A DNA stretch of 64,000 nucleotides, from contig NZ_JAPEOK010000002.1 in NCBI RefSeq assembly GCF_026341515.1, forward strand, positions 310,001-374,000, in the 5' to 3' direction. A program made the translations under genes and the position numbers. The notes under the pieces are model-generated. The model was given only the letters and a program-made list of their open reading frames with translations, was not told the origin of the DNA and searched no databases. The DNA comes from Streptomyces sp. NBC_00878. Lineage in GTDB: Bacteria > Actinomycetota > Actinomycetes > Streptomycetales > Streptomycetaceae. Shown here in pieces: positions 1-64,000 of this stretch; within the stretch, counting starts at the first letter, position 1; each line of letters begins with the position of its first letter.

Positions 1-605
1 TGACCGCCCAGATCGCCCGCTGCCTTGACGAGTACTTCGCCCAGGAGCACCGCGACATCGTGACCCTCTCCTTCGTCAGGACGCCGCAGGACCGGCTCGA
101 CGAGATCCGCGCCGAACTCGACGACGCGGGGGAGTGGCACGAGATCTCCTGCTACGTCGACGAGGGCTTCTACATGATCTCCCTCGCCGAACGCCGGGTG
201 GAGTGGATGGAGAAGCGACTGCGTGCCATCGGTGGCATGCCGCTCTACACCATGCGCCCGCCCATGCACGCCTCGGCGTTCGGCCCGCTCCGCGACAAGG
301 CCGAGCGGGAGGTGCTGTCCGCCTACACCTTCGCCGACCCCGAGCAGACGGTCGTCGCCGACCAGGACGGCGCACTGCTGCGCACCGGCGAGGAACTGCG
401 CACCATGCTGCTCGACAGCTTCGTCCGGCCCCTGAACTGGCCGAGCGTCACCACGGCTCTGAAGGCCGCCGGTGTGCGGCGGGTGTGCGTCGCCGGACCG
501 GACAGCCTGTTCGGCCGGGTCCCCTGCACGACCCGCAACTTCGAGGTCATCGCCGCGCACCCGCGCCTGGCGATGACGCCCCGGCGCCCCTCACGCGCCG
601 CCTGA
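1..605 (+). CDS. Discrete acyltransferase, C-terminal part (VinK-like), 5' truncated by window edge
   Basis: The reading frame is open from the first complete codon at base 3, so the true start lies upstream; the GTG at 60 is internal. About 200 C-terminal residues are visible. They resemble the end of a malonyltransferase/FabD-fold acyltransferase. The segment PMHASAFGPLRDKA fits the position of the catalytic His found as SHAFHSPLM in PKS AT domains, and the C-terminus has the usual NWPSVTTAL helix and GPDSLFGR turn. In vicenistatin biosynthesis VinK moves the aminoacyl-protected starter from the discrete ACP to the loading ACP of the PKS. The position directly before a discrete ACP and ligase genes supports the same job here. 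The active-site Ser is not in the window, so activity cannot be judged. Confidence 0.8.
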   Translation, partial: TAQIARCLDEYFAQEHRDIVTLSFVRTPQDRLDEIRAELDDAGEWHEISCYVDEGFYMISLAERRVEWMEKRLRAIGGMPLYTMRPPMHASAFGPLRDKAEREVLSAYTFADPEQTVVADQDGALLRTGEELRTMLLDSFVRPLNWPSVTTALKAAGVRRVCVAGPDSLFGRVPCTTRNFEVIAAHPRLAMTPRRPSRAA

Positions 606-623
606 GCACCCCTCGACCAGACA

Positions 624-673
624 GATCCGATCCGACGCGACCACTCCGATCCGACCGATCCGATCCCGACCGA
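624..673 (+). repeat. Short degenerate GATCCGA/CCGATCC repeats in intergenic gap
   Basis: The 78-base gap between the acyltransferase and ACP genes is largely made of overlapping copies of CGATCC and its neighbours (GATCCGATCCGA, then CCGATCCGACCGATCCGATC with small variations). The last unit runs into the GGAG ribosome binding site of the ACP gene at 675-678. It looks like a slippage-prone simple repeat. No stem strong enough for a terminator was seen, and no function is assigned. Confidence 0.55.
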
Positions 674-683
674 TGGAGACACC

Positions 684-935
684 ATGTGGGACGACCAGTT
701 CGAACCGACCGTGCGCCCCTTCCTCCCCTTCCTGCCCCCGCAGGAGCCGCTGCTGCCCGACTCCGAACTGCGTGACCTCGGCCTTGACTCGCTGGGGACC
801 GTGCAGCTCCTGGGCACCCTGGAGGAGACGTACCAGGTGCGGTTCCTCGACGGCGCGCTGAGCATGGACACCTTCCGGAGCGCCGGCGCCCTGTGGGCGA
901 CCGTGGAGAGCATGCTCCAGCGCGCCGCGAGCTAG
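684..935 (+). CDS. Discrete acyl carrier protein for the beta-amino acid starter (VinL-like)
   Basis: An 83-residue protein with the carrier motif LGLDSLGTVQLL; Ser36 is the predicted 4'-phosphopantetheine site. The length is normal for a single ACP. ATG at 684 is preceded by GGAG at 675-678 with good spacing. By analogy with VinL it would carry 3-methylaspartate, then 3-aminoisobutyrate after decarboxylation, then the aminoacyl-capped dipeptidyl unit, before transfer to the PKS. It lies between the discrete acyltransferase and the two adenylating enzymes, which are its expected partners. What is seen is the ACP fold and context; the exact cargo is inferred. Confidence 0.88.
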   Translation: MWDDQFEPTVRPFLPFLPPQEPLLPDSELRDLGLDSLGTVQLLGTLEETYQVRFLDGALSMDTFRSAGALWATVESMLQRAAS

Positions 936-949
936 CGGGAGCTGACACC

Positions 950-2539
950 GTGGATCCCACCATGGACGGCACGCTGTCCGGACGCTTCCTGCGTGGCCTG
1001 GCCGCCTCCCCGGACCGGCCCGCACTGCGGGCCGGCGGCGGGAGCCCGACCTACCGCGAACTGCACGAGCGTGCCCTGCTGCTGGCCGGCTCCCTGCTGG
1101 CCGGGATGCCGGACGAGCCGCGCGCCGTCGGCGTGCTGGCCGGGAGGGGCCCCACCGCCTACGTCACGCTCCTGGCCGGTCTGTACAGCGGCGTCACCGT
1201 CGTCCCGCTGCAGTCTGCGTTCCCGGCGGCCCGCACCCGGCAGATGATCGACGCCGCCGGGGTCGGTGCGCTGCTCGCCGCCGACGACACGATGCCCGCC
1301 CTGACCGCTCTGCGGGAGACCGGCACGAGCCTGCCGACACTGTTCGCGCCCGGCGGGCAGCCGATGCCCGCCCTGGCCGTGGACCCGGACAGCGCGCTGA
1401 AGGCACCCATGCCGGGCCGCCCGACGGACACCGCGTACGTCCTGTTCACCTCCGGCTCGACCGGCCGGCCCAAGGGCGTGCCGGTCACCCACGCCAACAC
1501 CGCGCACTACTTCCAACTCCTCGACGAGCGCTACGACTTCGGCCCGGACGACGTCTTCTCGCAGACCTTCGACCTCAACTTCGACTGCGCGATGTTCGAC
1601 CTGTTCTGCGCCTGGGGCGCCGGCGCCACCCTCGTACCGCCCCCCGCCGAGGCCTACCGGCGGATGCCGGAGTTCATGGCCGAGCAGGGCATGACCGTGT
1701 GGTTCTCCACCCCCAGCGCGATCACCCTGCTGCGCCGCATGGGCGCGCTGACAGCCGGCGCCCTGCCGTCGCTGCGCTGGAGCTTCTTCGCCGGTGAGGC
1801 ACTGAGCTGCCAGGACGCCGAGGACTGGGCCGCCGCCGCGCCCGGCTCGCTGCTGGAGAACCTGTACGGGCCCACGGAACTGACCATCACCATCACGGGC
1901 CACCGGTGGACGCCGGTACGCCACCTCAACGACATGGTGCCCATCGGCACCGTGCACGAGGGGCACGAAGTGCTGCTGCTGGACGACTCCGGCGCCCCGA
2001 CCACGGCCGACCAGGGCGAACTGTGCATCGCCGGGCCCCAGCTCACCCCCGGCTACCTCGACCCGGCCGACGACACCGGCAGGTTCCTCGAACACGACGG
2101 ACACCGCTTCTACCGCACCGGGGACCGGGTCCACCGCGACGGCGACGGGACCTGGCAGTACCTGGGCCGCAAGGACGCCCAGGTACAGGTGCACGGAGTA
2201 CGCCTGGAACTCGCCGAGGTGGACGCCGCCGCGCGCACCTGCGAAGGCGTCCAGGACGCGGTCACCGTCGCGGTGCCGGTGGACGGGACGACCGAACTGG
2301 CCGTGTTCCACACCGGTGAGCAGGTGCCGCCCGTCCAACTCGCCCGCCACCTGCGGCAGGTGCTGCCCGCCGCGGTCGTGCCCCGGGCCTACCACCACCT
2401 CGACGCATTCCCCCTGAACTCCAACCGCAAGACGGATCGCAGGCAGCTCACCGCCCTGGCCGTGGCGGCCATGGCACCAGCAGCGGCTGCTCCCGCCGAG
2501 CGCGGGAGCACGGACGAAAGGCAGAACGGGGCGCAGTGA
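950..2539 (+). CDS. Amino acid adenylation enzyme, stand-alone A domain (VinM-like)
   Basis: 529 residues from GTG 950, chosen because CGGGAG at 936-941 is well placed; ATG 962 is an alternative. It is a complete NRPS-type adenylation protein without a carrier domain: A3 FTSGSTGRPKG near residues 166-176, FDLNFD near 207-212 (the Asp that usually binds the alpha-amino group), A5 LYGPTE, A7 YRTGD, A8 YLGRKDAQVQVHGVRLE, and the A10 lysine in NSNRKTDRR. In vicenistatin VinM activates L-Ala and attaches it to the amino group of the ACP-bound beta-amino acid as a temporary cap. The same role is inferred here. Ala versus another small amino acid cannot be decided by eye. The stop overlaps the next gene's start by four bases (GTGA). 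Confidence 0.85.
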   Translation: MDPTMDGTLSGRFLRGLAASPDRPALRAGGGSPTYRELHERALLLAGSLLAGMPDEPRAVGVLAGRGPTAYVTLLAGLYSGVTVVPLQSAFPAARTRQMIDAAGVGALLAADDTMPALTALRETGTSLPTLFAPGGQPMPALAVDPDSALKAPMPGRPTDTAYVLFTSGSTGRPKGVPVTHANTAHYFQLLDERYDFGPDDVFSQTFDLNFDCAMFDLFCAWGAGATLVPPPAEAYRRMPEFMAEQGMTVWFSTPSAITLLRRMGALTAGALPSLRWSFFAGEALSCQDAEDWAAAAPGSLLENLYGPTELTITITGHRWTPVRHLNDMVPIGTVHEGHEVLLLDDSGAPTTADQGELCIAGPQLTPGYLDPADDTGRFLEHDGHRFYRTGDRVHRDGDGTWQYLGRKDAQVQVHGVRLELAEVDAAARTCEGVQDAVTVAVPVDGTTELAVFHTGEQVPPVQLARHLRQVLPAAVVPRAYHHLDAFPLNSNRKTDRRQLTALAVAAMAPAAAAPAERGSTDERQNGAQ

Positions 2540-4062
2540 ACCGCCAACCGACAACACAAGCCCGCACGGACGCACTCGTACACGACCTGCTGGACGAGGC
2601 CACCGCCCAAACCCCGGACGCGGCCGCGGTCAGCGACCGCGACGGGCGGTGGACCTACCGCGAACTCACCGCGTACAGCCACGCCGTCGACGCCTGGATG
2701 GAGTCCCGCGGCGTCGGCCACGGCGACCGGGTCCTCGTCCAGGTGCCCAGCATCCGCGAACTGGTCGCGCTGGTCTACGGAACCTCCCGGCGCGGCGCGA
2801 TCCTCGTACCCGTCAACACCGGCATGAAGGACTTCCACCTGCGCGCGGTGACCGCCAACGCCGAGCCCGTGCTGGTCATCTCGGCCGACGACGCCGTGCA
2901 GCGGATCGCCGCCCTCAGCGGCGGCGTCCCCGTCCTGGCGCTCGGCGAGGTGTGGCGGGACGTCGCCGCCCTGCGCGAGAAGGAGGCCCGCTCCGGCGGC
3001 GCGCACGTCACCCCCGACGACGTGGCCGTGCTCGTGTACACCTCCGGCTCCACCGCGGCCCCCAAGGCGGTCATCTGCCCGCACGGCCGGATGGTCTTCG
3101 CCTCCGAGGCCATCAACCTGGAACTCGGCTACCGCCCCGACGACGTGGTGTTCTGCCGCTTCCCCATCTCCTGGGACTACGGCCTGTACAAGGTGCTGCT
3201 GACCGCCATCGGCCGCAGCGAACTGGTCCTCGCCGACGGCGACTCCGACCTGGTCCTGCTGCGCCGCATCCGCGAGACCGGCGCCACCATCGTGCCCATC
3301 GTGCCGTCCCTGGCCACCATGATCTGTGCCCTCGCCGAGCGCGAACCGCGCCGCGAGTCCCGGGTGCGGATGTTCACCAACACCGGTGCCGCGCTGCCGA
3401 AGACCACCGCCGACGGGCTGCGCACCGCGTTCCCCGGCTCCGAGGTGGTCATCCAGTTCGGGCAGACGGAGTGCAAGCGCATCTCCATCCTGCCGCCGCA
3501 CCACCAGGACGCCAAGCCCGACTCGGTCGGCCGCCCGCTGCCCGGCACCCTCGCCTTCGCCGTCGACGACGAGGGCGTCGAACTGCCGCCAGGGGTGACC
3601 GGCGAGCTCGTCGCCGAGGGCCCGCACGTGATGCCCGGCTACTGGAAGGCGCCCGAGCAGACCGCACGCGCCTTCCGCCCCGCCCCCGCCGGCGGCCTGC
3701 GGCTCCACACCGGCGACTACGGACACGTCGACGAGGACGGGTTCCTGTACTACGAGGGCCGCCGCGACGACATGTTCAAACACAAGGGCGTGCGCATGAG
3801 CACCACCGAGATCGAGGCCGCCGCGACCGACATCCCCGGGGTCCGCGCCGCCGCGGTCCTCCCGCCCACCCCCGACCACGACCTCGCCGTGTTCGCCGAG
3901 GGCGACATCGACCCGCACGTGCTCCTGCGGGAACTCTCGCTGCGACTGGAACCCGCCAAGGTGCCGGGGGTCTCCCGCGTCGTCGACGAGCTGCCGCTGA
4001 CCCTGCACGGCAAGCACGACCGCAAGCGGCTCGCCCGCATACTGGAAGGAACCCCGCTGTGA
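2536..4062 (+). CDS. Beta-amino acid:ACP ligase, likely 3-methylaspartate-specific (VinN-like)
   Basis: 508 residues from GTG 2536, which overlaps the upstream stop. ANL-superfamily ligase with YTSGSTAAPK at about 168-177, the hinge/A8 region YYEGRRDDMFKHKGVRMSTTEIE, and a C-terminal lysine in LHGKHDRKR. Pocket residues match what is known of VinN, the 3-methylaspartate:ACP ligase. Asp214 in the FPISWDYG motif corresponds to VinN Asp230, and Lys314-Arg315 in GQTECKR to VinN Lys330-Arg331, all with the same offset of 16. In VinN these bind the beta-amino group and the alpha-carboxylate. The presence of Lys-Arg argues for an acidic substrate rather than 3-aminobutyrate. Its product would be 3-methylaspartyl-ACP, consistent with the downstream decarboxylase and mutase. 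Confidence 0.87.
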   Translation: MNRQPTTQARTDALVHDLLDEATAQTPDAAAVSDRDGRWTYRELTAYSHAVDAWMESRGVGHGDRVLVQVPSIRELVALVYGTSRRGAILVPVNTGMKDFHLRAVTANAEPVLVISADDAVQRIAALSGGVPVLALGEVWRDVAALREKEARSGGAHVTPDDVAVLVYTSGSTAAPKAVICPHGRMVFASEAINLELGYRPDDVVFCRFPISWDYGLYKVLLTAIGRSELVLADGDSDLVLLRRIRETGATIVPIVPSLATMICALAEREPRRESRVRMFTNTGAALPKTTADGLRTAFPGSEVVIQFGQTECKRISILPPHHQDAKPDSVGRPLPGTLAFAVDDEGVELPPGVTGELVAEGPHVMPGYWKAPEQTARAFRPAPAGGLRLHTGDYGHVDEDGFLYYEGRRDDMFKHKGVRMSTTEIEAAATDIPGVRAAAVLPPTPDHDLAVFAEGDIDPHVLLRELSLRLEPAKVPGVSRVVDELPLTLHGKHDRKRLARILEGTPL

Positions 4063-5297
4063 CCGGCCATACCGAGCTTGCCAAGCGCTTCGGTACCCCG
4101 TCGTACGTCTACGACCTCGACCGCGTGGCCAAGGCACGGGACGACCTCTTCGCCGCCCTGCCCGACGAGGTCGAGCTGTTCTACGCCGCCAAGGCCAACC
4201 CGCACCCGGAGATCCTGCGCGAGATGCGCGCCGGGGACGGCCGGGTGTGCCGGGCGGAGATCAGCTCCACCGGCGAACTCACCGCCGTGCTGCAGGCCGG
4301 CTTCGACGGCGCCGACGTGCTCTACACCGGGCCCGGCAAGACCGAGGAGGAGCTGACCGAGGCGCTCACCCAGGGCGTCCGGCTGTTCTCCGTGGAGTCG
4401 CTCGGCGACCTGCGCCGCATCGGCGAGACAGCCGTACGGCTCGGCGTCACCGCCGACTGCCTGCTGCGCGTCAACAACGCCACCGGCGCCGCCGTCACCA
4501 GCATCCGGATGACCGGCGTGCCCTCGCAGTTCGGCTTCGACAGCGAGACACTGCCCGCGCTCGCCCCCGAACTGCGCGACGTGCCCGGAACCGCCATCGC
4601 GGGCCTGCACTTCTTCCCGCTCAGCAACGCCAAGGACGAGGCGAGCCTGATCGCCGAGTTCCGGCACACCATCGCCACCGCGGCAGCCCTCCAGAAGCAA
4701 CTGGGCGTACCGTTCCGCCTCGTCGACATCGGCGGCGGGTTCGCCGCGCCCTACGCGGTGCGCGGCGAGCGGCCGGTCTACACCGACCTGCGCGACAACC
4801 TGGCCGCCGCGCTCGACGAGCACTTCCCCGGCTGGCGCGAGGGCGCCCCGCGCATCGCCTGCGAGTCGGGCCGCTACCTGGTCAGCGGCAGCGGCACGCT
4901 GCTCATCGGCGTCGTCAACGTCAAGGAGAGCCGCGGCCGGCGCTTCCTCATCCTGGACGGCGGCATCAACACCTTCGGCGGCATGTCCGGCCTCGGCCGC
5001 ATCATGCCCGTCTCCGTCGAGCCGGACGAGGCACGCGGCGAAGCCGGCGTGCCCGCCAGCCTCGTCGGCCCGCTGTGCACACCGGGCGACGTGCTCGGCC
5101 GGGACGTCGCACTGCCCGACATCGCGCCCGGCGACGTCCTCACCATTCCGAACGCCGGTTCCTACGGACCCACGGCCAGCCTGCTGATGTTCCTCGGGAG
5201 GCCCGCCCCCGCGGAACTCGTGGTCCGCGGCGAAGAACTGGTGTCCGTCTCCCGTATCCAGCACATCCGCACCTACGAGCACGGACAGGCCCTGTGA
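4059..5297 (+). CDS. PLP-dependent decarboxylase of the DAP/ornithine decarboxylase family (VinO-like)
   Basis: 412 residues. The GTG at 4059 overlaps the previous stop by four bases; no other start fits both spacing and the family N-terminus. It is a fold-III decarboxylase: Lys45 in FYAAKANPHP is the predicted Schiff-base lysine, IGGGFAAPY is the glycine-rich phosphate-binding loop, ESGRYLV follows, and GPLCTPGDVLG holds the catalytic Cys-region motif of DAP decarboxylases. In the vicenistatin pathway VinO decarboxylates ACP-bound 3-methylaspartate to 3-aminoisobutyryl-ACP. The neighbours (ligase upstream, glutamate mutase downstream) make that reaction the best reading. True lysA function is unlikely because of the tight operon context. 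Confidence 0.87.
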   Translation: MTGHTELAKRFGTPSYVYDLDRVAKARDDLFAALPDEVELFYAAKANPHPEILREMRAGDGRVCRAEISSTGELTAVLQAGFDGADVLYTGPGKTEEELTEALTQGVRLFSVESLGDLRRIGETAVRLGVTADCLLRVNNATGAAVTSIRMTGVPSQFGFDSETLPALAPELRDVPGTAIAGLHFFPLSNAKDEASLIAEFRHTIATAAALQKQLGVPFRLVDIGGGFAAPYAVRGERPVYTDLRDNLAAALDEHFPGWREGAPRIACESGRYLVSGSGTLLIGVVNVKESRGRRFLILDGGINTFGGMSGLGRIMPVSVEPDEARGEAGVPASLVGPLCTPGDVLGRDVALPDIAPGDVLTIPNAGSYGPTASLLMFLGRPAPAELVVRGEELVSVSRIQHIRTYEHGQAL

Positions 5298-5737
5298 TGA
5301 CCCTCCCCACCCCCCATGACGCGCCCGTGATCGTCGCCGGCGGCATATCCGACTCCCACACCTGGAACCTGGTCTTCCTCCAACTGCTGCTGGAGGAGCA
5401 CGGCCACCGCGTGGTCAACCTCGGCCCCTGCGTGCCCGAGGACCTGCTGATCGCCGAGGCCCTGGCCCACCGGCCGGCCCTCATCGTGGTCAGCAGCGTC
5501 AACGGCCACGGCTACCAGGACGGCATGCGCACCATCACCCGGCTGCGCGAGCAGCCCGAACTCGCCGACGTCCCCACGGTCATCGGCGGCAAGCTCGGCA
5601 TCGCCGGGGCCCGCAGCACCGAGGAACTGGCCACCCTGCGCACCGCCGGGTACGGCGCGGTGTTCGACGACAGCGCCGAGGGCGTCGAGGCCTTCCTGCG
5701 GATGCTCGACGGACTGCCGCAGCGGGCCCTGGTGTGA
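5297..5737 (+). CDS. Glutamate mutase small subunit, cobalamin-binding (VinI-like)
   Basis: 146 residues with the B12-binding Rossmann-like fold of methylaspartate mutase S subunit. ATG 5297 shares one base with the upstream stop; the in-frame GTG directly before it (5294) is equally possible. The base-off cobalamin motif is Asp19-x-His21-x-x-Asn24 (SDSHTWN), so His21 should ligate cobalt. The classical motif has Gly at the last position. SSVNGHG (66-72) and the GG pair 97-98 (VIGGK) fit the nucleotide-tail pocket. Together with the next gene it converts L-glutamate to (2S,3S)-3-methylaspartate. The four-base overlap with the large subunit gene supports equimolar, coupled synthesis. Confidence 0.88.
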   Translation: MTLPTPHDAPVIVAGGISDSHTWNLVFLQLLLEEHGHRVVNLGPCVPEDLLIAEALAHRPALIVVSSVNGHGYQDGMRTITRLREQPELADVPTVIGGKLGIAGARSTEELATLRTAGYGAVFDDSAEGVEAFLRMLDGLPQRALV

Positions 5738-7023
5738 CCGGCGACGGGTTCGGCGGCTTCGTCCGCCGGGCTCACAACGCGGGGCACCTGGTGGTCCAGC
5801 CCCGCATGGGTATGAGCGAGCCGGCCCGTATGCGGGCCGGCCTGCTCGCCACCCGGAACGCCGCGGCCACGACCGTGGGCACCCTCACCCTGGACAGCTA
5901 CACCCGGGTCGGGGATCTGGAATCGGCCGAACTGGCCCTGATGGAGGACGTGTCGCTCAACGGCTACCCCATCGTCAGCCACGACAGGGCCACCACTCTC
6001 CACGTCCTGGACGGAATCCGCGGACCGCACTTCCCGGTGCAGGTCCGGCACGGCTCGGCGGTTCCGCTGGACATCTTCCGGGCCCTGCTGGCGGTCGGCC
6101 TGGACGCCTCCGAAGGCGGTCCCGTCTCGTACTGCCTGCCCTACGGACGGGTCCCGCTGCGCGAGTCCATGGCCAACTGGTCCGCATCCTGCGAACTGCT
6201 GGCCTCGCTGCGCGACACCGGCGCCGAACCGCACCTGGAGACGTTCGGCGGCTGCGTACTGGGCCAGCTGTGCCCGCCGAGCCTGCTCGTGGCGGTCAGC
6301 GCACTGGAGGCGCTGTTCTTCTACCGGCACGGCATCCGCAGTATTTCGGCGAGTTACGCACAGCAGACCAATGCACGTCAGGATGCCGAAGCCGTGGCCG
6401 CATTGCGCAGTCTGTGCGGTGAACTGCTGCCGGACGCGGAATGGCATGTCGTCGTCTACGCCTACATGGGGCTGTATCCGGAAACCCCGGGAGGGGCGTA
6501 CCGGTTGCTCGGACAAGCCGCCGAACTCGCCGTCGCCAGCGGCTCGGAGCGGCTCATCGTGAAAACCGTCGCGGAATCCCGGCGCATTCCGACCGTGCGG
6601 GAGAACGTCGACGCACTGGAATACGCGGCGGCGGTCGCCCAGCGTACCGAGCGCGCCCCGCTTCCCGGCACCGCCTCCCAGACGTACGCCGAGGCATCCG
6701 CACTGGTCAACGCCGTGCTGGAGCTGAGCGACGATCTCGGTCAGGCACTGCTCGGGGCATTCGCCCTGGGATACCTCGACGTTCCGTACTGCCTGCATCC
6801 GGACAACGCCGGACTCAGCAGGAGCTATATCGACGCGGACGGCCGGCTGCGCTGGGCGGACACCGGAAGGATGCCGCTGGCCGGTATCGCCGACGCCCGC
6901 CAATCGCACGCCATCACCTCCGGCGATCTGCTCGCGTCACTGTCGTACATTCGGCGCTCGTTCGACCTGGAGACAACCTCCGGAGCGGTGGCGGGAAAGG
7001 GACGGACCCCTAGGGGTTCGTAA
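5734..7023 (+). CDS. Glutamate mutase large (catalytic) subunit (VinH-like)
   Basis: 429 residues from GTG 5734, overlapping the small-subunit stop (GTGA). It is shorter than clostridial GlmE (about 483 aa). Residues known in GlmE can be placed by spacing. Arg24 (QPRMG), Arg58 (SYTRVG) and Arg105 (VRHGS) fit the arginine claw Arg66/100/149. Glu127, Tyr133 and Tyr137 (EGGPVSYCLPY) fit Glu171, Tyr177 and Tyr181. The TIM-barrel active site therefore looks intact. It generates the substrate radical that rearranges glutamate to 3-methylaspartate, giving the branched beta-amino acid starter. It is the last gene of the starter cassette; the PKS starts 69 bases on. The final codons hold a 12-bp palindrome that may be regulatory. 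Confidence 0.9.
   Translation: MTGDGFGGFVRRAHNAGHLVVQPRMGMSEPARMRAGLLATRNAAATTVGTLTLDSYTRVGDLESAELALMEDVSLNGYPIVSHDRATTLHVLDGIRGPHFPVQVRHGSAVPLDIFRALLAVGLDASEGGPVSYCLPYGRVPLRESMANWSASCELLASLRDTGAEPHLETFGGCVLGQLCPPSLLVAVSALEALFFYRHGIRSISASYAQQTNARQDAEAVAALRSLCGELLPDAEWHVVVYAYMGLYPETPGGAYRLLGQAAELAVASGSERLIVKTVAESRRIPTVRENVDALEYAAAVAQRTERAPLPGTASQTYAEASALVNAVLELSDDLGQALLGAFALGYLDVPYCLHPDNAGLSRSYIDADGRLRWADTGRMPLAGIADARQSHAITSGDLLASLSYIRRSFDLETTSGAVAGKGRTPRGS
7006..7017. promoter_or_regulatory. Perfect 12-bp palindrome ACCCCTAGGGGT before the PKS A gene
   Basis: A perfect self-complementary 12-mer lies inside the last codons of the mutase gene, 75 bases before the PKS start. It is nested in a wider inverted repeat with GGAAAGGG on the left and CCCTTTCC on the right. 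The octamer CTAGGGGT recurs at 32411-32418 upstream of PKS C, beside the divergent LAL regulator. The sharing suggests a regulator-binding site. The wider arms would also permit an attenuator-type hairpin between the starter cassette and the PKS. No direct evidence of binding exists in the sequence. Confidence 0.4.
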
Positions 7024-7092
7024 GGGTGTGGCCCTTTCCGGGCCGTCACTACGGTGGGAAAAAAGGCGTCGGTCGAAAGTGGAGATGCGTGG

Positions 7093-17934
<10,842 letters not shown>

Positions 17935-17987
17935 CCCCGCGCCGCACCACCCCGGCGCCGCCAAGCAATCAGGGAGCGACACCGACC

Positions 17988-20900
17988 GTGGACACATCCG
18001 TCGAGCAGATCGTCGAAGCGCTGCGCGAGTCGCTGCTCGAGAACGAGCGGCTGCGCCAGCGGAACACCGAGATCACCGAGTCGGCGCAGGAACCCGTCGC
18101 CATCGTCGCGATGAGCTGCCGCTACCCCGGCGGCGTCAGCACTCCCGAGCAGCTGTGGCAGCTCGTCGACGAGGGCGTGGACGCCGTCGGCGACTTCCCC
18201 GCGGACCGCGACTGGGACGGCGACGCGTTGTACGACCCCGACCCCGACGCGCCGGGGAAGACCCATGTGCGCGAGGGCGGGTTCCTGTACGACGCCCCGC
18301 ACTTCGACCCCGGGTTCTTCGGCATCAGCCCGCGCGAGGCCATCGCCATGGACCCGCAGCAGCGGCTGCTCCTGGAGACCTCCTGGGAGGCGTTCGAGCG
18401 GGCCGGCATCGATCCGCACAGTCTGCGCGGCAGCCGCACCGGTATCTACGCGGGCGTCATGTACCACGACTACGGCAGCTGGCTGACGGAGGTGCCCGAG
18501 GGCGTCGAGGGCTACCTGGGCAACGGCAACCTCGGCAGCGTCGCCTCCGGCCGGGTCTCGTACACCCTCGGCTTGGAAGGGCCCGCGGTCACCGTCGACA
18601 CCGCCTGCTCCTCCTCGCTGGTCGCTCTGCACCTGGCGGTCCAGGCACTGCGCACCGGTGAGTGCACCCTCGCGCTCGCGGGCGGCGTCACCGTGATGTC
18701 CACGCCGGACACCTTCGTCGACTTCTCCCGCCAGCGCGGCCTGGCCCTGGACGGCCGCTGCAAGTCCTTCGCGGACGGCGCGGACGGCACCGGCTGGGGC
18801 GAGGGCGTCGGCCTGCTGCTCCTGGAGCGCCTGTCGGACGCCCGCCGCAACGGCCACCGGGTGCTCGCCCTGGTACGCGGCACCGCCACCAACCAGGACG
18901 GCGCGTCCAACGGCCTCACCGCTCCCAACGGCCCCTCCCAACAGCGCGTCATCCGGGCCGCGTTGGCCAACGCCCGGCTGGACGGGGGCCAGGTGCACGC
19001 AGTGGAGGCGCACGGCACCGGCACCCCGCTGGGCGACCCGATCGAGGCCCAGGCGCTGCTCGCCACCTACGGACAGGGCCGCGACGAGCCGTTGTGGCTC
19101 GGCTCGGTCAAGTCCAACATCGGCCACACCCAGGCCGCGGCCGGTGTCGCGGGCATCATCAAGATGGTCATGGCCATCCGCCACGGCCGGCTCCCGAAGA
19201 CCCTGCACGCCGACCGGCCCACCCCCCAGGTCGACTGGGACGCCGGCGCCGTGGAACTCCTCAGCACGGCACGCGACTGGCCCGAGACCGGAGAACCGCG
19301 CCGCGCCGCCGTGTCGTCCTTCGGCATCAGCGGCACCAACGCCCACGTCATCGTGGAGGCCGCCCCCGAACCCGAGCCCCGCGAGGAAGAGCCCGCCTGG
19401 ACCGGGCCGTTGCCCCTGGTGCTGTCCGGCAAGGGCGAGCGGGGCCTGGCCGCACGGGCGCGGCAACTGCTCGACCACCTGGCCACCGGCGCCGACCCCG
19501 TCCCCGACATCGCCTTCGCCCTGGCCACCACCAGTGCCGCGCTGGACGACCGGGCCGTCGTCACCGGCGCCGACCTGCCCGCCCTCACCGCGGGCCTGAC
19601 AGCCCTCGCCGAGGGCACCGCCGCGCCGCACGTCGTGCGCGGCGCGCGAGCGGGGGAGTCCCGTATCGCGTTCGTGTTCCCCGGACAGGGCTCCCAGTGG
19701 GCCGGCATGGCCGCCGACCTCCTCGACACGTCACCGGTGTTCGCCGCCGCCATGGCCGACTGCGCCGAGGCCCTCGCACCCGTCACCGACTGGGACCTGC
19801 TGGAGACCGTGCGCGCCCGCCGCCCGCTGGAGCGGGTGGACGTCGTCCAGCCCGTCCTGTGGGCGATCATGGTGTCCCTGGCCGAGGTGTGGCGGGCCCA
19901 CGGCGTGCGACCCGCCGCCGTCATCGGCCACTCCCAGGGCGAGATCGCCGCCGCCTGCGTGGCCGGCGCACTGTCCCTGGCCGACGGCGCCCGCGTGGTG
20001 GCCCTGCGCAGCCGGGCCATCGCCGAGGACCTGTCGGGACGCGGCGGCATGATGTCCGTCGCACTGCCCGAAGCGCGGCTGCGCGAGCTCATCGCCCCGT
20101 ACGGCGACGGCGTCTCGGTGGCCGCCGTCAACGGCACCTCCTCGGTGGTCCTGTCCGGCGACGCTGACGCCCTCGACGAACTGCGCGACACGATCGTGGC
20201 CGACGGCGCCCGCGCCAAGCGGCTCCCGGTGGACTACGCCTCGCACGGCGCACACGTCGAGTCCATCCGCGAACGCCTGCTCACCGACCTGGCCGGCATC
20301 GAGGCCCGCGCCGCCGACGTGCCGTTCTACTCCACCGTCACCGGCGGGCTGTACGACACCACGGGTCTCGACGCCACGTACTGGTACACCAACCTGCGGC
20401 AGAGCGTGCTGTTCGCGCCCACCACGCGCACGCTCCTCGACGGCGGCTACGGCGTGTTCGTCGAGTGCAGCCCGCACCCGGTACTGCTGCACAGCATCGA
20501 GGAGACCGCCGACGCCGCGGGCGCCGACATCACCGGCCTGGGCTCGCTGCGCCGTGACGACGGCGGCCCGGACCGCGTCCTCGCCTCCCTGGGCGAGGCG
20601 TTCGTCGCGGGCATCCCCGTCGACTGGTCCCAGGTGTTCGCCGGTACGCCGGTACGCGCCGCCGAGCTGCCCACCTACCCCTTCCAGCGCGAACGGTTCT
20701 GGCTCGGCCACTCCCCGGCCACCGGAGACGTCACCGCCGCCGGTCTCTCGGCGACCGGTCATCCGCTGCTCGGCGCGGCCGTCCCGGTCGCCGGGGGCGG
20801 CACGCTGTTCACCGGCCGGCTGACCGCCGCCACCGCACCGTGGCTCGCCGACCACGCGGTGGGCGGCACCGTTCTGCTGCCCGGCACCGCCTTCGTGGAG

Positions 20901-23900
20901 CTGGCGCTCGGCGCCGGCCACGACCTCGGCTGCGGACACGCCACCGAACTCACCCTGCAGGCACCGCTGGTGCTGCCCGCCCAGGGCGCGGTCCAGCTCC
21001 AGCTGCACGTGGCCGCCGTCGACGACACCGGACACCGCGCGCTGACCGTCCACTCCCGCCCCGAGGGCGCGGACGACGGCGGCTGGACGCTGCACGCCTC
21101 CGGGCTGCTGGCACCGCAGACCGCGGCACCCGACTTCGACCTCGCGGCCTGGCCGCCCACCGACGCCGTACCCCTGCCGGTGGACGACGCCTACGAGGAA
21201 CTGGCCGCCCTCGGCTACGACTACGGGCCCGCCTTCCAGGGCCTGCGCGCCGCCTGGCGCCGCGGCGACGAGACCTTCGCCGAGCTCGAACTGCCCGTCG
21301 ACGCCGACCGGTTCGCCCTGCACCCCGCGCTCTTCGACGCGGCCCTGCACGCCGACGGGCTCGGCGCCGAGCCGCAGGACGGCGCCCGGCTGCCCTTCGT
21401 CTGGAACGGCGTCTCGCTGTACGCCGCCGGGGCCACCGCGCTCCGGGTACGCCTCCAGGGCAGCGACACCCTCACCCTCCAGCTCGCCGACCCCACCGGC
21501 GCCCCGGTCGCCGCCGTCGACGGCCTGGTCTCCCGGCCCGTCGACCCGGCCGCCCTCGCGGGCCCGGCCCGCACGGACGACCTGTACCGCCTGGGCTGGC
21601 CCGCGCGGCCCCTACCGGAGCGGCCCGACGTCGCGTCCGCCGTCCTGGACGAACACGGTCTCGCCGCTCTCGACACCGTGCCCGACTGGGTGGTGCTGCC
21701 CGTCAACGGCGAGGGCGAACCCGTCGGCGGCACGCGCGACGCCGTCGGCCGCACGCTCGACACGCTCCGGGAGTGGCTGGCGGACGACCGCACGGCCACC
21801 GCCCGGCTGCTGGTGCTCACCGACGGTGCGATAGCCGTCGGCGACGAGGACGTCCGGGACCTGGCGGGCGCCGCGGTCTGGGGCCTCGTACGCGCCGCGC
21901 AGGCCGAGAACCCCGACCGGTTCGTCCTCGCCGACACCGGAGCCCCCGCCGCAGAGGCAGCAGCGGTCGCCGCGGCCACGGGCGAGCCCCAACTCGCCCT
22001 GCGCGACGGCACCGTGCACGTGCCGCGCCTGGCCCGCAGCGCCCCGCACGGCGGACCGGCGCCCGCCTTCGAGCCCGACGGCACGGTCCTGATCACCGGG
22101 GGCACCGGCGTCCTCGGCTGCCTCGTCGCCCGCCACCTGGCCACCGAACACGGCGTACGCCACCTCGTGCTGGCCGGCCGCAGCGGCACCGCCGCCGACG
22201 ACTTCGCCGACCTCGACGCGGAGGTCACCGTCGTACGCTGCGACGCCGCCGACCGCGACCAGCTCGCCGGACTCCTCGCCGAGGTGCCCGCCGCGCACCC
22301 GCTGACCGGCGTCGTGCACATGGCCGGCGTCCTCGACGACGGCCTCGTGACCGGCCTCACCGCGGACCGGCTCGACGCCGTGCTGCGGCCCAAGGTCGAC
22401 GCGGCCTGGCACCTGCACGAACTCACCGCGGACCTCGGCCTGTCGGCGTTCGTCCTGTTCTCCTCGGCCGCCGGCACGATCGACGGCGGGGGCCAGTCCG
22501 GCTACGCCGCCGCCAACGCCTTCCTCGACGGCCTTGCCCAGCACCGCGTCGCCGCGGGCCTGCTGGCCGTCTCCCTCGCCTGGGGCTTCTGGGAACAGCG
22601 CACCGGCCTGACCGCGCACCTGAGCGACACCGACGTGGAGCGCATGGCCCGCGCGGGCGTCCGACCCATCCCCACCGAGGACGGACTGCTGCTGCTCGAC
22701 ACCGCGCTCGGCGGCGACGAGCCCTTCCTGCTGCCCGTCGGGCTGGACCTGACCGCGCTGCGCCGCGCCCACGACGTACCGTCCGTGCTGCGCGACCTCG
22801 TACCGGCTCCCGCCCGGCGCACGGCGGCCGCCCGCACCGAGTCCGCCTCGCTCGCCGACCGGCTGACCGCCCTCGCCCCCGCCGAACGCGACGCCGTACT
22901 CCTGGAACTGGTCCGTACCCACGTCGCCGCCGTGCTCGGACACGGCGCCGACATGGTGCTCGACCCGCGCCGCGCCTTCCGCGAGGCGGGCTTCGACTCC
23001 CTGACGGCCGTCGAACTGCGCAACCGGCTCGGCACCGCCGTCGATCTGCGGCTGCCCGCCACCCTGGTCTTCGACTACCCCGACGCCAACGCGCTGGTCG
23101 GCTACCTGAGGCGGGAACTCGTCGGGCCGGACGCCCCCGAGACACCCGCCGCCGAAGGCCTCGTCACGGGCCTGGACGAGCCGATCGCCATCGTCGCCAT
23201 GTCCTGCCGCTACCCCGGCGGTGTCACCACCCCCGAGGAACTGTGGGGACTGCTGGCCGAGGGCCGCGACGGCATCGCGGCCTTCCCCGCCGACCGCGGC
23301 TGGGACCTGGACGGCCTGTACGACCCGGAACTCGGCAAGGCCGGCCACACGTACACCCGCGAGGGCGGCTTCCTGTACGACGCCGCCGACTTCGACGGCG
23401 ACTTCTTCGGCATCGGCCCGCGCGAGGCACTCGCCATGGACCCGCAGCAGCGACTGCTCCTTGAAGCCTCCTGGGAGGCGCTGGAGCGCGCCGGGATCGA
23501 CCCGCACGCGGTACGCGGCAGCCGCACCGGCGTGTTCACCGGCGTCATGTACTACGACTACGGCAGCCGGCTGAACAACGCGCCGGAGTCCGTCCGCGAC
23601 TACCTGGGCAACGGCAGCCTCGGCAGCATCGCCTCCGGCCGGGTCGCCTACACCCTCGGCCTGGAAGGGCCGACGCTCACCGTCGACACCGCGTGCTCCT
23701 CGTCGCTCGTGGCGCTCCACCTGGCCGCCCAGTCACTGCGCCAGGGCGAGTGCACGCTGGCCCTGGCCGGCGGCGTGTCCGTGATGTCGACCGCCGACAC
23801 GTTCGTGGACTTCAGCAGGCAGCGCAACCTCGCCGTGGACGGCCGCGCCAAGTCCTTCGCCGAGGACGCCGACGGCACAGCCCTTTCCGAAGGCGTCGGC

Positions 23901-26900
23901 ATGGTGCTGCTGGAGCGGCTGTCGGACGCCCGCCGCAACGGGCACGACGTACTGGCCGTGGTCCGCGGTTCGGCGGTGAACCAGGACGGCGCGTCCAACG
24001 GTCTGACCGCGCCGAACGGTCCGTCGCAGGAGCGCGTGATCGAACAGGCCCTGGCCGCCGCCCAGTTGTCGGCCATCGAAGTGGATGCGGTGGAGGCACA
24101 CGGCACCGGTACCACCCTGGGCGACCCGATCGAGGCGCAGGCCCTGCTGAACACCTACGGCCAGGAGCGCCCCGAGGACACGCCGTTGTGGCTGGGGTCG
24201 ATCAAGTCGAACATCGGCCACGCCCAGGCCGCGGCCGGTGTGGCGGGTGTCATCAAGATGGTCATGGCGATGCGCGAGGGTGTGCTGCCGCGCACCCTGC
24301 ACGTGGACGAGCCGTCGACGAAGGTGGACTGGTCGGCGGGCGCCGTGCGGCTGCTGACCGAGGAGCGCGAGTGGCCCGAGGCGGGCCGTCCGCGGCGCGC
24401 CGGTGTCTCGTCGTTCGGGATCAGCGGCACCAACGCCCACGTCGTCATCGAACAGCCCACCGCCGAGACGCCCGACTCCGCCGGGCCCTCCGTACCGGAC
24501 GCCGACGCGCCGCTGCTGCCGGTCCTGCTGTCCGGGGCCACTCCCGAGGCGCTGGCCGCCCAGGCCGAGCGGCTGAAGACCGTCGCCGACCGGCCGCTCG
24601 CCGACCTCGCCTACTCTCTCGTCACCGGCCGCGCCGCCCTCGCCCACCGAGGCGCGGTGATCGCCCGCGACGAGGCCGAACTCCTCGCCGGACTCACCGC
24701 GTTGGCCGACGGCACCGCCGCCGACACGGTCGTACGCGGCCGGGAGACCGGCGGCAGGGTGGCGTTCCTCTTCACCGGCCAGGGCGCTCAGCGCCTCGGC
24801 ATGGGCCGCGGCCTGTACGACTCCCACCCCGCGTTCCGGCGCGCCCTGGACGACGTCTGCCAGGCGCTCGACGCGCAGCTGGACCGCCCGCTGCGCGAGG
24901 TCATGTGGGCCGAACCCGACAGCGACGCCGCCGCCCTGCTGGACCACACCCTCTACACACAGAGCGCGCTGTTCGCGGTCGAGACGGCGCTGTACCGGCT
25001 GCTTGAGTCCTACGGACTGCGCCCCGACCACCTCGCCGGGCACTCCATCGGCGAACTGACCGCCGCGCACGTCGCCGGCGTACTGGACCTGACGGACGCC
25101 GCCCGGCTGGTCACCGCACGGGGCCGGCTCATGCAGGAACTGCCCGCCGGGGGAGCGATGCTCGCCGTCGACGCCACCGAGGACGAGGTACGGCCGCACC
25201 TGAGCCCCGAGGTGTCCATCGCCGCCGTCAACGGCCCGCGCGCCGTCGTGGTCTCCGGCACCGAAGCCGCCGTGGAAGCCGTCGGCGCCGCCTTCGACGA
25301 CCGCAGGACCAAGCGGCTGCGCGTCAGCCACGCCTTCCATTCACCGCTGATGGACCCGATGCTGGCGGAGTTCGAGAAGATCGCCCGCGAGCTGCGCTTC
25401 TCCCCGCCCTCCGTGCCCGTCATCTCCAACGTCACCGGCGCCCGCGCCACCGACGACGAACTGTGCTCACCCGAATACTGGGTCCGGCACGTCCGTGAGG
25501 CCGTGCGCTTCGGCGACGGCGTACGCGCCCTGGAGGCCGACGGCGTCCGCACCTTCGTCGAACTCGGCCCCGACGCGGTGCTGTCCACCATGGGCGTCCA
25601 CGCCCTCACCGACCCCGAGCGGTCGTTGCTCGTACCCGTGCTGCGCCGGGACCGCGAGGAGGACGCCGCGCTGGCCACCGCGCTCGCCACCGCCCAGATC
25701 CGCGGCCTGGCCGTCGACTGGCAACGCGTCTTCGCCGGGACCGGTGCCCGCGGCACGGACCTGCCGACGTACGCCTTCCAGCGGCAACGGCTGTGGCTGG
25801 AGGACCAGCCCACCACGGCCACCGACGCGGGCGGCCTCGGCCAGTCCCCGGCCGGACACCCGATGCTCGGCGCGGTCGTCTCCCTGGCCGCCGACGACAC
25901 CGTCGCCCTGACCGGCCGCCTGTCCCTGGCCACCCACCCCTGGCTCGCCGACCACGCCGTCGCCGGAGTCGTGCTGCTCCCGGGCAGTGCCTTCGTCGAA
26001 CTCGCCGTCCAGGCGGGCGACCGGGTCGGATGCACGCACATCGAGGAACTCACCATCGAACGGCCGCTGGTCCTGCCCGAGAACGGCGCGGTCCACCTCC
26101 AGGTGGCGGCCGGCGCACTCGACGGCGAAGGACGGCGGCACCTGACCGTGCACGCCCGCCCCGAGGGAGCGGACGGCGCCTGGACCCGGCACGCCGGAGG
26201 CGTCCTCACCTCCCGGGCCGCGTCGGAGCCGGACGCCCCGCGGGCCTGGCCGCCGTCCGGCGCCACGGCCGTCGACGTCAGCGGCACCTACGGCCATCTC
26301 GCCGAACAGGGGTACGCCTACGGCCCGCTGTTCCAGTGCCTGCGCGCCGCGTGGCGGCTCGGTGACGAGGTCTACGCGGAACTCGCCCTGCCCGACACGG
26401 CCGCGGCCGACGGCTTCGGTCTGCACCCGGCGCTGCTGGACTCCGCCCTGCACGCCATCGACCTGCTCGACGGCCAGGACCCGACCGCCATGACGCTGCC
26501 GTTCTCCTGGGACGGCGTCACACTCCACGCGGCCGGCGCCACGACGGTACGGCTGCGGCTCACCCCGCACGGCACCGAGCGCATGACCCTGTCGCTGTAC
26601 GACGGCGCGGGCGCGCCCGTCGCCGAGGTGGAGTCACTGCGCATCCGCCAGGTGACCGCCGAGCAACTGAACGCCGCCGCACCCACGCCCGGTGACCTCT
26701 TCGAGGTGCGCTGGACACCCCTGCCCCTGCCCGCCGACGGTCCGACGAGCGAGCCGCGGACCGTCACGTTCCGCCCGCGGCCGGACGCCGGGACGCCCCT
26801 GCCGGCCCTGGCACGGCTGACGGCGCTCGAAGCCCTCACCACGCTCCAGCGGCACCTCACCGACGAGACGAGCACCGGGCCACTGGTGGTCCTCACCCAC

Positions 26901-28472
26901 CGCGGCACCGCCGTGGACGGCCCGCCCGACCCGGCACAGGCCGTGGTCTCGGGGCTGGTGCGCGCGGCCGCCGTCGAGCACCCGGACCGCCTGGTCCTCG
27001 TCGACACCGACGACGACCCCGCGTCGACCGCCGCCCTGCCGGCCGCCGTGGCCAGTGGCGAGCCCGAACTCGCCCTGCGGGCGGGCATCGTGTACGTACC
27101 CAAACTGACCGAGGCGGCCGACGAGGGGCCCACGCCGCCCACCGCCGGACTCGACCCCGAGGGCACCGTTCTCATCACCGGCGGCACCGGCAGCCTGGGC
27201 CTGCTCCTGGCCCGGCACCTGGTCACCCGGCACGGCGTACGCCACCTGCTGCTGACCGGTCGCAGCGGCAGGACGAAGGGGTCCGACGGGTTCGAGGACA
27301 TCGAGGCGCTCGGTGCGACCGTGACCGTAGCCGCCTGCGATGCCGCCGACCGCGAGGCGCTGGCCCTGCTCCTGGAGTCCGTACCGGCCGGGCACCCGCT
27401 GACGGCCGTGGTGCACGCCGCGGGCGTCCTCGACGACGGGCTGCTCACCGACCTCACCGCGGACCGGCTCCACGCGGTGATGCGGCCCAAGACCGACGCG
27501 GCCTGGAACCTGCACGAACTCACCGGCGACCTGGACCTGGCCGCCTTCGTGCTCTTCTCGTCCGCCGCGGGCACCCTCGGCGCGGCGGGACAGGCCAACT
27601 ACGCCGCGGGCAACGCGTTTCTCGACGCCCTGGCCGCCCGGCGGCAGGCCGCCGGCCTGCCCGCCCTCTCCCTGGGCTGGGGTCTGTGGGACACCGGATC
27701 GGGTATGGCGGCCGGGCTCGGCGAGACTCAGACGCGCCGACTGGCCCGCGACGGCATCCTGCCGCTGCCGGCCGACCGGGCGCTGGAACTGTTCGACCGG
27801 GCGCTGACCACCGACAGCGCCCTGCTGCTGCCGGTACGGGTCCAGGTCACCGAGGACGCCCCGCGCATGGTCCAGGGCCTGGCCCCGGCACCGGTGCGGC
27901 GCACCGCGCGCGCCGCCGCGGTCGCCGAGGCACTGCCCCAGCGGCTCGCCGGGCTCAACGCCGCCGACGCCACCCAATTGCTGGTCGAGATGGTGTGCGG
28001 CCATGTCGCCGATGTCCTCGGGCACAGCGGGGTCGCCGCCATCGAGCCGGGCCGGGCCCTGGGCGACCTGGGCGTGGACTCCCTGTCCGCGCTCGAACTG
28101 CGCAACCGCATGAGTACGGAGACCGGACTGCGGCTGTCCACCACGATCACCTTCGACTACCCGACGCCGGAGGCCCTGGCCCAGCACCTCTTCGAGGAGC
28201 TGGACGGCGACACCGCGGAGGACAGCGTGGACGCCGAGGCGGAAGTCATGCGCCTGGAGGCGCTGTTGGGGACCGCACTGGAGTCGGCCGCGGTCGACGA
28301 CGAACGGCGCGCCCGGGTGGCCGCGCGGCTGCGCGCCCTGAGCGTGAAGTGGGGCGGCGCACAGGAGTGGGACGAGCCGCAGCCCCGGGCCGAGGGCGGC
28401 CCCGAGCTGGAGTCGGCCAGCGCGGCCGAACTGTTCGGCATCCTCGACGACGAACTCGGCAGCTTCAACTGA
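17988..28472 (+). CDS. Type I PKS B: module 3 (KS-AT(mm)-DH-KR-ACP) and module 4 (KS-AT-DH-KR-ACP)
   Basis: 3494 residues from GTG 17988, with AGGGAG upstream. The N-terminus [22 protein letters not shown] is a docking coiled coil. Module 3: KS Cys207; AT Ser649 in GHSQG with YASH at 750-753, the methylmalonyl-CoA signature; DH His956 ([10 protein letters not shown]) and DAALH; KR with LDD (B type) and [10 protein letters not shown] Ser1671. Module 4: KS Cys1903; AT Ser2353 with HAFH near 2448 (malonyl); [12 protein letters not shown] and DSALH; KR LDD and [10 protein letters not shown] Ser3365. No ER. It should add a methyl-branched alkene and then a plain alkene. The long helical C-terminus ending [14 protein letters not shown] belongs to a different docking class from that of PKS A and matches PKS C, D and E. 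Confidence 0.95.
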
Positions 28473-28491
28473 CCTCACTCTCCACCGAGAT

Positions 28492-28524
28492 GGCCGCGTC
28501 CCGGGCAGGTCCCGGGGCGCGGCC
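28492..28524 (+). terminator. Hairpin terminator after PKS B
   Basis: Arms GGCCGCGTCCCGGG and CCCGGGGCGCGGCC pair over 14 positions with one G-U pair around the loop CAGGT, starting 20 bases after the PKS B stop. There is no strong T-run, as is common in streptomycetes. The position in a convergent gap supports a terminator for the + strand operon. Confidence 0.7.
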
Positions 28525-28560
28525 GTCCCGTCGGCGGACGGCACGCGCGGCAGGCTCCGT

Positions 28561-28609
28561 CAGTCGGTGCTGTGCCGGAGAGCACCGGACAGTCGGTGCC
28601 GCGCCGGAG
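28561..28609. repeat. Two imperfect 20-bp direct repeats in the convergent gap
   Basis: CAGTCGGTGCTGTGCCGGAG at 28561-28580 recurs 29 bases on as CAGTCGGTGCCGCGCCGGAG (28590-28609), with two differences. The stretch 28525-28721 otherwise shows no gene or strong motif. This is probably a local duplication. Confidence 0.45.
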
Positions 28610-28721
28610 CGTGTGCACCCGGGAAGACCACCCGGCTCCCGGTCCCTGAGGGCCAGCCGCCCACGGCACCGGTCACCGACACGGCGGCGCATGTCTTCCG
28701 TCCCGCATCGGCGGTATACGA

Positions 28722-28752
28722 CTCAGCCGCCCCGGGACCCGGGACGGCTGAG
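28722..28752 (-). terminator. Hairpin terminator for the LAL regulator gene
   Basis: Arms CTCAGCCGCCCCGGG and CCCGGGACGGCTGAG pair over 15 positions with one mismatch. The element is placed 60 bases beyond the stop of the minus-strand regulator, in the convergent gap with PKS B. The self-complementary centre may also let it act in both directions. Confidence 0.65.
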
Positions 28753-28811
28753 GGGCACTGCGGTCGGCCGGAGGCGTGGCCGACGTGGGCGGTCGGAGAG
28801 GAGGTCGGGAA

Positions 28812-31601
28812 TCAGACCGCCGAAGAGCGGCTGCGGGTCCGGCGGTTCGGCCTGCCGGGGGACTGGTGTTCCAGAACTTTCGACGGCAGCTCCGCCCGGC
28901 TGGCCACGTTCAGCTTGCGGTACACGCGGGTCAGGTGTTGCTCGACCGTGCTGATCGTGACGTGGATCCGGCTGCTGATCTCCCGGTTGGTGTATCCGAG
29001 GGCGGCCAGCCCCGCGACGCGGGACTCGGCGTCGCTGAGGAGAGGCAGGACGTTGTCGGAGCTGTCGGACGCCGGGGCCGCGGCGGGTTCGGCGGCCACC
29101 ATGGGGTTGCCCACCGGGGACTCGACATGGCAGGCCTCGGCCTCCTGCGCGGCCTGCCGTGCCACGAGCCGGGCCCGGTCGAACTCACCGAGTTCGGAAT
29201 GGGCGGCGGACAGGTCGGCGTAGGCCAGCGCGAGTTCGAGCCGGTCGCCGCACATCTTGAGCAGGTCGATCGCCTCCCGCAGCAGTGAGGCGCGCTGGTG
29301 CGGCTTGCTGGCCCTGGCCAGGACGCGCAGCGCGACGGCCCGGGCCCGGGAACTGTGCCCGCCGGGCAGCCGCAGCTGCTGCTCGGCCCACTCCCTGGCC
29401 GTCCTGACCTTGCCGATCCGGAGGTTGGCCTGCGCGAGGTCGGTCCGCCAGGGGATGCCCTTCTGCAGGTTGGGGTTGCCGTCACGCATCAGCCGGCTGC
29501 ACGTCTCGAAGTCGTTGAGCGCGGCGAAGGCGCGGTCGGTGGCCAGGTAGTGGTGCCCGCGGGCGCGCAGGTACTGGATGCCGAAGACGGTCCGGAACGT
29601 CGCGTCCGGCAGCTCCCGCTTGAGCAGCTCCTCGGCGGCGTCGTGCCTGCCCATTCCGGTGTAGGCGAAGATCGCCGTCGACAGCGGGTGGCCGACGAGC
29701 ACACCCCAGCTCTGGGCGTGCAGCATGTCGAGCGCCTCGACGGCCCGTTCCGCCGCGGTGGTCACATCGCCCTGGAGCAGGGCGATCTCCGCGCGGACGC
29801 TGCCGAGCAGCGTCTGCCATGTCCTGGCCCCGCGCTGCACGGCGCACTCCAGCAGCGCGTCGCACGCCTTGGCGGCGTCGGCCGTGCGGTCCGTGTGCGC
29901 GATGGCGAGCAGCGCCATCGCGACCAGTTCGAGGTTGAGATAGTCCAGTTGGTGGCCCTGCAACGCCTGTGCCACGGCAGCCACGGACTCGTCGGTGGCG
30001 TCGCCGCCGACCAGCACGGCCATCTTGGCGCGCAGCCCGGTGGCGTCACCGGTGGCCGAACGCCCCTGGGAAATCTGCTTGTTGACGTCGGAGCCCCGCC
30101 CGGCGACCGCCACACCGTAGAACCACTGCCGGATGAACTCCACCTCGGCGATGATGTGGGCGTCGGCCTGCGTACGGGAACGGACCATCGTGTCGACGGT
30201 CTTGGCCGTCAGCTCGGTGTCGCCCTGCCACAGCATGTGCCGCAGGACCGTGGCCGTGTCGCGCACGTCGAGCTCGTCACCGAGCGCGGCCTCGCGCAGC
30301 GGTGCCAGATGGGTGCCGGCGGCCGCCGGATTGACCCGCCACTCCGCGCGGGCCAGGGCCGCCGACAGGGCGTGCCGCTCGCCCTCGTCCTCGCAGTCCC
30401 GCAGGACCAGGCACAGATAGTTGGTGCACAGAGCCACGTCGTCCGCGGCCAGTGCCTGTTCGGAGGCGGTGCGCAGGACGGCCCGGCCCCAGACCTCGTC
30501 GATGCGGTCGGCGGCCAGCAGATGCGTGGCCACCTCCGAGGCGGGTGAGCCCTGCCGGTACAGCAGGCCGGCGACCTCGCTGTGCAGGCTGCGGCGCTCG
30601 GCGCTGTTCATGTCGTCCAGGATCGCCGCGGCCACGGCCGGGTGCCGGAACGCGTAATCGTCCAGCAGCCCTGTGGAGTTCAACACAGTGACCACCTCCT
30701 GGACGGCGGCGGACGTGGTTCCGGTGAGGAATCCGACCGTGGTGGTGTCGGCCCGGTCGGCGAGCGCGGCCAGCGCCCGTGCCACCCGGGTCTGCCGCAG
30801 ACCCCCGCGGTAGAGGCAGGAGAGCACCGCCTGACGGTAGGCGGTGCTCGGGACGGGCTGGCCGAATTCGGCCTGCGAACGAGTGCTGTCGTCCATCAGG
30901 GCATGCACCAGCATGGGGTTTCCCGCGGTCGCGCGGTGATATGCGCGGCTGATTTTCGACGGTACGGGCTCTCCGGCCTGGGTGGCGAGGAGGGCCCCGA
31001 CGCTCTGCTCCGAAAGCGGTGCCAGCCGCACCCTGCGGTGCGGCTGGCGTATGAGCTCGATATGTGCCAGGGGTCGCGGAGAACTGTTACCAGAGGTTAC
31101 GCATATGACGAATATTCGTTTGGTGCGGATTCGGCTGAGCAGAACGAGGATCGTCTGCAGGGATTCGCTGTCCATGAGATGCGCGTCGTCCACGGCGACG
31201 ATCAAGGGAACGGCCTGATCGGCCAGTTTTATTAACGTATCCGTAACATCTTGGACCACCTCGGCGACGGTGTTATTCCAAGGGTGTTCGCTTTGCTGAA
31301 AATGTCGTTCCGCTTTGCTGTGAAACAGCGGAAGGCTGTTCAGTGCTGGACAGGCCACCTCGCCGTTGTCGAGCAATTGCCGTACCACGTTCATCGGTCG
31401 GCCCTGCTCCGTCAGTAAAGCTGTGGCGGAAAGCACACGTGCACCCGTGTCGCCCACGGAATCGAGGAATTCGTAAACGAGCTCGGTCTTACCGGATCCC
31501 GGACCGCCCGTGACGATCACGAATCGGCCGGACCCCTTCGAGCTGTCGGCCCACGCGTCGCTCAGTGTCTGCAGTTCTCGGCTGCGGTCGAACAGGCGCA
31601 T
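28812..31601 (-). CDS. LAL-family (large LuxR-type) pathway regulator with two TTA codons
   Basis: 929 residues. The ATG at 31601 is chosen over a longer frame because it begins at MRLFDRSREL, the usual start of the ATPase domain, and has an AGGGGG ribosome site. N-terminal AAA/STAND ATPase: Walker A GGPGSGKT (32-39) and Walker B LIVAVDDAH (133-141). A long helical TPR-like middle follows. The C-terminal LuxR helix-turn-helix is ESRVAGLAALGYTNREISSR...TVEQHLTRVYRKL. LAL proteins are typically cluster-situated activators of macrolide and macrolactam PKS genes. Leu62 (bases 31416-31418) and Leu123 (31233-31235) are TTA, so translation should depend on the bldA tRNA and link production to development. 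The gene interrupts the PKS operon and is divergent from PKS C, so the shared upstream region is a likely target. Confidence 0.92.
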   Translation of the reverse strand: MRLFDRSRELQTLSDAWADSSKGSGRFVIVTGGPGSGKTELVYEFLDSVGDTGARVLSATALLTEQGRPMNVVRQLLDNGEVACPALNSLPLFHSKAERHFQQSEHPWNNTVAEVVQDVTDTLIKLADQAVPLIVAVDDAHLMDSESLQTILVLLSRIRTKRIFVICVTSGNSSPRPLAHIELIRQPHRRVRLAPLSEQSVGALLATQAGEPVPSKISRAYHRATAGNPMLVHALMDDSTRSQAEFGQPVPSTAYRQAVLSCLYRGGLRQTRVARALAALADRADTTTVGFLTGTTSAAVQEVVTVLNSTGLLDDYAFRHPAVAAAILDDMNSAERRSLHSEVAGLLYRQGSPASEVATHLLAADRIDEVWGRAVLRTASEQALAADDVALCTNYLCLVLRDCEDEGERHALSAALARAEWRVNPAAAGTHLAPLREAALGDELDVRDTATVLRHMLWQGDTELTAKTVDTMVRSRTQADAHIIAEVEFIRQWFYGVAVAGRGSDVNKQISQGRSATGDATGLRAKMAVLVGGDATDESVAAVAQALQGHQLDYLNLELVAMALLAIAHTDRTADAAKACDALLECAVQRGARTWQTLLGSVRAEIALLQGDVTTAAERAVEALDMLHAQSWGVLVGHPLSTAIFAYTGMGRHDAAEELLKRELPDATFRTVFGIQYLRARGHHYLATDRAFAALNDFETCSRLMRDGNPNLQKGIPWRTDLAQANLRIGKVRTAREWAEQQLRLPGGHSSRARAVALRVLARASKPHQRASLLREAIDLLKMCGDRLELALAYADLSAAHSELGEFDRARLVARQAAQEAEACHVESPVGNPMVAAEPAAAPASDSSDNVLPLLSDAESRVAGLAALGYTNREISSRIHVTISTVEQHLTRVYRKLNVASRAELPSKVLEHQSPGRPNRRTRSRSSAV

Positions 31602-32540
31602 CGTGAGTCCCCCTGTGATCGTTTTCCCCGTGAAGCCGCGCCCCGACTCCAGTCCGCTGAGAGAAGGCGGCTGGTCATCGTTGGATCGAGCGGCGCCGTG
31701 CGCAGGGTCCCTGGGCGTCGATGGCCGTGGACCCGGGCGCAGGCGAGTTGTCGTCCAGTCCCCGATCTGGGCTCCCGGCGGGGCGCGGAAGTTGGCGGCA
31801 GACCACAGATGATGCACCGGCGATGGTGGGGGGAGCCGGATCGATTGGTTGGGCTAGCCCAGGAGGGGTGGGCCGGCTTGAGAGCAGTTCACGCGGCTGC
31901 GCGGCCGACCACGAATTCCTGTCGGCCGCGCGCGTTCCGCTGTGGACGTTCCTCGCACGCCTTTGTTCCTTCCGTCACGTTGGGCCAGCGTTCACCGCGC
32001 GGAAAGCTGTGCGTTTGCTTTTCCTTGCTTTTTACGTGGCCACGCGTGGGTCGTGTAAAGACTTGCACTGTTTATTCAAGTAGGTGAACGAGCTGAGTCA
32101 AATGTTTTCCACGGTTGTGTAAATTCCGGTCGCTCGGCGCCGCATTGAGTCGACGCATTCGTTCACTAGTCCGGTAATCCCGGACGCTATCTGTCACCCG
32201 CCGAGGTTGTCAACTTGCTGTGTGTGCCGAGTGACGTCCCGTCCCCGAGCCCTCTCGGTGAGAGGCAGGGCGGCTGATTCGCGGATGGTTTCTCAATTGT
32301 CCGACGGGTGTGGAAGAGCGCCGTGAGGGATTCGGGCCCGGGGATGCGGACAGGCGGTTCGCGTAAGCGTCGCTCGTGACTGACCGGGCGCTCAGGGGGT
32401 GCTGGGGGCGCTAGGGGTGTCGGGCGCCTTCCCGGCTTCCTTAGCCTCCGTGAGCGGAAGGGGAAGCGGATCGAGGACTCGGGATGGAGCCGTCCGCATT
32501 TCTGAAGCCTTCTTTCGATTTTCGATCGGATGGCGCGCTG
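31602..32540. promoter_or_regulatory. Divergent intergenic region between LAL regulator and PKS C
   Basis: About 0.9 kb with no convincing gene. The block 31960-32200 is markedly AT-richer than anything in the PKS genes, as expected for promoters. Visible elements are the palindrome CCACGCGTGG at 32040-32049, the inverted repeat GTCCGG-TAATC-CCGGAC at 32169-32185, and CTAGGGGT at 32411-32418 in a G-rich tract. The last matches the core of the palindrome before PKS A. Specific -35/-10 boxes could not be assigned with confidence. Short open frames on the + strand here have no family resemblance. Confidence 0.55.
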
Positions 32541-35500
32541 GTGAACAACGAGGATCAACTGCTCGACTACCTCAGGCGGACGACTGCGGACCTGCGTGAG
32601 GCGCGGCGGCGGCTGCGCGAGAATGAGCAACGCGCACACGGTCCGGTCGCGATCATCGGTATCGGCTGCCGGTACCCCGGCGGTGTCCGCACGCCCGACG
32701 ACCTGTGGGACCTGGTGGCCGCGGGAACCGACGGGGTGTCGGACTTCCCCGCGGACCGGGGCTGGGACGTGGAGTCCCTGTACGACCCGGACCCCGACCG
32801 GTCCGGCAAGACCTATGCCCGCACCGGCGGTTTCCTGCACGACGCCGCCGACTTCGACCCCGACTTCTTCGGGATCAGCCCTCGCGAGGCCCTCGCGATG
32901 GATCCCCAGCAGCGGCTGCTGCTGGAGACGTCCTTCGAGGCGTTCGAGCGCGCCGGCATCGTCCCGGCCGCCCTGCGCGGCAGCCGCACCGGTGTGTTCG
33001 CCGGCGTCATGTACAACGACTACGCCACCCGGCTGGCGTCCGTGCCCGACGACCTCGACGGCTACCTCGCCAACGGCAGCGCCGCCAGCATCGCCTCGGG
33101 CCGCGTCGCCTACACCTTCGGACTGGAGGGGCCGGTCGTCACCGTCGACACCGCCTGCTCGTCCTCACTGGTGTCCCTGCACTGGGCGGTACGCGCGCTC
33201 CAGGCGGGGGAGTGCACCCTCGCCCTGGCCGGCGGTGTGACCGTGATGTCGACCCCGGAGACGTTCGTCGACTTCAGCAGGCAGCGCGGCCTGTCGCCCG
33301 ACGGCCGCTGCAAGGCGTTCGCGGCCTCCGCCGACGGCACCGGCTGGGGCGAGGGCGCCGGCATGCTGCTGGTGGAGCGCCTCGCCGACGCCCAGCGCAA
33401 CGGCCACCCCGTGCTCGCCGTGATCCGCGGCAGCGCCGTCAACTCCGACGGCGCCAGCAGCCGCCTCACCGCGCCCAACGGCCCTTCGCAACAGCGGGTC
33501 ATCCGGGCCGCGCTGGCCGGCGCCGGACTCACGACCGCCGACGTCGACGCCGTCGAGGCACACGGCACCGGCACCTCCCTCGGCGACCCCATCGAGGCGC
33601 AGGCCCTGCTGGCCACGTACGGGCGTGAGCGTCCCGACGACCGGCCGCTGCTACTGGGTTCCGTCAAGTCCAACCTGGGCCACACCCAGGCCGCCGCCGG
33701 TGTCGCGGGCGTCATCAAGATGGTGATGGCCATGCGGCACGGCGAGGTCCCGCCCACCCTGCACGTCGACGAACCCACCCCCGAGGTCGACTGGAGCGCC
33801 GGGGCGGTCGAGTTGGCCGTCGAGCGGAGTCCGTGGCCCGAGACCGGACGGCCCCGCCGGGCCGCGGTCTCCTCCTTCGGGATCAGCGGAACCAACGCGC
33901 ACGTCGTGCTCGAACAGGCACCCATGGGCGTAGAGGCTGCCACTGACGTACAGGACCCCTCCGACGCGGAGCCGTCGACCGACGCACAGGACGCCACTCC
34001 GGCCCCCGAGCGCTCGATGTCCGCGACCGTGCCGTGGATCGTCACCGCACGCACCCCGCAGGCCCTTACCGAGCAGATCACGCGGCTGCGTGACTGGCTC
34101 ACCGACCGGCCGGACGCGAGCCCGGCCGACCTCGGCCTGTCCCTGGCCACCACCCGTTCCCAGTTCGAGCACCGCGCCGTCGCGGTCGGCCGCGACCGCG
34201 AGGAACTGCTCGCCGAACTCGCCACCGCGGGAGTGCTCCGGCCCGTCGGCGGCAAGACCGCGTTTCTCTTCACCGGGCAGGGCGCTCAGCGCACCGGCAT
34301 GGGCCGTGCCCTGTACCGGGCCTTCCCCGTCTACGCCGAGACGTTCGACGCCGTGTGCGCGCTGGTCGACCCCGAGTTGGAGCGCCCGCTCGCCGAGGTC
34401 GTCGACGGCGACGCCGAACTGCTGACCCGTACCGACTACGCCCAGGTCGCGATCTTCGCGACCGAGGTGGCGCTGTACCGGCTGCTGGAGTCCCACGGCC
34501 TGCGCCCGGACTACCTCGCCGGTCATTCGGTCGGTGAACTGGCCGCCGCCCACGTCGCGGGGGTGCTGTCGCTGCCGGACGCCGCCGCCCTGGTACTGGC
34601 CCGCGGCGCCCTGATGGCGGCGCTGCCCGAGGGCGGCGCCATGGCCGCCGTCCGCGCCACCGAGGACGACGTCACCCCCTACCTCGCCGACCGCGTCGGC
34701 CTCGCCGCCGTCAACGGACCCAGGTCCGTCGTCGTCTCCGGCGAGGAGAAGGCGGTCGACGCGCTCGCCGCCCGCTTCGACAAGAGCAAGCGGCTGAAGG
34801 TCTCCCACGCCTTCCACTCCCCGCTCATGGAGCCGATGCTGGCCGCGTTCGCCGAGGCCGCCGCCCGGTGCACCTACCAGGCACCGCGGATCCCGATCGT
34901 GTCCACGCTCACCGGAGCCCTCGCCGACGCCGACGAGATCACCACCCCCGGCTACTGGGTGGACCACGTCCGCAGGCCCGTGCGCTTCGCACCCGCCGTG
35001 AGCACGCTGCACGACCTGGGCGTACGGGTCCTCCTGGAGGTCGGCCCGGACGCGACGCTCACCGCCATGGCGCAGGACTGCGTGGGCGAGGACACGGTCG
35101 CCGTCGCCGCGCTGCGCCGCGACGGCGACGAGGAACGCGACCTGGTCACGGCCCTGGCCCGGCTGCACGCCGCCGGCGCCGTCGTCGACTGGGCGGCGTT
35201 CTTCTCCGCGTACGGAGCCAGGCGCACCGCCCTTCCCACGTACGCCTTCCAGCGCGAACGGCTGTGGCTGGAGGCCACCGGGGGAGGCGCCGGTGACGCG
35301 GGCGGCCTCGGCCAGACCGCGACCGGGCATCCGCTGCTCACCACCATGACGGACCTGCCCGACACCGGCGGCGCCGTCCTCACCGGCCGCCTGTCGGTGT
35401 CCGCGCAGCCCTGGCTGGCCCACCACGCCGTGCACGGCACCGTGCTGCTGCCCGGCACCGCCTTCGTCGAGATGGCACTCCAGGCCGGGGAACGTACCGG

Positions 35501-38002
35501 CTGCGACACCGTCGACGAACTCACCCTGCACGCCCCGCTGGTGCTGCCCGAACAGGGCGCCATGGCCGTACAGGTGGCCGTCGGCGGCGACGAGGACGGA
35601 CGGCGGCAGCTGACCGTCTGGTCCCGTCGCACCGACACCGCCGACGCGCCGTGGACCCGCAACGCCGACGGTGTACTGACCGCTGCCGGTCCTGCCGACG
35701 ACGCGTCCGCGCAGGAGCTGACGGCCTGGCCGCCGGAAGGCGCCGAACCGGTCGACCTCGACGGGCTCTACCCGGGCCTGGCCCGCACCGGCTACGGCTA
35801 CGGCGAGGTGTTCCAGGGCCTGCGCGCCATGTGGCGCCGCGGCGACGACCTGTTCGCCGAGGCCGCCCTCCCCGACAGCGCCCGCGCCACCGCCGGTGCC
35901 TTCGGAGTTCACCCGGCGCTGCTCGACGCGGTGCTCCACGTCAACCTGCGGGACCTGGCCGACGGAAAGGCGGTCCTGCCGTTCAGCTGGGGCGGTGTCA
36001 CCCTGCACGCCGCCGGGGCGTCCGCGCTGCGCCTGCACCTGACCAAGTCCGGGCCGGAGTCCGTCGCGCTCGCCCTCACCGACACCGCGGGCGCTCCCGT
36101 CGCCTCGGTGCGCACCCTCGTCGCCCGCCCCGTCTCGGCCGACCAACTGGCCGGGGAGGCGGACGAGTCGCTGTTCCGGACCGACCTCGTACCGCTGCCC
36201 GGTCCTGCGCCCTCGACCGTGCCCGGCCTGGCCGTGTGCGGCGTGACGGACACCGGGCTCGACGCGCCGGTCCACGCCGACCTCGCCGCACTGACGGCCG
36301 CGGGCCCCGTGCCCGACGTGGTCGTCCTGCCCGTACCGCCCGCGCCCGACGCCGCGGACCTGCCCGCCCTCGTACGCGAGCGGGTCAACACCACCCTGGA
36401 CACCCTGCGCGACTGGCTGGCCGACGAACGGTTCGCGAGCAGCAGACTCGCCGTGCTCACCCGCGCCGACGACCTCACGCACGCACCACTGTCCGGCCTG
36501 GTGCGCGCGGCCGCCGCCGAGAACCCGGGCAGGTTCCTGCTGGTCGACAGCGACGGCAGCGCCGCACCCGGCGCCGCGATCGCCGCCGCGCTCGCCTCCG
36601 ACGAACCGGAAGTCGCCGTACGGGACGGGCAGTCGCGGGTCCCGCGGCTGGCCCGCACCAAGCCGGGCGGACCGGTCGACTGGCACCCGGAGGGCGCCGT
36701 CCTCATCACCGGCGGCACCGGCGGGCTGGGCGGCCTGATCGCCCGTCACCTGATCACCGAACACGGCGTACGACGGCTGCTCCTGACGAGCAGGCGCGGC
36801 GAGGACGCTCCCGGTGCGGCGGACCTGCGCGAGGAACTGACCGCGCTGGGCGGCGAGGTGACGATCGCCCGTTGCGACGCCGCCGACCGCGAGGCGCTCG
36901 CCGCCCTGCTCGGCGAGCACGACGTACGCGGCGTGGTCCACGCGGCCGGTGTCGTCCACAACGGTGTGCTCGCCACTCTCGGACCGGACGAGGTCGAGCG
37001 GGTACTGCGGCCGAAGGTCGACGCCGCGTGGAACCTGCACGAGCTGACCCGGGACCGGGAACTGTCCGCGTTCGTCCTGTTCTCCTCGACCGCGGGCCTG
37101 CTGGCCGGCGCAGGCCAGGCCAACTACGCCGCCGCCAACACCTTCCTCGACGCCCTCGCCGTACAGCGGCGCGCCGCCGGACTGCCCGCGGTGTCCGTGG
37201 CGTACGGCCTGTGGTCGGAAGCCGGCGGCATGGCCGAGCAGATGGACGCCGCCGACCTGGAACGCATGCGCCGCCAGGGCCTGCCCGCACTGACCGCGGC
37301 CCAGGGTCTGGAGCTGTTCGACGCCAGCCTCGGCGGCCAGGACGCCGTCGTGGTGGCCACCCGGCTGGACGGCACGGCGGTCCGGGCCCGGCCCGACGGC
37401 GTACCCGCCGTGCTGCGCGGCCTGGTGCGACCCGCCCGGCGCACGGCCGCCGAGCCCGCGACGGGCGCAGGCACCGCGTCCTGGCGCGACCGGCTGGCCT
37501 CACTGCCGGACTCCGAGCGGGACCGCGCACTGCTGGACCTGATCCGCGGCAACGTCGCCGCCGTACTCGGACACACGTCACCGGAGTCGGTGGAGCCCGA
37601 ACGGGCGTTCCAGGAGATGGGCTTCGACTCGCTCGCCGCCGTCGAACTGCGCAATCTCCTGGGCACCGCGACCGGCCTCCCCCTCCTGGCGACGCTGGTC
37701 TTCGACCAGCCCTCGCCGGTCACCCTGGCCGCGTATCTCAAGGCCGCACTCATCCCCGGACCGGCCGACCAGGCACGGTCCGCCCTGACCGAAGTGGACC
37801 GCCTGGAGGCCGCGCTGAACACGCTGCCCGACCAGGACGGCAGCCACGCCCGCGTCACCGCACGGCTCGAAGCGCTGCTGCGGACCTGGCACGACACCCA
37901 CGGGCGGTACGCCGCGGTGGAGGCGGAGGTCACCGAGGACTTCACCGCCTCCACCGACGACGAACTGTTCGCGAGGATCGACAACGAACTGGGAGCCCAG
38001 TA

Positions 38003-38003
<1 letters not shown>
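32541..38003 (+). CDS. Type I PKS C: module 5 (KS-AT-DH-KR-ACP)
   Basis: 1820 residues from GTG 32541. ATG 32484 is an in-frame alternative adding 19 residues. The later start is preferred because [27 protein letters not shown] is the usual beginning of this class of docking coil. KS Cys206 (DTACSSS); AT Ser663 (GHSVG) with HAFH, so malonyl-Co[13 protein letters not shown] and DAVLH; KR with GGTGGLG, FSS and [10 protein letters not shown] Ser1697. The KR is odd: the LDD position reads VHN (Asn1474), without the Asp that marks B-type ketoreductases, and the A-type Trp is also absent. The C-terminus [13 protein letters not shown] is a class-1a-like docking peptide. Its stop shares a base with the start of PKS D (TAATG). 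Confidence 0.93.
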
Positions 38004-42739
<4,736 letters not shown>

Positions 42740-42806
42740 CCCGGGACTCCCACGACACCCCCGCCAACCCGCAGCTCACCTTTTCGCACAGAAGTGGCGT
42801 CACTCG

Positions 42807-45800
42807 ATGACCAACGACGAAAAGCTCCTCTCCTACCTCAAGCGGGTCTCCAGCGACCTGCACCAGACCCGCCAGCGCCTGCGCGAGGTGGAGACCCAGG
42901 ACAAGGAACCGATCGCCATCGTCGGGATGAGCTGCCGCTTCCCCGGCGGGGTCAGCACGCCCGAGGAGTTCTGGCGGCTCGTCCACGAGGGCACCGACGC
43001 CATCGGTGACTTCCCCGACGACCGGGGCTGGGACGTCGACGGGCTGTACGACCCGGACCCGGACGCCACGGGCAAGAGCTACGTCAAGCGCGGGGGATTC
43101 CTCCACGACGCGGGCGACTTCGAGCCGGACTTCTTCGGCATCAGCCCGCGGGAAGCCGTCGCGATGGATCCGCAGCAGCGACTGCTGCTGGAGGTCTCGT
43201 GGGAGGCCCTGGAACGGGCCCGTATCGCCCCCGACTCGGTGCACGGCGCCCGGGTCGGGGTGTTCGCCGGCACCAACGGACAGGACTACCGGGACCTGCT
43301 GGCGAAGATGCCGCAGGACACCGAGGCGGCGCTGGGCACCGGCGCCCTCGCGGCGGTGATCTCCGGCCGCATCTCCTACACCCTCGGCATCGAGGGACCC
43401 GCGGTCACCATCGACACCGCGTGCTCCTCGGCCCTGGTCGCGGTGCACCTCGCCGTGCAGGCGCTGCGGGCCAAGGAGTGCACCCTCGCCCTGGCCGGCG
43501 GCGCGACCGTGATGTCCACCCCCGGCTCGTTCGTCGCCTTCAGCCGCCAGCGCGGACTCGCCCTGGACGGCCGCTGCAAGTCCTTCGCGGACTCCGCCGA
43601 CGGCACCGGCTGGAGCGAGGGCGCGGGCATGCTCCTCCTTGAGCGGCTCTCCGACGCCCGCCGCAACGGCCACGAGGTGCTGGCCGTGGTCCGCGGTTCC
43701 GCGGTCAACCAGGACGGCGCGTCCAACGGCCTGACCGCCCCCAACGGCCCCTCCCAGCAGCGCGTCATCCGTGCCGCGCTGGCTTCCGCCCAGCTCGCGC
43801 CCACCGACGTGGACCTGGTCGAGGCCCACGGCACCGGCACCACCCTCGGCGACCCGATCGAGGCGCAGGCCCTGCTGAACACCTACGGCCAGGACCGGCC
43901 CGAGGACACACCGCTGTGGCTGGGCTCGGTCAAGTCCAACATCGGCCACACCCAGGCCGCCGCCGGTGTCGCCGGTATCATCAAGGTCGTCATGGCCATG
44001 CGCCGGGGCGTACTCCCGAAGACCCTGCACGTCGACGAGCCGTCGACCAAGGTCGACTGGACCGCGGGCCGTGTGCGCCTGCTGACGGAGAACCAGTCCT
44101 GGGCCGAGCTCGACCGGCCCCGCCGCGCCGCGGTGTCCTCCTTCGGCGCCAGCGGAACCAACGCGCACACCATCATCGAACAGGCCCCCGCCGAAGAGCC
44201 CGCCGAGGAGCCGGTGGCGGACGAACCGGCCCCGCGTACGGCGCCGCCCCTCCTGCCGTGGCTGGTCTCCGGCCGCACCGAGCAGGCGCTGCGCGACCAG
44301 GCCGCGCGTCTGGCGGCCGCCGTCGGCGACCTGGACCCGGCGGACGTGGCGTACTCGCTCGCCGCCACCAGGACCGCCCACCAGCACCGGGCCGTGATCC
44401 TCGGCGCCGACCGCGACACGCTGCTCACGGGACTGGCGCGGGTGGCCGAGGGCGGGACCGGCACCGCCCGCGGCCGCACCGTCAAGGGACTGACCGCGTT
44501 CCTGTTCACCGGCCAGGGCTCCCAGCGCGCGGGCATGGGCAAGGAGCTGTACGAGCACTTCCCGGTCTTCGCCCGCGCCTTCGACGAGATCTGCGAACTG
44601 TTCGGCGACGGCCTGCGGGAGACGGTGTTCGCCGCCGACCCCGAGCCGCTGAACCGCACCGAGCGCACCCAGACCGCGCTGTTCGCGTTCGAGGTCGCGC
44701 TGTACCGGCTGGTGGAATCCTGGGGCCTGACCCCGGACTACCTGGCCGGACACTCCATCGGCGAGATCGCCGCCGCCCACGTCGCGGGCGTACTGGACCT
44801 GCGCGACGCGACCACGCTGGTGGCGGCCCGCGGCCGGCTCATGCAGGCGCTGCCCGAGGGCGGCGCCATGATCGCCGTGCGCGCCGCCGAGGCAGACGTG
44901 ACGCCCCTGCTGACCGAACACATCAGCATCGCCGCCGTCAACGGCCCCGAGTCCGTCGTGGTCTCCGGCGACGCCGCCGAGGCCGAGGCGCTGGCCGCAC
45001 GGTTCGAGAAGACCCGGCGGCTGAAGGTCTCACACGCCTTCCACTCCCCGCTCATGGCCCCCATGCTGGACGAATTCCGGCGCGTCACCGAGGGCCTGAC
45101 GTACCACCGGGCGACCCTCCCGGTGGTCTCCAACGTCACCGGCACGCTCGCCGCCCAGGACCTCGCCACTCCCGACTACTGGGTGCGGCACGTGCGCGAC
45201 GAGGTCCGCTTCCACGACGGTGTACGCACCCTGCGGACCGAGGGCGTCACCCGCTTCCTGGAGATCGGCCCGGACGCCGTCCTGACCGCCATGGCCCGCG
45301 AGTGCGTCGAGGGCGACGGCACCGACGCCGTACTCGCCGCCGCCACCCGCCGCGAGCGGTCCGAGACCGAGACCCTGCTCACCGCCCTCGCGCAGCTGCA
45401 CACCGCGGGCGCCTCGCCCGACTGGACCGCGTTGTTCACCGGCGCCCGCACGGTCGACCTGCCCACCACCGCCTTCCAGCGCGAACGGTTCTGGCCCGAG
45501 CCGAGCACCGCCACCGGCGACGTCAGCTCCGCGGGTCTCGACTCCGCCGACCACCCGCTGCTCGGCGCGGCCACCATGCTCGCCGACTCCGACGGCGCCG
45601 TCCTCACCGGACGCCTCTCGGTGCGCACTCACCCCTGGCTCGCCGACCACGTCGTCGGCGGCTCCGTGGTGGTCCCCGGCACCGCCATGGTCGAACTGGC
45701 GGTCCGCGCCGGCGACCAGGTCGGCTGCGGCCACGTCGAAGAACTCGCCCTGGAAATACCGCTGGTACTGCCCGAGGGCGACGGCGTCCGCGTCCAGGTC

Positions 45801-48800
45801 GCCGTCGGCGCACCCGACCCCTCCGGCACCCGTACGGTCCATGTGTACGCCCGTGCCGAGAACCTGCCCGCCGACGAGCCGTGGACCCTGCACGCCTCCG
45901 GCCTCCTCGGCCCGGCCCCGGCCGCCGTCGGCACCCACCTCACCACGTGGCCGCCGGAGGACGCCGAGGAACTGGACACCACCGGACTGTACGAACGGCA
46001 CGCCGCCGCGGGCCTTGACTACGGGCCCGTGTTCCAGGGCCTGCAGGCCGCCTGGCGGCGCGGCGAGGAACTGTTCGCCGAGGTCCGGCTCGCCGAGCGG
46101 CCCGCCGCGGAGGCGGCCCGCTTCGGCCTGCACCCGGCGGCCTTCGACGCCGCCCTGCACGCCCTGGCCCTGCTCGGCGACGGCTCGGCCGACGACACAG
46201 CCCGCCTGCCGTTCATGTTCGCGGGCGTGTCCCTGCACGCCGTCGGCGCGTCCGTACTGCGCGTACGGCTGGTGCCCACCGGGCCCGACGTGTTCGCCGT
46301 CGACCTGGCCGACGCCACCGGCGCCCCGGTCGCCACCGTCACCTCCCTGGCCTCCCGGCCGCTGACCAACCTGCGCTCCGAGCGGGACGAGGCGGCCGAC
46401 GCGCTGTTCACCGTCGGCTGGCACCCCCTGCCGCTGGACGACACCGCTCCCGACACCGACCACCGCCTGCTCCAGAGCGCGCCCGGCGCCACCCCCGACG
46501 CGGTCCGGGCCGCCACGCACGCCGCACTCGCCGCCCTCCAGGACGACGACCCCCGCCCGCTGGCCGTCGTCACCCGCGGCGCGGTGGGCGTCGCGGGCGA
46601 GGACGTCCCCGACCTGGCCGGCGCCGCCGTCTGGGGCCTGGTGCGATCCGCGCAGTCGGAGAACCCCGACCGCTTCGTGCTGCTCGACCTCGAACCCGGC
46701 ACCGACCCGGCCACCGTGCTGCCCGCCGTACTGGCCTCCGGCGAACCACAGGTCGCCGTACGGGACACCGCCGCGTACACCGCCCGCCTGGTACGCGCCG
46801 AGACCGCCGCCGACGCCCCGGGCCTGGACCTCGACCCCGACGGCACGGTGCTCCTGACCGGCGCCACCGGCGGACTCGGACCCGTCCTCGCCCGCCACCT
46901 GGTGACCGCGCACGGAGTACGCCGTCTCGCGCTGCTCAGCCGCGGCGGCGCCGCCGACGCCCTGGTCGCCGAACTGGCGGACCTCGGCGCGACCGCCACC
47001 GTGCACGCCTGCGACATCGCCGACCGCGACGCCCTCGCCGCGGTCCTGGCCGAGATTCCCGCCGCCCGCCCGCTCACCGCCGTCGTCCACGCCGCGGGCA
47101 CCCTCGACGACGGCGTGGTCACCTCCCTGACCCCCGAGCGGATCGACGCAGTGCTGCGGCCCAAGGTCGACGGCGCGATCAACCTGCACGAACTGGCCTC
47201 GCACCCCGGCCTGAAGGCGTTCGTGCTGTTCTCCTCGGTCGCCGGCACCGTCGGTGCGCCGGGCCAGGGCAACTACGCCGCCGCCAACGCCTTCCTGGAC
47301 GCCCTCGCCGCCCACCGCCACGCCCAGGGCGCCCCCGCCCTGTCCCTGGCCTGGGGCCCGTGGGCCCCCCTCGGCGGTGGCATGGTCGGCACCCTCGACG
47401 AGACCGACCGCGCCCGCATCTCCCGCGGCGGCATGAGCGACCTGACGGCCGAGGAGGGCACCGCACTGTTCGACGCGGCGGCCCGCACCGGCAGCCCCGC
47501 CGTGGCACCGGTCCGCCTCAGCCTGTCGGCGCTGCGGGCCCAGGGCGCCGCCCTCGCCCCGGTCTTCCGCGCCCTGGTGGGACGTACCGTGCGCCGCGAG
47601 GCCGCGGCCGAGGGCTCCGGCCTCAGCTTCGCCGAACGGATCGAATCGCTGGACGGTGAGGAGCGCACCGCGGCCCTGCTGCGCACCGTGCGCGCCCAGG
47701 TCGCCGCCGTCCTCGGGCACGCCAACCCCGATGCCATCGAAGCCGACCGGGCCTTCAAGGACCTCGGCTTCGACTCGCTCGCCGCGATCGAACTGCGCAA
47801 CGCGCTGACCGCCGAGACCGGCCTGCGGCTGCCCGCCACGCTCATCTTCGACTACCCCTCGCCCGACGCCCTGGCCGCCTACCTCGACGCCCAGGTCGGC
47901 GGGGCCCGCACAGGATCCCGCCGCACCCGGCGCACCGACCGGGCCCGCCCCGACGAGCCCCTCGCCATCGTCGGCATGGCCTGCCGCTACCCCGGCGGCG
48001 TACGCAACCCGCGGGACCTGTGGCGGCTGGTCGCCGACGGCACCGACGCCATCAGCCCCTTCCCCGGCAACCGCGGCTGGGACGTCGACCGGATCGTCGA
48101 CCCCACCCGACAGCGCCCCGACACCTCGTACGTCGGAGAAGGCGGCTTCCTCACCGGCGCAGGGGACTTCGACGCCGCGTTCTTCGGCATCAGCCCCAAG
48201 GAAGCCCTCGTCACGGACCCGCAGCAGCGGCTCATGCTGGAGGCCTCCTGGGAAGCGCTGGAGAGCGCGGGCATCGACCCCGGAACCCTCAAGGGCAGCC
48301 GCACCGGCGTGTTCGCGGGCGTCCAGTACCACGACTACTTCGGCAGCTTCGGCTCCGGCAGCATCATCTCCGGCCGGGTCGCCTACACACTCGGCCTGGA
48401 AGGCCCGTCGCTGTCCGTCGACACCGCCTGCTCCTCGTCGCTCGTGGCGCTGCACCTCGCCGGACAGTCCTTGCGCCAGGGCGAGTCGACCCTCGCCCTG
48501 GTCGGCGGCGTCGCGGTGATGGCCACCCCGGAGACGTTCATCGAGTTCAGCCGCCAGGGCGCACTGGCCCCCGACGCCCGTACCCGGGCCTTCGCGGACG
48601 CCGCGGGCGGCACCGTATGGGGCGAGGGCGTCGGAGTCCTCGTCGTGGAGCGGCTGTCGGACGCCCGCCGCAACGGGCACGAAGTACTGGCCGTCGTCCG
48701 CGGCACCGCGGTCAACCAGGACGGCGCCTCCAACGGCCTGACCGCGCCGAACGGTCCGTCGCAGGAGCGCGTGATCGAACAGGCCCTGGCCGCCGCCCAG

Positions 48801-51800
48801 TTGACCGTGGCCGACGTGGATGTGGTGGAGGCGCACGGCACCGGCACCACCCTGGGCGACCCGATCGAGGCACAGGCCCTGCTGAACACCTACGGCCAGG
48901 GGCGTTCCGAAGACGCCGCGCCGCTGTGGCTGGGGTCGATCAAGTCGAACATCGGCCACACCCAGGCCGCCGCCGGTGTGGCAGGCGTCATCAAGATGGT
49001 GATGGCGATGCGCGAAGGCGTACTGCCACGCAGCCTGCACGTGGACGAGCCCTCCACCAAGGTGGACTGGTCGGCGGGCGCGGTCCGCGTGTTGACCGAG
49101 CAGCGGGAGTGGCCCGACGCGGGCCGTCCGCGGCGCGCCGGTGTCTCGTCGTTCGGGATCAGCGGCACCAACGCCCACGCCATCATCGAACAGGCACCGG
49201 ACCGAGCCCCCGAACCCGCCACCGAGCCCGTCGGGGACGCGGACGGCGCACTCGCCCTCCCGTGGCTGCTCACCGCCAAGACGCCCGCCGCGCTGGCGGA
49301 CCAGGCGGCGTCCCTGCTCGCCCACCTCGACACCCACCCCGGCCTCGACCCGTCCGGCGTCGGCTGGTCGCTGGCCACCGACCGCGCCCACTTCGCCCAC
49401 CGCGCTTCGATCAACGCCGCCGGTACCGCGGAACTGCGCGGCGCCCTCGCGGCCCTGGCCGCCGGAACCACGGCCCCCGGCCTCGGCGAGGGCACCGCCA
49501 CACGCCGCGCCCGCCCGGTGTTCGTCTTCCCCGGCCAGGGCTCCCAGTGGTCGGGCATGGCCACCGCACTCATGGAGACCTCCCCGGCGTTCGCCGCCCG
49601 CATGGCCGAGTGCGCCGTCGCCATCGAGCCGTACACGGACTGGGACTTCCGCACAGAACTGAGCGGGACCCTCGACCGTGTCGACGTGGTCCAGCCGCTG
49701 CTGTGGGCCGTCATGGTGTCCCTGGCGCACACCTGGACCACCTGCGGTGTCACCCCGTCCGCCGTCATCGGCCACTCCCAGGGCGAGATCGCCGCCGCCT
49801 GCGCGGCGGGCGCGTTGTCCCTGGAGGACGGCGCCCGCATCGTCACCCTGCGCTCCAAGGCCATCGCCGTGGACCTGTCGGGCGGCGGCGGCATGATGTC
49901 CGTCGGCGAGGGCGCCGACGCGGTGCGGGCGCGGCTGACCGCATGGGACGGCCGTCTGTCGGTCGCCGCGGTCAACGGCGCCGGCTCGACGGTGGTCTCC
50001 GGAGACGCCGACGCCCTCAAGGAACTCCACACGCGGCTGCGGGCGGAAGACGTCCGCGCCAAGCTGCTCCCCGTCGACTACGCCTCGCACAGCGCGCACG
50101 TGGAGTCCATCCGGGAGCAGTTGCTTGAGGTGCTCGACGAAGTCCGGCCGCGCAGCGCCGACATACCGTTCTACTCCACCGTCACCGGCGGCCCGATCGA
50201 CACCGGCGAACTCGGCGCCGAGTACTGGTACACGAACCTGCGCGGCACTGTGCTGTTCGAGCAGGCCGTGCAGGCCGCCATCGGCGACGGGCACGCCCTG
50301 TTCATCGAGTCCAGCCCCCACCCGGTGCTCACCGTCGGCATCCAGGAGACCGACGACGGCGTGGCCGCCATCGGCTCGCTGCGCCGCGACGACGGCGGCC
50401 GGGACAGGTTCCTCGGTGCGCTCGGCGAGGCCTTCACGCACGGCGCGGTCATCGACTGGGAGGCAGCCTGCGAGGGCCGCCGCCCGCACCGCGTACCGCT
50501 GCCCACCTACGCCTTCCAGCACGACTGGTACTGGCTGGACAGCAACGCCGGCGGCGCCGACGTCACCTCCGCCGGCCTCGCCCCCACCGACCACGCCCTG
50601 CTCGGCGCCACGATGGTGCGCGCCGACAGCGAGGGCACGGTCCTCACCGGCCGCCTCTCCGCGGGCACCCACCCGTGGCTGAACGACCACCGCGTCGGCG
50701 GGCAGTTGCTCTTCCCCGGCACCGGCTACCTCGAACTCGCCCTGCGCGCAGGCGACCAGGTCGGCTGCGCCGACATCGTGGAACTCACCCTCCAGGCACC
50801 GTTGGTGCTCCCCGAACACGGTGCCGTCCAGCTCCAGGTCGTCGTCGGCGCGCCCGAGGGGGAGCACCGCCCGCTCGCCGTCTGGTCCCGCCCCGAGAAC
50901 CCCGACGAGGAACTGCCGTGGACACGGCACGCCGACGGCCTGCTGGCCCCGACGGGCACGATCCCGGCCGACGCGGAGAGCCTGACCGCCTGGCCGCCGC
51001 AGGGCGCCGAACCCGTCCCGCTCGACGGCCTGTACGACGAACTGGCCGACCTCGGCCTCGGCTACGGCCCCCTGTTCCAGGGGCTGCGGGCAGCCTGGCG
51101 TACCGGCGACGAGGTGTACGCCGAAGTCGCCACCGAGGCCGTGGCCGACGGCTTCGGCCTGCACCCGGCACTGTCCGACGCCGCCCTGCACACGGTCGGA
51201 CTCACCGACGCCGCCGCCGACGAGGCACTGCTGCCCTTCGCCTGGTCCGGGGTGCGGCTGCACGCCACCGGCGCGACCGCACTGCGCGTCCGCGTACGGC
51301 CGACCGGCGAGGGCACCGTCTCCCTGACACTCGCCGACACCGCAGGCGCCCCCGTCGCCACCGTCGGCTCCCTCGTCCTGCGCCCCCTGCGGACCGAGGC
51401 CCTCGCCGCCGCGAGCCGCTCGGCCCGCACCGGCTCCCTGTACCGCGTCGACTGGGTCACCGCACCGGCCGCCGCCGACGGGGACACGCCGGCCCTGGAG
51501 GTGCTGCGCGCGCCCTCCGGCACGAGCGCGGCCGACGTACGCGCCGCCGTCGTCGCCGTGCTCGACGGGCTGCAGTCCCGGCTGGCCGACGACCAACTCG
51601 CCGACAGCACCCTCGTCGTGGTCACCGGAACCGACCCGGCGGGCGCCGCCGCGGGCGGTCTGGTGCGCTCGGCGCAGACGGAGAACCCCGGCCGCATCGT
51701 CCTGGTCGAGGCCGCCGAGGACATCGCCGACGAGCAGCTCGCCGAGGCCGTCGCCACCGGTGAACCCCACCTGGCCCACCGCGACGGCGCCTGGCGGGTG

Positions 51801-54800
51801 CCCCGCCTGGCCAGGACCGCGCCCGCCGAGGCCGCCGAACCCGCCGCCACCCTCGGCGACGGCACCGTCCTGGTCACCGGCGCGAGCGGCGCGCTGGGCG
51901 GCATCGTCGCCCGCCACCTCGTCACCGAGTGGCACGCCAAGCACCTGCTCCTGCTCAGCCGGCGCGGCGCCGACGACGAACTGGTCGCCGAACTGACCGC
52001 GCTGGGAGCCGAGGTCACCAGCGCCGCCTGCGACGTCGCCGACCGCACCGCGCTCGCCGCCACCCTGGACGCCATACCGGCAGACCGGCCGCTGACCGCC
52101 GTGATCCACGCGGCCGGCGTCCTCGCCGACGGCGTACTGTCCTCGCTCACCCCCGAGCGCGTCGACGCGGTGTTCCGCCCCAAGGTCGACGCCGCGTGGC
52201 ACCTGCACGAACTCACCGCGGACCTGGACCTGTCGGCGTTCGTCCTGTTCTCCTCGGCAGCCGCCACCCTCGGCTCGCCGGGCCAGGGCAACTACGCCGC
52301 CGCCAACGCCTACCTCGACGCCCTGGCTGTGCACCGGCGGACGGCCGGGCTGCCCGCGCACTCCCTCGCGTGGGGCCTGTGGGCCCAGGCCAGCGGCATG
52401 ACCGGCACCCTCGACGAGAGCGACAAGTCCCGCATCGCCCGCGGCGGTGTCGCGCCACTGGAGACCGACGAAGGACTGGCCCTCTTCGACGCCGCCCTGC
52501 GCGGCCCCGACCCCGCGGTCCTGCCGGTCAAGCTGCAACAGGCCGGACTGCGCGCGCAGGGCGACGCGCTCGCCCCGCTGTTCCGCGGCCTGGTCCCCGT
52601 CCAGCGGGGCAACGCGGCCGGCCAGGGAGCCGCGGGCGGCTCCGACTCGCTGCGCGACCGGCTGGCCACCCTGCTGGAGGTCGAACGCGAGCCGTTCCTC
52701 ACCGAACTGGTGCAGAGCCACGTCGCCGCCCTCCTCGGCTACAAGTCGGCGCAGGACGTCGGCAGCACCCTGCCCTTCCGGGAGTTGGGCTTCGACTCGC
52801 TGGCCGCCGTCGAACTGCGCAACGGGCTCACCGCCGCCACCGGCCTGCGCCTGCCCGCGACACTGGTCTTCGACCACCCCACCCCCGCCGAACTGGCCCG
52901 CTTCCTCCAGAGCGAGCTGACCGCCACACTGAGCGGCCCCGCGGCCGTCGCCCGGACCACGCCCCGCCGCGCCACCGACGACGAGCCGATCGCCATCATC
53001 GGCATGGGCTGCCGCTTCCCCGGCGACGTCGACTCGCCGGAGGACCTGTGGCGGCTGGTCTCCCAGAGCCGGGACGCCGTCGGCGAGTTCCCCGCCGACC
53101 GCGGCTGGGACGTCGACTCCCTGTACGACCCGACCCTGGACCGGCCCGGCACCAGCTACACCAAGCACGGCGCGTTCCTCTACGGCGCCGCCGACTTCGA
53201 CCCCGCGTTCTTCGCCATGGACGACGAGGAGACGCTGGTCACCGACCCGCAGCAACGGCTGCTCCTGGAGACCTCCTGGGAAGCGCTCGAACGCGCCTCC
53301 ATCGACCCGGCCACCCTGCGCGGCTCCGACACCGGCGTGTTCGCCGGCGTCATGTACCACGACTACTTCGGCAGCTTCGGCTCCGGCAGCGTGGTCTCCG
53401 GCCGCGTCGCCTACACCCTGGGCCTGGAGGGCCCGACCCTGTCGGTGGACACCGCCTGCTCCTCGTCGCTGGTGGCGCTGCACCTGGCCGCCCAGTCGCT
53501 GCGCCAGGGCGACTGCTCCCTCGCACTGGCCGGGGGAGTGACCGTCATGGCCACCCCGGGCACCTTCGTGGAGTTCAGCCGGCACCGCGGGCTGTCCCGC
53601 GACGGACGGTGCAGGCCGTTCGCCGACTCCGCCGACGGCACCGGCTTCGGCGAGGGCGCGGGCGTGCTCCTGCTGGAGCGGCTCTCCGACGCCCGCCGCA
53701 ACGGCCACCGGATCCTCGCCGTGCTGCGCGGCACCGCCGTCAACCAGGACGGCGCGTCCAACGGCATCACCGCCCCCAACGGCCCCGCCCAGCAGCGCGT
53801 CATCCGCCGCGCACTGGAAGCGGCGGCCGTGTCCGCGGCCGAGGTCGACGTCGTCGAGGCGCACGGCACCGGCACCACCCTGGGCGACCCCATCGAGGCC
53901 CAGGCCCTGATCGCCACCTACGGCGCGGACCACACCGAGGAACGCCCGCTGTGGCTCGGCTCGGTCAAGTCCAACCTCGGCCACACCCAGGCCGCCGCCG
54001 GTGTCGCCGGAGTCATCAAGATGGTGCAGGCCATCCGCCACGAGACCCTGCCCGCCACCCTCGGCGTCGACGAGCCGTCCCGGCACGTCGAGTGGGACGG
54101 CGGCAACGTACGACTGCTCACCGAGTCCCGGGCCTGGCCCGACCCGGGTCACCCCCGCCGGGCGGGCATCTCCTCCTTCGGTATCTCCGGCACCAACGCG
54201 CACGTGGTCATCGAGGCCGCGCCCGCGCAGGAGCCCGCCGAGCAGGCCGCGCCCACCGCTCCGGCGGTCGACCCCGTGCCGTGGCTGCTGTCCGGCCACA
54301 CCCCGCAGGCGCTGCGCGCCCAGGCCGGCCGGCTCCTCGACCACCTGGCCGCCGACCCGGACGCCGACCCGCACCGGATCGCCGGCGCCCTCGCCACCGC
54401 CCGCACCCCGCTCGCCCACCGCGCCGCCGTCCTCGGCCACGGCCTGGACGACCTGACCGCGGGCGTGCGGGCCATCGCGGACGGGACCGCGCCGCCGCAC
54501 GGCAGCACCGGCACCGCGGCCGACGGACGGCTCGCCTTCCTGTTCTCCGGCCAGGGATCCCAACTGCCGGGCATGGGCAGGCGGCTCGCGGAGACGTTCC
54601 CCGCCTTCGCGGCGGCCTTCGACGAGGTCCGCGCCCACCTGGACCCGCTGCTGGACCGCCCGCTCGCCGAGGTCCTGGACTCCGCCGAACTGCTGGAGCG
54701 CACCGAGTACACCCAGCCCGCGCTGTTCGCCGTCGAAGTGGGCCTCTACCGGCTGCTGGAGTCCCTCGGCGTCCGCCCGGACGTGCTCGCCGGACACTCC

Positions 54801-57800
54801 GTCGGCGAGTACGCCGCCGCGCACGTGGCGGGCGTCCTCACGCTGGAGGACGCCTGCACCCTGGTCGCCGCCCGCGGCCGGCTCATGCAGGCGCTACCTG
54901 AGGGCGGCGTGATGATCGCGGTCAAGGCCACCGAGGACGCGGTCGTCCCGCTCCTCACCGACGGCGTGGGCATCGCGGCGGTCAACGGGCCCGACTCCGT
55001 GGTCCTCTCCGGCGAGGCCGAGGCAACCCGGGCGATCGCCGCCCGCTTCGAACGCACCAAGGAACTCGCCGTCAGCCACGCCTTCCACTCGGCCCTCATG
55101 GAGCCGATGCTCCAGGAGTTCCGCGAGATCGCCGAGTCGCTGTCGTACGGACCGCTGCGCATCCCGCTCGTCTCCACCCTCACCGGCGCCCCGGCCGCCC
55201 CCGACGAGTTGTCGACGGCCGAGTACTGGGTGCGGCACGCCCGCGAGGCGGTCAGGTTCGCCGACGCCGTCACGGCACTGGAGGACACCGGCGTCCGACG
55301 GTTCGCCGAGGTCGGGCCCGGCAACGCCCTCACCGCGGCGGCCACCGAGAGCCTGCGCGACGACACCGGCGCCCACGCCGTGGTACCGCTGCTGCGCAAG
55401 GACCGCGACGAGCCCGCGGCCCTGCTCGGCGGGCTCGCCGCCCTGCACGTACACGGCACCGCCGTCGACTGGGCGGCGCTGCTGCCGCACCGCGACGGTT
55501 CGGACCTGCCCACGTACGCGTTCCAGCGCAGCCGCTACTGGATGAACGGTGACGTCCCCGGCCACCGCGCCGCCGCCGACCACCCGCTGCTCGGCACCGC
55601 CGTGGAACTCGCCGGAGCCGACGGCAGCCTGCACACCGGCCACCTGTCACTGGCCGACCACCCGTGGCTGGCGGACCACGCCGTCGGCGGCGTGCCACTG
55701 CTGCCGGGCACCGCGTTCGTCGAGATGGCACTCGCCGCCGGCGCCCGCCTGGACTGCGGCACCGTCGACGAACTGACCATCGCCGAACCGCTGGTGCTGC
55801 CCGAGGAAGGCGCCGTACGGCTCCAGTGCACCGTCGGAGAACCGGACGCCTCCGGTGCCCGCGCCTTCCAGGTGTACTCGACCGTCGCCGACGGCGATCC
55901 ATGGACCACCCACGCCACCGGCCTACTGCGCCCCGGCCCCGAAACCGCCGGCTACGACCTGGCGGCCTGGCCGCCGGCCGACGCCGAACCGGTGGACGTG
56001 GACGGCCTGTACGAGAGGCTGGCGGAGCTGGGCGCCCAGTACGGGCCCCGCTTCCAGGGCCTGCGGGCGGCCTGGCGGCTGGGTGACGAGGTGTTCGCCG
56101 AGGTCGCGGTCCCGACCGGTGACACCCCCGGCACCCTCGGCCTGCACCCGGCGCTGTTCGACGCGGCGTTGCACGCCATCGGGCTGCGCGAGGGCACCAA
56201 GGAGCGTATGACGCTGCCGTTCGCCTGGAGCGGCGTCGATCTGCACGCCGTGGGCGCGACCGCCCTGCGGGTGCGGATCGCCCCGCACGGGCCCGACGCG
56301 GTGACCATCGAGGCCGCCGACGACGCCGGGGAACCGGTCGTACGGGTCGCGTCGCTGTCCCTGCGGGAGGTGAACCCCGAGCGGATCGCCGCGGCCGCCG
56401 CGGGCGGACAGGACTCGCTGTTCATGCTCGACTGGACGCCGGTGCCCGGTGACGCCGCGCCGCAGGCCGGCCGCTGGACCGTGCTGGGCCCCGACCGCGA
56501 GGCGCTCGCCGACGCACTGGCCGGCGAGGTCGCCGAGGTGACCGTGGCGGCCGGCCTGGAGGAAGCCGCCGACGCCGCCTCCGACACCGTCGTCCTCGTC
56601 CACACCGGCGGAGGGAACCCGGACGAGATCCGCGCGGGGGCGCACCGGCTGCTGGACCAGGTGCAGACCTGGCTGGCCGACGACCGGTTCGCCGACGCCA
56701 CGCTGGTCGTGGTGACCCGCGGCGCGGCCGGTCCGGCCCACGCGGACGTCACCGACCTCGGGGGCGCCGCCGCCTGGGGCCTGATCCGCTCCGCGCAGTC
56801 CGAGCACCCCGACCGCATCGTGCTGGCCGACCTCGACGACTCCGAGGCGTCCTACCGGCTCCTGCCGTCGGTCGTCGCCTCCGGCGAGCAGCAACTGGTG
56901 CTGCGCGACGGCACTGTCAGCGCACCGAAGCTGGTCCGCGCACCGCGCCTGGCCGAGGAGGTCCCGGTCGACTGGTCCGGCGGCGTGCTCGTCACCGGCG
57001 GCACCGGGGCGCTGGGCCGGCTGGTGGCCCGCCACCTGGTCACGGCGCACGGCGCGCCCCGGCTGGTGCTGCTCAGCCGCAGCGGCCCGGACGCGCCCGG
57101 CGCCGACGAGCTGCGGGACGAACTCACCGCGCTCGGCGCCGAGGTGGCCGTCGTCGCCTGCGACGCCGCCGACCGGGAGGAACTGGCCCGCGTCCTGGAC
57201 ACGCACCCGGTGTCCGCGGTGGTCCACACCGCCGGTGTCCTGGACGACGGCATGCTCACCTCCCTGACACCGGAACGACTGGACGGCGTACTGCGCCCGA
57301 AGCTGGACGCCGCCTGGCACCTGCACGACCTCACCAAGGACCGCCCGCTCACCGCGTTCGTGCTGTTCTCCTCGGCGGCCGGCCTGCTCGGCAGCCCCGG
57401 CCAGTCCTCGTACGCCTGCGCCAACGCCTTCCTCGACGGACTGGCCGCGCACCGCAGGTCACTCGGTCTGCCCGCGGTCTCGCTGTCCTGGGGTGCCTGG
57501 GCCGGCGGCGGCATGGCCGACCGGCTCGACGACGCCGACAGCCGCCGGATGGCGGCCGGCGGGGTGCTTCCCCTCGACGAGGAGACCGGGCTCGGCCTGT
57601 TCGACACGGCCGTCGCCCGCGAGGAGGCCATCCTGATGCCCGCCCGCCTCGACACCGCGGCGATCGGCGGATCCGGAGCGGTCCCGCCGCTGCTGCGCGG
57701 CCTGGTCCGGACACCGCGCAGGGCGGCCAGGGCCGCGGCGTCCGGCGCCTCGACGGCGCTGCGACGTGAACTGGCCTCGCTCGCCGCCGAGGAACGGACT

Positions 57801-58268
57801 CCGAGGCTGCTGGAGCTGGTCCGCGACGAGGCGATCCGGGTACTCGGCGTCGACGAGTTCGAACCGGGCCTGCCCTTCAACGAGTTGGGCTTCGACTCGC
57901 TCACCGCCGTCGAGTTCCGCAACCGGCTCAACGAGGTGACCGGGCTGCGGCTGCCGGCCACCCTCATCTTCGACTACCCCAACCCTGCCGCCCTCGCAGA
58001 CCACCTCGGCACCGAACTGGCACCACGGCAGCGCACCGCCGCCGACGCCGAGGAGGACGCCGTCCGGCGGGCGTTGACCGCCATCCCGGTGGCGAAACTG
58101 CGTGACGCGGGCCTGCTGGACAACCTGCTCGAACTGGCCGGCCTGCGGCCCGCGGGCGAGGCGGCCGCGAACGGCGCGGAAAGCCGCGAATCCATCGACG
58201 CGATGGACGCGGCCAGCCTGATCAGCATGGCGCTCGACGACCTCGTCGGCGACGACGACACCCTGTGA
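42807..58268 (+). CDS. Type I PKS E: modules 7, 8 and 9, each KS-AT-DH-KR-ACP
   Basis: 5153 residues from ATG 42807; the N-terminal coil [20 protein letters not shown] fixes the start. Module 7: KS Cys206, AT Ser650 with HAFH (malonyl), [20 protein letters not shown] Ser1657. Module 8: KS Cys1875, AT Ser2324 in GHSQG with YASH from 2425 (methylmalonyl), [20 protein letters not shown] Ser3331. Module 9: KS Cys3551 with an unusual [10 protein letters not shown] in place of [12 protein letters not shown] Ser3998 with HAFH (malonyl), [17 protein letters not shown] and [10 protein letters not shown] Ser5031. No ER. Product: a triene with one methyl branch. The C-terminus ending [17 protein letters not shown] resembles that of PKS A and fits the N-terminal coil of PKS F. 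Confidence 0.95.
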
Positions 58269-58282
58269 CGAGGAGGGGGAAC

Positions 58283-61200
58283 ATGCCCGAGCCCGAGAAT
58301 CAGGACACCCGGATGGTCGAGGCGCTCCGCGCCTCGCTCAAGGAGATCGACCGGTTGCGGGAGCGCAACCGCGCCCTGACGGCGGCAACACGGGAACCGA
58401 TCGCGATCGTCGGCATGTCATGCCGGTACCCGGGCGGCGTCCGCTCCCCGCAGGAGCTGTGGGACCTGGTCGCGCGCGGCGGGGACGGCATCACCGAGTT
58501 CCCCGCAGACCGAGGCTGGGACCCGGACCTCTACGACCCTGAGCCGGGCCTGGAAGGCCGGTCCTACACCCGCGAGGGCGGATTCCTGCACGACGCGGGC
58601 GACTTCGACGCCGGATTCTTCGGCATCAGTCCGCGCGAGGCCCTGCTGATGGACCCCCAGCAGCGACTGCTGCTGGAGGGCTCCTGGGAGGCGCTGGAGA
58701 GCGCCGGCATCGACCCGGCGACCCTGCGGGGGAGCCGCACCGGAGTGTTCGCGGGGCTGATGTACCACGACTACTTCGGCAGCTTCGGCTCCGGCAGCAT
58801 CGTCTCCGGCCGCGTCGCCTACACCCTCGGCCTGGAGGGCCCGACACTCACGGTCGACACCGCGTGCTCCTCGTCCCTGGTCACCCTGCACCTGGCCGTA
58901 CAGTCCCTGCGCCAGGGCGAGTCGACGCTCGCCCTGGCCGGGGGAGTGACGGTGATGGCGTCCCCCGGGACCTATGTGGAGTTCAGCCGCCAGGGCGCCC
59001 TGTCCCCGGACGGCCGGTGCCGGTCCTTCGCCAAGGACGCCAACGGCACCGGATTCGCCGAGGGTCTGGGCGTACTCGTCCTGGAGCGGCTGTCGGACGC
59101 ACGGCGCAACGGGCACGAGGTGCTCGCCGTCGTCCGCGGCTCGGCCGTGAACCAGGACGGCGCGTCCAACGGCCTGACCGCGCCCAACGGCCCGTCCCAG
59201 CAGCGCGTCATCGAACAGGCCCTGGCCGCCGCCCGGCTGTCGGCCACCGACGTGGACGTCGTCGAGGCGCACGGCACCGGCACCACGCTGGGCGACCCGA
59301 TCGAGGCACAGGCGCTGCTGGCGACCTACGGCCGACAGCGGCCCGAGGACGCGCCGTTGTGGCTGGGCTCGGTCAAGTCCAACATCGGCCACACCCAGGC
59401 CGCCGCCGGTGTCGCGGGCGTCATCAAGATGGTCATGGCGATGCGGCACGAAGCGCTGCCGCCGACCCTGCACGCCGCCGAGCCGTCCGACCAGGTCGAC
59501 TGGACGACAGGGGGCGTGCGGCTGCTCACCGAGGCGCGGCCGTGGTCGGAGCGGGACCACCCCCGCCGCGCCGGGATCTCCTCGTTCGGCATCAGCGGAA
59601 CCAACGCGCACGTCATCGTCGAGCAGGCCGCCCCTGTCGCCGCTGACGTGCCGGACAACACGGAGGACACCGGAAGCACCGCGGGGGAGTCCGCGGCCCC
59701 GGTGCTGCTCTGGCCGCTGTCCGCACGCTCAGGGCAGGCCCTGCCCGCGCAGGCCGAGCGGCTGCGGACCTTCGTCGAGAGCCGGCCGGACCTCCAACCC
59801 GCCGCCGTCGCCCGGGCGCTGGCCACCCGGCGGCCCGCCTTCGACCACCGGGCCGCCGTCACCGGCGGGGACCGGGAGCAACTGCTCGCCGGGCTCAGCG
59901 CCCTCGCCGCCGGTGACGGATCGCCCGCCGCGGTCACCGGCCGGGCCCGCACCGGTGCTCGTACGGCCTTCCTGTTCACCGGGCAGGGCGCGCAGCGGCT
60001 CGGCATGGGCCTCGAACTGCGCGCGCACCACCCGGTGTTCGCCGACGCCTTCGACGAGATCGACTCCGAACTCGGCCTGGACCTGGCCGGAGTACTGGCC
60101 GGGGACGACCCCGACGTGGTGCACCGGACGCTGTACGCGCAGACCGGCCTGTTCGCCTTCGAAGTGGCCCTGTTCCGGCTGCTGGAGTCCTGGGGAGTTC
60201 ACCCCGACCACCTCGCCGGGCACTCCGTCGGTGAGCTGGCCGCCGCCCACGTCGCGGGCGTCCTCACACTGGAGGACGCCTGCACCCTGGTCGCCGCCCG
60301 GGGCCGGCTCATGCAGGCGCTGCCCGAGGGCGGCGCGATGGTCGCCGTGCAGGCGAGCGAGGACGAGGTCCGCCCGCTGCTCGACGACCGGGTCGGCCTG
60401 GCCGCCGTCAACGGCCCGACGTCCGTGGTGCTCTCCGGCGAGCGGGACGTGGTGCTCGCCGCCGCCGAGGGCTTCGCGAAGACCAAGCGCCTGACCGTCT
60501 CGCACGCCTTCCACTCACCCCTGATGGACGGCATGCTCGACGACTTCCGGGCCGTCGCCGAGAGCCTGTCCTTCCACGAGCCGCGTATCGCACTGGTGTC
60601 CGCCCTCACCGGCCGCCCCGCCGGAGACGACGTGCGCGATCCCGGGTACTGGGTGCGGCACGTCCGCGAGACCGTACGGTTCGCCGACGCCGTCGCCGCG
60701 CTGACCGGCGCCGGCGTCACCCGCTTCGTGGAACTCGGCCCCGACGCCGTACTGACCGGCATGGCCCGCGAATGCGCCGACCCGGACACCGCGACGTTCA
60801 CCGCGCTCGGCCGACGGAACGGCGCCGAGTCCGCCGTGCTGCTGTCCGGCCTCGCCCGGCTGTACACCGACGGCCTGTCGCCCGACTGGTCCGCGGTGTT
60901 CCCGGGGACGGCCTCCACCGAACTGCCCACGTACGCGTTCCAGCACCAGCGGTACTGGCTCAATGCCGAAGTCGCCCTCACCGTAGGCCCGTTGGCCGCC
61001 CCGGTATCCGCCGAACCGGCCGACGGCACGGCGGAGCCGCTGCGGGACCGGCTGGCCGCGGCCTCCCCGGCCGAACAGGAGGCCCTGCTGACGGACGTGG
61101 TGCGGGCCCAGGCCGCCGCGGTCCTCGGCCATGACGGCCCGGAAGCAGTCGAGGCCGACGCCGTCTTCCTGGAGGTCGGCATGGACTCGGTGTCCGCGGC

Positions 61201-62179
61201 CGAACTGCGCGGCGCCCTGGGAACCGCCCTCGGTACGACCGTTCCCGCAGGCGCCGTCTTCGACCACGGCACTCCCGTCGCGCTCGCGGCCCACCTGCGC
61301 GAGCAACTGGCCCACGGCGGCCAGGACCGCGGGGGAGAGGACCCCTCGGGGACGGAGTCGATCGGCGGACTGCTGCGCCGCGCGGCGGCCGAGGGACAGA
61401 TGGCGAAGGGCTTCGACCTGCTGAAGACGGTGGCCGAGATCCTGCCCGGCTTCTCCACGGTCGCCGAGCTGGGGGAAGTCCCCGCTCCGGTGCGCCTGTC
61501 CACCGGCGACGGCTCGCCCCGGCTGATCTGCCTGCCCTCACCGATGGCGCTGGGAGGCGCCCACCAGTACGCGCGGTTCGCCACCCACTTCCGGGGGCGC
61601 CGCGAGGTCCTCGTACCCGCCGTTCCCGGGTTCGTCCCGGGCGAGGCGCTGCCCCGCTCGGTGGACGCCGTCGTCGAGGTGGTCGTCGAGGGCATCCGCA
61701 CGGCGACGGCCGACGGCCGGCCGTTCGTCCTCGTCGGCTACTCCTCCGGCGGCCAGTTCGCGCACGCCGCGGCCGAGGTCCTGGAGAAGGCCGGCCGACC
61801 GGCCGCCGGTGTCGTCCTGCTCGACACCTACCTGCCCGGCGACGACGGCAAGGACGAGCTGTGGCGCCAGATGTTCGACGGAATGCTTGACCGGGAGTCG
61901 TCCCTGGGCGGGTTCAGCACCGCCCGGCTCGCCGCGATGAGCCGCTACAGCGACCTCATCGTCGACTGCCTGCCGGGCGCGCTCTCCGCGCCGGTCCTCT
62001 TCGTACGGCCCGACGAGTCCTTCGCCGCCGGATCGGGCACCGAGGACTGGCGCGCCACCTGGGCCGGGGACCACGCACTGCGCGAGGTGCCCGGCACCCA
62101 CTTCACCATCCTGGAGGACTCCGCGGTCAGCACGGCCGAGACGGTGGAGGAATGGTTGACAAGTGACGGGTCGGCGTGA
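58283..62179 (+). CDS. Type I PKS F: module 10 (KS-AT-ACP) and terminal thioesterase
   Basis: 1298 residues from ATG 58283, with AGGAGG at 58271-58276; GTG 58265 is less likely. The N-terminal coil is [25 protein letters not shown] Cys195; AT Ser648 (GHSVG) with HAFH (malonyl). The chain then goes directly to an ACP (Ser969 in VGMDSVS), with no KR or DH. The thioesterase has Ser1154 in GYSSG, an Asp in LLDTYLPG and His1273 in GTHFTIL. The last extension is therefore not reduced, and the TE should release a 3-oxoacyl chain by attack of the starter-derived amine, giving a beta-keto macrolactam. TE-catalysed lactamisation is known for this class; the beta-keto amide is inferred. Confidence 0.95.
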
Positions 62180-62206
62180 CCCCGGAACACGATGAGGGGA
62201 ATTGCC

Positions 62207-62246
62207 CCGTGAGGCGTGGCCGTATTTCGACGGCCACGCCTCACGG
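62207..62246 (+). terminator. Strong bidirectional hairpin between PKS F and the PqqD-like gene
   Basis: Perfect 17-bp arms CCGTGAGGCGTGGCCGT and ACGGCCACGCCTCACGG with the loop ATTTCG. On the + strand TCAATTTATT follows. It sits 28 bases after the PKS F stop and 6 bases from the stop of the convergent minus-strand gene, so it can end both transcripts. Confidence 0.9.
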
Positions 62247-62251
62247 TCAAT

Positions 62252-62500
62252 TTATTGAACGGCATCGCGAAAATGCGCCAACCATGCGTCGACATCACAG
62301 CGAACACTGGCCGGATCCGCATTCAATTGCCTGGCTATTTCCAGCGAGGCAAGCTCAGGATCCCAGTCCTGTTGTTGCAGCGCGAGCCACATCATCGTGC
62401 CCTTCGGGCCGCATCGGTGACTCTTCCCGGTATGTGGCGAGAAAAGCTCCAGGAACCCGTCCGGCAGGACCCGCGGGACCACATTCAGCTCATGCCGCAT
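62252..62500 (-). CDS. Stand-alone PqqD-like / RiPP recognition element (RRE) fold protein
   Basis: 82 residues from ATG 62500. The minus strand carries GGAGGA at 62511-62516, ten bases upstream; GTG 62506 is a second candidate. The pattern is that of PqqD-family proteins: RVLPDGFLELFSPHTGKSHRC (three-strand sheet), GPKGTMMWLAL (the t-G-xx-iW helix), then DPELASLEIARQLNADPASVRCDVDAWLAHF (the winged helices with V-x-x-DV-x-x-fL). This fold binds leader peptides in PQQ, lasso and other RiPP pathways. No partner maturase is in the window, and no role in macrolactam assembly is known to me. Third-position GC is visibly lower than in the PKS genes, suggesting a different origin. Family assignment is by motif only. 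Confidence 0.72.
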   Translation of the reverse strand: MRHELNVVPRVLPDGFLELFSPHTGKSHRCGPKGTMMWLALQQQDWDPELASLEIARQLNADPASVRCDVDAWLAHFRDAVQ

Positions 62501-62717
62501 GCCCACACGATCCTCCGCAAGCGCCCTGCCTGCGGATTCTCCCCCGCAAGCAGGACGGAACGCCGGATAACCCCTCATACGCCAGAGAACACCGTGATGA
62601 GGCGACCGGCGCGTTCTCTGCGGCCTCACTTTCGTGCCTCACGAGCGGTCCGTGCTGGAATCCGCGCTGTGCCCGGAGAATCTTTTCGGCCGTGCGGGCA
62701 CCGTGTCCTGGCCACAT
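62490..62717 (-). CDS. Small Cys-containing open frame, possible RiPP precursor (hypothetical)
   Basis: 75 residues from ATG 62717. GGGAG stands about ten bases upstream on the minus strand, and the stop overlaps the PqqD-like start by 11 bases. The N-terminal half is charged (ARTAEKILRAQRGFQHG, then RHESEAAENAPVA). The C-terminal half is richer in Cys, Gly and Arg, with four Cys in CSLAYEGL, PSCLRG and GACGGSCGHAA. A leader-plus-core layout upstream of an RRE protein would suit a RiPP precursor. The codon bias is weak, however: one TTA Leu codon and several A/T-ending codons in the second half. No homologue is recognised. It may be only leader sequence of the PqqD-like mRNA. Confidence 0.25.
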   Translation of the reverse strand: MWPGHGARTAEKILRAQRGFQHGPLVRHESEAAENAPVASSRCSLAYEGLSGVPSCLRGRIRRQGACGGSCGHAA

Positions 62718-62846
62718 GTATTCCGATCTCCCTCGACATTTGCGTGACGATCCGACGCTACCCGCCACGGTCGCAGGCGGAAATGGATCTGGCAGCACTT
62801 TTTGGGGTGGTGGTAGCCGTTCGAGTGAAGGGAAGCTTTCTCCCCC

Positions 62847-62890
62847 TTGACAGCAGTCGGCGGCGGCGGGGTAGAGAAACCTCTACCCCG
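62847..62890 (+). promoter_or_regulatory. Promoter with perfect inverted-repeat operator upstream of the ABC exporter
   Basis: TTGACA at 62847-62852 is a consensus -35 box. TAGAGA at 62872-62877 can serve as a streptomycete -10 (TAGRRT-like) with a 19-base spacer. Overlapping this -10 is a perfect inverted repeat: arms CGGGGTAGAG (62867-62876) and CTCTACCCCG (62881-62890) around AAAC. Size and symmetry are typical of TetR-family operators controlling exporters. The repressor gene is not in the window. Confidence 0.72.
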
Positions 62891-62985
62891 GATCCACCGC
62901 TTAGGGCCAATGTGCCGCAGCACGACCCACTTCTACCGTTGAATCCGACACCGCGCCCAGCGCGAAACCTCTCCGGGGAGCCCGA

Positions 62986-63786
62986 GTGCACACATCAGAC
63001 AACACCCGACACGAGCAGGCCGTAAGGCTGGACACCGTCTCGAAGATCTACGGCCGGGGTGACAACGAGGTGGCCGCGCTCAGGGACTTCACCATGAGTT
63101 TCGCCTCCGGCACCTTCACCGCCGTGATGGGTCCGTCCGGTTCGGGCAAGAGCACCTTCCTGCACTGCGCCGCGGGACTGGTCCAGCCCACCTCCGGCAC
63201 GGTCACCGTCGGCGGCGCCGACCTCGCCGGCCTGGACGACGTACAGCTGACGAGGCTGCGCCGCGACCGGGTCGGCTTCATCTTCCAGTCGTTCAACCTG
63301 CTGCCCGCGCTGACCGTGATGCAGAACATCATGCTGCCGCTGCAACTCGCCGGGAAGCGCGCCGACAAGGCCCTGGTCAAGAACGTCGTGCAGCGCGTCG
63401 GCCTGTCCGACCGGCTCGGCCACCTGCCGAGCCAGCTCTCGGGAGGCCAGCAGCAGCGTGTGGCCATCGCCCGCGCCCTGGTCACCCGCCCCGCCGTGAT
63501 CTTCGCCGACGAGCCCACCGGCGCCCTCGACACCCGGACCGCCGGGGCCGTCCTCGCGCTGCTGCGCGAATCCGTGAACGCCGCCGGACAGACACTGGTG
63601 ATGGTCACGCACGACCCGGTGGCCGCCTCCTACGCGGACCGCGTCGTGTTCCTCGCCGACGGCACGTTCGTCGGCGAGCTGCACCGGCCGACCGCCGAGG
63701 CCGTCGCCGCCCGCATGACCCGGCTCGGCGCCTGGGACGACGACAACTACCAGGCGGCCTCCACCGTGGCGGGAGGACAGTACTGA
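62986..63786 (+). CDS. ABC transporter ATP-binding protein, MacB/LolD type
   Basis: 266 residues. GTG 62986 has GGGGAG at 62975-62980. Complete nucleotide-binding domain: Walker A GPSGSGKST (49-57), Q-loop Gln101 in FIFQSFNLLP, signature LSGGQQQR (151-158), Walker B VIFADEP (171-177) followed by TGALD, and His209 in the switch MVTHDP. VGFIFQSFNLLPALTVMQNIMLPL is the hallmark of the MacB/LolD branch, which pairs with FtsX-like permeases. The following gene starts one base into its stop codon, so the two form an operon. Export of the macrolactam or another cluster product (self-resistance) is the likely role, judged from location. The operator-like repeat upstream suggests ligand-induced expression. 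Confidence 0.93.
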   Translation: MHTSDNTRHEQAVRLDTVSKIYGRGDNEVAALRDFTMSFASGTFTAVMGPSGSGKSTFLHCAAGLVQPTSGTVTVGGADLAGLDDVQLTRLRRDRVGFIFQSFNLLPALTVMQNIMLPLQLAGKRADKALVKNVVQRVGLSDRLGHLPSQLSGGQQQRVAIARALVTRPAVIFADEPTGALDTRTAGAVLALLRESVNAAGQTLVMVTHDPVAASYADRVVFLADGTFVGELHRPTAEAVAARMTRLGAWDDDNYQAASTVAGGQY

Positions 63787-64000
63787 TGTGGGCCCTGGCA
63801 TTCCGCACCCTGAAGTTCCGCAGGACCAGCTTCATCGCCACCTTCCTCGCCATGTTCCTCGGCGCCGCCATCGTCATCGGCTGCGGCGGTCTGATGGAGA
63901 CAGGCGTCCGCATGGTCGCCGACCCGCAGCGGTTCGACCGCACCGCGGTCGTCGTCACCGGTGAGCAGACCTACGACTCCGCCGCGCTGACCGAGCGCAA
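63786..64000 (+). CDS. ABC transporter permease, FtsX-like, N-terminal part (cut by window end)
   Basis: ATG 63786 overlaps the TGA of the ATPase gene by one base, and 71 complete codons are visible. The start MWALAFRTLKFRRTSF is the short basic cytosolic segment typical of FtsX-like permeases. It is followed by a hydrophobic helix (IATFLAMFLGAAIVIGCG) and then a soluble segment that would begin the extracytoplasmic domain. The rest of the gene lies beyond the window. Confidence 0.88.
   Translation, partial: MWALAFRTLKFRRTSFIATFLAMFLGAAIVIGCGGLMETGVRMVADPQRFDRTAVVVTGEQTYDSAALTER

What the first reader, a model, noticed from the sequence alone, without database searches (positions are those of the whole stretch)
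62252..62500. Orphan PqqD/RRE-fold protein in a polyketide cluster
An 82-aa PqqD-like protein sits between the terminal PKS gene and the exporter, on the opposite strand, with a strong GGAGGA ribosome site and lower third-position GC. RRE proteins normally deliver RiPP leader peptides to maturases, and none is visible here. It could be the edge of an unrelated RiPP locus, a remnant, or an accessory factor for the aminoacyl/ACP chemistry of this pathway. The last option would be new.
Basis: partly seen in the sequence, partly recalled or inferred. Interest (0 to 1): 0.7.

Follow-up and report, generated by a model that had tools for sequence, protein, structure and literature searches.

The report
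RRE-fold SceU protein in macrolactam clusters
A small protein with the fold that normally grips precursor peptides of ribosomal antibiotics turns out to be a conserved, still unexplained part of one family of polyketide (sceliphrolactam-type macrolactam) gene clusters, and many of its relatives elsewhere sit beside cluster regulators.

The parts
62252..62506 (-). SceU-like PqqD/RRE-fold protein, probable GTG start at 62506 (84 aa); ATG at 62500 gives the reported 82 aa
   Evidence: orthologues
62511..62516 (-). Shine-Dalgarno GGAGGA
62207..62246 (+). 17-pair hairpin, terminator-like, between the convergent terminal PKS gene and sceU
   Evidence: one found, shuffles mean 0.7, so a pattern match only
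62868..62889 (.). palindrome GGGGTAGAG-AAAC-CTCTACCCC upstream of the ABC gene; seems to belong to the exporter cassette rather than to sceU
58265..62179 (+). terminal PKS (SceT-like) with C-terminal thioesterase
62986..63786 (+). ABC ATPase (SceV-like)
   Evidence: PF00005
63786..64000 (+). start of the permease (SceW-like; FtsX-type by the relative in L049); continues outside the window, followed by histidine kinase and response regulator (L080)
28812..31817 (-). LAL (large LuxR-type, AAA plus GerE) regulator, SceP-like
5294..7023 (+). glutamate mutase S and E subunits (SceL/SceM-like), marker of the 3-methylaspartate-derived starter
   Evidence: named by place and size in the sce table
684..5297 (+). 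starter-unit ACP, two adenylating enzymes and PLP decarboxylase (SceH-K-like); the VinK/SceG-like transferase runs in from the left
   Evidence: decarboxylase by Pfam, the others by place and size
7180..58268 (+). PKS genes matching SceN, O, Q, R, S in order and size

Best explanation
Shown: the gene holds the place of sceU in a sceliphrolactam-type macrolactam cluster; its product is confidently predicted to have the beta-beta-beta-alpha-alpha-alpha PqqD/RRE fold; and it is a fixed, selected component of that cluster family. Inferred: it is an RRE-type protein-binding adaptor that was taken out of the RiPP setting and works on the cluster's own regulation. By the logic of RREs it would clasp a short peptide segment of a partner in the cleft between its third strand and last helix (recalled from lasso RRE work, not mapped here). 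The likeliest partner is a cluster-situated regulator: the LAL protein (28812-31817) or the TetR protein at 69228 just outside the window. The effect would be to tune transcription of the macrolactam genes. The fold assignment is about 0.95 sure, the SceU identity about 0.97, the regulatory-partner mechanism about 0.4.
For: Identity: PKS and flank sizes 1820/1578/5153/1304/82/266/837/403/214 aa here against sceQ-Y 1824/1582/5150/1294/81/266/840/433/214 (PMC5785472 Table 2). Fold. Conservation: 17 of 392 genomes of the genus sample hold a member of the close set (the window's own plus 16 at 48-69% identity); 16 of 16 evaluable ones show the same placement; all 17 have the glutamate mutase, on the same contig within 60 kb in 13 and on another contig in 4; the 16 thioesterase matches of >=70% are exactly these genomes minus G102, whose contig breaks (six candidates per genome were scored). 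Selection: median dN/dS 0.22 over 394 of 435 pairs. Regulator link: in 32 loci outside this clade (two are one place) an LAL gene is next on the same strand in 11, against 1 of 405 other genes there; an LAL lies within two genes in 17, against 55 of 459 other genes; a TetR related to window 69228 is adjacent in 8; either holds in 21, against 59 of 459. That TetR was found in 9 of the loci in hand, all PqqD-positive clusters, and in none of 8 PqqD-negative regions. A full-length LAL orthologue (57-66%) is in 14 of the 16 other clade genomes, within 50 kb of sceU on the same contig in 9 and on another contig in 5. In 19 of 31 clade sequences the gene carries a TTA codon at one site, against 18 of 722 called genes in the compared regions; TTA often marks regulatory genes in Streptomyces (recalled).
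Against: In the window's own clade the gene is not beside the LAL or the TetR (0 of 16 loci), and the TetR was found in none of the other clade clusters within the fetched stretches. LAL genes occur in regions without this protein (G051, G190, G137), so it is not an obligate LAL partner. All the LAL-next loci fall in one 13-row clade of the family tree (support 88/92), so they are not independent and may be one old arrangement. No LAL orthologue was found in G102 and only fragments in G378 (draft assemblies). The window's copy has TTG, not TTA, at the TTA site, and other Leu codons of the TTA clade are about as conserved. No partner or binding was tested.
Confidence: 0.4

Rival explanations
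1. Accessory factor of the assembly line: SceU docks on a linear segment of the PKS (for example the ACP-TE linker of the terminal module) or on VinJ/VinK-like enzymes and helps release or deprotection.
For: Fixed position next to the terminal PKS gene in 16 of 16 evaluable clusters. Absent from an orphan copy of the exporter/two-component cassette (G265), so it seems to travel with biosynthesis.
Against: Two clusters with the full starter set and a PKS gave no profile hit (G051, G190). It is convergent with, not co-directional to, the PKS gene, with a terminator-like hairpin between. Relatives occur in aromatic polyketide clusters, a different kind of assembly line.
Confidence: 0.2
2. Partner of the exporter or of the sensor kinase/response regulator (self-protection): SceU modulates SceV-W or SceX-Y.
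For: Divergent from the ABC gene in the whole clade; in one distant cluster (G371, L076) the gene lies beside kinase and response-regulator homologues (48% and 65%).
Against: G265 holds the four-gene cassette (72-86% identity) with its palindrome, but no SceU-like gene in the 19 kb read and no match in its genome at E<=0.001. Most distant relatives are not next to this exporter.
Confidence: 0.1
3. Self-sufficient DNA-binding protein: RRE domains resemble winged helix-turn-helix domains, and SceU could itself bind an operator.
Confidence: 0.12
4. Leader-peptide chaperone of a cryptic RiPP, acting in trans.
For: Closest solved structures are leader-bound lasso RREs; 6 of 28 family members match a lasso PqqD model weakly, best E 0.0022.
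Against: No maturase among the neighbours of the clade (PKS, ABC, kinase, regulator, thioesterase). Of 10 intergenic ORFs of 20-130 aa around the locus, those hitting many relatives overlap conserved promoter DNA (62753-62985) in several frames and do not look like one peptide (my reading). The genome's real PqqD lies elsewhere beside PqqC and PqqE. Maturases elsewhere in the genome were not searched for.
Confidence: 0.07
5. Non-functional remnant.
For: Low third-position GC; sub-threshold Pfam score.
Against: Low GC3 is shared by all 30 clade sequences measured and dN/dS has median 0.22; no stop inside the match in any of the 17 genomes; confident fold.
Confidence: 0.02

Closest known systems
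SceU of the sceliphrolactam cluster, Streptomyces sp. SD85 (PMC5785472, Table 2)
   Same: Same place between terminal PKS (SceT) and ABC ATPase (SceV), same size (81 aa), same gene order and close sizes on both sides.
   Different: Listed as 'Unknown', no fold given in the text read. Its sequence was not compared here; identity rests on position and size.
Lasso peptide B1 proteins (RRE), TbiB1 5v1u/5v1v and 6jx3_B
   Different: 10-20% identity; no lasso cyclase, protease or precursor seen among the neighbours.
PqqD, peptide chaperone of PQQ synthesis (5sxy; PF05402, TIGR03859)
   Different: No pqqA/C/E neighbours and no NCBIfam PqqD match. The true PqqD of this genome is at another place and scores 72.9 bits on TIGR03859.
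'PqqD family' proteins annotated on Streptomyces plasmids beside polyketide genes (e.g. NZ_CP108277.1, NZ_CP016083.1, CP040467.1)
   Same: Homologous (33-46% identity over 16 records); polyketide-type genes annotated in 8 of the 10 regions read.
   Different: Mostly directly upstream of an LAL regulator; different position from the sceliphrolactam type.

Membership tests
PqqD / RRE fold superfamily (PF05402) | three strands then three helices, PqqD topology | tested here: met
   [not shown]
PqqD / RRE fold superfamily (PF05402) | Pfam score above the gathering cut-off | tested here: inconclusive
   18.2 bits against 23.4 for the window protein; relatives L055, L032 and L037 pass at 23.8, 27.7 and 30.0, the other 7 of 10 scanned do not
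RiPP recognition element in function (leader-peptide binding) | cognate precursor peptide and maturase in the locus | tested here: not met
   neighbours are PKS, ABC, kinase, response regulator, thioesterase; no coherent conserved small ORF (my reading). Maturases elsewhere in the genome were not excluded.
RiPP recognition element in function (leader-peptide binding) | binds a peptide in the strand 3 / helix 3 cleft | not testable with these tools
   needs binding assay or co-structure
PqqD of PQQ synthesis | TIGR03859 / NCBIfam match and pqqC, pqqE neighbours | tested here: not met
   0 NCBIfam families; real locus is L200
SceU group of sceliphrolactam-type clusters | between terminal PKS and ABC ATPase, opposite strand | tested here: met
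   window and 15 of 15 further evaluable genomes; G102 not evaluable
SceU group of sceliphrolactam-type clusters | same cluster gene content and order as sce | tested here: met
SceU group of sceliphrolactam-type clusters | sequence similarity to SceU of strain SD85 itself | not tested
   the SD85 sequence was not among the loci returned; SirexAA-E, whose cluster the paper calls homologous, has a relative at 56% (L145)

The most novel reading that the evidence does not exclude
A whole family of RRE-fold proteins has left ribosomal peptide biosynthesis and serves polyketide clusters as peptide-clasp adaptors for LAL- and TetR-type pathway regulators: a small-protein layer of control over antibiotic genes. 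Standalone 'RRE' annotations in polyketide clusters would then not be RiPP signals at all.
Probability: 0.33. Interest if true: 0.72.

Novelty: new variant of a known kind. Interest (0 to 1): 0.5.

Why it matters
RRE/PqqD proteins are used as a beacon for ribosomal peptide clusters (PMC7470986, passages read). A clade fixed in polyketide clusters, with no maturase seen beside it, means part of those beacon hits may be something else. It also puts a fold, and so a testable binding cleft, on a gene listed as unknown in the sceliphrolactam cluster since 2018. If it acts on LAL or TetR regulators it would be a handle for switching on silent macrolactam clusters.

Tried and rejected
Edge of a RiPP locus: rejected by synteny. 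Remnant: rejected by dN/dS. PQQ synthesis: rejected, the genome has a separate pqqC-D-E locus. General factor for 3-methylaspartate-derived starter units: eight glutamate-mutase-positive, PqqD-negative regions were fetched, out of the 127 genomes with a glutamate mutase match, and none gave a profile hit. Of these eight only G051 and G190 have the whole starter set with a PKS; G180 and G053 have part of it; G380, G115 and G165 have no matching PKS and G137 no decarboxylase. I therefore count two full and two partial counter-examples. Obligate LAL partner: rejected, LAL genes occur without it.

Limits: the A2 profile search includes sequences the profile was built from. The genome searches scored only the best first-look candidates of each genome (6, 14, 4). 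Labels come from my own gene caller plus BLAST and motif matching; four truncated PKS genes are mislabelled 'AT272' there, and the thioesterase hits show that they are PKS. The control first computed (1 of 542) counted genes of all 48 loci; one search gives it for the 32 loci outside the clade (1 of 405).

Literature: 'PqqD' with 'polyketide' and 'macrolactam', 'PqqD family', 'PqqD-like', 'type II polyketide' (no paper) and 'sceU' among others (the word occurs in one of the 20 papers listed) gave no functional account in what I read. I read section 6 and passages of PMC5785472, and passages only of PMC7470986, PMC9064862, PMC9902471, PMC11284099, PMC11051340, PMC10662134 and PMC7889971. Papers outside that open library and supplementary tables were not seen.

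Full report
Observation. The ORF at 62252-62500 on the minus strand translates to 82 aa with a stop only at its end. It lies between the terminal PKS gene (58265-62179, +) and an ABC ATPase gene (62986-63786, +). The ribosome site GGAGGA (62516-62511) fits an in-frame GTG at 62506 better than the ATG at 62500 (sequence), so the protein is probably 84 aa. A 17-pair terminator-like hairpin at 62207-62246 separates it from the convergent PKS gene (shuffles mean 0.7). Its third-position GC, 0.67, is well under the 0.93 of the two flanking genes.

What the cluster is. The window and its flanks hold, in order, a VinJ-like amidase, a VinK-like transferase, ACP, two adenylating enzymes, a PLP decarboxylase, glutamate mutase S and E, two PKS genes, an LAL regulator, four more PKS genes, then the small gene, ABC ATPase, permease, histidine kinase and response regulator (those not named by Pfam are named by place and size in the sce table). 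The published sceliphrolactam cluster of Streptomyces sp. SD85 (PMC5785472; I read section 6 with Table 2, and passages) has the same order, and from sceQ on the lengths are 1824, 1582, 5150, 1294, 81 (sceU, 'Unknown'), 266, 840, 433, 214 aa. The window gene is the sceU counterpart. The SD85 sequence itself was not at hand, so this rests on position, size and gene order; SirexAA-E, which that paper lists as holding a homologous cluster, has a relative at 56% (L145).

Conservation. In 392 genomes of the genus sample 38 have some match to the protein at E<=0.01. Seventeen, the window's included, form a close set (the 16 others at 48-69% identity). A scan of named genomes gave 24 loci, among them S. 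silaceus (76%), S. minutiscleroticus, S. flaveolus, S. echinatus, S. eurythermus, S. tricolor and S. niveus; the last of the 24 is a distant one at 32%. In the window and 15 further genomes the gene lies between the terminal PKS gene and the ABC gene on the opposite strand; in the seventeenth (G102) the contig ends beside it. All 17 genomes carry the glutamate mutase (71-82% identity in the 16 others), on the same contig within 60 kb in 13 and on another contig in 4. A search with the terminal thioesterase in the same 392 genomes gave 212 genomes with matches; the 16 matches of 70% or more are exactly this set without G102. So within the sample no sceliphrolactam-type cluster without the gene was seen. 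Median dN/dS is 0.22 (394 of 435 pairs with dS<2). The low GC3 is shared by all 30 clade sequences measured (0.63-0.84). On a tree of 49 family members the set is one clade (99/97).

The wider family. A profile finds 39 strong places (E<1e-15) in the 392 genomes, 50 genomes in all at E<=0.001 (the profile's own members are among them). Sixteen plasmid records hold relatives. Of the ten regions read, eight have polyketide-type genes by annotation (in one of them only a ketoacyl-ACP synthase III), with LAL and SARP regulators, phosphopantetheinyl transferases and condensation-domain proteins around. One (L036) has an ATP-grasp RiPP cassette three to five genes away, and one (L037) mycofactocin genes some 11 kb away. 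Another set (L058, L059, L061, L062, L065, L067) has some or all of a carboxylase, a type II thioesterase, a VinK-like transferase, a TetR and an LAL around the gene; L060, of the same sequence group, shows none of these labels. By content these resemble the weddellamycin/piceamycin macrolactam clusters (PMC11051340, passages), which is inference; there deletion of the LuxR regulator WdlA or the TetR regulator WdlB abolished production.

Which partner. I examined 32 loci outside the window's clade (two of them the same place). The next gene on the same strand is an LAL in 11 of 32, while this is true of 1 of 405 other genes in those loci. An LAL is within two genes in 17 of 32, against 55 of 459 other genes. 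A TetR related to the one at window 69228 is adjacent in 8 of 32. One or the other holds in 21 of 32, against 59 of 459. All the LAL-next loci fall in one clade of 13 rows on the family tree, so this may be one old arrangement kept through differing clusters. In the window's clade the LAL is never adjacent (0 of 16 loci); a full-length orthologue exists in 14 of the 16 other genomes, within 50 kb of sceU in 9 and on another contig in 5. The TetR was found in 9 of the loci in hand, all in PqqD-positive clusters, and in none of eight PqqD-negative regions, but also in none of the other clusters of the window's own clade. These facts favour a link to cluster regulators without proving it.

Tests against other roles. 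Two clusters with the complete starter-unit set and a PKS (G051, G190) lack any profile hit, and two more with part of the set (G180, G053) do too, so the protein is not a general need of beta-amino-acid starter chemistry. One genome, G265, holds the ABC-permease-kinase-regulator cassette alone (77, 72, 72, 86% identity) with no SceU-like gene in 19 kb; it is not among the genomes with matches. Its upstream region keeps the palindrome of the divergent promoter with paired changes, 41 of 49 positions of the consensus against a shuffle maximum of 27. In the clade, DNA of this region matches the window's in 20 of 21 loci at E<=0.001; the element aligns in the window and all 21, with changed arms in a few such as L042, L056 and L057. 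In the window it is unique. The palindrome therefore goes with the exporter and two-component system (a binding site of the response regulator is my guess), and SceU goes with the polyketide genes. This rests on one orphan cassette.

Mechanism. Shown: identity by place, predicted fold, conservation, placement. Inferred: peptide-clasp binding, because RREs are described as leader-peptide binders (PMC7470986, passages); a regulator as partner, from the neighbourhood statistics. I put about 0.4 on the regulatory adaptor, 0.2 on an assembly-line helper, about 0.1 each on exporter/sensor partner and autonomous DNA binder. PMC7470986 itself notes standalone RRE-like hits without lasso machinery that may be regulators or unknown RiPP parts, and LanB-like proteins in polyketide clusters; the present family fits that unexplained set.

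Novelty. The gene is known and listed as unknown. The fold assignment, its fixation in sceliphrolactam-type clusters, and the tendency of its relatives to sit beside regulators in polyketide clusters were in none of the text I saw through. I rate it a new variant of a known kind.

Noticed in passing
62868-62889 (with conserved GCCAATGTGC shortly downstream): Perfect palindrome GGGGTAGAG-AAAC-CTCTACCCC about 100 nt upstream of the ABC gene, conserved in the clade (20 of 21 loci by blastn; aligned in 22 sequences) and, with paired compensating changes on both arms, upstream of an orphan exporter cassette (L231). Possibly the operator of the two-component system.
   Followed up: partly
L231 (G265:C50:272001-291000), 5956-11262: Orphan ABC-permease-kinase-response regulator cassette 72-86% identical to that of the macrolactam clusters, with no PKS labelled nearby; may be a stand-alone self-protection cassette.
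   Followed up: partly
clade loci such as L128, L129, L131-L145, L049, L050; codon for residue 59 of the window protein: In-frame TTA codon at one site in 19 of 31 SceU relatives (window has TTG); TTA also in the response-regulator gene in 4 of the 18 compared regions. Possible bldA dependence.
   Followed up: partly
L200 (own genome C1:9776283): pqqC-pqqD-pqqE locus elsewhere in the same genome, a good internal contrast for the fold family.
   Followed up: yes
L076, G371: Distant macrolactam-type cluster where a PqqD-like gene lies between a TetR gene and response-regulator/kinase homologues of SceY/SceX.
   Followed up: no
L036 7781-10154; L037 1-628: tgmABC ATP-grasp RiPP cassette three to five genes from a PqqD-like gene on one Streptomyces plasmid, and mycofactocin genes about 11 kb from another; the only RiPP genes annotated in the ten regions read, perhaps coincidence.
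   Followed up: no
[not shown]
   Followed up: no
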